Shown: piece by piece, positions 1 through 64,000 of the stretch
Position numbering within the stretch: the stretch's first letter is position 1
Layout: each line of letters starts with the position of its first letter
Origin: Phytophthora sp. 'mugwort'
Taxonomy: Eukaryota; Oomycota; Peronosporomycetes; Peronosporales; Peronosporaceae
Length of the DNA: 64,000 bases
Assembly (NCBI GenBank): GCA_033558025.1
Contig: JAUCEF010000003.1
Span: 2,692,001-2,756,000, forward strand
Direction: 5' to 3'
Program-made: the position numbers and the translations under genes
Notes under the pieces: model-generated
The model's input: only the letters and a program-made list of their open reading frames with translations
Told to the model about the DNA's origin: nothing
The model's database searches: none

Positions 1-364
1 GTTTAGCAAACTATTTGGTGAGGGTTGTAAGCAAACACAAATTAGCACTACTTCTAAGTGCACTAAACTTTTTGACATCCGATTGGTTAACAAAATACAT
101 TACACTTTAAGGCTAGTAAGCATCAGCAACTTATTTAGCTACTCTACTTGGCTATTTGGGATCAATTTGTGTCCAAAAAAAACGTCCATTTTCTCGAAAA
201 TGGGTACCCTGAAAGACCCATTTAGTGTCCAGGAGGACACTGGTGGACGTCCCAAGACGTCTCTGGGCCGAGTTGAACATTTGCAGGACCTTTCCGATGG
301 GGTCTATACAAAAACCAAGTATAACCCGATGAATCAGGTGGTCGTGAGCCACCTACTTCTAGTG

Positions 365-437
365 AGCTCAGATAGTTCAGCTGGTTAAGCATCCAGTGTC
401 AGACGGAAGCGGCCCGGTTCGATCCCCGGGCTGACCA
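365..437 (+). repeat. tRNA-derived sequence (SINE head or tRNA pseudogene)
   Basis: The stretch has an A-box-like segment (tagttcagctggttaagc) and a B-box-like segment (ggttcgatccc) at tRNA spacing. The B box sits in a T-arm-like hairpin flanked by ccgg repeats. The first seven bases do not pair with the last seven, so the acceptor stem is not preserved and a working tRNA is unlikely. A tRNA-derived SINE head fits, since such SINEs are known in Phytophthora, but no poly-A or short-repeat tail was recognised. The preceding 364 bases hold no coding sequence I can support. Confidence 0.45.
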
Positions 438-501
438 GACCTTTCGGTCGATGGTTAAGGCTTGGCCGCGAAGGTTGGAATATCTGGGCTTGTGACTGGA
501 C

Positions 502-679
502 TTGTGACGGTCACACAACACCTTGCGCACAGGAAGTGTGACTTCCGGAGAGTATACAAACTCTCAGTGAACGGCAGTTCACTAGTCCCTGGCCTGTGGG
601 CTGTTACCAAACTAGGTAGATTTAAGACTGAATATATTTACAGGTGACCCCTTTTAATGCGTCTACTACTAACTATTAG
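502..679 (+). repeat. 178-bp direct repeat, copy 1
   Basis: This sequence recurs in the same orientation at 1562-1739, with only a few substitutions and a one-base indel. It begins ttgtgacggtcacac and ends ctactaactattag. The pair could be LTRs of a very small non-autonomous LTR element, with an 882-bp interior that encodes no retroelement protein. They could also be two solo copies of one repeat. No clear TG...CA ends or target-site duplication were found. Confidence 0.75.
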
Positions 680-1203
680 TCACCTATACAGTTCCCTAGA
701 TTTTATCCTATTGAGTGCTCTGAGGTCTTTGTACCATATCTGTGGTACCTATCCATGACGTCATTACCGTCGACATTATAGTGATGTTTGACCACATCAC
801 TTAGTGTACTTGGGTACACTTGCTCTGAAGAGTGACCTGGCACTCTTCATGTAACCCCGTTACAGGACTGGTGGTCTTGGGGGCTACTAGGCTCCGTCTC
901 ATGGGCTGTAGGCTTGGAAGCACGATTAAACCCGGTAGTTCTTGAGACTGCTTGACCGAGCACTTCAGTAGGAGAGGTGTGGGTCGTGGTTTGGAGGGGC
1001 AAAGCCTCCCAGTCGTCTTCTCATAGGCTTGTAGGCCTGGTAGTACGCGCGGATCGAGAGTGTGGCGCGGCTCTAGACCTCGATCCAAAGAGTAGTTTAG
1101 TGATGCCGTGCATGCCATAACATTGACATGCGATTGGGAATACGCTCTTATTATTCTTTAAATCGTATAAAAACGGTACACCCCATAAAAGAAGCGATCC
1201 TCC
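680..1203. other. noncoding interior between the direct repeats
   Basis: No convincing coding sequence is visible. The last 60 bases include a TATAAAA-like run near 1168 and a purine-rich leader just before the ATG at 1204. They may be the original promoter and 5' UTR of the captured gene fragment that follows. Confidence 0.3.
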
Positions 1204-1404
1204 ATGAACATCTACGGCCAGACCCAATTCTACATTGTCGCCAACCCCGTCGTGTCCTCTGACAACACCTCCGTGCTCTACGACGGCTACGCGGCCTTCA
1301 TGGATGGCACCTCTGACTACACGTTGATGATGTTAAACAGCACCGCCTACTTCGTGACATCGGCGGTGGGGGACACGAGCGGTTACCTGCCGACCAAGTT
1401 AAAA
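1204..1404 (+). pseudogene. captured 5' fragment of an unidentified gene
   Basis: The frame opens with ATG in a GC-rich stretch with strong C/G preference at third codon positions, unlike the AT-rich surroundings. The predicted peptide (about 66 residues: MNIYGQTQFYIV..., then VLYDGYAAFMDG) looks like genuine protein but belongs to no family I can name. Coding character stops near 1404. A possible short intron (gtattc...ttacag, ending near 1441) could follow, but I cannot support a second exon. The fragment lies between the two direct repeats at 502-679 and 1562-1739, as expected of a host gene piece carried by a non-autonomous element. Confidence 0.4.
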
Positions 1405-1561
1405 CGGTATTCACACCCTACAAAACATTCTCCTGAATTTACAGAGCACGGAACTTCGGAGCACTGAGGCAAAGGTGTCACATCACTGTGGCTCCTTTGT
1501 CACCGCATTACTGTCTGGATCCGGTTGCACTGCTGCACTGTTTGATAACAATGCAACCAGA

Positions 1562-1739
1562 TTGTGACGGTCACACAACACCTGCGCACAGGAAGTGTGA
1601 CTTCCGGAGAGTATACAAACTCTCAGTGAACGGCAGTTCACTAGTCCCTGGCCTGTGGAACTGTAACCAAATTAGGTAGATTTAAGACTGAATATATTTA
1701 TAGGTGACCCCTTTTAATGCGTCTACTACTAACTATTAG
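1562..1739 (+). repeat. 178-bp direct repeat, copy 2
   Basis: Second copy of the repeat at 502-679. The main differences are a one-base loss near 1582 and substitutions around 1657-1675. Beyond 1739 the sequence diverges from the first copy, which fixes the right-hand repeat boundary. Confidence 0.75.
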
Positions 1740-1828
1740 GCCTGTTCTTATCAGCGGTAGTTCGTAGTAGTCTCTGCTGTCTATGCAGGATTTGAGACGT
1801 GCGCGGGACTATGGCTAGGGTTACGAAG

Positions 1829-2090
1829 TACACCTTTTCCAGTCCAACCTCACCAAGTGCAAGTTCAAGTTCACCAGGCCAAAGTTAAATGAAAAAGTAC
1901 AAGCTCAAATGCATTAAATCAACTACCGTAGTAGTAACATTTAGAGCATTACGTGTACGTTTCTTTTATTCCCGTTAATTCTTACCTTAATTTGGTATCG
2001 AGAGTAGGTGTAACCGTTTCTATCCGTTTCTAAAAATTTTAATATTCAGCTGTTGTTTCGACGACACAGCGATTCGATATGATTAGAACA
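1829..2090 (+). repeat. repeat R1, plus copy (partner inverted at 24.2-24.9 kb)
   Basis: The segment starting tacaccttttccagtccaac, with internal variants of a ttcaccaag(t/g) motif, recurs in reverse complement at 24,156-24,879. Both copies share the head (caccaag repeats) and the tail (tatcgagagtaggt followed by duplicated cgtttct). The distal copy has about 400 bp more in the middle. The two copies lie in opposite orientation about 22 kb apart, around the polymerase/integrase module. Confidence 0.65.
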
Positions 2091-2310
2091 CTAGGATGAG
2101 CTTAATACGTTGTTAATACATGTGTCGCATAAGCTATAGATCATCTATATCAAGTCAAGCCCAACTCATGTATATATTTTTGTATATTAATAGTATTACC
2201 GAGGAAAAAAACCGCATGCATCATACCGGTACTCTCACTACTGATACCGAAAACAAAAAGCACGGTACTCTCACTACCGAAAGTACTCTTACTTACAGCT
2301 CGCCACTGCT

Positions 2311-3060
2311 GTAAAAACTGGCCTCGTCGTTTGAAAAACCACCTTGACTTGACGGATCATTAAACATGACAGTGTCAGAATCACTGTAGATTACTTCAAA
2401 TCGAGAATCAGCGGGCGGTTTTTCTTCAGCAACGCGAAACCGAGCCGCGACATCAACGTTCAGCTTCTGAAACTCGGTCTCAATAGCATCGTTCTTGAGG
2501 CGTGCCAAGAAATTCTTGGTTTCACCATACTTACACAGAACATTAGCGATCTCGAGCTCGTCACGGTGCATATAGACCCTTCCGCTGATATTATGACCTC
2601 GACAACGGTGGCAGAAAATCGGAGAAAAATCGCCTCGAAACTCTTCGTCACACGTCGGAGTAGAGCACGGTATGTACCAGGAGCGTGAAGAGGCATTTCC
2701 AAGTCAGGTGTATTCGCCGAGTACACAGGTCGAGCATAATGGGTCCCCTCGTTACTGCTCCGGCGTGTTAAGTTGCTGCTCCGGCGGGGGCAGTCTGTTG
2801 TGCCACTGCTACGGCGGGACTGATCCAAGTCTCTGTTACTCAATCGTGGAGACTCCTCCCTGCTTGACCGACGTGGATCAAGGTTTTGTCGTAACTCGAA
2901 CGACGACCGGAACTTGGCCGATGAGACTCCTTCTTGCTTGAGCGACGGGGATCAAGCCTGTCGGAATCAAGGCTGTCAGAAGAATGACGACGGGAACCTG
3001 ACCGATGGGATTCAAGGCTGTCCAGACTTGGAGACGGCTACTCCCGCGCGTGCGACTCTT
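2311..3060 (-). pseudogene. SR-rich protein relic
   Basis: On the minus strand the upstream part (about 3060-2740) encodes repeated Arg-Ser/Asp motifs (RRSS, SDSLDS, DPRRSS). The downstream part encodes a more ordinary tail starting at the Met near 2571 (MHRDELEIANVLCKYGE...) and ending at a stop near 2293-2295. The parts lie in at least two frames, so this is a broken gene or a multi-frame relic. No named domain is recognised. It is divergent to the DNA polymerase relic that begins at 3.9 kb and could belong to the same mobile element, but nothing proves that. Confidence 0.35.
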
Positions 3061-3297
3061 GGAGCTGTTAGTTAGTACGTGAGCGGTTGAAGTCCATTGC
3101 GATGAAGTTGGAGTTAGGCTGGTTGGTATTCCTCGGTTAAATGAGAAATGGTGAAGTTGAGGACGCGCAGCGATGTGGTCGCTCGGTATAGGACCGGATC
3201 ATCGAACGGATGAGGCATAGAACCGACAGATGTTTCACTTTTAGGCGATCATGATTTAGCATCGAACCGACAGATGGTTTTTAGTATCACCCCGAAG

Positions 3298-3357
3298 ATT
3301 TAGGCATCGAGCCGATGATTTAGCCATCGATCCGATAATTTAGCCATCGAATCGATG
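3298..3357. repeat. 20-bp tandem repeat, three clear units
   Basis: Three consecutive 20-base units of the form atttag(c/g)catcga..cgat(g/a) occupy 3298-3317, 3318-3337 and 3338-3357. Degenerate units lie on both sides (near 3253 and 3393). The surrounding 3061-3806 interval is otherwise AT-rich with no supportable gene. Confidence 0.7.
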
Positions 3358-5368
3358 AATTAGAGCGAACTGACAGATGTCAGCGACGATTTAGGTATCG
3401 ATCAACCGGATTTACGTTTAATTAATTTGACTTTTGCTATTCTAATAATATAAAGTATAATATATAAAGATGACTTATTCACCTGAGAAATATACCTAGC
3501 TATTAAAGAGCGCATTAGAGAAAATCAAAAGCGCTACTACATCTCAGCGAGAGAAACGCGCCTCGCTAAAATGCGAGTATGACTAGATCTATCATGAGCA
3601 ACTAAATGCTCAAAAGCGCACGGCCTATGCAAAAACAAAGAGAACTTAGTCAACGTAAAAGCGAGCCTAATATTGAAAACTTAATTAACTAATTAATTAA
3701 AGTTTTTTTATGTGGGGCTGAATATAAAGACGAACCTGAGCGAAGAAGTATAGAATATAAAGTCGACCACATAACTTATAAATATAGGTAAAGATTTATA
3801 GTAACCATGTTTGGTTATGAACTCGAAGGACTGAAGAGGTTAAATATTCATCCAATCAAATGGGGAGGTAAATACCGAGTCAAGGTTAGAGCTAAGACCG
3901 GTAGGATGACGTATATTAGCTATTTATCGCGCCCCAGCAACCTGAAGCGTGCAGCTGAGCTCTATAGTCAACATCGACAAGCTGAAGAAGTACATTTCTG
4001 AGGACTACAAGACCGACCCCACATATCGGTTTTACAAGGGGACACACATGGAGTCGCACTTGTACGAAGGTATCCAGGCTGGTGAATTCTACGACAAGCT
4101 CGAGAACGTACTTGAGAGCCAGAAGAATGCTTTTAAGATCAATATTGCTTTCATCTATGATTTCATCAGCAAAGATGATGATAGTTTTAGTCAATATTGG
4201 CATCCAAACATCGGCAATACGGCTGTATTCGATAATCCTGTTGCCATTAGCTGCAAGACGGATATTCGTAAGAAGGTAATTTCTGAGGTTCGTTCGATGG
4301 AGTTAGCCGACAAGCTTAACTATCCATCAAGTGGCTACAAGCTCAGGGGTATCACTGGATTCAAGATTTATATATATCATCGCGAGCATGCCCTCGTCGA
4401 TAGCAGCGCTATCATACCCAAAATCATTCGCGACAACAAGCACGTATTGATTTTCCTTAAGACTAGCAATAAGTGCGTCTTTCATTGCATTGCCTATCAC
4501 ATTCGATCAGATCCTTAGAAAGATTATCGGAGAATACAGGCTCTGGTGAAACTGGCATTCAATCGCTACTACTCTTATAAGGGTCTTAGCTACTCGACGA
4601 AGCTCTTCCGCAATTTTAGCCCGATCGATCTTCTGCAGTTCGATGAGACGGAAGATTGCTTCAAGCTCAGCATCAATGTATATACGATGGATGTTGAGTC
4701 GAAAAACTTAAATGCATCCGCCCGTCGGATAAGAAATATGAACGTCTCATATTTTATCTCAGGAGAATCATGCTCTCTACATCAGTAATCTAGAAATGCT
4801 CCAAAGCAAGTATCAGTGTCCAAAGTGTGAGATGATTTTCGTTAGCTCCGACAAGCCTAAGAATCATAAGAAGAACCAATGTGAGCCTCTCAGTATTGAG
4901 AGTTTTCCAGCTGTGCCAACTATCTACAGACCGCCTCAGAAACACTATCAAATCGATGCTTACAAAGTGCTCCATTAAGCATATTGATCACTACATTGAT
5001 CACTTAATTATTTCGAGGCCATTCTAAAGCCGACGGGTATCCAACATGGTGAAAGTACTGTCTTCACGAATGAGCATATTCCTGTTTCAGTATCGGTAGC
5101 CGATAGTCTTTCCGGAAATGTACGATGCTTTGTTAATGCTGAGCCAAAAGATATGCTAAAATATATGATTAACTATATTAAGGAAATCGGTTAGCATATT
5201 CAGCAGTACAATGTCCAAAAGTATTCCCCCGTTCTACAGAAGATTATCAAAGCTCATGGTTTTAGTGGTATGGATATCCCTGGTTTGAAGATTGGGAAGA
5301 AAGAATCAATGCATGACGTTGATATCTGGATCAAGGATGGGGCGTATGCCAGTTTCTTCGATTTTCAT

Positions 5369-5439
5369 AGACCTCTCCTTCCCGAAGGAAATTTTTTATT
5401 TGAAGGAATTTTTTAATTTCCTTCGGGAAGGAGAGGTCT
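5369..5439. repeat. 71-bp perfect hairpin inserted in the polymerase
   Basis: A 25-base arm (5369-5393, starting agacctctcc) is perfectly complementary to 5415-5439, with a 21-base AT-rich loop. It falls inside the exonuclease part of the polymerase frame, between the FFDFHR segment and the segment leading to GFNSGRYD, and adds a stop. It looks like a late insertion of a tiny inverted-repeat element or a fold-back duplication. No clean target-site duplication is visible. Confidence 0.8.
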
Positions 5440-6134
5440 GATTACGGTAAAATTAAGCAACAGCTCGATCAAGTACCAGTATTGGGGTTTAATTCTGGTA
5501 GATATGATATCAATTTGATTAAGTTAGCGATCTGTTTGCCGTCATTGGCACGGAGAGCATCAAATTTGTGATCAAGAACCCGAGCTACATGTGCATCGCT
5601 ACCTCAGACATGAAGATGCTTGATATTAGCAACTACGTTCCTGCTGGAACAAGCTATAAAAAGTATCTTAGTATACATCTCGGTAAATGTGAGTGCAATG
5701 ACAAGGTTCGCTGTGTTCGTGGTCTTGCTAAAGGGCTATTTCCATATGAATACATCAAATCATTTGATGTACTCAATCAGACTTCTCTTCCTTCTAAGTC
5801 GGATTTTAACAGCGATTTCCGAGAAACAAACATTAGTAATAAAGATCACGAACGAGTCAGGTTCGTTTGGAAACATTACGAGATGAAAACAGTCAAGGAT
5901 CTCCTGATCTGGTACAGTAACTTAGATGTGGTACCATTCATTAAAGCTATCGAGGCTCATCGTGAACTATTTAAGCGTTTTAATCTCGACATGTTCACTG
6001 ACGGAGTCTCGCTTCCGGGTCTCTCTGAGAGGTTATGTATCAAACCTGCTTCAATGAGCTTCAACATCCTCTAAACGTACCTACCAAAGCTTTCAGATTA
6101 TCAGCTAAACATATGAGTGGCTAAAGCACCAAGA

Positions 6135-6335
6135 TGCAGCTGCCAAGCGTGAGTTCAATATGACTCTTGATCACGTGGACATTTTGCTTAAACGGCAAAA
6201 ATATCTTTGTGGTCTATGCTGGTGTCAGCTTACTGTCGGTACTGCTTCAGCCGATCGAGTCAATAACACATTGGGGCACATTGACGGTAATGTTCTCATC
6301 TCATGCGTTTAATGCAGCGTCGCACGCAAGATTAT
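6135..6335 (+). pseudogene. HNH-type module embedded in the polymerase
   Basis: Joining two frames gives CGLCWCQL, then SADRVNNTLGHIDGN, then CVNCNVARK. This is the CxxC...SxDRxxN..GHxxGN...CxxCN signature of an HNH (beta-beta-alpha-metal) fold. It lies between the exonuclease segment that ends near 6074 and palm motif A near 6535, so it is an insertion within the polymerase rather than a separate gene. One frameshift interrupts it. Its role is unknown; HNH modules are usually DNA nicking or cutting domains, and similar inserts occur in related mobile-element polymerases. Confidence 0.7.
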
Positions 6336-8015
6336 GTCTCTCAGTGGGTTCAGATTCAAGAGGCCGCTTGAATTCAACTCAGACAGACTTGTGAACTCGA
6401 TTGATCGTGAGGAGAAGGACATTAATGATAAAATGAAGCAAACAAACGCTGGCGAACCATCAATTATCTTCAACCGCTACGCTAACAGGAACGAAAAAAA
6501 AATCGTGGCGATAAGATTTGTAAGAAGATCATTGGATACGACGCTAATGCACTATACTTATGGGCGCTCGGTAATGAGATGACGTGCGGGAGATTGACCA
6601 CTTCGAGACTTATCTCGGTATCGTCGACAACATCAAGGCTGACAAGATATTTGGCTTCCTTGAATGCGACATTCATACCCCAGAGCACCTTAAAGAGTAA
6701 TTTAGCGAGAGACACCAATTTTCAAGAGTACACGAATCGATTGCACTGATGAGAACGTCATTGGCTCACACATGTATGAGTACAACTAGACTCGTGGAAA
6801 AAGCCGAGCGAAACCTGCTCGCAAGTTGATCGGTGGTTACTTCGGTGAAATGATTCTGATCTACACTTCGCTACTCAATGTGGTATCTAGCCCATGGGAT
6901 GGAGATCAAAAATACCTACAGCTTCATTAAAGCCAGCGCTCACAAGGCTTTTGCATCATTTATGAATGCTGTGTCGAGCGCACGTCGAGAAGGAGATATA
7001 ACAATTGAGTCGGTTAGTGCTATCATCAAGGAGAAGTTGGAGATTGATCGCCCTGATATGATGGATCTGATAAAAGAGATGGGTAAGATTAACAAAGATA
7101 AGAGCAAATTTTCTCCTGAGTCTATTAAGGCAAGCATCGATAGTGTTAATGACAAGAAACAACTCCAAGACATCCATAAGCTATTTCAAGATTTGATAAC
7201 TATATCTCAAGGCGGCGACATAACGATGATTGCGGAGCTAATGAAATTGGTGGGCAACGCAGCTTTCGGACGGTCTGGTATGGATATGAGTAAGCACAAA
7301 AAAGTCAAGTATGAGTCTAAGGAGGCTAAGATCAAGTCGCGGATTGAGCACTTTACGTTTCATGAATTGGAGGAGCTAAACGATTGTGAGATAACTATGA
7401 AGAAACGTCGTCTAAATAACAATAACCCAATCCATTTGTCCATTACCATCTACCAGCTTGCTAAGCTACGCATGCTCGAGTTCTACTACGATTACATTGA
7501 CTTCTACTTCGATCGAAGCGATTTTTAGTATCAAGAGATGGCCACGGACTCCGCCTGCATCGCTTTTACCGGCAACAAACCATTTCAAGTGTGCATCAAA
7601 CCTGAGCTACGTGAGCATTGTGAACAGCACAAGTACGATTGGTTCCCGCGCGACTATAGCACGGAAGTAGAGAAGTTTAATCGTCGAACTCCTGGTCTGT
7701 TCAAGGATGAATGGTCAGGCGATGCCATGGTCTCACTATCGAGTAAGAACTATATTTGTTATCTTCCAGACGAGTTATATAAGGTGAAGGTTTTAAATTT
7801 AGGGTGTGCAGCAGAGTTGGGGTCGCAGTGAGAATGTACTTAACCCACTGGGGTTTGAGTCAGTTGTTCGCGATCGTATCACACTTCGAGCTATTAACAA
7901 GGGATTTAGGCTGTCAAAAGAAGCTAAATCAATCATCACATACAGTCAGACCAAAACTACCCTATTATTGTTTTGCGATAAGCGTAGCGTTTTATAGGAT
8001 GGCATTTCAACTACC

Positions 8016-8031
8016 CCCTAAATATTTAGGG
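8016..8031. repeat. 16-bp perfect palindrome between polymerase and integrase
   Basis: The sequence ccctaaatatttaggg is a perfect palindrome at the end of the polymerase homology, about 60 bases before the integrase ATG. It could mark a transcript end or a processing site, but there is no direct evidence for a role. Confidence 0.45.
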
Positions 8032-8092
8032 AGAAAGCTTTGATCGAAAATGGAAGGCTGTACGATTTTTAGTTGATTACAATATACATAGT

Positions 8093-9187
8093 ATGGCTGA
8101 GCTCTTGAAGAAACTCTACTATGATCCAAAAACTGGATATGTTGCTGCTCGAGCTCTATATGAGAAAGCGAGAGAATTAGACCCCAAAATAATGTTCAAA
8201 ATAGTGAACGAATGGTATGGGACTCAACCAGATATTCAACGCTTCACAGAACGGAAAAGACACTACGATGGGTTCAAGATCACGTCCCATAACCCAAATC
8301 ATAGCAGATGGATCTCGGCTTTTGGGAAACCCGACCAATAATGACAGTTATCAATATCAACTCACGGATTGGCTACGCTAAGTTACTCAAAATAAGACTA
8401 CATCTGTCGTATTGACTGCGCTATAAGATTTCATTCGATCTCATAAGGCAAGCATCATCACCAGCGACAATGGTAGCGAGTTCATGAACAAACAAGCACA
8501 GGCATGGTTAAAATCCAAAACCATCGAACACTACAATAACGAGCCAGGAGATCACGGAACAGTTGGGAAAAATTGAGCGATTCAACAGAACGATAAAGCA
8601 GAAGCTAACTAAGATATCACCCAAGGAGATTATGCAGAAGCTTATCAGTGACATTATTGTTAACTCTAATGACACTATTCACAGATCTATCGGAATGACC
8701 CCAAAACGAGGCCAAAGGTAAGGTCATGAAGCCGGATCTGGATCACAATCAAGCGGAAGCTGATAAAGCTGACAACGAATTCGAATTAGGAAAAAATGTG
8801 CTTTACCGACTCAAGAAGCAAACATTCAGCAAAGAATCAGCTCGCTGGAGCAAGGCTGTGTAAACGATCGTCGGAATAGACAGCTACCGAGTACAAATCA
8901 AGTCCAGAAATGGTCATACGTTCTACAAGGCAGCAAGTGGTCTGAAAATGATACAATCAAAGACAACTAATGCAACAATCAATCGTGGGGATATCCTCGA
9001 AGCTGAGAAGATTTTAGATCATAAAATGATGAAGAATAAGAAGCACAAAAGCTTAATCAAATGGATTGGTTATGATGATTCAACGTGGGAGTCACAAGAT
9101 AACCTCCGCTTGGTCAACAACAACAAAAAAAAGAAGATCGACTCTCGAAAAGGAGTACTGGGATTCAAATATATATATAAACTTTGA
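8093..9187 (+). pseudogene. DDE integrase with chromodomain, Polinton-like (broken)
   Basis: The frame starts MAELLKKLYYDPKTGY with an N-terminal helical region. The rve core follows in pieces: a first-Asp region (QMDLGFWETRP, frame 3, near 8310), a second-Asp region (TSDNGSEFMNKQAQAWLKS near 8465-8518), and a Glu helix (GKIERFNRTIKQKLTKISP near 8568-8625). The 8948-9187 frame encodes a C-terminal chromodomain (EAEKILDHK...HKSLIKWIGYDDSTWE...NLRLVN). At least three frameshifts and several stops mean it makes no enzyme. It follows the polymerase in the same direction after a short gap. Adjacent polymerase B and a retroviral-type integrase define Polinton/Maverick elements. Confidence 0.85.
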
Positions 9188-12100
9188 GACATATTCAGCT
9201 TGGTAATAATTTTAATAGAGACATCCTCTGTAAGATTTGACTCAAGTATATTATCACCACTATTTTTGTGAGAATTTTATATACGACTTTATATAGACTG
9301 TAAGGTTAACCAAATGTGTAAGAACTGCATAGATAAAGACCATGAACAGGAGGTATGCCACATTAAAAACGAGTTGCTAAATCTTGATGCTGTATCCAAA
9401 TTCCGCTCAACTGTTGTAAATCGTAAATATATAAGCGAAAATTGAATGCAATATTTGGCGCTCCATTTCATTGCATTAATGAAATATATTTTAGTCTTTT
9501 AAAAGAGAGAAACACCATCTGTCACGCGTATCTCCCGTACCGACATGATTCAGTTATGTCGAGCTACTGGTAATTTCGACTACTTGTTTTTTATGATACG
9601 CATGATATAGCCACAATGTTCCCTAATTTCAAATCCCTCGCTCAGAAAGAGCAAAAGCGGCAGGAGCTTCTTGAGCGAGTTCAGTGACGCGATAGACAAG
9701 CCGACACAAAGCGCGAAATGTATGAAGATGCATCGTGGGTCAGCAATGCCGATAAAACTATTAACTTGGATAAGGCACTATTATATACACCAACCCAGAG
9801 AGATTCGTCTGAGGCTTAAAGAAGACTCTGAGTGATAAATTCTCCCAGACAAACCCTGAGGTCTCATCAACTCCTGACGTAAATGTTAGTCCAGTTAAGG
9901 TTGATGCCGAAGTTTATAATTGTGCTAGAACAAAAACCACATCTATGAATACAAATCGAGTCAAAATGACTAATCGAAATGTACAGGCTCAACCTAAAAC
10001 ATATGATGTTGGTGTTGATAATACATTACAAATGGAGCATGCTACAACTAACAACGATTTTTCAGTCGACTCTACAAAGTTAACTTTTTCAACTCAACTA
10101 ATAGAGATTCAAACGCCCACTGTTAATACGAAAGAGCAAATTCGATCCAGAAATTGGATTAAAATCAGCATCCAAACTAGGCTTCGATGGATGTGCACAT
10201 TGAACAACCGAAAACACGGACTAGAAAGCGACCTCCGCGTCAACTTCGACTGTTGCTCTAAGGACTGCTGGACACGCTGAGCAGTCGAGGTGCTGACGCT
10301 GCAAAGCGCCGATCTATCTTGACGTGCACGCTCGCAGGCAACCAAGCCATGCTTAAACGACTTTTATATCGTACGAATAGACTGGAGAACGCACAGTACG
10401 CTCTTCGACTTGTCGCTACCCTTTTTAGGATACTAGTGCTCTCAGGAATATTTATTCTACCAGCAATTGGAGGTGAACGAAGGCAAAATGGGGGTGGGGT
10501 GAAGAACTTGTTCAAGTGATCTGCTCGAATAAAGTGCAGTCCATAGTCATAAATCAACACATCCAGAATGAGAATGAGCATTTCCTTCGTCCAGATGTCG
10601 TATTTCTCTTGACGTCCAGGCTCGGGTACTTTGCTGGATTTTCACACGACACGTGCTATTGAACAGTGTCGTTTCCACATAGGTATTGTAGGTTCTACCC
10701 AAAATTTCCATCGGCGATTCGTTCAATGAACCGCCGACAAATCGCCGTTCCTCTTGAAATCTAATCAAATATCAACTGTCGAAATCAATATGACGTGCAC
10801 CACACTGCGGAAACTCGACGGAGGCAAGGTCGAGAAAGCGGTATTGCTCTCAGCTTAGACGTATATCAACACCTTCAAGCACCTAGAGCGCTTCCACTAT
10901 GGAACAACCGACCGTTCTTTACGAGCCAATTCGCCATCGGTACAGATTGTTGTTGAGAGCGCTTCAGAGCGGTGCGTGTCGCCATACCCACTGCGAAAAC
11001 GCACACTACCGCCCCGAGCTCCATCTCCTGAAGCGGCTCGCTTACACCAAAGATCACGGACCTCGTCAGGATCGGCACCACCTGCGCGGCAGCGGCATCT
11101 CCAGTGCCTCCAACTCACGGAACACCTTGCGCTGCCTCACAGTCAAGATCTGCGTCCCCCTTGACACCGCCAGGACGCCAGCAAGATCCAACCCCAGTAT
11201 CTGCACAGCCTCAAGGGCTTCAGCTTGTGGTTTAATGGTCCAACCAATCGTTAAGGTTGCCGTCACACGATGTAAAGCGCCAGGAGAAACGCTGGAAGAC
11301 TTTGTTGCTACTGGTCCTTCGTTCAGCGTGAATGGACAAACTGTGACAGCAGTTTAGTAGTAGGGTTAAAGGTCTGACAGTCAAGCAGGATGGTAGATGG
11401 AAACTGAACAAACGCCCCCCACGCTCCTCGACAGCATGGAGTAAAGTGATGCAGTTCAAGATGGATCGCCACCTTGTCAGCAGCACCGAGTCGGATTTTG
11501 CCTGGAATCGATGGGCTCCTGCTAGACGTGGGGAAACCGTCAAATGACTCATTTACGAGTACGATATGGTGGTTGCCAAGATTAAATACTTTGAAGACTT
11601 CCGAGCAGAATGCATTCACCACAGCCTCTTCTTCCCGCGTTACCTCTTCCTTTCAACCTCGTTCCGAGCTTGGTGGACAGTCGGGATCAACCGACCTTGT
11701 CGTTGAGGCTTCGTCGAGGACTGCGGGCGTAGCAAGGCCGTCAAAGCTCTCAGCAGCTGTGCCTGTGTTGCCTGTGAACCGGTCCACGTGTTGCAACCTA
11801 GGATCGAGATAGACTGGTGCAGCACATAGAAATACATACATACACGATAAGAACACACAGAATCCCATCGAAGTGAAGGCACCGCAAGCACTTACCTCGT
11901 GCGGGAGCGGAATGCGAAATGGAATCTAGAGAGGCAACCACTGAGAGTTGAATGATTTAGAACGGTCTGGCGATTGCCGGCCGTTAATACCAACTTCGAA
12001 ATTGTACCTGGATAAACTATCCAGTATGTATTTCCAACGCAATGCCAAGTGAGCACATTCATGAAAACCCTTTGCCGCCACCACGAACACAATACGCTGA

Positions 12101-12575
12101 TATTCGTGCGAAATGTCTGCTTGATTAATCGTTTTCATGCGATGCAGGTCATTCACAAAATGGCTTTGTACCCGCGCTTTGATCCATCCAGCCATGCAGA
12201 GATTACGTTTTGGGTCGCTGAAATTCCACTTAGACTGGCTATTGTCGTTCGATTTGCGTATAGCCCCAATCGAAAATATCGATCATGCGTCAACACGACA
12301 TTGACAATCTCGATCGCTTTTTTTAGAAGAGCTGGTTTGGATTGTCAGTGTCAGTACAATTGGTGCCTTAACAACAACAACAGGAGCATTGTCTTCCTTT
12401 GTCTCTATCAACAAATTCAGTCGACGATTTCCACGCCTGCTTCGCATTGGCACAAAATAGCCTCAACTGAGGTTGAATCACCCCGTCGGGTCGTACATCA
12501 AATATCAGGGAGAAGCTACTCATAATTTTATGCCTTCGGTCAAGATCGTGATTGGACTTCTTGTCGGGGCGGGCA
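9188..12575. other. eroded sequence without a supportable gene
   Basis: Short open frames occur, the longest plausible being a 111-codon frame at 9945-10,280 rich in Thr/Asn. Protein-like fragments also appear in shifting frames near 10,700-10,960 and 11,430-11,790. None matches a family I know. No Polinton packaging ATPase (Walker A GxxxxGKT), cysteine protease or capsid signature was recognised where such genes might be expected. The minus-strand frame at 11,926-12,195 is also unassigned. Confidence 0.4.
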
Positions 12576-12962
12576 GTGCGGCGGAGGAAGCAGGTAGGCT
12601 TGGACTTGTGGGAGCGACGCACGTTTTGGAATGATTATATATATATATATTTTGCTAGCTACGACATGCATGCGCTCATGGAAGCACCTCGTGCTCTCCA
12701 TCGCTCCCTTGCTGGGTAAGTTTCTTTTTCTTTTCTGTATACTTAACCTAAATGTAAGCAACGTTTTTTTTTTCCTAAATTTGTTCTGCGCAGGTACGCA
12801 TCAGGTACGTACCTTCGGCGGCTGCCTGCCATGCGCGTCCTGGCCGTCCAAGGCAGCTCGCGCATGGTGGCTTGCTACATAGGCCGCTGGCGTGCTCGGT
12901 CAGCACGCCCGTGAGGGTGATGGCCTAGGCGTGCTGACCGGCATGCCGTGCTTGGCCTGACA
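12576..12962 (-). repeat. 3' LTR of element C
   Basis: On the minus strand it begins tgtcaggcc and ends ctgca or ccgca, consistent with TG...CA ends. Differences from the right-hand LTR cluster at a TA-repeat (near 12,632) and a T-run (near 12,763), plus scattered substitutions. A ~15-bp inverted motif (gcgtgctcggtcagcacgcc) lies near the U3 start. Confidence 0.85.
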
Positions 12963-14764
12963 TCTCCCCTCGGTTGAGTTCACGTTGGCGACGGCGATAT
13001 TCCTCAAGGAGTTGTTGCCAATGCGAAACATGTTTGATGTCGTTCTCGTTCTCCCATGTCGCTTCATGTTCAGGCATTCATGCAGACCATGCCATTGGAC
13101 CAACCATTGACGCTTACGACGTCTCACGCGGCTCCTTAGCAATTTCTCCCCGTTGTACAGTTGTTCTTCAGTTTCTTCGCGAGGATAAGCGGAACAGCCT
13201 TCGGTATCGGACGGTTTGGGAAGCCGACACGTAGGTCTTGTAATGCGATAGGAGTTCGACATTAAACGTAGGATTAATCCTCCTCATTGCGTTGGGTAGA
13301 ATCAGCTTTACCACATTGTTGTTTACCATGCGTTCGATCACGAAAGGTTCGACTTTCTTTGCCTTTAGCTTTGCTTTCTTGAGTTCCGTATCATAATTAA
13401 CGGTCATTAAAAGATAAGTTCTTCGTGTCGAGCAATACTAAGTCTCCATCTTTGAAAATGACTTCTCGGCGTTTGCGATCGTAGAACTCCTTCTGTTTGA
13501 CTTGAGCTTGTTCGAGATTCTGGCGAGCTTCTTCTACGATCTCTTGACTTTCTTTTGCAAAGTTTCTTGCGAACTCTGCAATCGTTACATCTTGCTCCGA
13601 CTGAGGTAAGCCTTTCATTTCTTCAGCGACTGGGTTTGACACCTTATGCCCTGTGTCAACCTCAAATGGAGTAAGTTTTGTCGATGCGTTGACGAGGGTT
13701 GAGTGGGCATACTCTACAGTTCCAAGATACTTCACCCAATCATAGCCATGATATGATACCATGCATCTCAGAGCATCCTCAAGTACTAAATTTTGACGTT
13801 CTCTCTGGCCATCAGCTTGATCTTGTGAGCTGTGGTCATACTTAACTTGACACCCATCAGCTCATAAGTGACTTCCAGAAATCTGAAATGAATCTCGATT
13901 CACGGTCGCTGATAATTACTCTCAGCACACCATCGTGTCTGATAACAGCATCAAAGAGAAAACTTTGGCTGTGTCCTGGGCATCTGCCGTAGTGTAGGTA
14001 GGTGCATAATTTGCGCGTTTCGACAGTTTGTCGATTGTAATTAAGATAGCATCAAATCCTTCCGACACTGGCAATTCAGTGATGAAGTCCACCGAAACAA
14101 CTTCCCAGCATTCCGTAAGAATTGATATTGACATCCGAAGACCTTTCTTCTTCTGACTGCTGGACTTCCATCTCGCGCAGGTCTCACAGGTACGGACATA
14201 CTCTCGAACATCACGATCCATAGCCGGCCACCAATACCGTTGCGACAGCTTTAGGTAGGTACGACGGCTACCCGGATGCGCTGACGTGCTGCCATCATCG
14301 AACTCTATGATGACATTCGTACGTAGACGTTTGCGCTTCGGAACACACAGACGGTAGACAGTATCTGTCTTTGTATTCTTAGCGAAGCGAAAACCGTTGT
14401 GTTTCACAAACTTTTCAATGTGGGTATCCTGCGTCCATTGTTGATTGAAGCCTTGGTCCGACATGTACCCGAATTGAAACTCTTTCTTCTGTTCAGCGGA
14501 CAAATGCAGACTCACATAATGGAAATCGACGCTGTTGACTTGCTCTTGCGGTACACCAATCGGACGACTCTCCCCCCGTATGTCGACATCGTCGAGAATG
14601 AGATGGAAGGCTTCGACCGACATATGACGTAACACCGATGATTGAATCATCTGCTCCTGCATATACACTACGTGTTGGTTATAGAAGTCATCACAATCAT
14701 GAACAGCGTAAGTAGCACCGGGTAATGGAGCTGGTTTAGCTTTTAGCTCGTCCGAAACTGCCAT
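12963..14764 (-). pseudogene. integrase and chromodomain of element C
   Basis: The 280-codon frame at 13,922-14,764 covers the zinc-binding part and the first catalytic Asp. It has HPGSRRTY...YWWPAMDRDV...CETCARW and then VSVDFITELP. The first zinc-ligand His of the HHCC set appears replaced by Asp (EFDDGSTSAHPG). The second Asp and Glu region is eroded at about 13,760-13,920. The frames at 13,397-13,762 and 13,168-13,407 give the integrase C-terminus (GDLVLLDTKN, PTFNVELLSHYK). A chromodomain follows across a frameshift (LLRSRVRRRKRQWLVQWHG, then ATWENENDI) and ends against the 3' LTR. Confidence 0.85.
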
Positions 14765-16300
14765 CGGAGGTCACGATAACGCGTTGGCAACCACATTAGC
14801 TTTACCACGCACGTGATGTAACGTTAACGTAAAGTTGGAGAAGTGCGTTAAGAAGCGAGCCATTTTTGGCGATACGCGAGGATGATGCAACATTCATGAA
14901 CACGCCGAACAATCCGTGTATACATCAAACGGACGTCCATGTAGGCAATGTCTCCACTTTTCCATAGCTGTCTTAAGAGCTAACAGCTCCTTCTCGTGCG
15001 TTGGCCATCCACGTTCATGCTCATTTTTTTTTAATTTTTTCGAAAAGAATGCGATCGGATGTTCAGCACATCATAGTTATGGGACAGAACTCCACCCATG
15101 CAATACCCAGATGCATCGGTAGTCACGATGAACGGTCGCGTAAATCCGGCAACTTCAACGTTGGCGCTTGTTGAAGTGCGAGTTTGAGCGCGAAGAAAGC
15201 ATTTTCGTGCTCATCTTCCCAGGCCCACGGTGTCTGTGCTTAATTTAGTGTTCTTAGAGGACGTGCAATCTTCGCGAAATCACAGATGAACCTGCGATAG
15301 TATCCTGCTAGCCCAAGAAAGCTCAATAGCGCTTTCCTTGATGTAGGAGCGGGATATTTAGCGATTGCCTTCGTCTTGCGAGGATCTACCTTTAATCCAT
15401 CTTTCGACACTACGTGGCCCAGAAATGCTACTTCCGGTTGCCCAAATGAACACTTGGACAGGCGAGCATAAGCTTTTCTCGACGCAGTACTTTACAAATC
15501 TTGCGTAGATGTTTTACAGGCTCCGTCATATTGCTGGAAAAAAAATGTAGATATCATCCAGATAAACGACGACAAAGTCAAATTTCTTGAAAAGGGTACG
15601 CATGAGCCGTGACCATATTCCTGGCATTCCAGCCATACCCATAGGTGCAACACACCATTGATAGGTTTCCTTGTGCGTTCGATACCCAGTATATGGTCGG
15701 CTCGACTTTATCACCAACATTTGGTGATATCCTTGTGCAAGATCAATCAGGGTAAATACTTCACACCCAACCTTTCGATCAAAGAGTTCCTCAATTACAG
15801 GAATAGGATTTTTTGGCTATGATACTTAAGTGATTAATGTATCGACAGTCAATTACCCAGCCTAATGGAATACTCGAGTTTCCGCTACGAAGCCACTAAG
15901 CTCTGCGAGGAAACATCCCTGTCACTAGATCTTTCTTCGGAATGGCGAAGCTGTTCGACACCCAGGATGAGTTTGACAATTCGACCCACCCTTTACTCAA
16001 GTTCTCCTCCACAAATTCTTCGAGTGCATTTTGCTCCATTTTTGACAGGCGAAACGGAGGTCTGGAGCTTGGTTTAGCGCCTTCTTTCAGTTCTATCTCG
16101 AAGTTAATGTCTCGCGACGGTGGGAGGTTATTAAGAAACTTATTCGGAACACATCCACAAATTCATCAAGAACCACCTTGCGGATAGGTTCAGGAATATA
16201 TTTCAACTCCTCTCTCTCAATGATCTTAAGACGAAAGACTTGCATATCGTCTCCTTGTCTCTTGTAATGGGTGAATGTGGGTCCATCGACTTCCACGAAG
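14765..16300 (-). pseudogene. reverse transcriptase and RNase H of element C
   Basis: The catalytic YLDD of RT is encoded at 15,553-15,564 within a frame reading SRPYTGYRTHKETYQW...PGIWSRLM...FVVVYLDDIY. An upstream RT part is at 16,093-16,296. The RNase H start motif TTDASGYCMGG is near 15,105, with the catalytic Asp intact. Multiple stops and frameshifts separate these blocks. Only one RNase H is present, unlike elements A and B further right. Confidence 0.85.
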
Positions 16301-16890
16301 TGAATATTCTCAGGAATTTCGACATCTCCTGTCTGCTAATTCACTATCTGATTTTGTACTGGACGAACCAGGGCTTACCAAAGATCACCTCGTGTGATTC
16401 TGGTAATTGCCATTCTACAAGCTCCATGGACGGAAACACGTAGCCGTCCATCTTAGCCGTAGCTTGAACATGCTGGACTGCCTATCTAGCAGACACTGCT
16501 CCATCGAACCTTGTTGCTTGTAACTTCCGCGAAGTCAGCACAGTAGTTGCGATACTGGGCTTGATCGTGTTCATACTGACACCAGCATCCAGTAGAAATC
16601 GGACATCCTTTCCGTTGATTCTTCCCTTCCGGATGAACAGATTCGCGCTTGTACTAAGCTGCGTTGCATTAACTTTCGGTTACCTGACGTACTTGTTGGT
16701 TGCGATCCATGCAATAACAACTGCTCCTCGGAATGTGATTCGCACATATCAGGTACTTCCACTGGTAGCGATTCGCCATACCAGTTTCTTCCGTCATGAC
16801 AAGTATAGTTTCCTCAGCTTCAGTACTTACGGACTGTACGGTCTTTCCTTGCGTCACCAATTGCTCTTGGATGTTCGCTACACTCATCGT
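16301..16890 (-). pseudogene. protease region of element C
   Basis: A retropepsin-like stretch reads RFLLDAGVSMNTI, with the active-site triplet encoded at 16,581-16,589. The usual D(S/T)G is DAG here. A following block with VIFGKPW fits the C-terminal part of the protease. The frame is broken on both sides. Confidence 0.65.
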
Positions 16891-17828
16891 CAAGTGCTCC
16901 ATGACAACTGTTTCCGTGGCTCATCAGGGTTATCATCATTTTGATTTGCCATGTTCATCCTTGCCTGCCCACGACCACGTCGTTGATACGAGTGATTATA
17001 CCTCGGTGGGTGTCTTCTGGCTTTCTGCTTCGATCGAATAGGACATTGGTTTGCCCTATGAGCAGCGCTTCCACACCTGAAACACAGGTTACGGCGTATG
17101 CACTCATCTCGCGATGGCACATGCACGCTATCAATTTCCATTGGCTCCGCTGCATCACCATCGTTCGTGTGTTTTCGTTCGTACGCTCGGTAATCACGAC
17201 ACTCTTGGTTTCCATCCGAACGTCCATGGTGAGGATGATATCGATCATAGTCTAACGCTGTTGTTACAGCTTTCGCAAGCGTCTCGCAACGTCGATATTG
17301 AACCTCTTCACGTACACTGGACGATAGTCCACCTAAAAAGTAACTGACTTTGTCCAGTTCCTTCATCTTTGTGACTTGCGTCACTAAGTCGCGAAACTTG
17401 CAGACATAGTCAGGCAAGTCTTTTGCAACTGCGCTCTTTCAAGTCGTTCATCTGCTCTCGCAGACGCTCCTGCAGGCCCTTGGGTACGAACTCGGCTTCC
17501 AACTTCAAAAAGAAGTCGTCGACACTCGCAAAAGTGTCCATTTCAGCCATGTACCAGTGTGCAGCACCATGCTTCAGCGTTCCGGCAACCACGCCAACAT
17601 CTTCAGAGCTGCCTCCTTGTATGCGATACGCTTAGCTTGAAAGTACTGGTCAATCTGCTGTTTGTATAAAGCAAATGACTCGTTCATGGTACCGCTGTAC
17701 GTAGGCAATGTTACACCTTCCAGTTTGAGCTCAGAGACCTGTTTCATGTGCGTGAGAGTCTCAATGAGCTCCGTTTGCTTCTGGATCGAAGCGATCATAC
17801 TCTGCATAAGATGTGCAGGATCCGCCAT
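16890..17828 (-). pseudogene. gag of element C with CCHC zinc knuckle
   Basis: The frame starts MADPAHLMQSMIASIQKQ, with a short coiled coil, then TYSGTMNESFALYKQQ. After two frameshifts, at about 17,575 and 17,415, the capsid-like part follows (HGAAHWYMAEMD, VPKGLQERLREQM, DYVCKFRDLVTQV). A zinc knuckle CFRCGSAAHRANQC (CX2CX4HX4C) lies near 17,050-17,095, followed by a basic tail. All three pieces are consecutive and in the expected order for a Ty3/gypsy gag. Confidence 0.85.
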
Positions 17829-17848
17829 ACTTGAAACTTTCGGCTTGA

Positions 17849-18350
17849 TTACTTTTCGAAAACCTCGAAGATGAAGGGGAGATAAAAGGGGATCTTGTTA
17901 TAGGGAATAAATATGTTACTCCTAAGGTTCCGAACGACTATTTCTTGTCGATTCTGGTCTTCTTGAGGTTCTTCGCCCACCTCGATGTCTCGCAGCATAC
18001 GCTGGATTCCAGTCGAGACGAGGTGTTTGGCGCGATGAAGTTGAGTCTGTGCGTCGATTAGCACACTCACAATGCGACGTTTCTCTGCGCCACGTTCACA
18101 GCCGTGTGTTTTGACGAGATTGACCAAAGCCTGTAGTATACGATCAGACTTGGCTATCGACTTGTTATAGGTCCGTGCGCGCTTTCTTTGTAGCACCCGG
18201 ATCTTCGACAGACAAACGCAAGAACTCGCCTAGTAACGGAACCTCCTGGTCCTTCTGATGGACAACAGATGGTTTTGCTCAAGTCATAACCTAGCCCAAG
18301 CGGGCCAGAACAACGAGACTGTAGAGAGTGATGAGCAAAAGTTGCCAAGA
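17849..18350 (-). other. leader region of element C with a basic ORF
   Basis: A 115-codon frame (17,849-18,196, starting MLQRKRARTYNKSIAKSD) lies just before gag on the minus strand. It could be the N-terminal part of gag or an upstream ORF. The rest, up to the 5' LTR, shows no coding sequence I can support. No primer-binding site starting TGG was found directly next to the LTR. Confidence 0.35.
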
Positions 18351-18691
18351 TTCACCCGACTTACCGTCCAGCCAAGAATTACGCCTACTAAATAGGGATT
18401 TGGTTTACAAACGGAGCAGGTTCAAGATCACCAATTCCAATTATAGCCAATGCAAACAACCGTGGCAGAGTACCCTCAGGCACTACCAACAGCCTTTCGG
18501 TCGAATTTGCACCAATCAGCGTACGCTGGCCAAAAACTGAAATTACTGTTATGATCACACGCAGTGTGCAGCTGGGTGTCCAATCAAGGAACAACCACTT
18601 ACGGCCACAGCACTTTCGGGATGACCGCGACGGTAGCGATAGCCGCTATTCCCCCCTGCTACTAGATGCCGGGGCGGCTATGCACTTGCAG

Positions 18692-19081
18692 TGCAGCGGA
18701 GGAAGCAGGTAGGCTTGGACTTGTGGGAACGACTCACGTTTTGGAATGGTTATATTTGTTTGTTTTACTTTTGCTAGCTACGACATGCATGCGCTCATGG
18801 AAGCACCTCGTGCTCTCCATCGCTCCCTTGCTGGGTAAGTTTCTTTTTCTTTTCTGTATACTTAACCTAAATGTAAGCAACGTTTCCTTTTTCCTAAATT
18901 TGTTCTGCGCAGGTACGCATCAGGTATGTACCTTCGGCGGCTGCCTGCCATGAGCGTCCTGACCGTCCAAGGCAGCTCGCGCATGGTGGCTTGCTACATA
19001 GGCCGCTGGCGTGCTCGGTCAGCACGCCCGTGAGGGTGATGGCCTAGGCGTGCTGACCGGCACAGCGTGCTCGGCCTGACA
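18692..19081 (-). repeat. 5' LTR of element C
   Basis: Direct repeat of 12,576-12,962. On the minus strand it begins tgtcaggccgagc at 19,081 and ends near 18,692, next to the leader of the gag frame. It contains the likely promoter of element C. Confidence 0.85.
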
Positions 19082-21046
19082 CTTTTGATTATTCAATGCA
19101 GAAAAAAAGTGGCCTGAATGAATTGCAGGAAGCAAATCGTTTGCTGTGATGACATACCCCACAACATCGCCCTCGATCAGATTTTTTCTTATCAAGAATG
19201 GTTTGTGTCCTGTCAAGGGGAAAGGCTTTATTGAAAAGCTATAATGCTAAATTGTAGTAATCAATTCTAATCATTAGATTGTTGATGATGGCGTCGCTCA
19301 TATTTGAAAATCTTTCATTAGGAAACACTGCGTGTACAGGAGATTCGTCGAGTATAACGCTGAAGCCTGAACTGCATCATAGACACGAATGTATTGACTC
19401 GAGCTTCTTGAGCCTTACACAGCAAGTATGACCAAAGGAGGTTCTAACTTCCGTGCGGTTTTGATCTAACGTCTAATAATCTTTTCAACATACTGCGTCA
19501 CGAGGGTCTTAATTATCTTTTCCCTCCGCATTTTGGTAGGGTTAGACAGTAAAACCGTGGAGGATTTCGTTCTAGACGATAAGGAGACGGATGTGCGTAT
19601 AGCTTCGAAACGCTCGGCGCTGCGTCACATGCATGTATACATGCTCCAAGTGTTGGCTCTTGATGGGGTGAAATTTGCCCACTGTCGACTGGGCGTCGAT
19701 AATACGACGAGATTCTTGGACAACAAGCACACCATCCATTGTAGGAAAAGTCTCCGAAAGCGAAATGTCCAGCACCAATTCATTCTGGATTTCAGATGAC
19801 ACCTGAATGACCTCGGACGCTGAATTTAATGGACCATGCCTTCCGTCGTTCCTTCTCTCGAGTGATTTCATACAAAACAAGCTGATGGTAATCTCTTGCA
19901 GCAGTAACTTCTTGATTTATCTGCCTCGCCATACTACAAATTCGGGGCTGGAGTCCACAACATCGAGCGAATTTCATCGGCGGGTCCAGCTTGATAACGC
20001 TCGTTCATGATCACCTCGACTGCTAAAGATAAGCACGCGAAGTCAGCATGACTGACCGCGTTCTCATTGCGATACAAACAGAAACCAATGTGCTTCATGC
20101 AATCATCAATATTTTCTGCTCGAAGAGCCGAACCTGGTCCATGAACTCTTCGATATTGTGGGGAATATCTTCCTTCACTCGTTGTACCTACCAAGTCATC
20201 AAAAGTAATCTTCGTTGACCCCAACGAGATTCAAATTAAGAATCGCATGCTTAAAGCTACCAGACCTCAATGCTCCACCGGTATCATTTACATAAAACCA
20301 TGGTAGGTTCTCCCAAAACGCGATGTATACGTAGCCATTCGTGCTGTTCCAAGTGAAGTAGGACAGTGAATCACCAAGCGGGCGGTAGGCGATATCTTTC
20401 CTTCTTCGTCATGAACGGTAGTAGCAAAAACACTCCAAACACTGACTCCCTAATTCCAAGACTACCAACCACAAGATTTCTACCCAGAGCGATCGATCTG
20501 ACGCCAATCGTTTCGTGATGATATCATGGAGGTTCGAACACTCCTGTGAGATGTATGAACCGTTGGAGAATGCTATACCACAGAGTCGGAGTATTCAATA
20601 CTGCTCCAACCTTGGGTTCCTTGACGCCCTCAAGTTGTTGTGCAAGTGACCAATTCAGTCGAATGACGAGGATCGACGTCTTCATTTCTCTGCCATTTTG
20701 CACGAGTCGGAGTGGGCGACGCTTCCTCTGACCACTGCCACTGAGTGCTTCGTTGTGTATTCCGAGCTGCGCCAGCCACCGGGGAACCAGTTGTTGCAGA
20801 AGTGGCATCCACTGCTTACTCTCCTTCGTTCATCCAAATGCCAAATGATAGATCTACGTGGTGGCATGAAACGCTAGTACATGCAGTAAGTATTTCACTG
20901 GACAAAGTACGACACACGGCTGCCTCATCAACCGAAACGATGTAATATTTGCATATAAATACCGGTAGGATGGTTTTCTCAGTACCGGTATCTGTGGGAC
21001 CGTGGTTTAGTTCTGGTATCGGTATCGGTATTGGGGTGACCAAATG
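19082..21046 (-). pseudogene. eroded coding relics of unknown family
   Basis: Minus-strand fragments look protein-like but shift frame often. They are HKPFLIRKNLIEGDVVGY near 19,200, DISLSETFPTMDGVLVVQE near 19,760, FDDLVGTTSEGRYSPQYRRV near 20,200, and RKRRPLRLVQNGREMKTS near 20,720. They could be one decayed multi-exon gene or several relics. I recognise no domain. Simple ggtatc repeats occur at about 21,015-21,032. Confidence 0.35.
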
Positions 21047-21213
21047 ACAGTACAGATACCGCTCACTAACTTGCACAGCTTCAACTTTTCTGTTACTGCG
21101 GGGTATTTATTATGCACAGTAACTTTATATAGTGCAGAAGAAAATAAAATTAACGAATTAACAGGAATATCATATGCTCGTGTGTGCAAGTTAATGGGCG
21201 GTATCTGTACTGT
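21047..21213. mobile_element. small inverted-repeat element (MITE-like)
   Basis: A ~31-base terminal inverted repeat starts acagtacagatacc at 21,047. Its complement ends at 21,213, with two mismatches in the outer 30 bases. The interior is AT-rich and noncoding. A target-site duplication is not evident. The next stretch, to 21,774, holds no gene I can support. Confidence 0.65.
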
Positions 21214-21774
21214 ACTTTGCATAAGCTGCCGGATGTGGTGAACATTTTGTGAGCGATTGGAAATTGCTTCGCGAGTAAGGTAACACCTACGTGCTGGGAC
21301 TAAGCTTATGATGTATTCATGCAGCTGGTAGTGTACTGCAAAACTCACGACAAAAAGCGTTTGTGATCGGGTGGACACGTTGGTCACCATTCGTACATTT
21401 CACTTCATTGTACATCCACAAATAATGAATTTTCTCTAACATAAAATAGGCTATGGTTGCTTACTCAAATAATATTCATATAGCAAAATCGAATCGAGGC
21501 AAAAAGGGACTAATGTTATCCTGTACGACAAGGATACTCTATTCCCAACGGTCTGTACTGCCTGACTCTCTTAATTTAAAATTCCAGCATCTTGAACAGC
21601 CAAAATATTGTGCTCATGACGTTGAAGTTGTGTTGTTCAAACACGCATGCACTCACAAAAACGATTCACGATTTCCCAACTCGTCGGCAACAACCCGTAT
21701 GCCTTCGTATCAAAACTTTGCGCACAGAGGCATGTGGAACCTTGAGTGGGTACAACCTTAATCGGGCAATTGGT

Positions 21775-22329
21775 TTACTTACATCTGGGTCTCTTACATT
21801 TCTGACGCGTTTGACACCCGCAAAATTGATTACACAACTTCCCACGTCTTTGACAACCGCATCGTGTCGTACCACAACCAGTCTTGCAGTTGCATGTAGA
21901 ATCTTGAATGAGTGGTTGCATCGCATCATTCTTGATCGCGTTCCACAACTCGTGGTAGACATCTTTCAAGAAGGCGGTGCCAGCATTTTCCTCCCCATGG
22001 AAAAATTATCTGGGGCAACAAAGAACCCTTTGATTGCCAGATTTTTCGCTTCCGCAAGCGGTCTCCATAATTTGAAAAAATGGAGTCAACGACTTATGCG
22101 TCTTGGCAATCGTCACATTGATGCCAATAAGCATCGTGGCAGTAGCCAGAATCATATCGACGCCAGCATAATTGAAAATCAGAGGGTCCAAGAGAATCCA
22201 CCACCACTTAGTTCCCCTATCTTGGATCACCAGGTTGAGCTTCGATTTTTCGGTTCCAGGGGCGAAGCGAATTCTCTTAATGGTCCAATTCTTGGGTCGG
22301 GGATATTTCCGACTACACCTTGGAAACAT
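21775..22329 (-). pseudogene. CXC-domain protein C-terminus
   Basis: One minus-strand frame runs from 22,329 to 21,775 with a single in-frame TAA at 22,006-22,008. The C-terminal 40 residues are very Cys-rich (CNCKTGCGTTRCGC, then GKLCNQFCGC, then CKRPRCK). This is the spacing of the tesmin/TSO1-like CXC zinc-binding domain. The upstream part is basic (RKYPRPKNWTIKRIRF) and otherwise unassigned. CXC domains occur in chromatin proteins and in proteins tied to transposons. This copy ends on the CXC and lies just downstream of the NTPase relic on the same strand. The stop suggests a pseudogene. Confidence 0.6.
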
Positions 22330-22448
22330 ATTTGGGCCTTGATGATTTATTCTACATTAAAGCCAAGAACTGATCGGTTTAGTGAATGCGATAAAAGGGC
22401 GGGCCATCGCGCCAGCAAACCATCATCCGCAGCTTTCATCGACCATAT

Positions 22449-23881
22449 ACGATAGATTTATCGCCGTACGATTTCATTCGTAACACAGAACCCAAGCGTG
22501 CGATCGTCATAGAAGAAGCGAGAATTCACAATCTCGGTCTCCACCAACCGAACGGCTGATAACGTACACACCTTCCACACTTAATCCCCGTCAAAGGGTG
22601 CATAAAATTTTGCAAGCAATTCCATCCAACCTTCTACAATCTCGTGTTGCTGGGCACACTGCACGATGTGTTCCCAAAAATCCTGGTCACGATAAACACA
22701 AGAAAATACAGATAGCAACAGAGGGACTTTCCCAGTCAAGAGCGCAAGTTCATCCTCGCGCTCGGTGAAAAAAGCCGGATGATGCTGCAGCCAGACGCCA
22801 AACTCGTCGTCGTTGTAACCCCCGCAGTAAATATTGTTATCGGCACTGGTTTGCTTGGGTAATAGTGCACGCCACGTTTTTGCGTGCATCGACATTCCGT
22901 GAATCTTAACAGCGACGGAGGTGCCCAGACATGATCCCAAACGGTCCCGTGCAATTTGGCATTTCGGTTCTTCATCGCCGATCGAGTTCCATTGGTCAGC
23001 TACAAGAATCACGTGTCGATCCCGCAGTACCGTGTGGACGTCTGGGATTGTTTGAATTGGCCCGATAAATCCGGCATGCTTACAAAGATATTTCGCTTCA
23101 GAATGGTCATCACAGCGTGTTCATCAGCCACTAATTCCCTACAATCGGGAATGTAGCACACAAATGGCTCATATCCGAGTTTGGACTGGATTGGCTTCTT
23201 CAGCAGTAGCAGCACCAACACGGCCAGCATGTGTGAATTGCCATACCCAATCGTCCCCGCCACATTCACCGTAATAGGCCGCTGGTCTAACCATCGTGCC
23301 ACAACATTTTCATGCAACGGTTCCAACTCCAACCTGGCTTGATACTAAAAACAAGCACGCTCATTGAGCTCGAAGCGATTCGGTGGAATCAATAACGACG
23401 GAAATGGCAACTTTACGACGGAATCAGTTGCGAAAATCGCGTCCCAGCTGCACTCGTAAATCGCGCTCATCAACGTTTTTGCCGCGGTGGTTGATGCAAT
23501 GTCGTAATCACGACGAGCTTTTAATCCACGTATAGGGGTTCCTCCTTCCGCTCGTACCAATTCTCTTGGCTCCTTCGAAACGGTATCCACTTGACGCTGC
23601 GAGGGCACTGCCACGATGAGGGCATCGTCTTCGTTCGTCCCACGACCAACCAATGCAGCCGACAATTTCAGAGGCTCCTGCTTCGCATCGTACGTCGCCC
23701 GGCTATCGAAGACTTTAAGGGATGAAGCGATGACCTTCTCAGGGAGAAGACGAGAGACTTCTGCGAACACTGCCTTCCGTAGACCAATAACATATGCTTT
23801 ATCAGACAGCACCTCCACACGGTCGGCTGACGTCACCGCGTTATACTGGCAGCAAATTCGAGAATTACTGTAAGAAAACAC
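22449..23881 (-). pseudogene. Crinkler-type (CRN/RHS-like) P-loop NTPase relic
   Basis: The minus-strand frame from 23,881 has an N-terminal region, then FPSLLIPPNRFELNE. After a TAG at 23,345-23,347 it continues with ARWLDQRP and the P-loop region GTIGYGNSHMLAVLVLLL. The Walker A Lys expected after GYG is Asn here. YIPDCREL follows. A frameshift near 23,010-23,030 leads into the Walker B-like HVILVADQWNS. The tail at 22,449-22,580 (SRFFYDDRTLGF) lies beyond a further stop. Motif order matches the NTPase module of oomycete Crinkler-family proteins. The 5' edge may be a splice acceptor (ttcttacag just inside 23,881). No secretion or LFLAK-type N-terminus is visible. Confidence 0.65.
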
Positions 23882-24155
23882 TCGCGAAATAACCTCAGCT
23901 GAGGTTTAATACTCAGATCTGCATCTCCCTTACGACTGCTGAGTGATGGTCACACTGTTATTACCGGTATAATTTATACCTCCTCAAGTCGATATTATCC
24001 CTAAACTTAAAATGCTTTAACAGAGGCGATCCATACTATTAAATTCAATAAACTCAATACACTAAAGAATTCGTCGTTGGTTAGAGTCACCTTTCTTGCG
24101 TTTCTCGCTCTCGCTGCTATATGCGACAACGTGCAACGCATTCGCCCGTTCCTTC

Positions 24156-24879
24156 TGCTCTAACCCTATCGAATGGTTGCGTCGATGAAAGCAACGGCTG
24201 GATATTAGAAACGTTTAGAAACGTCTATACCTACTCTCGATACTGAATTAAGATAAGAATTAGCATAAACTAAAAAACGTACAAGTAATGTTCTAGAAGT
24301 GACTACATACCGTAAACCTGTTAAATCATATAACCTGAAAAAGATGCAACTACAGTACTGTACTTGCTTGTTTCAGCTCAACGGAGGACAGGCATGTCTT
24401 CCAGGTCCGTCACCTTGACATGGAAATGGAGCGTGTGCCTGTAGCAGGACGCACACAGCTGTGAGGTAGCCACACGAGGGAACAACGTTTCAGCTGCTTC
24501 ATGCAGGAATTGTTGGCGGTGCGGTTTCATTGTGGTGCCAGGCGGAACAGCTATTAGTGAGCGCTAGCCATTCGTCGTTGGCGAGCCCAAAGGGGAAAGT
24601 GTGAGGGCTTGGTATTGGCGGAATCTTTGCAAGTGACAGGGCATTGGTGAAATCGAAGAAGCCCAGCGATTTCATCGCAGTTGCGAAGCAGTGCTGTGTG
24701 CGCGGGAATCCTCGCGAATGAACAACCTACTATAAAGACTGTTTCCCGAATATAACGTTTATTAGATTTTGTGCAGTTGAGCTTGCACTTTGTTCATTTG
24801 AATTGGGCCTGGTGAATTTGAACTTACACTTGGTGAAGTTGAATTTGATCTTGGTGAAGTTGGACTAGAAAAGGTGTAG
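24156..24879 (-). repeat. repeat R1, minus copy
   Basis: Reverse-complement partner of 1829-2090. It shares the caccaag-repeat head (24,780-24,879) and the gagagtaggta...cgtttct tail (24,156-24,300). A ~400-bp middle part is missing from the other copy. The rest of the interval is noncoding. The caccaag head is itself a loose tandem repeat of about 20 bases. Confidence 0.65.
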
Positions 24880-24984
24880 TCTAAGTGGTAGGCAACCTCC
24901 TTTCTCATATGGAGGTAGTGTCTGCGTTATCCCAGCCCGTCCGGGTAGTCTGCCGCACTCCTATACTCCTGCTCACAACCAAAT

Positions 24985-25880
24985 TTGACCCCTGCACACT
25001 TCGCCCTTCAAGGTCGCCATGGTCCCTTCGCTACCTTCCGCTTCTTCGCTCGCTTCTGCCGTAGATGCTGTTATCCAGCGGGTGCTAGTCCAGCCGCTGA
25101 AGCTGCCTCGTCTGGCGACTACAGCAAGGTGACGCTGCAAGATGTTGAGGTTCGCAGCCGAATGATCGAGCACGAAGGCAAGAGTGTCGAAGAGGAATAC
25201 GTGGTGATTCTCGGGCGCGACGGCGCGACGTTCAAGGCTAAGGAAATCCGGATGATGTGCAAGCTGCTGGGAGTGTCGGGCTACAAAAAGCGCTCGAAGG
25301 CCGTCATGTTGGACCTCATTACCCAAAAGAAGGTGAACGACAGCGCCTACGCGCTCCTCTTCCAGAAGAAGAAGCTGGCACGCAGCGACTCCCCCCAACA
25401 AACAGCCTCAATGCCCCTTCCGACAACGTTGGCTTCTCCGATGCTTTCGCTGCTCGTCTCGATGGCCTTGGAGACAACCGCACCCGTGCTGAGTTGGACG
25501 CTGAAGTGTCTTTACAGCAACGCTGTTGGGAGGACGTGCAGCGTGCGTTTGGTACTGCCTTCGTCGAAGCTTATGGAACTCCTTCCTTCAAGGACAAGCA
25601 CACTGCTATCGGCAGCTCGAGCATTGACCCATCCATCATCGTACTCCATGACTGGGAGAGCTTACAAACAAGCTGTTGCACGACTACGAGGTGCCGTCGA
25701 CAAAGTTCGCTGCTTCGGGCACGCACAGCCCCGATTTTTTCAAGTTTTGCAACCGGCGTGTCGACTTACTCTATTTACACTTGTACTTAGAGGAGCTTCC
25801 AGGTCTCTCTGCTTCCGTTGTCCGCAAACTTCCGACCGACGTGTTTTTCGACAGTGCGCAACCCCTGGAAACAAGAATTC
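24985..25880 (+). pseudogene. repetitive oomycete ORF broken over three frames
   Basis: Consecutive blocks lie in three frames. Frame 1 has EGKSVEEEYVVILGRDGATF and MMCKLLGVSGYKKRSKAVML (25,160-25,310). Frame 3 has RAELDAEVSLQQRCWEDVQR (25,480-25,540). Frame 2 has SGTHSPDFFKFCNRRVDLLYL followed by LPTDVFF (25,710-25,850). The last block resembles a repeated hypothetical protein I associate with Phytophthora genomes, which I recall as SGTH..NFF.FC.GR.D.YYL. The function is unknown. Two frameshifts make it a relic. Confidence 0.45.
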
Positions 25881-26461
25881 TTCTGCACCACCACCAAAAC
25901 GCCGGCGCTCAGAGCTTGCTGACGCAATACGCGAGATTGTGGGGCAGTGTAACGGGGTTACACGAAGGTAACACGAGTGTAGCCGTGCCACGTGTCACCT
26001 TGCAGTAAGTGGTACGTGGTGCCACTTGGATTAACGGGATTTCAGTACGTGGCCACAGGGCCACTCGATATGCATTTGACTAGGTTTAACTATGGTAGAT
26101 AGTTAGAGTCATACATTTACACCACAGGCGGCTTTGCCGCAGATAAGCAAACAAATAACAGTTCAGTTTTAGCATCAAAATGAGTATCGTCCTAGGTTTA
26201 GGAATACTGACTCTTTTGAGTCTCTAGTGGCATAACTAGAGGGAGCTAATCCTCTGCGGAGCCTTAGGGGTTAGGAGAACCACAGTTAAGACTCGGGGAG
26301 TCGTACGTCTTTCTCTGACGCACTACGCTACGCAGCCCCGTTGCACCTGGTAGCACTGTAGTTAATCCCGCACCTGAGTCTTAGGACTATTCCTCGGTGA
26401 GGGTGGCACAGACAGCGTTTTTAACCTGTCCCAGAGCCAGCAAGACGCGCTGAAAAAGCTT
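25881..26461. other. noncoding, possible LTR/leader of the gag fragment
   Basis: The stretch has short inverted repeats (tgtaacggggttaca; ggtacgtggtgcc) and no coding frame. Its position directly before a Ty3/gypsy gag suggests an LTR or leader, but no second copy in the window confirms this. Confidence 0.3.
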
Positions 26462-27148
26462 ATGTCTTTGCTCTTCCCAGAGGGCATAACGCATCTTACT
26501 TCGGAAGGGGCGGACGTGGTGAACGCGCGTCTGGAGGCGTTCTCAAGCTACGAGAATGCTCTGTTGGAGCACCTCCAGCAGAGGATGTCGGTGTCTGCAC
26601 CTACGTCGACGACATCGCAGGATGGGACCTCCCGGCCTAAACCGCTCATAGTGAGCGTCAAGACGTTCGAAGGAAAGGAGGGCAGAACCTCATGTTGTGG
26701 ATCCGTGAGATTGAAATGGCGATGGGATCGACCATCCTCCGTACTGAGCAACAGCGCGTGGCGCTAGCGATCTCGAAGCTCGGTGGCCGAGCACGAGAAT
26801 GGGCACTCACGTGCGGCACGTCGGTGGACGCGGCCTTTCCGAGATGGGAAGAGCTGAACTCCAGTTTTCGCAAGTGTTTGCTCCGCCTAAGCAGCGTATC
26901 GCGTGAGATCACGCTTTTTGAGTACCCGCCAGGGTAAGAAGCACTTGGTGGACTTCGTCCAGGGGTTGCCAACTCTGATCGACTGCATGGCGGTTGAACC
27001 TCTGCCAGAGGCAGTGACTCTGATAGTCTTTATGGAGGGCCTCCGCACCTGCGTGGCCAGGACGGAAGTCTTCCGCACTCACACTTCCTCTTTTGAAGAG
27101 GCCGTGAGATTGGCGTTGAACGCCGATGTGGTGGAGGGGATCCACTGA
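26462..27148 (+). pseudogene. Ty3/gypsy gag fragment (element D)
   Basis: Three overlapping frames give one gag-like protein. They are MSLLFPEGITHLTSEGADVV with a helix, then LIVSVKTFEGKEG, LMLWIREIEMAMGS, AISKLGGRAREWALTCG and HLVDFVQGLPTLID. The last reads LPEAVTLIVFMEGLRT...EAVRLALNAD. The order is that of a Retrotrans_gag capsid. Two frameshifts occur, near 26,690 and 26,900. It is cut off at about 27,125-27,148 where the U unit begins, so the rest of element D is missing. It belongs to a different family from A, B and C. Confidence 0.75.
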
Positions 27149-28013
27149 AATTCAGTAGGATCTCAACTCTCACGCACTGCGGCCAGACACCGACTAACGG
27201 AGGGGGTACTCCGACGGCCGTGTTGTTGCGGAGTGGTTCACCTTGTGTACCCGTCGGCGGGCTAGTACTGCTCTTTCGTTGACACGAGATGCGCACTTGG
27301 TGGGCCTTGGACGTCCTTGTGGGGACTTGGGGGGGGGATCTGCGCGGGTATTCCTGCGCACGAGATCCGGTGTTGGTTTGATCTTGAGCTCTTGCGTAGT
27401 CTTGTGAATCCGTAATAGAAATACGTGATCCGGAGTTGTTCCTTCTTGAGGGTGGCCTTGCTCCTTATCGCAGTGTCCTTGTTCCTTTACGATGCTTGCC
27501 GCTTCCAATAGCGGGATCTTGAGGGGGATTGAGAAGCCAAAGGGCGAGCGCGACTGGCCAAGCTATCCAGGGGCTGCCACGTGTGCAGGAAGATCGCCAA
27601 AGTTTAGACTTAGTCTATGTATGTGGCCAATAGAAATCCCCTATACTATAAGCAAGTCTGTCTTCCAGTGCAAATTCGGTTCTGATTTATACCTTAGCCT
27701 ATCTACCTTCGGATCCCATCCCAACACCTATCCTTCGGACTACTTATAACCCAGGATCCCATCTCTGACCTATTCCTGGCCACTCATCTCCACTCTACCT
27801 CCCTTTAGCTACGGATCTTTAACCCGGTGTGCATTAAACGGATCGGATCTAGTACCTAGACCTGACTCCACGGGACGGGTCCAGATCCGTACTATATACA
27901 GACCAGGCGTGTCGCATGGTCCGGATCCATCACCTTGACGCTGTTATGGCTGCTGCTGGCGACGCGGATCCTCCAGCTACCGGTCAACTTCCATCTCATC
28001 CGGATCTGCAATA
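27125..28013 (+). repeat. terminal unit U, copy 1 (LTR-like, next to element A)
   Basis: About 890 bp is repeated at 50,881-51,769 with a few percent difference, from gtggtggag.ggatcc to ggatctgcaatacc. The part at 27,480-27,690 shares ordered motifs (cttgccgcttcc..tagcgggatcttg; tgcaaattcg.ttctgat) with the 3' end of the right-hand element B at 61,580-61,860 in the same orientation, so this part behaves as an LTR. The left part (27,125-27,290), read on the minus strand, resembles the ORF0-gag junction of element A (ccgacgggtacacaaggtga). U is therefore composite. Confidence 0.6.
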
Positions 28014-28114
28014 CCACAGCTGACACGTTGTGGCCACCGCGCAACGGTAACACACCGTGTCACGTGATCCACAATTCAACCCACTGTCATCAACACAGAT
28101 CAAGCATCCCCACC

Positions 28115-29643
28115 ATGTCATCCGCCCGCCGCGCTCATGATACTGACGCCACGCCTCGCGCTGCCGTATTCGTCGGGAACGGGGTGCTCCGGACGCCCCT
28201 CTTCCATGTGCACACTGTTATCACGCGCCGTCGGATCCTTCAGCGACGGCAACTCCGGTGGTACTGGATCTGGATCCGCTGCGAGCCGCGGTAATGTCGA
28301 TCCACACCTTCGCTGGTGCCTACGACGAGCTGCTGGCCAAGCATCAGCAAGCCCTGCGGGATATGGTTGCTGCGCGTCGCCACAACGAAGAACTCCACAC
28401 GTTGGCCAAGCCCAACTGGACGACTGCGCGCTCATTCGTGGACATCGTCCAGCACCACTACGACGTTATCCAGGGCCAACTTCGTCAAGTCACGCACTTT
28501 GAAGCCGAACCGCGCCAAGAAGCTGACTGTCTCCGCGTGGAGGTCCAGGATTTCGGCGATCTGCGGGCGCGCTACGCCTTGCTAGAAGAAATCTGCACGG
28601 AGACGTACACCCGCCTGCAAGACTATGCCCTCAGTCTGGAGCGTCCCTTATCCGACCATAGCAGTGCCCGCGCCAGCCGATCCGCCCAGGGCTGCCCCTT
28701 CCCTTGCGCAGGATCTGCGGGATGAAGCGACCGGGTGAGGCAGTGATCCACCGACCTCGAGCAGCAATGTCTAACCGCTCGATCCGAGCGTGACACGGCG
28801 TTCAGAGGTCTTTCTCACCTTCAGAATGGCCAAGCAGATCTTCAGTGTAGCCACGAGCAGCGGAAGCAGCATGTCCGTGATTTGGAACGTGAAGCTCAGC
28901 GACTGCGGGAAGAACTGCACCAAATGCACCAACAGCTCGACGGATCGGTTCCCGCGGCAGATCTGCATGCTGCACGGATCGAGCTGCACATCCGAGATGA
29001 GCTGATCCTCGGGCTAGAGGGTTTTCTTGACAAGGCTGAGCATCGCCGTGCGGATCTTCACAGGGTTTACGATCATACCGTGGGCAAGCTAGATGCTGCC
29101 CAGGAAGAGATCGAGCGCCTGAAGCGCTCGCTGGGGACAGCTTACCGAGATCACGCGCGTACCGAAGATTCGCTGCACCAAACGCAAGACCAACTCCGTA
29201 ACCTCCGCATGGACGACAGGACACTCGAAGCTGCACGCGACACGATCGCTCAGGAACTCAAGAGGACCCAGAGTCAGGTGACTTGTGCGAACACCAAGAT
29301 CTGCGCCGGCGCTCAAGTTCGGCGAGATCTGGTGTTTGCGGCGGCCCAAGTGACTCAGGTCACTAGCGAACGCGATCAGGCGCGCCTGGATCTCGAAAAT
29401 GCAATGCAGGAAGGGCAGAAATATTTCAAGGCCCAGAGAGATCTCCTTGGGCAGGTCTCCGACATGCAGCAAGTGTACTTGCTGGTCCGCCAAGATCCCG
29501 ATCGACTCCGCGGTCAGCATGCGCTTCTGTCGCAAGATCACCACGGCCTCCTCGGCAAACACGACTCGGCCGTCATGGAGCGGGACAGCTCTCGACAACT
29601 TAGCGTCGATCGCCTCGGCGCGGAACTCATCGGTTGCACGTAG
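28115..29643 (+). pseudogene. ORF0, long coiled-coil protein upstream of gag
   Basis: From the ATG at 28,115 the first ~45 codons lie in one frame, and the body lies in another from about 28,258. The body is one frame to 29,643, interrupted by TGA at 28,723 and 28,744. It encodes long Glu/Arg/Gln heptad-like helices (LRARYALLEEICTETYTRL, REAQRLREELHQMHQ, DAAQEEIERLKRSL, RTEDSLHQTQDQLRNLR). No catalytic motif is visible. The spacing (about 230 bases before the gag ATG) and matching orientation suggest a structural or assembly protein of the element. The homologous part of element B is lost. It is not a shadow frame: the protein is regular over 400 residues. Confidence 0.6.
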
Positions 29644-29873
29644 TGGCGGCAGCGAAGCCAAGACTTCCGCGCTGCTCTACGTCCCCACGTCCCGCCTGGA
29701 TGTTCAAGACTTTACATCGCTGCATCCTTCGGAGCCCCAAGAGAGCAGATCCAGCCCACCGACGGGTACACAAGGTGAGACCAAGTTCAGCTGATTCACG
29801 GATCATAGGGTAACCCCCAGTTGGTAAGCGGATCGGGTTTTAAGCATATTTTGACCGATCCCGCTACGCCACA

Positions 29874-31380
29874 ATGGTGCGCGTGCCCGGATCTCTTGGT
29901 GATTCAGGATTTCACCGTGAGTCCACAGAAGAAATTGTAAACGTGAAGATTGAACAAGGGCATCAAGCGCCGTCGGAGATCGGATCGACGGCGATGTCGC
30001 TGAATGAAGCGAGATCCGCAGATCGGCAGAGCCCTGGGAGGAGCTCTGTCGACGGAAGAGAGGCAGATCCGGATCCGGCAGAAAAGCCTCGGATTCCTCC
30101 CCAGGTCCCTTCGGGGACCACCGCAGATCTCGATTCACATCGAGATCTGCCAAGCGAGACAGGAAAGGTGAAGCCTGAACCTTACTCGTTCGCTACTGCC
30201 GTAGCTACAAGATCGGTGCTGAAGAAGAAGAACAACAACATTACGAAGAAGAAACTGAAGGCCCCGGAGTCGTAGACGGAAGACCAGACTCAGATGTCCA
30301 CAGCGATCTGGACTGAAGATGCCCTGGAGATCATATACCACCGGAAGACGCTGCGTGATTATTAATCCACAATCCGGTGATGACGATCATGCTGGTGCGC
30401 CAGATCGGGGACTTGAAGGGCTCGATAGGGAGGTCAAAATAGCCGTCGAACAAGCTGGACGCTGTGAAGACACTGCTCCAGCTAATGAAGGAAGCCGGCC
30501 TAGTGGCAGGCGCTTTTAATGCCGACGATCTCTTCAATATATAATCTGGATGTGATCCGATCCACGACTCAAGACCTGATCGAGACGCTGAGGCCAAGTT
30601 CTGCCGCGATCAAGGCCCTCCAGTCACGCCGGAGGTCAGACTGGGTCGTCTCACTACGCATCGGCCACCTCGGAGCCGGACTCAGACAGCTCGACCGGCC
30701 CGCAACGGATGCAGTTAGGCCCCTCGGGCGCGGCCCTACTGCGATCACGCTTCAAGACGTCCGATCAGACATCTCTAGCGTCAGATCAGCGAAGGAAGCT
30801 GCTTCCATCCGCGACCCGAGAGAGGATCGCGGATCCGCCATACGCGCCGAAGGGCCAGTTGGAATCGTATTTCCTAACAACCATGACTCGCTTTGTGGAG
30901 GAACAACGTGTGATCACTGCACTCAAGAAGCCAGTTCAGAAGGCTCATTTGGGATCACAAGACGTGGACATGGAATCGATAGGATCGCCGCGGCACCAGC
31001 CGTCCCTCGGTGAATATGATCCAGACGATCTGGATATCCCAAGTGGGACGTATAGTGGTCGTCACGGCCGCAACCGGATCGGGAGGCGCCTCGCTGACGC
31101 AACGCGTCCGATTTTCAGCGATCTCATACTTAAAAGAGTTTACCGGCAAGGATCAAGATGAAGACCGAGCCAGAGCGTGGGTCAGTAAGGTCAAATCGGC
31201 GTTCCTGCGAGATCAGGCTTCAGACGAAAAGAAATGTCTGAACTTCTCCAATCTCCTCGCCGGACCGGCCAAAAACTGGTACCGACAACTCAGCCGATCG
31301 ACCCAAAACAAGTGAAGCGATCTGCTTCGCAGCTTTCAGACGCAATATTGCGGTCTGGGCGTCTCATTTGCATGCAGTAG
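29874..31380 (+). pseudogene. gag of element A
   Basis: The frame at 29,874-30,275 starts MVRVPGSLGDSGF, matching gag of element B (MVRVTGSLGDAGF), and ends in a Lys/Asn-rich stretch. In A the junction that is an ATGA overlap in B is fused into one frame. The following part is scattered over frames. The capsid-like end is well kept at 31,082-31,315 (FTGKDQDEDRARAWVSKVKS, AGPAKNWYRQLS) and ends in a TGA where B has Trp (QNK* versus RSKW). The next frame supplies FQTQYCGLG. Confidence 0.8.
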
Positions 31381-31499
31381 AATATCGTCGATCGGATGTC
31401 ATGGTGATGTTAGATCTCCTTCCAGAAGAATCTCGAGGGTATTGGAAACATCATGCGCCGCGAATGTGGTTTCGACAAGCGAAAGCGACAGGCAAGATC

Positions 31500-32771
31500 A
31501 ACAATGACAAGGCGATCTTACTTTAAATACTGGTGCTGAGGTGTCCATTCTGGATACCGCCTTTGCTCGTAAGTTTGGGTGCTATATCGACATGAGTCAG
31601 AGCCAAGCGTGTGTGGGGATCGGTGAAAATTTTGTATGTCACGAATGGAAGAACGCGGATCAAGATCACGTTAGCAGGATCGCTGGTGTAATTTTTTCGA
31701 TATATGGGTTGGAGATCTTGCTGGGCAAGACGCGATCCTGGGCATGGACTTTATGATCCCTGCTGTGATCAGGCTAGATCTGGTCGATGGGTCAATTTGT
31801 CTGCCGGACGAGATCCGGATCCAACTCAATGGACGCCGACAGCTCTGCAATGACAAGGCGAAAGTGGTGACGTCAATATCAGCATCTCCAGGTTGAGGTT
31901 GGGGGATCGATCGAGTTACCGCTCCGCTTACGTGCATCTGCAGATCGCGAGAAACTATGGGTTACACGCGGAGATCGATGAGTGCCGACGGTGACAACGG
32001 GGCCAGGGAAAACACAGTATCTGTTGTTAACGAAAATCAGCAAAAGTCGACTGATCCTCCAACGGGATGTACGGATCGCGATGTGGTTAGCAGGAGATCG
32101 CGTTCCCCGCTTGTCAAGTTTCGTGTCGATCGGACGCGTCAATATACGGGGTTGCAGAATCTAGCGTTCCAAGCGACGACGGAGGCACTCCCTCCGGAAA
32201 TGGATGGATCGGACCCTGGACCCGCTGTAGAACGGCCAGAATATGCCACGCCACGTGCAATACTACTAGAGTCCCGATTTTCGATAACGGAGCTGTCATG
32301 GCTACACCGCCTACCGCGGTTAGCCGATCTGGCGTTGCAACCCCCGATCCCTCAAGAAGAGAGAAGGATACATCGAGATCACCGCGTGTGGCGTCGCTCA
32401 AGGTGGAAGGTGGTGAGGAGGAGCCTGATCCAGCTACGGCGGTCGCCCAAAACTGACACCCCGACTGTAAGTCAGGCTGACGAGTCATGATGGCGGCAGA
32501 TCAGGAAGGACAAATCGAGCCGCGGTCGGATCTTGGAACGACCGATTTACCGGGTGAGGTGGATCAGATATCGCCCGAAAATGTTTCGGAGGGCGAGAAG
32601 GTACAACACGGAGATAGATCATCGGACCTGCCTGAAGATCGGACACGAAATCACGTAGATCGACCCAGTCTGACTAACCCCGATCGCCATGAAGATGATG
32701 ACCCAATTAGAAACGATTTGAGCTATCATCACGAAGGAGAGGAGATGAAGGCGGAAGACGTGGACAGATAG
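31500..32771 (+). pseudogene. protease and linker of element A
   Basis: The retropepsin block reads LNTGAEVSILDTAF. The catalytic DTGA is NTGA here, with the Asn codon at 31,526-31,528, so the active-site Asp is gone. KFGCYIDMSQSQACVGIGE and, in other frames, LGMDFM-like and LPDEIRIQL segments match element B. A long acidic linker toward RT follows in shifting frames (31,957-32,771). No zinc knuckle is clearly preserved. Confidence 0.7.
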
Positions 32772-32833
32772 TTAGCGATGCTGCCCGAGGTCAAGATTGC
32801 TACGACGGAAGAAGTGACGATCGAGGTATTCAA

Positions 32834-33994
32834 GTGGGGGATCCAACATATAACACCCCTGAAGAGATCGATCTACTTCGACAGATGATCTGGAAGAGAC
32901 GACACCTTCTGATCGGCAAAGGCAACGCGCTGCCTCCGGCTGCAAGGGGCGTTGTATGCGATGTCGATGTAGGAGGGTGCGAAGCTTGTGGCGCAGCGAG
33001 TACGGAAGGTGGCGCCGCGCTTCAGGGAGAAGGTATCGGATCTGATCAAGGGACTGTTAGCAGTCAAGATCATCCAGCATTCGATTTCTCCATGGGCATT
33101 TCCGATCGTGATCATCATTAGGAAGAACTGAGTGGATATACGGTTGTGCATCGACTACCGGTTGGTGAACGATCTGACACGACTAATGCTCTACCCGATG
33201 CCACTGATTTACGATCTGTTGGAAGATCTGGACAAAGTGCTAGGTTATTGTTCATTAACATGTCGAGTGGATTCTGGGTGGTCCAGATGGCCGATCGAGC
33301 TCGCGCGATCTCGGCCTTCATCACCCCTTTCGGGTTATTGGAGTGGAATATAATACCATTCGGACTCGAGAACGCGCTGCAGATTTATCAACGGCTGGTG
33401 GACAACGCTCTGTATGGATTCATGAAGATCTCGAAATCCGAACCTATAGGGCGACGCACGGATGTGTTTGATGCAGGAGAACCCGAAGATCCCGGCAAAC
33501 CTTCAGTTCTGGGACGTAGATCATATATCGACGACATCCTAATCACTGCCGGGACTTGGGATCAACTATACGATCGAGTGGAACGCCTACTGGATGCCTG
33601 TGACAAATGGAACTTGTCCATCAGGTCGTCAAGATTTCTGGGGACGCCGAAAAGTCGATTACCTAGGGCATCTGTGTCGATCGAAGGCCTGGAGGCACAT
33701 CCAAAAGACGTGAAAGGGTTGACCGACTTGCCTTTCCCGAAGTCACTCAGATCGATGCAGTCGTTCCTGGGCAGTCTGAATTATTATAGCCGATTCGTCG
33801 AGGACTATGCAATTTATGCTGCAGTATTGTACGATTTGGGTGAAGTGGACTTTAACGAGCTGATGAAACGTCGAGATCTCCGTCTAAGTATCGACGAAAC
33901 GCTTCCCGATCTTGATGTCCCTGATCTAGACGGATCCGGCGATTCTCCACCTGATCAATCGAAGACGGGCCTGAGTATAGCGGATGAAGGGTGA
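32834..33994 (+). pseudogene. reverse transcriptase of element A
   Basis: N-terminal pieces (IGKGNALPPAARGVVCDVDV; DIRLCIDYRLVNDLTRLMLY) are followed by a frameshift at the first catalytic Asp. Element B has CSLDMASGFW, but A lacks one base there (ttattgttcattaacatg). From there the frame at 33,146-33,994 continues with MSSGFWVVQMADRARAISAF, TPFGLLEWN and the catalytic YIDD (SYIDDILITAGTWDQ near 33,527). The thumb/connection part (FPKSLRSMQSFLGSLNYYSRF) is well conserved. Confidence 0.85.
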
Positions 33995-34330
33995 ATTCGG
34001 GCATACCGATCCTATAACAAATTGAAGGAGAAGATCGCCGCCACTCCGATCTTGCGTCATTTCGATCCAGATCGTCAACCTGTGGTAGTTGTTTACGCCA
34101 GTGAATGGGCGATCTCGGCTGCTCTGATGGAAGAACACGATAGCGTGTATCACCCAGTGATGTTCGCAAGTCGTACGTTGAAGTCGAATGAACTCAACTA
34201 AGTGTTGGCCTTGTAGAGGATCTTAGATCTGAACTACAACATGTTGGTTGGACGACATATCCGACTCCTGACCAGACACTCGACGCTGCATGGCTCTTCA
34301 GATCGCAGGGTATCCAGGGACGATTAGATC
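33995..34330 (+). pseudogene. first RNase H of element A (degenerate)
   Basis: The block ATPILRHFDPDRQPVVVVYAS EWAISAAL corresponds to the Ty3/gypsy RNase H that follows RT. The catalytic Asp of the usual TDAS motif is Tyr (VVYAS). Element B shows the same change, so the loss is ancestral to both. This fits a domain reduced to a connection role while a second RNase H takes over. Confidence 0.7.
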
Positions 34331-34509
34331 AATGGGCTGCACTCCTGTCGCCATGGACGCTAGAGATTGAGAAGTGTACCAAGGGAGAAGATGAGATCTT
34401 GGGGCGATCGCCGCCAGTATTACACCTTGGTCCAAGGTGGACGAAGCTTTGATCGCAATCGCAGCCAGGAAGGAGCCACGCCGTCAGATGCAAGTACCGA
34501 TCCCAGTAA

Positions 34510-34917
34510 TAGGCACGGATGAAGAGCTGTTGGTGATGAATTTGACGGATCTGCACGAGATAAGCGAGGCGGTGGAGCCTATAGTGCAGTTTTGTAAAAT
34601 TTAACTGAGTGAACAGTTTGGAAGGCCCGATCCGGTTATGCTGAGGATCGGACTGTGAACGAGGCAGATTACAATGGACTCCTGCTGTGTTTTGACTTGT
34701 TGGAAGGGATGAGCAGGGACGTTTGGTGAGTTGCGGTGATTCAAATCTGGTGATCAGACAAGTACGAGGCGAGATCGACTGCAAGACACCCGGATTGACG
34801 CTGTTGGGGGAGAAGGCCCTGGATCGGCTTAAAGTCTTGCCAGATCACGAACTGTTACACTGGAATGCTAGTGCGGACAGTTGGCTAGCGCTGCGTTACA
34901 GCGGTAGCAAGGAGTGA
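34510..34917 (+). pseudogene. second (cellular-type) RNase H of element A
   Basis: Joining frames gives FDGSARDKRGGGAYSAV, NEADYNGLLLCFDLL, CGDSNLVIRQVRGEIDCK and WNASADSWLAL. This is the D-E-D-D layout of a plant/archaeal-type RNase H. The Glu position reads Asp here (NEADY; NEAEY in element B). It lies between the degenerate RNase H and the integrase, as in dual-RNase H Ty3/gypsy elements. Frameshifts break it. Confidence 0.8.
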
Positions 34918-35062
34918 TCATCAACGAGGTGGAGGCGTATCAGGATCTGGTCACGCTGAATCGTTAGATGAGATCTTAATGATCAGATAGGAGGACACCG
35001 TGGTGCGAGTCTCGCCAGTAGCTACCCGATCAGGGACCAGATCCGTGTAACAACCGACCGTT

Positions 35063-36580
35063 TTGGACGAAGGTTTTGTGAGAGATCTCCGTGCCGATCG
35101 TATCCGACAGACCCACGAGGAAGAAGTGTGGATATCAGGTGTGAAGAAGTATCTTACTGAAGATGTGACCGATCTCACACAAGATCAGGCTAGACTGTGT
35201 GGCAAACTAGCGTCGGACTATGACGTCGACGACAATGATCTGCTATTATACTGTCCGCCTACCAAGGGATCGGAAGTAGATCGTGACGGACTGATGAGGC
35301 TAGTCGCGCCTGAGGCACTCACCTTGATATCTTGTAACACTATCACGCGAGCGTTGACGGTGGACATCAAGGGGTTGGCCGTACCTATCAACGGATCAGG
35401 GATCATTTCCACCGGAGAGGTTTATATCGCAGGGTGTGCAGCGATATGTGGGTGAATGTGTAGACTGCGAAACTGGAAAGGGTCATCCCACGATCAGAGG
35501 AGAATCGCCCGGGAAGCTCCAGGTAACATATCCTATTCAGATCATTGCAATGGATCACATACCCTCGCTACCGAGGTCCTTCAAGTGTGTGTTTTCCGGA
35601 AATTTGGTGCTAGCGAGGCGATCCGCCACGATCGAGAACCCGGGTTCATGTCTGACTTCTTCCGAGCGTATAACAAGATCCTCGGACAGCAACAGAGAGT
35701 GACGATGGCTTATCGACCGCAAGCAAACGGAATAGCGGAACGGATGGTACATATCATACTCCAGCTTTGACGATGCATGCTCAAGATCTAAACCATCAGG
35801 ATTGAGATGAGTACGCGAGGACTGACGTTTGCAATCAATACGGCCCAAGATCGAGTACGAGGGAATACACCGTTCTACCTAGTATACGGATGGGACCCCA
35901 GATCGGCGTTGGAAGCCACCATACCTTTGGGCAGTACTTGCACCCGAGATCAAAGATCCTATGAGATGGAGGTATCAGATCCATCGCTAATACACAACGG
36001 CAAGGGAACAAGTCAACGTCAAGCTGCGGGAGGCGATCTCAGATCGCTCAGATCGGCATAATGACGAGGTCGATCGGCATCAGATCGGAAGCGGATCACA
36101 AGTCTGTCTGTATCTGGATCGCGTGAAGGAAGGATATGCGCGTAAGCTAGCACATCTGTGGCATGGTCCTTTTCGAGTCGCGGAGAAGATCAACGAGTAC
36201 TCACTGCGCCTCGAGATCGCCGGAACAGAGTATCGGCTCTTCCCAATTGTGCACGTGTCCAAATTGAAGTTGGTCAAGGAATTCCCAGATAGGTCACAGA
36301 TCAAGTTGACTGTACCAATCTCGGATCGACTAGATTTTGGTGAAACCCTGCTGCCCGAAGATAACTGGACGCCAGATCTAGAGGCAGAGAATACGAAGTG
36401 GAGAAGATCACTGATCTGAGGACAGGTAGAAGAACTCGGTATGGACGGATCTATCGGGAATTTCTGGTGCATTGGAAAGGATATGCAGACCCCAGCTGGG
36501 TAGATGAAGCCGATCTCAACTACGGAGCACTCTTTCACGATTTCCTTTGGGGACAGGCTAACGGAATTGTTTCGGTATGA
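35063..36580 (+). pseudogene. integrase and chromodomain of element A
   Basis: The zinc-binding part is split between frames and ends in VGECVDCETGKGHPTIRGE. The core keeps the first Asp (AMDHIPSLP), the second (RHDREPGFMSDFFRAY) and the Glu (YRPQANGIAERM). About 90 bases between the first two are deleted compared with element B. After more stops come VKEGYARKLAHLWHGPFRV and a C-terminal chromodomain (YGRIYREFLVHWKGYADPSW VDEADLN) that ends at 36,580. The 3' end of this frame overlaps the antisense frame by about 20 bases. Confidence 0.85.
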
Positions 36581-39500
36581 AGCAGTCCCACAAGGAATGG
36601 TGGGATCGAGGGGATTGCGGCGAGTTGGTCACCGCGATGACGGATCGGAAGAAGGATCTATGGGAAGGCCATAGCTCGGAGGAAACGGGTGATGTATGTG
36701 ACGTTATGCATGCAAATCTGCATGAATTTTCGAGAAATTGAGGAAGGAAATCCGGATCGGGTAAGCTCCAGATGAAGTAGTAGGACGCATGAAGACCCAA
36801 TGCAGTCAAGACGGAAATAAGTAAGTATGGATGAAAAGAGGAATGACTGAGATGAATGCATGGAGACCTACCCATGAACGGCGGCTTCTCACAAAATTGT
36901 CGGGATGGGAGACCAGTGCCAAGTAGAGAACGAACCGAATCAAGAGTCGAATTTGTTCCGAAGTCGACCGATCCGGTACGCCAAATTTTCCATAGGCAGA
37001 TCACGAAATTGGTTGCGCCAGGGATTGGCGGTGTCAGCTTTACGAAGGGCCTCCAGAAGGTCACCAGGTTCCGCTCGGTGAGACGATTGGGGTCAGCAAG
37101 GTTGTCTGCCCGAGATGCACGACCTGGATACCAAGTCCCATCGTCCGTCGTGGTCGGAAGATGAAGGAATAAATGATCGAGTAATAGATCCAGATCGGCC
37201 CACCGCTCACGCATCATCAGAGGAAATGAACGGAGCAACGCTCGCCAGCTGTCGCCCGCTCGGATCCGCCTCTGACGACGGTCATGATGGTACTGCTCCA
37301 AAACTGGATCACGACATTTTTCCGCGGTCATCGGGAGATAAAGAGTCGTCTCCCAATAAGCCTGGAGATGTCGTCGTTCGATAGCGAGATAAAAATCCGC
37401 GACCTGGACGAGAGTGGTATTCGATCTGCTATGGAGCGGCAGATCGAAGGTCAGGGTCTCCTCCGAGTTATCCAACATCTCCCAGGGTCGAGCGGCGATC
37501 AAGGCCGTGATGTTTGGACCAGTAATCCAGTTGTCCAGATGGTCGGTACCGGCCCTGGGGGCGCGGACCCCTCACACGCGCCGCGGGAACAGCCAGCCAG
37601 AAGGGATCGGGAGCCAGGCGGTCAAGGTGCGCCATTTTTGGCGGCTACTTGAAGCTGACTCAAAGTCATCGCCGGCCACGGATCGATCTCGGCCTGAGTA
37701 AGAGCACGAGGCTGATCGTATCTATGTAGTGAGATCGATGCTGGGAATAGCGGCGGGACCAATGGCCGCAAAGGAGATCCAGGAGAGGGAGGACTTCCGA
37801 CATCGGATCGAGCGGAACCCTCGGATCCAAAAGGAGAAGCTGGCGGACTTGGAGAACTAGGCCCACCTTGAACGGCCGATCCCGTTTGAGCAGCCGCGGA
37901 ATTGCCGCGATCCGATTGTCCAGGACTCGCCGGTTGACGAGTCGCAGGTGGCTCGTCAGATTCGTGTAGAGAGCCCTCGGGTGTGCCAGGATCAGCAATC
38001 TCGGTCGGTTGAGAAGCATCGCCGCCCGAGAGTGTGCCAGATCGGCGACGAACTTCAGAACGAGATCGGGACAAAGCAACCAACGCTTGATCATCGCTGT
38101 CGTCTTCTTCGTCTTCTTCACTTTCACCCGATTCTGGCAGTCCAACGGACGGGGGAGCCTCCGTACGAGACACAACTGAAGCCTTGTTCGCTGTCAATTC
38201 CCGGACCATCGTCATCGATCTCTTATTGAGGCTCGGATTCAACTAAGGGAGACACTCCAGCCGAGGCCGAGCTGCCTGAACCTTGTGTCGGGGCAGTCGG
38301 AACTATCTGACGGCCAGGAGGAAGAGCGGACCGACTACGCAACGGACACTTAGACGAAAGACCAGGTGGAGAAGGCGAAGTCGATCGGCTGGGTTCCCGC
38401 TTCCCAGATCGAGGGGGACCCGATCCATTGGGGTTCACTGGCAGTACCACCTCGGCGAGACGCTCGGTGACCAGATCGACACCCGTGCCGATTTCGTCTC
38501 GGGTCTGACGCAGCCGATGATAAGCGGTCTGAAGATCTGCGATCTGGTTTTCCAGCGCACGAATAGTCCGCCGAGATGTACCCAGCTCCACATCTGTATC
38601 TCAGAATTGTCAACGGAGAGTTAGGTTTACTCAGCTAACTCGACAGACAAATGGTCATTATACTTACGGGCGTCAGCAAATTCCGTCGCAGCTGTATCCC
38701 GATCGCGGATCGCAGCTGCGAGATCAGACAGTAAAGGAGATTGACCACGTTCCAGAGTATCAACTTCAGCTTGAAGGCGATCTCGATCGAGTTGGAGCCG
38801 ATTCCGTTCCGTGCGAAGTTTAGCACGCTCGCGGATGAGTTCGCCAGCAGTAGAGGTGCCGGCCGATCGACTCGTGGATGTCGGACCGGCTATCGGAGCG
38901 GAAGAAACGACCCGACCGGCCTGGTCTGGGCTTGGCGGAGTTCGTTCTCCAGCCGCGCCACATTTGCTAAAGCTGCGTCCATCTCCACGTGGAGCCGAGC
39001 TGACTGAGTCCCGTCGGTGTCCGATCGGGAGCACTTCGCTGTCGCTTAATCCAGAGCAGCTCGAGAGGAGTCCAGGCTAACGCGGTAAGAGTCAAGATCG
39101 ACACGATTCTCATCTAGTTCTCTCTGCTAAGTGATGATGCGGTCGCGTAAGTCGTCGACCTCTTCCTCGCGGAGCTCCAGACGACGATACGCAAGTTCGT
39201 CTCGGCGAGACTCAGCTCCGAGAGTTCCGGCTGAACACTGGAGAGATGACGCTCCACGTCTTGGATCTCAGCGGCCTGCTGACGAAGGTGATCGCGGAGA
39301 TGACGAACGATCGACTGATCCCCCTGGGCTGGGAGAGTGTTGTCGATCTCAGCCCGGAGCCTCCGGATCTCTTCACCTTGGTCATGTCGGAATTGTTCCA
39401 AGGCACGCTGATCGTCAGACATCTTGGCTATGACACGATCCTGGTGCATGCGATCTCGCAGAAGATCATCACGAGTACCTCGCGTACGACGGGGCTCATC

Positions 39501-39647
39501 TTCCAGGTAGTCCACCTGACGCGCCACGACTTGAGTCATCGAGTCAACGAGAGCATGCGAGGCGGCAAAACGACGGGACCTGACGCTGTGAGACGAAATG
39601 GGCGGCGTTCGGTCTTTGTCAGAGGCATCCGAGTGGTGATCGCTCAT
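36558..39647 (-). pseudogene. antisense ORF (aORF) of element A
   Basis: Minus-strand frames at 39,647-39,114, 39,034-38,627, 38,591-38,223, 38,242-37,622 and 37,502-36,558 read as one protein broken by frameshifts. The N-terminal half is coiled coil (RRLRAEIDNTLPAQGDQ, RLELREEEVDDLRDR). The middle is Ser/Pro-rich with an acidic run (ESEEDEEDDSDDQALVA). The C-terminal ~310 residues match the aORF of element B, including RSRSEVRRR, LQAYWET, DLDLLLDHLF and TWYPGR. It converges on the end of pol. Its conservation at protein level between diverged elements argues for a real gene of the element. The function is unknown. Confidence 0.7.
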
Positions 39648-40312
39648 AGAATTGGAGTAGATGGCTTGTAGAGGCGAAGATTTAGAAGTGTGACCGGAGT
39701 GTGGTCGCTATACGGCAACGACTTCGGACAGGGGGCGGTTGTGGAGAAGCGTCCACCAAGAATATCAGATCCGTAAGGGATGGCCACATCGGTGTGAAAG
39801 GCGGCCCTAGCTGTGAAAAAGAGGGGGCGATCGAGCCGGATCGAGATACGAGGTAAAGGGGGACCGACGTTCGACTTAATCTGGGGTGCAAGAGGATGCT
39901 TCGATGACGAGAAAGGAAACCAGGTCGGGCAACCACCCAACACAGATCGGTTATGCTGTGATCACCCGACCGATCGAGGAGCGCGTGGATATTCGGGAGC
40001 CGGGTCGAGGAGATCAGGCAGATCGAGCCGATCGACCACGGGACCTAGCAGATCGGTCCGATCCGGCGATACAGGTTGGCAGATCGGGCCGATTTGGTAC
40101 TCAAGGTTTAGATGATCAGGTTGATCCGGCGTCCACATGTCCGCCTACATGCCGCCGCCCGAGATCGGGCAGATCGGGTTGATCGGTTTTCGCCGATCGG
40201 CATACAGGTTCCGACATCCTCGATCTGTAGATCGACGAACACGTTCAGACATCCGCGATCTGGCAGATTGGGATTCGATCAGCAATCATCCTTGGGGATG
40301 TGCAAGCGTGAA
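39648..40312. other. element A / element B boundary, GATC-rich
   Basis: No gene is supported. The part at 39,950-40,312, read on the minus strand, resembles 62,250-62,450 at perhaps 85% (gatgattgctgatcga, cagatcgcggatgtc, gaacctgtatgccg), with many gatcgg/cagatc repeats. It is therefore the outer flank of the palindrome's left arm and diverges far more than the arms themselves. Confidence 0.5.
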
Positions 40313-40706
40313 TGGTTCGTATTGAGTGGTTGAAGATGGGCAAGATTCAGGAGATTCAGGTGGTACGATATAGGGTTCAGAATGGGAGGATAGGACAAGA
40401 AAAGGATAAACAGCAATCAGACTCGAATTTGCATTGGACAACTTAGGCGGTTTTCGAATACCGTGGGACTGGAACTAATTGCCCCCCCCTTCCAAGGTGT
40501 CGACCAGTCCAAGGTAGCAGATTTAGTGTCGTGGTGATCGGATCGGATCGGATATTAGCCGACCCTCCCCCACACTAGCGAACTTCTGCTCCAGCGCATA
40601 CCTCGATCGATCGGCATTCAGTGCTTGACCGACGATCGCTTCGACTCTCAACTCGCAAGATCCCGCTAAAGGAAGCGGCAAGCAACTCAAGGAAAAGAAA
40701 GGAACA

Positions 40707-42134
40707 ATGCCACACGGCAACCTGGGCCTCGATTCAAGTCCAGGCCCCCGATCGAAGGTCAGGTCTAATTCCGTGTCTCGCAGTGACCAGGCTTCTTCCA
40801 AGAGGCCCTTGAGTCCACCCTCTTCTCTTCGCCGCGAGGATCCGAGCCCGCCGAAGAAGGTGCCTCCTTCCTCATCCCCTGCGGTGGATGGCGCAACTGC
40901 CTCCGGATCGGCCTCGAAGGTGCCTTCAGTCCAATCAGGATCCTCCTTGGATCTCGCTGTTGACGCCGCGGCTGAGGTCGGTGATGAAGACTACGAGTTC
41001 CCCGGCATAGTATCTGGATCTAGCTCCGATCCCGGTTCCATCTCTAGTAGTAGTGGATCTGACGCCGCGCTCATCGACTCGGACGCGATCTTCGACAACT
41101 CCGACGACGACGAACTCTAAATGGCTCTGGCGCGATCCCGATCCGACGCCCGTCGACGCAGCTTTTTCGTGGAGATCTCTGGTGGCGAGAGATTTCAGGC
41201 TACGCTCATCGTGGTCGACCAAGATCCGAACTCTGCCGAAACGGAGGAAGAGGTGGAAGGTGCGACTCAGGCGGCCGACACACCCAATCCGACTCTTCTG
41301 GCCGTTGCACCCGCCACGGATCCTGCTTCCCAGCTGCTCGGTCCTGCTGATATTTTTCTCCCCGGCTTCCATCAGCCGCGGGTCGTGATCGCGGAAGAGG
41401 TAGCACCTTGGGATCCTTCCCAGATTAGTGTGCTTACCCTCGACACCCTACCGCCCCGGATCCTGATCGACAACCGGGTGCTCTCGGCCGGGTGGATGTT
41501 CCTTGAGCGGGCCAGTCGCGGGGGACAACTGGATCCTTCTCGTTATGTTTCGCGCCTGCTCACGAAGGAGGACATCATGGCTCTGTACAGGGAAGAGCCG
41601 TGGAAGGCCCTCGACGTACCAGACCTGAAGCCGCTGATATTCGATCTGGCCAGATCCGCCGAAGTAGCAGCGCTCGCCACGAGCTACCGGGCCTACGAGG
41701 AGGATTACCGTCAGGCCTACTGGGAAGCTCGCACTCCTTCCCGATCCTCAAGTCCGAGCGCGACGGCACACGCGTGGTTCGTGCCCTTCTACCGTGGACG
41801 CAAGAACCTGAGCTTGCACGCGCGCCAAGTTCTGGAATCTGCAAGGCCAGATCTTCGAAAGGCTCGCCAGATGGGATGTTGCGACCTGGACCTGCTGTTA
41901 GATCCGGTGTTCACGCACTTCCCTTTGCAGTCCGAAGACACGACGTGGTTCCCCGGGCGCGAGGCGGTCGCAGAGGGACGGGATCCGCCCCAAGATCTGA
42001 TCGCGGCTCTCGCGGACTGTGACAGGAGCGCCCCGTGGCTCAATTACTTCCGCACGGATCCGACTTCTCATCCGTCTCGCCAGATCAGCCGGATCCGCAT
42101 GAAATTTTCTCCGTCCGCTCCGGATCATGAGTAG
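40707..42134 (+). pseudogene. antisense ORF (aORF) of element B, left copy
   Basis: A single plus-strand frame of 475 codons lies opposite to pol, with one in-frame TAA at 41,118-41,120 directly followed by ATG. Element A reads through this point (SDDQALVALSRSR against SDDDEL*MALARSR), so the stop is a lesion. The first 137 residues are disordered: Ser/Pro-rich, then acidic. The last 337 form a folded-looking domain with DLARSAEVAALATSYRAYEE, RQAYWEART, DLDLLLDPVF and TTWFPGRE. No known family is recognised. The ATG lies in a leader (ctaaaggaagcggcaagca..aaggaaca) that resembles part of U. The frame ends ~480 bases from the end of pol. Confidence 0.7.
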
Positions 42135-42611
42135 TCTACGTCGTACGTCATTAACTTAGTAGCGGTAGTGGTTCGTCTTGCATGGAGTAATCCATTCAAT
42201 ATCAGTATTGCTTCGGCTAATTTGTCTTGCGTATGCTGTATCTTGATCGTTCTTAGGTCTTCCGTTCATCGTCGGATCCGATATCCTTCGGATCCGAGAT
42301 CCTTGTAGCGAGCTTAGTTATTTCACCAGATCCGGATCTCCTGGTCACATGTACACTCACTCCCCTTTCCATCTTTAGGCTTGCAGCCTCCCTGCATCCT
42401 CTCTCGCTTCATCTGCCGTGGCGACCAATTCACCAGACGGAACCCCCTCCTTCTTCTCTCATGGCCTTCCCGCGGATCTTCTACCAACTTCGTCACGTCC
42501 ACCACCAAATAGTGAACGCGGATCCTCCTCCTTCACACTTGCCGCCTTTCTGCAAGCCTTCAACTTCAGTACCGCCTGCAGCACCAGCTTGCTGCCGCGG
42601 CTTCCACCACT

Positions 42612-44285
42612 TAAGCTTCCTCGTACGACTGCACCGACTGGAAACGACTCTTCTTGGCCCGATCCTGCAGGAACTCACGCAATAGCACCCCACAGTTCAG
42701 ATCCGCCTCGTCAACACAGATGGGTTTGTCCTAGCCTCGCCAGTGTACCTTAAACTCGCGCAGTGATCGTCCATAACGTGTTCGACGACCCGACCTCATG
42801 TCGCTGATCTTCTCGACTTCGTACTCCCCTTCTTCTAGCTCTCGATCCCAGCTGTCTTCAGGTAACAGCGCTTCGTCGAAGTCGAGACGATACGCCTCAT
42901 CGACGGCCAAATGTGTTGTTGGTCGATCGGGAAATGAGAAAACATTCCCCGATCGACTAACAACACAGTTGGCCCTCACAGGCTTCAACTTAGACGCATG
43001 CACCACCGGAAAAAGGTGGTAATCTGTCCCGGCTGTCTCCAGTCAAGCAGCGAGAGGTTGCACCGTCTCCAACACTCGGAAGGTACCATGCCATATGCGC
43101 TAGCTTCCGCGCGTATCCTTCCTTGACTCGATCCAGATATAGCCACACCCGAGTGCCGGCCTCGATCCGATGCGGATCCACGCTATCATTGTGGCGTTCG
43201 ACCCGATCCGTAATAGCCTTCTTCAGCTTCGCGTTCACGTCCGCTCTCACCTGCCGGTAATAGCGCTGGCAACGCCATTGGCGTGGATCCCGATCTCGGC
43301 GTCTCGTGCTGCCTAGCGGGAGAGTTGCCTCTAGCGTCGTGCGTGGATCCCAACCGTGCCCAAGATAAAACGGGGTGTCACCTCGGATCCGATCATGTGC
43401 CGTGTTGATAGCAAACGTCAGGCGCTCTGCGTACTTGTCCCAGTCGCGCTGGTTCTCGTCCTCGACATACATCTTGATGGATCTCGTCACCGTCTGCACC
43501 ATGCGTTCCGCAGTCCCGTTCGCCTGAGGCCTATAAGTCATGGTGTTTCGCTGTCTCTGTCCCAGGATCTGCTTGAATGCCCTGAAGAAGTCAGACATGA
43601 AACCAGGCTCCCTGTCATGCCGGATTACCTCGCTCGCACCGAAGCGTCGGAACACACAGTCCTCGTAGGATTCCGCGATCGTTTGGGCTGTCCGGGACGC
43701 ACTCGCCTTGGCAATGACGTAACCTGTGAACAGATTTACCCAGATTAGGAGTCCCGTGTGGCTTTTGTACGACTTGGGCAGCGAGGGGATGTGATCCATC
43801 GCTATGACCTGGAAAGGGTAGGTGGCCTGGATATTGCCGGGTTACTCACCGCGTATGGTCGGTAGCCCCTTGCCGGTCTGGCAATCCACGCATTTACCTA
43901 CGAACCGCTCTACGCTCCTGAAGAGTCCACGCCAATAGAAGTGATCCCGGATCCGCTGATATATTCGGCTGATCCCCTGATGACCGCCCTCCAGACTGAC
44001 GTGGTAGTGATGTAGCAGATCCTCGTGCAGCGTCTCGGGCACAGCCAGACGAAGCAGCCCGTCTCTCTCTTCCTCCACCTTCGCAGACGGCGCAGTAGTA
44101 GAGTAGGTCCTGTTCATCCATCGCATAGTCAGTCGCCACGTTGCTGCAACCCGAGCTTCGTCTTTTTCCAGATCCTTCACATCCCCTTGAAGGTACTTCT
44201 TGAGGTTCATGATCCACTTTTCTTCGTCCTGAGCTTGTCGGATTCGATCCACTCTCAGCTGGCGGACCGCCTCTTCTTGCAGCAC
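42612..44285 (-). pseudogene. integrase and chromodomain of element B, left copy
   Basis: The zinc-binding domain is complete (HHYHVSLEGGHQGI, then CVDCQTGKG). A TAA follows at GE*PGN, where A has Ser. The core keeps D, D and E: AMDHIPSLPK, RHDREPGFMSDFF and YRPQANGTAERM. A one-base shift near LAHM(A)WY disrupts the C-terminus, and the continuation HGTFRV...HASKLKPV has a TGA. The chromodomain reads YGRSLREFKVHWRGYKDKP and then VDEADLNCGVLLREFLQDR, ending SYEEA at about 42,612. All of these lesions are also in the right arm. Confidence 0.9.
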
Positions 44286-44417
44286 ACTGGGCTGGTGACC
44301 TTCCGGCGGGATCTAGTCGCCATGGCTGCAATGCGAAGCGTAGTATCCTCGGCAACGTGGTCAGGATCTTGGGTAGCCGATTCAGCGTCACCAGGTCCTT
44401 CCGTGTTTGGTTGTCCG

Positions 44418-44822
44418 TCACTTCTGCTCTCGCTGTAACGCTGCACTCGCCAGACTATCTGCGCTGGCGTTCCATGCTCGCTTGACATGAAGCAGGTCGT
44501 GATCCGGCCAGGATCTCAGACGGTGTAAAGCCCCTTGCCGCAACAACGTCAACGCGGGAGCTTTGCAGTCGATCTCGCCCTTCATCTGTCGGATCACCAA
44601 ATTGGAGTCCCCACAGATCACCAAACGTCCTCGATCAGTCATTCTAACAGATCAAAGCATAACAATAGTCCACCGTATTCCGCCTCATTGACCGTCATAT
44701 CTTCTGCCCGTATTGACTCCGCCTTGACCACGGTCCACTCGGGCAACTTCCACACGATGCGCTGAAGGCGCCTCCGCCGCGTTTGGCTCGGGCGGATCCG
44801 TCGAAACTAGCGAGCACGAGTT
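44418..44822 (-). pseudogene. second RNase H of element B, left copy
   Basis: The D-E-D-D set is complete: FDGSARAKRGGGAFSA, NEAEYGGLLLCFDLL, ICGDSNLVIRQMKGEIDCK and WNASADSLASAAL. One frameshift lies after GGGAFSA and a TGA follows CFDLLE, so it is not translated whole. The catalytic residues themselves are unchanged. It lies between the degenerate RNase H and the integrase. Confidence 0.85.
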
Positions 44823-45009
44823 CCTCGTCGGGCTTCACGGTAAGGATCAGAGTCTGTACTGCTCGGCGGGGCTCTTTCCGCGGTGCAATTGCCACCAGTG
44901 CCTGATCCACTATCGATCGTGGCGTCACACACGCAGCCAGCGATCCCAAGATCTCATCCTCACCTTTCGTGCACTTTGTGATTTCCAACGTCCAGGGCGA
45001 TAGCAATGC

Positions 45010-46450
45010 GGTCCATTGTCCCGAGCCGCCCTTGGAGCCCTGTAGCGTGGAACAGCCAAGCCAACGTCGAGTGCCGCGTCAGGATCTTAATTGATCTGCC
45101 GACCAGCATCGAATAACCCAGATCCAGCATACGCAGCTACGCTAGCACTTCCTTCTCCACGACGCCGTACTTCAACTCGCTCGACTTCAACGTGCGGCTC
45201 GGGTACATCAGGGGCAAGAATGTGCCGTCGTGATCCTGCACCAGGGAGGCGGACACTGCCCACTCGCTGGCATAGACGATCAGCACTGGCTGTTTCTCCG
45301 GATCGAAGTGTCGGAGGATCGGGGTCGTCGCGATCTTGTTCTTCAGTGTGGAATACGCTGCTCTAGCTCCGATCCACTTCGGCTCTGACGCCTCCGGATC
45401 CTATCGAACTGGGGGTCCCCGCCTTCGAGGATCTCTCGGTCGATCTTCCCTTCGTTGACAGCGATCCTGCTCTAGCACGCATCGCGGAGAAATCCACTTC
45501 TCGCAGCTCGTACAACATCGACGCATACACCGCCATGTCTTCAATGAAGTGTCCGTAGTAGTTCAGACTACCCAAGAACGACTGCATAGACCGTAGAGAT
45601 TTCGGGAATGGCAGATTTACCCGCGCACTGAGATCCTTTGGATGAGCCTCCAAGCCTTCGATGAATACACGATGCCGGAGGTAATCTACCTTCTTCAGTC
45701 CGCAGACGCTCTTCGCGACACTGATCGAGATATTCCACTTGCCACAGGCGGCGAGCAGGAGCTTCACTCGTTCGCACAACTGATCCCAGGATCCGGCCGT
45801 AACAAGGATGTCATCGATGTAGAATCGACGCCCCAGTACGGAAGGTTCACCTACTTCTTCCGGATCTCCTCCTTCGAAGATGTCCGTTGAGGATCCTCGA
45901 TCCGCTGCTGATGGGATCCGCAAGATGCCGTACAGTGCGTTGTCGATCAGCTCTGGTAGATCTGTGGAACGTTCTTCAATCCAAATGGCACGCGGTTCCA
46001 CTCAAACAGGCCAAACGGCGTGGTGAATGCCGAGATGGCACGAGCACGATCCGTCATAGACACAACCCAGAAGCCACTCGCCATATCCAACGAGCAATAC
46101 CACAGCACCTTGTCTAGATCCTCGTGCAGATCATTGATCAGGGGCATCGAGTAAACCAACAGCTTGGTGAGACCGTTAATCAGGCGGTGATCAATACACA
46201 ACCTTATGTCCACACCATTCTTCTTGATGATCGCCACGATTGGTGATGCCCATGGAGACGTTGAGTGTCGTATGATCGTGGCTGACGCAGCCCCTTGATC
46301 GGATCCGATACCTTCTCGCGAAACTGGGGGAGATCTTTTGCAGACGTTGTGCGATTGGGGTGGCCTTTCCAACGTCGATGACACATACCACGCCTACAGC
46401 CGCAGGAGGCAGCGCGTTGCCCTTGCCGATCAATAAGTGCTGGTAGGACC
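45010..46450 (-). pseudogene. reverse transcriptase and first RNase H of element B, left copy
   Basis: RT starts near YQHLLIGKGNALPP. A frameshift leads into DIRLCIDHRLINGLTKLLVY, the first catalytic Asp (CSLDMASGFWVV) and TPFGLFEWN. A second one-base loss at QIYQ/LIDNAL leads into the catalytic YIDD (FYIDDILVTAGSWDQ) and FPKSLRSMQSFLGSLNYY. The RNase H that follows has VYASEWAVSASL, with Tyr in place of the first catalytic Asp, and a TAG after VVEKEVLA. The active residues of RT are intact but the frames are not. Confidence 0.9.
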
Positions 46451-47823
46451 AGATAATGCCTTGCCGCGGACGGATCTCCTCCTCTGTGTTCGCCTCAGAA
46501 TCTCCCACTCGCAGATCCTCGATCCGCACCTTGACTGTCGTGGGTGCTACCTCTGGCAGCACAGCCAGCTCGCTTTGCACTTCTTCGGCGTGCAGCGTGC
46601 CTCCGTCGTGGTAGCAAATATCGGGATGCTTGACTGGATCCTCCTTCGAGTCGTCATGTATCTTGGTGCCACTGTCCAGATCCGTTCTTGCCGATTCCGT
46701 CGAGCGATCCTCCGCGAGATCCTTGACTCGGCTCTTGGGCTTGTCCGCGGGATCCTCGATTGGAAGCCGTGTGGCTTGATCCAGCATCTCCGACGGGAGA
46801 TCCACTTCCAGAAGGTCACTTGACTTCAGCACGTCGATCAACGGCGATTACTCAGCCCCGAAGCTTCTGTCGGCTTCGTGAGCGGCACCGCTCACTTCGT
46901 CGTCTCCTGGAGCAACTTTCCCACCAGGCCCGAGTGCGCAACTCCCTTTGGGGCCTTCGCTAGGCGAGGCCTCTTCGCGCAGCCCTCGCGGCACGCATTG
47001 CGGCCGTCGGGCGTTCTTGGCGATATGATATCGTGGCCTCGTCCTTGTACAGGGCCTGGTGACTGGTCGCCTGATCGCCTCATCTCCCCCACCGAATAAT
47101 CAGCGACACGTGTCGCGACAGTGACGTCTGTCGGCGGCCGATTCTCTCGATCCCAGCCTCGGGCGGGGTCGTGCGAGGTCTTATTTTGACCGCCGTCGTC
47201 GGGCGCGACTGCCGCACCCTCTTGCGCCACCGAGGCTTCTTTTGGGCCTCCGTCAGATATCGCGACCTTCGCGCCGATTGTCCATCCTGCATGCACGTCA
47301 CCGATACCGGGTGCACGAAACAGGGCGTGATTACGCTCATGTCTCCAATCAGGTGTCGCACTGTTCTGTCCCTGACTTGCATTCAGAGGGAGGGTCACCG
47401 CCACCCGGTACGCCTTTGGCGCTCTTCCTCACTTCCTGTGGATTCAGATGCCTTCGGTTGCGGCAGGATCCTGGTCGGCGGGTCGTACTCTACCCGGTCA
47501 ACTGCGGGCTCCAGATCCGGCGCTGGCGGCGCCGCTCCTACGGCGGATGTTGCATCCATAGCTTCCCACGCCAGGGTTTGTCACTCGGCGTAGCGACGGG
47601 ATCCTACAGAGACGAAACCCGGCTGACAAGGAACGTGATCCCCGGTCAGCCACAGTCCGATCTGCATGTCCCTGTTCAAAATCAGCTTCGTGTCGCCCAG
47701 GTTCGTGAGATGTAAGTAGCGGATCCTGCCTGGGCCTTTAACTAGGGTGGGCACCCAGCGCTCACCGCGGGCTAACCACAGCTTTTCATTGTCAGACACA
47801 CGGATCCGCAGCGGGAGCTCCAT
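46191..47823 (-). pseudogene. protease-RT linker of element B, left copy
   Basis: Three successive frames carry it. They are 47,823-47,581 (LPLRIRVSDNEKLWLARGE), 47,404-46,892 (Gly/Arg-rich, unassigned), and 46,841-46,191 (acidic, DLPSEMLDQATRLPIED). They fill the space between protease and RT. Element A has an equivalent acidic linker. No known domain is seen. Confidence 0.6.
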
Positions 47824-48310
47824 GGACGCTGCGACCCCCCACCGTCAAATGCTCGCCCACAAACACCGGGCGGGCTTTGTCGTTGAAGATCTGGCGGCGC
47901 CCCTGCAACATGACTCGCACATCGTCCGGCAGGCACATGGATCCGTCGCCAAGATCTAGTCGGATCCCAGCCGGGACCATGAAGTCCATGCCAAGGATAG
48001 CCTCGTAGTCCGGCGGCAAATCGTCTCCTACCCAGACGTCGTAGAAGTACACCAAGGATCCCGCCAAGGTAAGCTTGATCCGTGTGCGTCCTTCCGCGAC
48101 ATACAGCTTTTCACCGATTCCGAGGCATTCTTGACTCTGACTTGTGTCGATATGGCATCCTACCTTACGAGCAAGGTGGCGTCGATGATCAACACCCACA
48201 GCCTTGACGTTGTTGATCTTGCTGTTCGCTTTCGCCTGCTTAAAGTGTTTGCCGGGGCCATGGTACTTCCAGTATCCGCGCGACTCGCCGGGCCGCAGAT
48301 CCAAAGTCAT
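47792..48310 (-). pseudogene. protease of element B, left copy (active site lost)
   Basis: The frame shows GCHIDTSQSQECLGIGEKLYV, then AILGMDFMVPAGIRLDLGDG and LPDDVRVMLQGRRQIF, the C-terminal part of a retropepsin. The active-site DTGA and the strand after it are missing: element A's NTGAEVSILDTAFAR corresponds to a shortened, frame-shifted VGVDHRRHLAR near 48,180-48,210. The same deletion is in the right arm. Confidence 0.75.
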
Positions 48311-48503
48311 CGTGACCTCGGATCGTTGCTAGTCGTCAGCAGGTCGAAGCCTTGCAACCATAGCCGTGCGTTTCTTATGAAGTTCATATGTATTACCAAA
48401 TAGATTAGCTCGTGATCCGCTATCTTCGGCTTCTTCTCCACGAATGCATAGATGAATGAGCTAGAACGCTCGTCTCGTACCGGGTTGAAAACCGGCGAGC
48501 GTC

Positions 48504-49146
48504 CTAGTTTAACATCTTCTCAGCAGCCTCAGATAGTAGTCCAGGATGCTTGCTGGGGTCGAACCATTGACGGATGAGGTTGTAGAACTCTACCATCTGG
48601 CATTTGCCGTGATCGTGGAGCTCGCCACAGCCACGACACACGAAGAAACACCGAACTGACGGATGTCCTCTCTTACCGCACTTCTGACAGATCAGGCGCT
48701 TCCAACACCCAAGATAAAGATCCGAAAGCTTACGTGATCCACAGTGCGAGCAGCGCATCTGGCCATCTCTGCCGAAACGCGGGCGGTGATCCTGCTGTCG
48801 AGGATCCTCTGGCGCATCGTTCGAGCGCCCAGGATTCGGTACTCTTGGCGGATCCGCTGCTGCACTGCTTGAGACTGGTCACTCACCGCCGTCACGTACG
48901 CTCGGCGCAGTTCGCCTTCGGATCCTGACTCCTCAGCGTCCGATCTGAACTCGGATCCGGAATCAGGGATCTTGATAGCGCGTACAGCACGGGCTGGCGC
49001 CGTTGGTGGCGCAGGACTCGGCTTGGATCGGTACTTGCCGGATCCGGTCGACTTCTTCTGGCGCGACTTCGCGAGCTCGTGCGCGCGTAGCACGTCCCCC
49101 AGCAGATACGCGTCAGCCAAGCGCATCTGTGCGAGCTGATCCACAA
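48504..49146 (-). pseudogene. nucleocapsid region with CCHC knuckle, element B left copy
   Basis: The 150-codon frame (49,144-48,692) is basic and helical (LADAYLLGDVLRAHELAKSR). It shifts into the frame at 48,758-48,504, which carries CQKCGKRGHPSVRC (CX2CX4HX4C) and a second Cys/His cluster (CRGCGELHDHGKC). This fits the nucleic-acid-binding end of gag. A frame break separates it from the capsid frame that ends at 49,309. Confidence 0.8.
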
Positions 49147-49308
49147 GATCCTGGTCTCCCAGAGTCTAGATGAAGTGTTCTACGTGCTCGCGACGGGCCT
49201 TCGCGTCGCCATCCTTGATCTTCAGCCTCGTGCGCATGCCTGCAACGTTAAGGGGTGCAGATACTCCAGCGGCGTCTCCCCTGCGCGCTTGCGCGCGTGG
49301 TAGTATTA

Positions 49309-50532
49309 CTATGCTACCGAGATTCCCAATCCGCAGTACTGCGTCTGGAAGCCCCTGAGCAAGTCACTCCACTTCGACCGTGTGGATCGGCTCAGCTGCC
49401 TGTACCAGTTCCTCGCGGGTCCGGTAAGCCGATCCGCGAATGTAAGGCATTTCTCTTCGTCTGTAGCTTGATCCCTCGTGAGTGCAGACTTGACATTGCT
49501 GATCCACCCTCGTGCACGCTCTTCGTCATGATCCTTGCCTGTGAATTTCTTCAGATCTGAGATGGCCGATATCCTGACACGTTGAACCGTCGACGATCCA
49601 GTCGGAACGACTGCTGCAGCTGTCGTAGCCGTGCGTCTCGTGGATCCCATGTCGAGATCATCCGGATCATACTCCCAGTGCAGCGGTGGTGATCTTGCGG
49701 TCCCACTGATTCCATGTCGACATCCTGCGATCCCGGACCGCGTGGGGACGGAATCAGTCGCGAAGCCCTGGCCTCTTGACGTTCGCTCAGGAAACGTGCC
49801 ATAGCCGCTTGGAAGTATGTCTCCCGGACCACTCGTCGGTTCCTGGGCCGGATCCGCTAACCGGATCCGGGCTTGCGACGGTCTCGTCGGACGCGGAGCC
49901 AGGATCTTATCTTCCAGAGTGCTAGCAGAAGGGGACGGCAGCATCGCGGCGCCGGCTGGCCCAAGTGACATCCGTCGCGGCTCCGATGAGCTGCTGGATC
50001 CGACTTCTGACGTAGCCGACGCGTACTGCGATGATCGTGTGTGGTACTCCGGCGACCTGGTGTACACCGCCTTGATGTCGGGCGACGAGACGTATCCGGC
50101 CTTGGTCTCGATTGCCGAGCTGTGCTCGGTCTTGATCTCGGGCGCTGCAGCTGCCGATCGATCGCCCAGAAAGGATTTCGACAGGTTGAAGAGTGACGCG
50201 GCCAAGATCCGGATCGTATCGGTGTCCAACTGGAACAGGTCGTCAGCGTCGAACGCTCCTGCCGTAAGGCCGGCCTCTTCCAGCATCCTCAGCAGGTCCA
50301 TCGCGGCGTCCAGCTTGTTTGTGGTTGACGACGGGGGCGACACAGGTCCGGTGAGAGATCCGAGCTGCAGGATCAGCATCACTGGGTCCTTGCGCAGGAA
50401 GTCGTTCAGCTCCGTACGCACGTACGCTGACTCCAGCTTAGATCGTGACCAGGTAGACTTCAATACAGCACGATTTTCGCTATCCGAGCCTGGTGCCTTG
50501 AATTTCTTCCGTGCGGCCTTCGTCTTCTTCAT
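49309..50532 (-). CDS. gag ORF2 (capsid) of element B, left copy, open
   Basis: A 407-codon frame with no stop is the longest intact gag in the window. The N-terminus is basic (KKTKAARKKFKAPG), followed by a helical region (DAAMDLLRMLEEAGLTAG). A Ser/Ala/Pro-rich middle comes next. The C-terminal capsid-like block has DLKKFTGKDHDEERARGWIS, TGPARNWYRQLS and FQTQYCGLG. Its ATG overlaps the stop of gag ORF1 as ATGA (50,529-50,532), a layout compatible with stop-start coupling. The frame ends before the zinc knuckle, so the full gag polyprotein would need another frame event. The right arm's copy is broken by a nonsense codon and an inversion. Confidence 0.75.
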   Translation of the reverse strand: MKKTKAARKKFKAPGSDSENRAVLKSTWSRSKLESAYVRTELNDFLRKDPVMLILQLGSLTGPVSPPSSTTNKLDAAMDLLRMLEEAGLTAGAFDADDLFQLDTDTIRILAASLFNLSKSFLGDRSAAAAPEIKTEHSSAIETKAGYVSSPDIKAVYTRSPEYHTRSSQYASATSEVGSSSSSEPRRMSLGPAGAAMLPSPSASTLEDKILAPRPTRPSQARIRLADPAQEPTSGPGDILPSGYGTFPERTSRGQGFATDSVPTRSGIAGCRHGISGTARSPPLHWEYDPDDLDMGSTRRTATTAAAVVPTGSSTVQRVRISAISDLKKFTGKDHDEERARGWISNVKSALTRDQATDEEKCLTFADRLTGPARNWYRQLSRSTRSKWSDLLRGFQTQYCGLGISVA

Positions 50533-50882
50533 TGACGTGGCACTTGAGGCAGCTGGGTGGTGGTGGATGAAGGATCATTTGCTCTCGCGAACGATCGTTC
50601 GTCCGGCAGGTCCTGACTCGCGTCAAGACCTGCGGGGGTCCTCAAAAGGACCTGGGGAGGAAAGCGAGGTTTCTCTTCATGATCCGTTGCCAGACCATCC
50701 TCTCTTCCGTCGGCAGAGCTCCTCCCAGGGCTCGGCCGATCCGTGGATCTCTCTTTCAGCGACGCCGTCGGCGATCCAGTCTCCATCGGCGCTTCATCTC
50801 CCGATCCATTGCTCACTTGCGCATTATCTTGAGACTCACTGTGGAATCCCGCGTCGCCAAGAGATCCGGTCACGCGCACCAT
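50529..50882 (-). CDS. gag ORF1 of element B, left copy
   Basis: A 117-codon frame starting MVRVTGSLGDAGFHSESQD, rich in Ser/Asp/Pro (RPSPGRSSADGRED), probably disordered. It matches the start of gag in element A (MVRVPGSLGDSGF), which supports this start. Its TGA stop overlaps the ATG of gag ORF2. The right arm lacks the first ~19 codons. The 5' flank is the U unit. Confidence 0.65.
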   Translation of the reverse strand: MVRVTGSLGDAGFHSESQDNAQVSNGSGDEAPMETGSPTASLKERSTDRPSPGRSSADGREDGLATDHEEKPRFPPQVLLRTPAGLDASQDLPDERSFARANDPSSTTTQLPQVPRQ

Positions 50883-51769
50883 TGTGGTGGAGTGGATCCG
50901 CTGAATTTCAGTAGGATCTCAACTAACACGCACTGCGCCCAGACACCGACTAACGGAGGGGGTACTCCGACGGCCGTGTTGTTGCGGAGTGGTTCACCTT
51001 GTGTACCCGTCGGCGGGCTAGTACTGCTCTTTCGTTGACACGAGATGCGCACTTGGTGGGCCTTGGACGTCCTTGTGGGGACTTGGGGGGGGGGAATCTG
51101 CGCGGGTATTCCTGCGCACGAGATCCGGTGTTGGTTTGATCTTGAGCTCTTGCGTAGTCTTGTGAATCCGTAATAGAAATACGTGATCCGGAGTTGTTCC
51201 TTCTTGAGGGTGGCCTTGCTCCTTATCGCAGTGTCCTTGTTCCTTTACGATGCTTGCCGCTTCCAATAGCGGGATCTTGAGGGGGATTGAGAAGCCAAAG
51301 GGCGAGCGCGACTGGCCAAGCTATCCAGGGGCTGCCACGTGTGCAGGAAGATCGCCAAAGTTTAGACTTAGTCTATGTATGTGGCCAATAGAAATCCCCT
51401 ATACTATAAGCAAGTCTGTCTTCCAGTGCAAATTCGGTTCTGATTTATACCTTAGCCTATCTACCTTCGGATCCCATCCCAACACCTATCCTTCGGACTA
51501 CTTATAACCCAGGATCCCATCTCTGACCTATTCCTGGCCACTCATCTCCACTCTACCTCCCTTTAGCTACGGATCTTTAACCCGGTGTGCATTAAACGGA
51601 TCGGATCTAGTACCTAGACCTGACTCCACGGGGTCCAGGATCCGTACCATATACAGACCAGGCGTGTCGCATGGTCCGAATCCATCACCCTGACGCTGTT
51701 ATAACTGCTGCTGGCGACGTGGATCCTCCAGCTCCCGGTCAACTTCCATCTCATCCGGATCTGCAATAC
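50881..51769 (+). repeat. terminal unit U, copy 2 (palindrome centre)
   Basis: This single copy of the ~890-bp unit separates the two arms. On its left it runs, on the minus strand, straight into the gag start of the left element. On its right it ends ctgcaatacc, exactly where copy 1 ends before element A. From there the right arm starts at about codon 20 of gag ORF1. Orientation of the LTR-like half agrees with the right arm, so U looks like the 5' LTR of the right copy, and the left copy lacks an LTR of its own. Confidence 0.7.
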
Positions 51770-51770
51770 C

Positions 51771-53282
51771 CCAATGCGCAAGTGAGCAATGGATCGGGAG
51801 ATGAAGCGCCGATGGAGACTGGATCGCCGACGGCGTCGCTGAAAGAGAGATCCACGGATCGGCCGAGCCCTGGGAGGAGCTCTGCCGACGGAAGAGAGGA
51901 TGGTCTGGCAACGGATCATGAAGAGAAACCTCGCTTTCCTCCCCAGGTCCTTTTGAGGACCCCCGCAGGTCTTGACGCGAGTCAGGACCTGCCGGACGAA
52001 CGATCGTTCGCGAGAGCAAATGATCCTTCATCCACCACCACCCAGCTGCCTCAAGTGCCACGTCAATGAAGAAGACGAAGGCCGCACGGAAGAAATTCAA
52101 GGCACCAGGCTCGGATAGCGAAAATCGTGCTGTATTGTAGTCTACCTGGTCACGATCTAAGCTGGAGTCAGCGTACGTGCGTACGGAGCTGAACGACTTC
52201 CTGCGCAAGGACCCAGTGATGCTGATCCTGCAGCTCGGATCTCTCACCGGACCTGTGTCGCCCCCGTCGTCAACCACAAACAAGCTGGACGCCGCGATGG
52301 ACCTGCTGAGGATGCTGGAAGAGGCCGGCCTTACGGCAGGAGCGTTCGACGCTGACGACCTGTTCCAGTTGGACACCGATACGATCCGGATCTTGGCCGC
52401 GCCCCTTGACGTTCGCTCAGGAAACGTGCCATAGCCGCTTGGAAGTATGTCTCCCGGACCACTCGTCGGTTCCTGGGCCGGATCCGCTAACCGGATCCGG
52501 GCTTGCGACGGTCTCGTCGGACGCGGAGCCAGGATCTTATCTTCCAGAGTGCTAGCAGAAGGGGACGGCAGCATCGCGGCGCCGGCTGGCCCAAGTGACA
52601 TCCGTCGCGGCTCCGATGAGCTGCTGGATCCGACTTCTGACGTAGCCGACGCGTACTGCGATGATCGTGTGTGGTACTCCGGCGACCTGGTGTACACCGC
52701 CTTGATGTCGGGCGACGAGACGTATCCGGCCTTGGTCTCGATTGCCGAGCTGTGCTCGGTCTTGATCTCGGGCGCTGCAGCTGCCGATCGATCGCCCAGA
52801 AAGGATTTCGACAGGTTGAAGAGTGCTTCGCGACTGATTCCGTCCCCACGCGGTCCGGGATCGCAGGATGTCGACATGGAATCAGTGGGACCGCAAGATC
52901 ACCACCGCTGCACTGGGAGTATGATCCGGATGATCTCGACATGGGATCCACGAGACGCACGGCTACGACAGCTGCAGCAGTCGTTCCGACTGGATCGTCG
53001 ACGGTTCAACGCGTCAGGATATCGGCCATCTCAGATCTGAAGAAATTCACAGGCAAGGATCATGACGAAGAGCGTGCACGAGGGTGGATCAGCAATGTCA
53101 AGTCTGCACTCACGAGGGATCAAGCTACAGACGAAGAGAAATGCCTTACATTCGCGGATCGGCTTACCGGACCCGCGAGGAACTGGTACAGGCAGCTGAG
53201 CCGATCCACACGGTCGAAGTGGAGTGACTTGCTCAGGGGCTTCCAGACGCAGTACTGCGGATTGGGAATCTCGGTAGCATAG
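51771..53282 (+). pseudogene. gag of element B, right copy (rearranged)
   Basis: Gag ORF1 resumes at its codon ~20 (NAQVSNGSGDEAPMETG) and ends at 52,069 with the same ATGA overlap. Gag ORF2 stops at codon 25 (TAG at 52,138), where the left copy has Lys. The stretch at 52,404-52,825 is inverted. The frame resumes with ISDLKKFTGKDHDEE and ends FQTQYCGLG at 53,282. The left copy shows the ancestral order because its frame is open throughout. Confidence 0.85.
52404..52825 (-). other. 422-bp inversion within gag of the right arm
   Basis: This interval has the same orientation as its counterpart at 49,775-50,195 although all flanking sequence is in the opposite orientation. Breakpoints carry small losses (about 6-9 bases at one side, 2 at the other), typical of end joining. 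It creates misleading open frames on both strands. Confidence 0.9.
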
Positions 53283-53446
53283 TAATACTACCACGCGCGC
53301 AAGCGCGCAGGGGAGACGCCGCTGGAGTATCTGCACCCCTTAACGTTGCAGGCATGCGCACGAGGCTGAAGATCAAGGATGGCGACGCGAAGGCCCGTCG
53401 CGAGCACGTAGAACACTTCATCTAGACTCTGGGAGACCAGGATCTT

Positions 53447-54799
53447 GTGGATCAGCTCGCACAGATGCGCTTGGCTGACGCGTATCTGCTGGGGGACGTG
53501 CTACGCGCGCACGAGCTCGCGAAGTCGCGCCAGAAGAAGTCGACCGGATCCGGCAAGTACCGATCCAAGCCGAGTCCTGCGCCACCAACGGCGCCAGCCC
53601 GTGCTGTACGCGCTATCAAGATCCCTGATTCCGGATCCGAGTTCAGATCGGACGCTGAGGAGTCAGGATCCGAAGGCGAACTGCGCCGAGCGTACGTGAC
53701 GGCGGTGAGTGACCAGTCTCAAGCAGTGCAGCAGCGGATCCGCCAAGAGTACCGAATCCTGGGCGCTCGAACGATGCGCCAGAGGATCCTCGACAGCAGG
53801 ATCACCGCCCGCGTTTCGGCAGAGATGGCCAGATGCGCTGCTCGCACTGTGGATCACGTAAGCTTTCGGATCTTTATCTTGGGTGTTGGAAGCGCCTGAT
53901 CTGTCAGAAGTGCGGTAAGAGAGGACATCCGTCAGTTCGGTGTTTCTTCGTGTGTCGTGACTGTGGCGAGCTCCACGATCACGGCAAATGCCAGATGGTA
54001 GAGTTCTACAACCTCATCCGTCAATGGTTCGACCCCAGCAAGCATCCTGGACTACTATCTGAGGCTGCTGAGAAGATGTTAAACTAGGACGCTCGCCGGT
54101 TTTCAACCCGGTACGAGACGAGCGTTCTAGCTCATTCATCTATGCATTCGTGGAGAAGAAGCCGAAGATAGCGGATCACGAGCTAATCTATTTGGTAATA
54201 CATATGAACTTCATAAGAAACGCACGGCTATGGTTGCAAGGCTTCGACCTGCTGACGACTAGCAACGATCCGAGGTCACGATGACTTTGGATCTGCGGCC
54301 CGGCGAGTCGCGCGGATACTGGAAGTACCATGGCCCCGGCAAACACTTTAAGCAGGCGAAAGCGAACAGCAAGATCAACAACGTCAAGGCTGTGGGTGTT
54401 GATCATCGACGCCACCTTGCTCGTAAGGTAGGATGCCATATCGACACAAGTCAGAGTCAAGAATGCCTCGGAATCGGTGAAAAGCTGTATGTCGCGGAAG
54501 GACGCACACGGATCAAGCTTACCTTGGCGGGATCCTTGGTGTACTTCTACGACGTCTGGGTAGGAGACGATTTGCCGCCGGACTACGAGGCTATCCTTGG
54601 CATGGACTTCATGGTCCCGGCTGGGATCCGACTAGATCTTGGCGACGGATCCATGTGCCTGCCGGACGATGTGCGAGTCATGTTGCAGGGGCGCCGCCAG
54701 ATCTTCAACGACAAAGCCCGCCCGGTGTTTGTGGGCGAGCATTTGACGGTGGGGGGTCGCAGCGTCCATGGAGCTCCCGCTGCGGATCCGTGTGTCTGA
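53447..54799 (+). pseudogene. nucleocapsid and protease of element B, right copy
   Basis: Mirror of 47,792-49,146: frames at 53,447-53,899, 53,833-54,087 (CQKCGKRGHPSVRC) and 54,281-54,799. The only coding difference noticed is Gly to Asp in the second Cys/His cluster (CRDCGELHDH). The protease active site is missing here too. Confidence 0.85.
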
Positions 54800-57540
54800 C
54801 AATGAAAAGCTGTGGTTAGCCCGCGGTGAGCGCTGGGTGCCCACCCTAGTTAAAGGCCCAGGCAGGATCCGCTACTTACATCTCACGAACCTGGGCGACA
54901 CGAAGCTGATTTTGAACAGGGACATGCAGATCGGACTGTGGCTGACCGGGGATCACGTTCCTTGTCAGCCGGGTTTCGTCTCTGTAGGATCCCGTCGCTA
55001 CGCCGAGTGACAAACCCTGGCGTGGGAAGCTATGGATGCAACATCCGCCGTAGGAGCGGCGCCGCCAGCGCCGGATCTGGAGCCCGCAGTTGACCGGGTA
55101 GAGTACGACCCGCCGACCAGGATCCTGCCGCAACCGAAGGCATCTGAATCCACAGGAAGTGAGGAAGAGCGCCAAAGGCGTACCGGGTGGCGGTGACCCT
55201 CCCTCTGAATGCAAGTCAGGGACAGAACAGTGCGACACCTGATTGGAGACATGAGCGTAATCACGCCCTGTTTCGTGCACCCGGTATCGGTGACGTGCAT
55301 GCAGGATGGACAATCGGCGCGAAGGTCGCGATATCTGACGGAGGCCCAAAAGAAGCCTCGGTGGCGCAAGAGGGTGCGGCAGTCGCGCCCGACGACGGCG
55401 GTCAAAATAAGACCTCGCACGACCCCGCCCGAGGCTGGGATCGAGAGAATCGGCCGCCGACAGACGTCACTGTCGCGACACGTGTCGCTGATTATTCGGT
55501 GGGGGAGATGAGGCGATCAGGCGACCAGTCACCAGGCCCTGTACAAGGACGAGGCCACGATATCATATCGCCAAGAACGCCCGACGGCCGCAATGCGTGC
55601 CGCGAGGGCTGCGCGAAGAGGCCTCGCCTAGCGAAGGCCCCAAAGGGAGTTGCGCACTCGGGCCTGGTGGGAAAGTTGCTCCAGGAGACGACGAAGTGAG
55701 CGGTGCCGCTCACGAAGCCGACAGAAGCTTCGGGGCTGAGTAATCGCCGTTGATCGACGTGCTGAAGTCAAGTGACCTTCTGGAAGTGGATCTCCCGTCG
55801 GAGATGCTGGATCAAGCCACACGGCTTCCAATCGAGGATCCCGCGGACAAGCCCAAGAGCCGAGTCAAGGATCTCGCGGAGGATCGCTCGACGGAATCGG
55901 CAAGAACGGATCTGGACAGTGGCACCAAGATACATGACGACTCGAAGGAGGATCCAGTCAAGCATCCCGATATTTGCTACCACGACGGAGGCACGCTGCA
56001 CGCCGAAGAAGTGCAAAGCGAGCTGGCTGTGCTGCCAGAGGTAGCACCCACGACAGTCAAGGTGCGGATCGAGGATCTGCGAGTGGGAGATTCTGAGGCG
56101 AACACAGAGGAGGAGATCCGTCCGCGGCAAGGCATTATCTGGTCCTACCAGCACTTATTGATCGGCAAGGGCAACGCGCTGCCTCCTGCGGCTGTAGGCG
56201 TGGTATGTGTCATCGACGTTGGAAAGGCCACCCCAATCGCACAACGTCTGCAAAAGATCTCCCCCAGTTTCGCGAGAAGGTATCGGATCCGATCAAGGGG
56301 CTGCGTCAGCCACGATCATACGACACTCAACGTCTCCATGGGCATCACCAATCGTGGCGATCATCAAGAAGAATGGTGTGGACATAAGGTTGTGTATTGA
56401 TCACCGCCTGATTAACGGTCTCACCAAGCTGTTGGTTTACTCGATGCCCCTGATCAATGATCTGCACGAGGATCTAGACAAGGTGCTGTGGTATTGCTCG
56501 TTGGATATGGCGAGTGGCTTCTGGGTTGTGTCTATGACGGATCGTGCTCGTGCCATCTCGGCATTCACCACGCCGTTTGGCCTGTTTGAGTGGAACCGCG
56601 TGCCATTTGGATTGAAGAACGTTCCACAGATCTACCAGAGCTGATCGACAACGCACTGTACGGCATCTTGCGGATCCCATCAGCAGCGGATCGAGGATCC
56701 TCAACGGACATCTTCGAAGGAGGAGATCCGGAGGAAGTAGGTGAACCTTCCGTACTGGGGCGTCGATTCTACATCGATGACATCCTTGTTACGGCCGGAT
56801 CCTGGGATCAGTTGTGCGAACGAGTGAAGCTCCTGCTCGCCGCCTGTGGCAAGTGGAATATCTCGATCAGTGTCGCGAAGAGCGTCTGCGGACTGAAGAA
56901 GGTAGATTACCTCCGGCATCGTGTATTCATCGAAGGCTTGGAGGCTCATCCAAAGGATCTCAGTGCGCGGGTAAATCTGCCATTCCCGAAATCTCTACGG
57001 TCTATGCAGTCGTTCTTGGGTAGTCTGAACTACTACGGACACTTCATTGAAGACATGGCGGTGTATGCGTCGATGTTGTACGAGCTGCGAGAAGTGGATT
57101 TCTCCGCGATGCGTGCTAGAGCAGGATCGCTGTCAACGAAGGGAAGATCGACCGAGAGATCCTCGAAGGCGGGGACCCCCAGTTCGATAGGATCCGGAGG
57201 CGTCAGAGCCGAAGTGGATCGGAGCTAGAGCAGCGTATTCCACACTGAAGAACAAGATCGCGACGACCCCGATCCTCCGACACTTCGATCCGGAGAAACA
57301 GCCAGTGCTGATCGTCTATGCCAGCGAGTGGGCAGTGTCCGCCTCCCTGGTGCAGGATCACGACGGCACATTCTTGCCCCTGATGTACCCGAGCCGCACG
57401 TTGAAGTCGAGCGAGTTGAAGTACGGCGTCGTGGAGAAGGAAGTGCTAGCGTAGCTGCGTATGCTGGATCTGGGTTATTCGATGCTGGTCGGCAGATCAA
57501 TTAAGATCCTGACGCGGCACTCGACGTTGGCTTGGCTGTT
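54768..57540 (+). pseudogene. linker, RT and first RNase H of element B, right copy
   Basis: Mirror of 45,010-47,823. It carries the linker frames (54,768-56,400), RT with LDMASGFW near 56,502 and YIDD near 56,772, and the degenerate RNase H (VYASEW) near 57,320. The same frameshifts as in the left arm are present, at the RT N-terminus and at QIYQ/LIDNAL. The TAG after VVEKEVLA is shared as well. Confidence 0.9.
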
Positions 57541-57771
57541 CCACGCTACAGGGCTCCAAGGGCGGCTCGGGACAATGGACCGCATTGCTATCGCCCTGGA
57601 CGTTGGAAATCACAAAGTGCACGAAAGGTGAGGATGAGATCTTGGGATCGCTGGCTGCGTGTGTGACGCCACGATCGATAGTGGATCAGGCACTGGTGGC
57701 AATTGCACCGCGGAAAGAGCCCCGCCGAGCAGTACAGACTCTGATCCTTACCGTGAAGCCCGACGAGGAAC

Positions 57772-58173
57772 TCGTGCTCGCTAGTTTCGACGGATCCGCC
57801 CGAGCCAAACGCGGCGGAGGCGCCTTCAGCGCATCGTGTGGAAGTTGCCCGAGTGGACCGTGGTCAAGGCGGAGTCAATACGGGCAGAAGATATGACGGT
57901 CAATGAGGCGGAATACGGTGGACTATTGTTATGCTTTGATCTGTTAGAATGACTGATCGAGGACGTTTGGTGATCTGTGGGGACTCCAATTTGGTGATCC
58001 GACAGATGAAGGGCGAGATCGACTGCAAAGCTCCCGCGTTGACGTTGTTGCGGCAAGGGGCTTTACACCGTCTGAGATCCTGGCCGGATCACGACCTGCT
58101 TCATGTCAAGCGAGCATGGAACGCCAGCGCAGATAGTCTGGCGAGTGCAGCGTTACAGCGAGAGCAGAAGTGA
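57772..58173 (+). pseudogene. second RNase H of element B, right copy
   Basis: Mirror of 44,418-44,822, with all four D-E-D-D residues and the same frameshift and TGA. Confidence 0.85.
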
Positions 58174-58305
58174 CGGACAACCAAACACGGAAGGACCTGG
58201 TGACGCTGAATCGGCTACCCAAGATCCTGACCACGTTGCCGAGGATACTACGCTTCGCATTGCAGCCATGGCGACTAGATCCCGCCGGAAGGTCACCAGC
58301 CCAGT

Positions 58306-59852
58306 GTGCTGCAAGAAGAGGCGGTCCGCCAGCTGAGAGTGGATCGAATCCGACAAGCTCAGGACGAAGAAAAGTGGATCATGAACCTCAAGAAGTACCT
58401 TCAAGGGGATGTGAAGGATCTGGAAAAAGACGAAGCTCGGGTTGCAGCAACGTGGCGACTGACTATGCGATGGATGAACAGGACCTACTCTACTACTGCG
58501 CCGTCTGCGAAGGTGGAGGAAGAGAGAGACGGGCTGCTTCGTCTGGCTGTGCCCGAGACGCTGCACGAGGATCTGCTACATCACTACCACGTCAGTCTGG
58601 AGGGCGGTCATCAGGGGATCAGCCGAATATATCAGCGGATCCGGGATCACTTCTATTGGCGTGGACTCTTCAGGAGCGTAGAGCGGTTCGTAGGTAAATG
58701 CGTGGATTGCCAGACCGGCAAGGGGCTACCGACCATACGCGGTGAGTAACCCGGCAATATCCAGGCCACCTACCCTTTCCAGGTCATAGCGATGGATCAC
58801 ATCCCCTCGCTGCCCAAGTCGTACAAAAGCCACACGGGACTCCTAATCTGGGTAAATCTGTTCACAGGTTACGTCATTGCCAAGGCGAGTGCGTCCCGGA
58901 CAGCCCAAACGATCGCGGAATCCTACGAGGACTGTGTGTTCCGACGCTTCGGTGCGAGCGAGGTAATCCGGCATGACAGGGAGCCTGGTTTCATGTCTGA
59001 CTTCTTCAGGGCATTCAAGCAGATCCTGGGACAGAGACAGCGAAACACCATGACTTATAGGCCTCAGGCGAACGGGACTGCGGAACGCATGGTGCAGACG
59101 GTGACGAGATCCATCAAGATGTATGTCGAGGACGAGAACCAGCGCGACTGGGACAAGTACGCAGAGCGCCTGACGTTTGCTATCAACACGGCACATGATC
59201 GGATCCGAGGTGACACCCCGTTTTATCTTGGGCACGGTTGGGATCCACGCACGACGCTAGAGGCAACTCTCCCGCTAGGCAGCACGAGACGCCGAGATCG
59301 GGATCCACGCCAATGGCGTTGCCAGCGCTATTACCGGCAGGTGAGAGCGGACGTGAACGCGAAGCTGAAGAAGGCTATTACGGATCGGGTCGAACGCCAC
59401 AATGATAGCGTGGATCCGCATCGGATCGAGGCCGGCACTCGGGTGTGGCTATATCTGGATCGAGTCAAGGAAGGATACGCGCGGAAGCTAGCGCATATGG
59501 CATGGTACCTTCCGAGTGTTGGAGATGGTGCAACCTCTCGCTGCTTGACTGGAGACAGCCGGGACAGATTACCACCTTTTTTCCGGTGGTGCATGCGTCT
59601 AAGTTGAAGCCTGTGAGGGCCAACTGTGTTGTTAGTCGATCGGGGAATGTTTTCTCATTTCCCGATCGACCAACAACACATTTGGCCGTCGATGAGGCGT
59701 ATCGTCTCGACTTCGACGAAGCGCTGTTACCTGAAGACAGCTGGGATCGAGAGCTAGAAGAAGGGGAGTACGAAGTCGAGAAGATCAGCGACATGAGGTC
59801 GGGTCGTCGAACACGTTATGGACGATCACTGCGCGAGTTTTTTTTTTTTTAA
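58306..59852 (+). pseudogene. integrase and truncated chromodomain of element B, right copy
   Basis: Zinc-binding and catalytic parts mirror the left arm, with the same TAA after RGE at about 58,746. The chromodomain starts (EVEKISDMRSGRRTRYGRS) but after LREF runs into about ten extra T and then a deletion. The rest of the chromodomain is not here. It lies at 61,957-62,074, about 2.1 kb downstream. Confidence 0.9.
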
Positions 59853-60130
59853 GGTACACTGGCGAGGATGCAGGGAGGCTGCAAGCCTAAAGATGGAAAG
59901 GGGAGTGAGTGTACATGTGACCAGGAGATCCGGATCTGGTGAAATAACTAAGCTCGCTACAAGGATCTCGGATCCGAAGGATATCGGATCCGACGATGAA
60001 CGGAAGACCTAAGAACGATCAAGATACAGCATACGCAAGACAAATTAGCCGAAGCAATACTGATATTGAATGGATTACTCCATGCAAGACGAACCACTAC
60101 CGCAACTAAGTTAATGACGTACGACGTAGA

Positions 60131-61558
60131 CTACTCATGATCCGGAGCGGACGGAGAAAATTTCATGCGGATCCGGCTGATCTGGCGAGACGGATGAGAA
60201 GTCGGATCCGTGCGGAAGTAATTGAGCCACGGGGCGCTCCTGTCACAGTCCGCGAGAGCCGCGATCAGATCTTGGGGCGGATCCCGTCCCTCTGCGACCG
60301 CCTCGCGCCCGGGGAACCACGTCGTGTCTTCGGACTGCAAAGGGAAGTGCGTGAACACCGGATCTAACAGCAGGTCCAGGTCGCAACATCCCATCTGGCG
60401 AGCCTTTCGAAGATCTGGCCTTGCAGATTCCAGAACTTGGCGCGCGTGCAAGCTCAGGTTCTTGCGTCCACGGTAGAAGGGCACGAACCACGCGTGTGCC
60501 GTCGCGCTCGGACTTGAGGATCGGGAAGGAGTGCGAGCTTCCCAGTAGGCCTGACGGTAATCCTCCTCGTAGGCCCGGTAGCTCGTGGCGAGCGCTGCTA
60601 CTTCGGCGGATCTGGCCAGATCGAATATCAGCGGCTTCAGGTCTGGTACGTCGAGGGCCTTCCACGGCTCTTCCCTGTACAGAGCCATGATGTCCTCCTT
60701 CGTGAGCAGGCGCGAAACATAACGAGAAGGATCCAGTTGTCCCCCGCGACTGGCCCGCTCAAGGAACATCCACCCGGCCGAGAGCACCCGGTTGTCGATC
60801 AGGATCCGGGGCGGTAGGGTGTCGAGGGTAAGCACACTAATCTGGGAAGGATCCCAAGGTGCTACCTCTTCCGCGATCACGACCCGCGGCTGATGGAAGC
60901 CGGGGAGAAAAATATCAGCAGGACCGAGCAGCTGGGAAGCAGGATCCGTGGCGGGTGCAACGGCCAGAAGAGTCGGATTGGGTGTGTCGGCCGCCTGAGT
61001 CGCACCTTCCACCTCTTCCTCCGTTTCGGCAGAGTTCGGATCTTGGTCGACCACGATGAGCGTAGCCTGAAATCTCTCGCCACCAGAGATCTCCACGAAA
61101 AAGCTGCGTCGACGGGCGTCGGATCGGGATCGCGCCAGAGCCATTTAGAGTTCGTCGTCGTCGGAGTTGTCGAAGATCGCGTCCGAGTCGATGAGCGCGG
61201 CGTCAGATCCACTACTACTAGAGATGGAACCGGGATCGGAGCTAGATCCAGATACTATGCCGGGGAACTCGTAGTCTTCATCACCGACCTCAGCCGCGGC
61301 GTCAACAGCGAGATCCAAGGAGGATCCTGATTGGACTGAAGGCACCTTCGAGGCCGATCCGGAGGCAGTTGCGCCATCCACCGCAGGGGATGAGGAAGGA
61401 GGCACCTTCTTCGGCGGGCTCGGATCCTCGCGGCGAAGAGAAGAGGGTGGACTCAAGGGCCTCTTGGAAGAAGCCTGGTCACTGCGAGACACGGAATTAG
61501 ACCTGACCTTCGATCGGGGGCCTGGACTTGAATCGAGGCCCAGGTTGCCGTGTGGCAT
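60131..61558 (-). pseudogene. antisense ORF (aORF) of element B, right copy
   Basis: Mirror of 40,707-42,134: same 475-codon frame, same TAA after codon 137 (61,145-61,147) and identical predicted protein. The presence of the stop in both arms dates it before the duplication. The start ATG at 61,556-61,558 follows the leader shared with U. Confidence 0.7.
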
Positions 61559-61956
61559 TGTTCCTTTCTTTTCCTTGAGTTGCTTGCCGCTTCCTTTAGC
61601 GGGATCTTGCGAGTTGAGAGTCGAAGCGATCGTCGGTCAAGCACTGAATGCCGATCGATCGAGGTATGCGCTGGAGCAGAAGTTCGCTAGTGTGGGGGAG
61701 GGTCGGCTAATATCCGATCCGATCCGATCACCACGACACTAAATCTGCTACCTTGGACTGGTCGACACCTTGGAAGGGGGGGCAATTAGTTCCAGTCCCA
61801 CGGTATTCGAAAACCGCCTAAGTTGTCCAATGCAAATTCGAGTCTGATTGCTGTTTATCCTTTTCTTGTCCTATCCTCCCATTCTGAACCCTATATCGTA
61901 CCACCTGAATCTCCTGAATCTTGCCCATCTTCAACCATTCAACACGTACCGTCTTC

Positions 61957-62246
61957 GGACAAACCCATCTGTGTTGACGAGGCGGATCTGAACTGTGGGG
62001 TGCTATTGCGTGAGTTCCTGCAGGATCGGGCCAAGAAGAGTCGTTTCCAGTCGGTGCAGTCGTACGAGGAAGCTTAAGTGGTGGAAGCCGCGGCAGCAAG
62101 CTGGTGCTGCAGGCGGTACTGAAGTTGAAGGCTTGCAGAAAGGCGGCAAGTGTGAAGGAGGAGGATCCGCGTTCACTATTTGGTGGTGGACGTGACGAAG
62201 TTGGTAGAAGATCCGCGGGAAGGCCGTGAGAGAAGAAGGAGGGGGT
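61957..62246 (+). other. relocated pol tail segment
   Basis: It matches left-arm 42,443-42,730 in reverse complement, from acaaacccatctgtg to gaagaaggaggggg. It encodes the end of the chromodomain tail (DKPICVDEADLNCGVLL...SYEEA, stop near 62,074). It is absent from its expected place at 59,867 and sits exactly at the outer end of the right arm, in the same orientation as the right-arm pol. About 50 bases of the missing segment are not found here. Confidence 0.85.
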
Positions 62247-63014
62247 CCCATCCCCGAAGATGATTGCTGATCGACTCCCGATCCGCCAGATCGCGGATGT
62301 CAGAACACGTATGCCAATCTGCCAACACCGATCGACCCGATCTGCCAGATCACGTATGTTAGAACATGTATGCCGATCTGACCGATCGAGGATGTCAGAA
62401 CCTGTATGCCGGTCGGTGAATACCGATCGACCCGATCCGCTCGATCTCGACTGCAAAGTCGATCCGGTCTGTCCGATGCCAGACGACGGGGCGTAGCCCG
62501 ATCTGCGGGCGCCAGATCGGCCCGATCTGTCAGATCCCGCCATCGATCCGCCTAATTTGCCAGATCCCGTTGTCCGAACCTGTATGCCGATCTGCCAGAA
62601 CGGGTGTACCGATCCGATCGAGGCTGATCTTGATCGATTACGGTCCGCAGAATATTGATCAGAGTCGATCCAGGCCGGCCGCGATATGTCACCGATCGAT
62701 CTTGATGCACGCCCCTTGACTCCAGTCTTGATCTCACGCGCCGATCCGATCTGAGCCGATCGGGACTAAACGTGGTCCGATCCGCATGTCGCCGATCGGT
62801 CTTGATCTTCATCCCTTGCCCGGATCTGGTCTAAGATTTGCCGTGATCGAGAGTCGATCGGGAGTGACTGTGGTCATATGCAGCATAGATCGGCCACGAT
62901 CTGCCAATCGCCAGTAAGTTTCGCCCCTCGCCTGATCTGTGTCCTTTACGTGATATCCATCCAACCTGGGTCGCCGTTAAACTTGCTTTTCCACCCCTGT
63001 CAGTTGTCCTCTGG
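62247..63014. repeat. GATC-dense outer repeat of element B
   Basis: I count 27 GATC in 62,261-62,704, mostly as accgatcgacc, tgccagatc and tgatcg units, so part is a loose tandem repeat. The first 200 bp resembles 39,950-40,312 in reverse complement. No gene is supported. A ctatcttgcag near 63,030 could be a splice acceptor for the next frame. Confidence 0.6.
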
Positions 63015-63539
63015 TTGATTTCTTCCACCTATCTTGCAGATCGACTCGTTGCCACGGGGTTTGAGATTTTATTTGACGCTTCTCCACAATTGCGGTGGCG
63101 CTGGGTGGACTGCCTCCGATCACAGATTGCTGATCATCATGCACGAGAACGAATCCGGGCTACTGAGCGGCAGCGACTGACCGACGAAGTGATTGCGATA
63201 GCTAGGGTGGATATACAAGAGGTGGCAAGGGAAAAGATCGCCAGCATTCAGGAGCAGGTGTCTAGCTCTGCGCTTGAGACGGTAGCGCCCAAGCGCACTG
63301 ACATCATGTCGCGGATTGCGGAAAGACGGAAGGAACTGAGCCCCAAAACTATAGTCAGTGGATTTTCAAAATGCGGCCTTCTCTGTGATGTGCGCAGTGG
63401 CGAAATTGAAGTGGAATCAGCAGGAATCGAGACCATCACTGATCTGCTTGACAAGCTAAGCGAGCTCAGTGCTGCCGGAAGATCTGTGAGCACGAAAGAT
63501 GAACATGCCAGCAGCGATAGCTCAGACGATGATTTCTAA
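63015..63539 (+). CDS. pogo-like transposase C-terminus (partial)
   Basis: A 174-codon frame ends in an acidic Ser-rich tail (SSDSSDDDF). The stretch RIAERRKELSPKTIVSGFSK followed by CGL resembles the segment after the DDE core in pogo/Tigger-type transposases (a helix with 'I..SF.KCG'). The preceding helices (RERIRATERQRL; DIQEVAREKIASIQEQ) are not assigned. The DDE core itself is absent, so this is a fragment or a domesticated tail. A polyadenylation-like aataaa lies at 63,545. The start is uncertain because a splice acceptor may lie just inside the frame. Confidence 0.4.
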   Translation: MISSTYLADRLVATGFEILFDASPQLRWRWVDCLRSQIADHHARERIRATERQRLTDEVIAIARVDIQEVAREKIASIQEQVSSSALETVAPKRTDIMSRIAERRKELSPKTIVSGFSKCGLLCDVRSGEIEVESAGIETITDLLDKLSELSAAGRSVSTKDEHASSDSSDDDF

Positions 63540-63597
63540 CTGCAATAAAGAATTTTTTTTGCTCTTGATCCAATTGCGAAGATAACCAAGCGAGCTT

Positions 63598-63670
63598 GGA
63601 CTCGTAGCTCAAATGGCAAGAGCATCGCGTTTTATGCGGATTGACGCGGGTTCAATTCCCGCCGTGTCCA
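63598..63670 (+). tRNA. tRNA-Lys(UUU)-like gene
   Basis: The 73 bases fold as a tRNA. The acceptor ggactcg pairs with cgtgtcc with one T-T mismatch. The D stem is gctc/gagc. The T arm gcggg-ttcaatt-cccgc is perfect, and A is the discriminator base. The anticodon loop gttttat gives UUU with U33 and A37. The anticodon stem (atcgc/gcgga) has a wobble and one mismatch, and base 26 is missing, so it could be a pseudogene. The A box (tagctcaaatgg) and B box (ggttcaattcc) are good. Confidence 0.6.
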
Positions 63671-63673
63671 CTA

Positions 63674-63681
63674 TTTTTTTT
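63674..63681 (+). terminator. RNA polymerase III T-run
   Basis: Eight T directly after the tRNA-like gene, with a second run of five T shortly after, is a typical Pol III terminator. Confidence 0.6.
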
Positions 63682-63871
63682 GTTTTTACTCTCTAAGTAC
63701 GATTATAATTACCAACTAAATCGCAGTTGAAGCAATTAACCTTAATGTCTAGAACGCACATTGACGTTCGCTTAGGAGAGGGGCGATACGGTACTCGACC
63801 CGCGTTGCAGTCGCAACCGAATTATAGTGGTTATCACGGTTGGAAAGTAAGTAAGTAAAATGTTTCATCGT

Positions 63872-63994
63872 CCAATCAAATCAAACCTTCGAAGGTTGCC
63901 AATACTTCCCTTCAAAACGAGGAAAGTTTGAAAGTAGGGCCGCAGGCTTGATCTGATTGGCTATTCACAGAAGTAGTTGGTTTGATTTTATTGG
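63872..63994. repeat. inverted-repeat pair at the window end
   Basis: ccaatcaaatcaaacc (63,872-63,887) pairs with ggtttgattttattgg (63,979-63,994), with 15 of 16 bases complementary. The interior is noncoding. It may be a short inverted-repeat element. A partial tRNA-like A box (tagtggttatcacgg) lies just before it at about 63,824. Confidence 0.4.
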
Positions 63995-64000
63995 AAGAAA

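Follow-up and report, generated by a model that had tools for sequence, protein, structure and literature searches.

In Ty3/gypsy elements of an 86.26-Mb Phytophthora assembly (154 contigs), the interval from pol to the 3' LTR holds a gene that is read against gag-pol. In diverged element lineages this gene occupies the same place and orientation, encodes a homologous protein, and bears the marks of purifying selection on its reading frame. It came to light in a window of 64,000 nucleotides (G000:C3:2692001-2756000; positions given below are those of the window), in which an initial annotation had noticed, in two diverged elements called A and B, a protein-coding remnant on the strand opposite pol that converges with pol at its chromodomain end, and such a remnant is indeed present in both. 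That the antisense gene is real is close to certain. The overall explanation favoured here, namely that the frame is a true accessory gene of Ty3/gypsy elements of Chronos-like type, with an inferred nuclear regulatory role, is quite probable, and the nuclear regulatory role, taken as a part in its own right, is put forward tentatively, as one that the protein may have.

Two nested elements and their antisense genes

Element B runs along the minus strand, from its 5' LTR at 50883..51774, which is followed in the sense direction by a primer-binding-site-like sequence, to its 3' LTR at 27127..28018 (892 bp, with TG...CA ends). The two LTRs are 97.7% identical to each other (27127..28018 against 50883-51773), and other genome copies of the B LTR reach at most 91% identity among the matches listed (40 of 403 candidates scored). 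Between the LTRs, and all on the minus strand, stand a gag at 49309..50532, with weak matches to PF03732 and PF19259 that are both under cut-off; a reverse transcriptase in two pieces at 45366..46393 (PF00078, one piece over cut-off and the other under it); a gypsy RNase H at 45140..45400 (PF17919, over cut-off); a second RNase H candidate at 44421..44651 (PF13456, 20.2 bits, E 5.9e-4, just under the 21.6 cut-off); an integrase at 42990..44312, with an H2C2 zinc finger at E 5e-18 and an rve core under cut-off; and a partial chromodomain at 42734..43042 (15.5 bits, under the 25.1 cut-off). Element A, 11.1 kb in size and read on the plus strand at 29647..40756, has a reverse transcriptase and a PF17919 RNase H over cut-off, and its pol ends in a plus-strand chromodomain at 36365..36577 (PF00385, E 2.5e-06, over cut-off); a PF13456 search of the A piece for a second RNase H gave no match. 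The order of reverse transcriptase, gypsy RNase H, second RNase H (a candidate here), integrase and chromodomain is that of the Chronos elements of oomycetes, which have been found in Peronosporales and Pythiales and were described for their capture of an additional RNase H and a chromodomain (Ustyantsev et al. 2017, PMC5348765). Judged by this domain layout, the elements in the window appear Chronos-like, and the chromodomain after the integrase, a Chronos feature, is present in both, over cut-off in A and partial and under cut-off in B.

Element A is nested within the antisense gene of B, since B-type sequence joins across the place of A in 28 of the 54 loci examined, some of which overlap. 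At these empty sites the sequence of 29637-29646 joins that of 40757-40764, the two overlapping by at most 2 bases or standing at most about 10 apart, and no target duplication is visible flanking A. Furthermore, A is circularly permuted, with one LTR in two pieces: seen against the copies L055 and L056, the 3' part of the LTR opens the element and the 5' part closes it. The 3' part (29647..29873, plus strand) matches L055 4569-4817, the match ending at CACA and being followed by a primer-binding-site-like sequence, and in L055:3789-4817 and L056:269-854 both LTR parts are adjacent, with about 21-26 nt between them. Given the adjoining LTR parts in these two copies and the lack of a flanking target duplication, A looks like a one-LTR circle that would have broken open within its LTR on returning to the genome. 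The primer-binding-site-like sequences after the 5' LTR ends of A (29874) and B (50882, minus strand) are near identical, with one base differing in the stretch compared.

The B antisense gene, on the plus strand, is split by A into codons 1-451 at 28294-29646 and a remainder at 40757-42134. Its start is taken as the ATG at 28294, 275 bp inward of the 3' LTR. The N-terminal half (28294..29646) encodes a coiled coil, contains 3 in-frame stops, has a tblastn match to the P. fragariae protein P0008, and adjoins the sequence from 40757 onward in uninterrupted copies. The C-terminal half (40757..42134) consists of a linker, one stop at 41118-41120, and then a C-terminal domain (CTD) of 337 open residues at 41121..42134. 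The frame first annotated in B, at 40707-42134, holds a real remnant of the gene, interrupted by that stop and preceded by 50 bases (40707-40756) that are LTR of A and lie outside B.

In A, a minus-strand frame at 39647-36558 had been taken for a large ORF, and it is not open, with 24 stops (the last included) in 1030 codons; the other five frames over the same stretch hold 25-42 stops, and the A remnant spreads over several frames. Three parts of the gene can be made out, all on the minus strand: an N-terminal coiled-coil-like part at 39114..39647, open for 177 aa, where all Pfam matches are sub-threshold and tblastn with B-type homologues gave no match; an acidic, Ser-rich middle part at 37622..38242 with an RSRSEVRRRS motif; and a decayed CTD in two frames at 36943..37631, with protein matches to the B-type homologues and profile. 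The roughly 300 C-terminal residues said to be alignable between A and B shrink to a protein match spanning about 190 residues in two frames, and the shared motifs cited alongside (RSRS.(V/A)RRR, QAYWE, DLDLLLD and TW(F/Y)PGR) are all present. Neither window copy of the gene is intact. The product would be roughly 900 residues long, with a coiled coil, a Ser-rich linker bearing basic NLS-like and acidic stretches, and a helical CTD. At E 1, Pfam offers no family for the B CTD or for the A piece, and the antisense product adds a protein family without a Pfam match.

Element B also has an inverted copy, B', about 1 kb away and 99.8% identical (40314-50825 against 51773-62252), in which a 296-bp pol-end segment (42436-42731) is relocated to 61957-62252 and the CTD recurs, inverted, at 60134..61144 on the minus strand. 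The pair arose by a recent inverted duplication or else reflects a fold-back in the assembly. Close, opposed pairs of LTRs or antisense genes also occur at G000:C9:2710117-2723236, C3:372881-374750 and C6:3011546-3014883, and a tRNA-Lys (TTT) gene lies at 63598-63671, just past the inverted copy.

Homologues in diverged lineages and their fixed position

A genome search with the 337-residue domain, proposed at the outset, returned at least 141 matches (119 of 201 candidates scored), which merged to 64 B-type loci. All protein homologues with a species name belong to Phytophthora rubi and P. fragariae: parts of the B antisense gene match proteins of 350-964 aa from these species (P0001, P0002 and P0004-P0008), and P0003, a 219-aa JGI protein, matches it as well. 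Homology between A and B is seen in the match of a 151-residue piece of A to a profile built from B together with P0001-P0007 (hhalign probability 98.9, E 2.5e-17, 144 columns). Searched against the genome in six frames, the same piece recovers the copy in B at E 3.5e-11, and its matches to B-type loci reach E 3.3e-18.

For a third type of element, three integrase-positive places with 41-43% integrase identity were taken. Two of them, L059 and L060, contain long antisense reading frames with common sequence, and the L059 protein has 81 genome matches, 55 of which were used and merged to 38 loci. The third place, L058, holds a weak relative (E 3.7e-4), which matches a bridging lineage at E 8.8e-30; this bridging lineage and another lineage match the third type at E 1.9e-7 and 5.4e-7. 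A first, narrower profile comparison of the third type with the B type was weak. Profile comparison of the two types gives a probability of 46-54% (P 1e-4 to 2e-4), the third type scoring 38.1, where 200 column shuffles reached at most 22.7 and 100 reversed rotations at most 14.7. The third-type CTD is probably a remote homologue of the B-type CTD, on sequence evidence that is good and less strong than that for A and B.

The position of the gene was compared with a list of 92 integrase loci, drawn from 99 of 168 matches (most weaker fragments left out; 143 of 1524 candidates scored). A listed integrase lies within 4 kb of 47 of the 64 B-type CTD loci, and none is listed for the other 17. In 46 of these 47 loci the two are convergent, i.e. 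on opposite strands with the integrase downstream, and in one they share a strand. For the A type, 23 of 42 DNA rows were used, with 19 short fragments left out, and 18 of the resulting loci are convergent, one overlaps by 40 bases, and four have no listed integrase match. The third type is convergent, 775-1166 bp downstream, for 11 of 18 hand-picked lower-identity integrase rows; the other seven have no third-type neighbour, and one of them (C16) has a convergent A-type match about 1 kb off. LTR rows (41 of 45 used, four short ones left out) provide 15 neighbours within 6 kb of a CTD locus, 13 of them in the same orientation and 1.9-2.05 kb upstream, and two in the opposite orientation.

These arrangements bear on a suggestion made with the initial annotation, that an unrelated element had entered A and B in separate events, and on the variant in which the insert was a captured host gene. 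Heavy nesting within the window would suit such a history, but homology together with fixed position excludes it, because a homologous protein is found in the same place and orientation in the B-, A- and third-type lineages, and separate insertions are extremely improbable.

Selection on the antisense frame

The antisense protein was under purifying selection while the elements were active. For the B-type CTD, 31 copies were kept from 41 aligned rows (near-duplicates and short rows left out), variants were binned by the number of copies sharing them, and the ratio of nonsilent to silent variants (N/S) was computed in all six frames. In the antisense frame, N/S falls from 1.20 for variants found in one copy to 0.87 (two copies), 0.45 (three to five) and 0.33 (six or more), whereas four other frames remain at about 1 or higher (1.02-2.02 for variants in at least six copies). 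Antisense-frame N/S also falls in the coil, from 1.07 to 0.30 (27 copies), and in the third type, from 0.97 to 0.21 (15 copies). Fisher tests of one-copy against shared variants give p values of 2e-9 (CTD), 4e-16 (coil) and 2e-12 (third type); in frame fwd1 the values are 0.91 (CTD) and 0.80 (coil), and 0.003 in the opposite direction for the third type. The A type, with 8 copies, has too few shared variants for an N/S comparison. As controls, the stretch 42135-42700 has its lowest N/S, 0.49, in the pol-end frame and 0.60 in one other frame, and the 274 bp before the ATG give scattered ratios from few sites, including 0.39 and 0.49. Pairwise dN/dS medians over 769 pairs are 0.52 in the antisense frame, 0.61 in the mirror frame, and 0.89, 0.90, 1.02 and 1.06 in the other four. 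A dN/dS near 1 had been named in advance as evidence against selection, and the antisense frame lies well away from it; the past selection supposed at that stage is borne out by the frame-specific test, and place and orientation recur across lineages.

The mirror frame, rev1, has an N/S of 0.49 for CTD variants shared by six or more copies (0.45 in the coil and 0.27 in the third type), as might be seen if the antisense frame were no more than the shadow of a gene coded in sense. Stop codons refute this: the sense frames of the CTD contain 3.1, 12.3 (rev1) and 8.7 stops per copy, where the antisense frame has 1.7, and the mirror frame contains 19.7 against 3.5 in the coil and 5.7 against 2.3 in the third type. 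Since the mirror frame has more stops per copy, its low N/S is ascribed to shared wobble positions, and a shadow has next to no likelihood. Because shared variants are mostly silent and single-copy variants neutral, selection on the antisense protein acted during the active phase and not afterwards, the simplest reading being that new insertions decay neutrally and that lineages still jumping kept the protein. Alternatively, the antisense transcript itself might be functional, through dsRNA or siRNA feedback, with the ORF incidental. Convergent pol and antisense genes could yield dsRNA, and in P. infestans LTR elements are matched by small RNAs of either sense (PMC3522703), but a frame-specific silent excess in shared variants needs protein-level selection. 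An incidental ORF is thus largely refuted and very improbable, and a functional transcript could act beside the protein.

Possible function and known antisense genes

A coiled coil is included in two of the eight homologues, P0007 and P0008; the best heptad contrast of P0008 is 0.76 against 0.50 +/- 0.07 in shuffles, and was reached by 0 of 100 shuffles. The same two proteins, and no others of the eight, have a bipartite basic NLS-like motif at the end of the coil; five of the remaining six begin downstream of its place, and P0002 covers the place yet is without it. Structure prediction, another early proposal, yielded a helical CTD at modest confidence (AlphaFold; mean pLDDT 59.3 and pTM 0.56 for P0003, mean pLDDT 35.2 for the window copy), and a fold search with the predicted CTD models gave no usable match.

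In the mechanism that we favour, a separate antisense mRNA would be made from a promoter in or beside the 3' LTR (an oomycete core-promoter consensus was not found in 27127-28500), and its protein would assemble as a coiled-coil oligomer and enter the nucleus. There it would serve as an accessory regulator of the element, perhaps tuning sense transcription or the steps that the pre-integration complex takes in the nucleus, as has been proposed for plant antisense ORFs (PMC7264820) and as HBZ of HTLV does. A coiled-coil rod and a helical domain would also fit a protein that is real but structural or env-like, for instance a particle or transport protein. Against this stand the placing of env-like genes among sense aORFs (PMC7264820) and the NLS-like basic clusters of P0007 and P0008, and we think a structural role unlikely.

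The plant elements Grande, RIRE2 and Retand belong to the Tat group. HBZ of HTLV-1 is an antisense gene for a nuclear protein, with a promoter in the 3' LTR and a coiled coil. Antisense ORFs (aORF-3R) lie between pol and the 3' LTR in Grande (gene23), RIRE2 and Retand, in the antisense direction, as does the gene described here; the plant aORF-3R occur in most copies of a family, and some have Smc-like stretches (PMC7264820, PMC11963269). HBZ is mentioned in PMC11963269, and its likeness to the present gene would be one of antisense arrangement, in a retrovirus, with no sequence relation claimed. Boty of Botrytis has an antisense ORF 3' of pol, an aORF-3R outside plants (PMC7264820), and is likened here by layout alone. 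Most Retand antisense ORFs encode TRP28 (PF04195) (PMC7264820, PMC11963269). At E 1, PF04195 had no match in the genome searched here, and 14 control genomes likewise had none over cut-off, so that there is no positive control. Unlike that of Retand, the domain described here is not TRP28/PF04195, and host and element lineage are distant. The parallel with plant Tat elements drawn in the initial annotation holds for layout; PF04195 gave no match in the genome and Pfam none for the domain, and, as far as tested, the protein shows no relation.

The main text of the Chronos paper describes gag and pol ORFs and uses the word 'antisense' zero times (PMC5348765). The initial annotation knew of no description of such a gene in oomycetes, and none was found in the open-access literature searched; subscription journals or Repbase notes may contain one. 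Most antisense accessory genes described so far in LTR retrotransposons come from plants, and what they do is an open question (PMC7264820). The plant Tat group also has a dual RNase H (PMC5348765), and it is conceivable, though doubtful, that Tat in plants and Chronos in oomycetes independently made the same three gains, namely a further RNase H of archaeal-like type, an extended 3' region, and an antisense gene whose product, built from unrelated sequence, is a coiled-coil protein of the nucleus. If so, the antisense protein would be functionally tied to the dual RNase H or to the nuclear phase, and a retrovirus-like accessory system would have evolved repeatedly. The selected oomycete case is an independent replicate, in a lineage that already parallels plant Tat in RNase H, and it makes testable whether antisense accessory proteins go with a particular retrotransposon life cycle.
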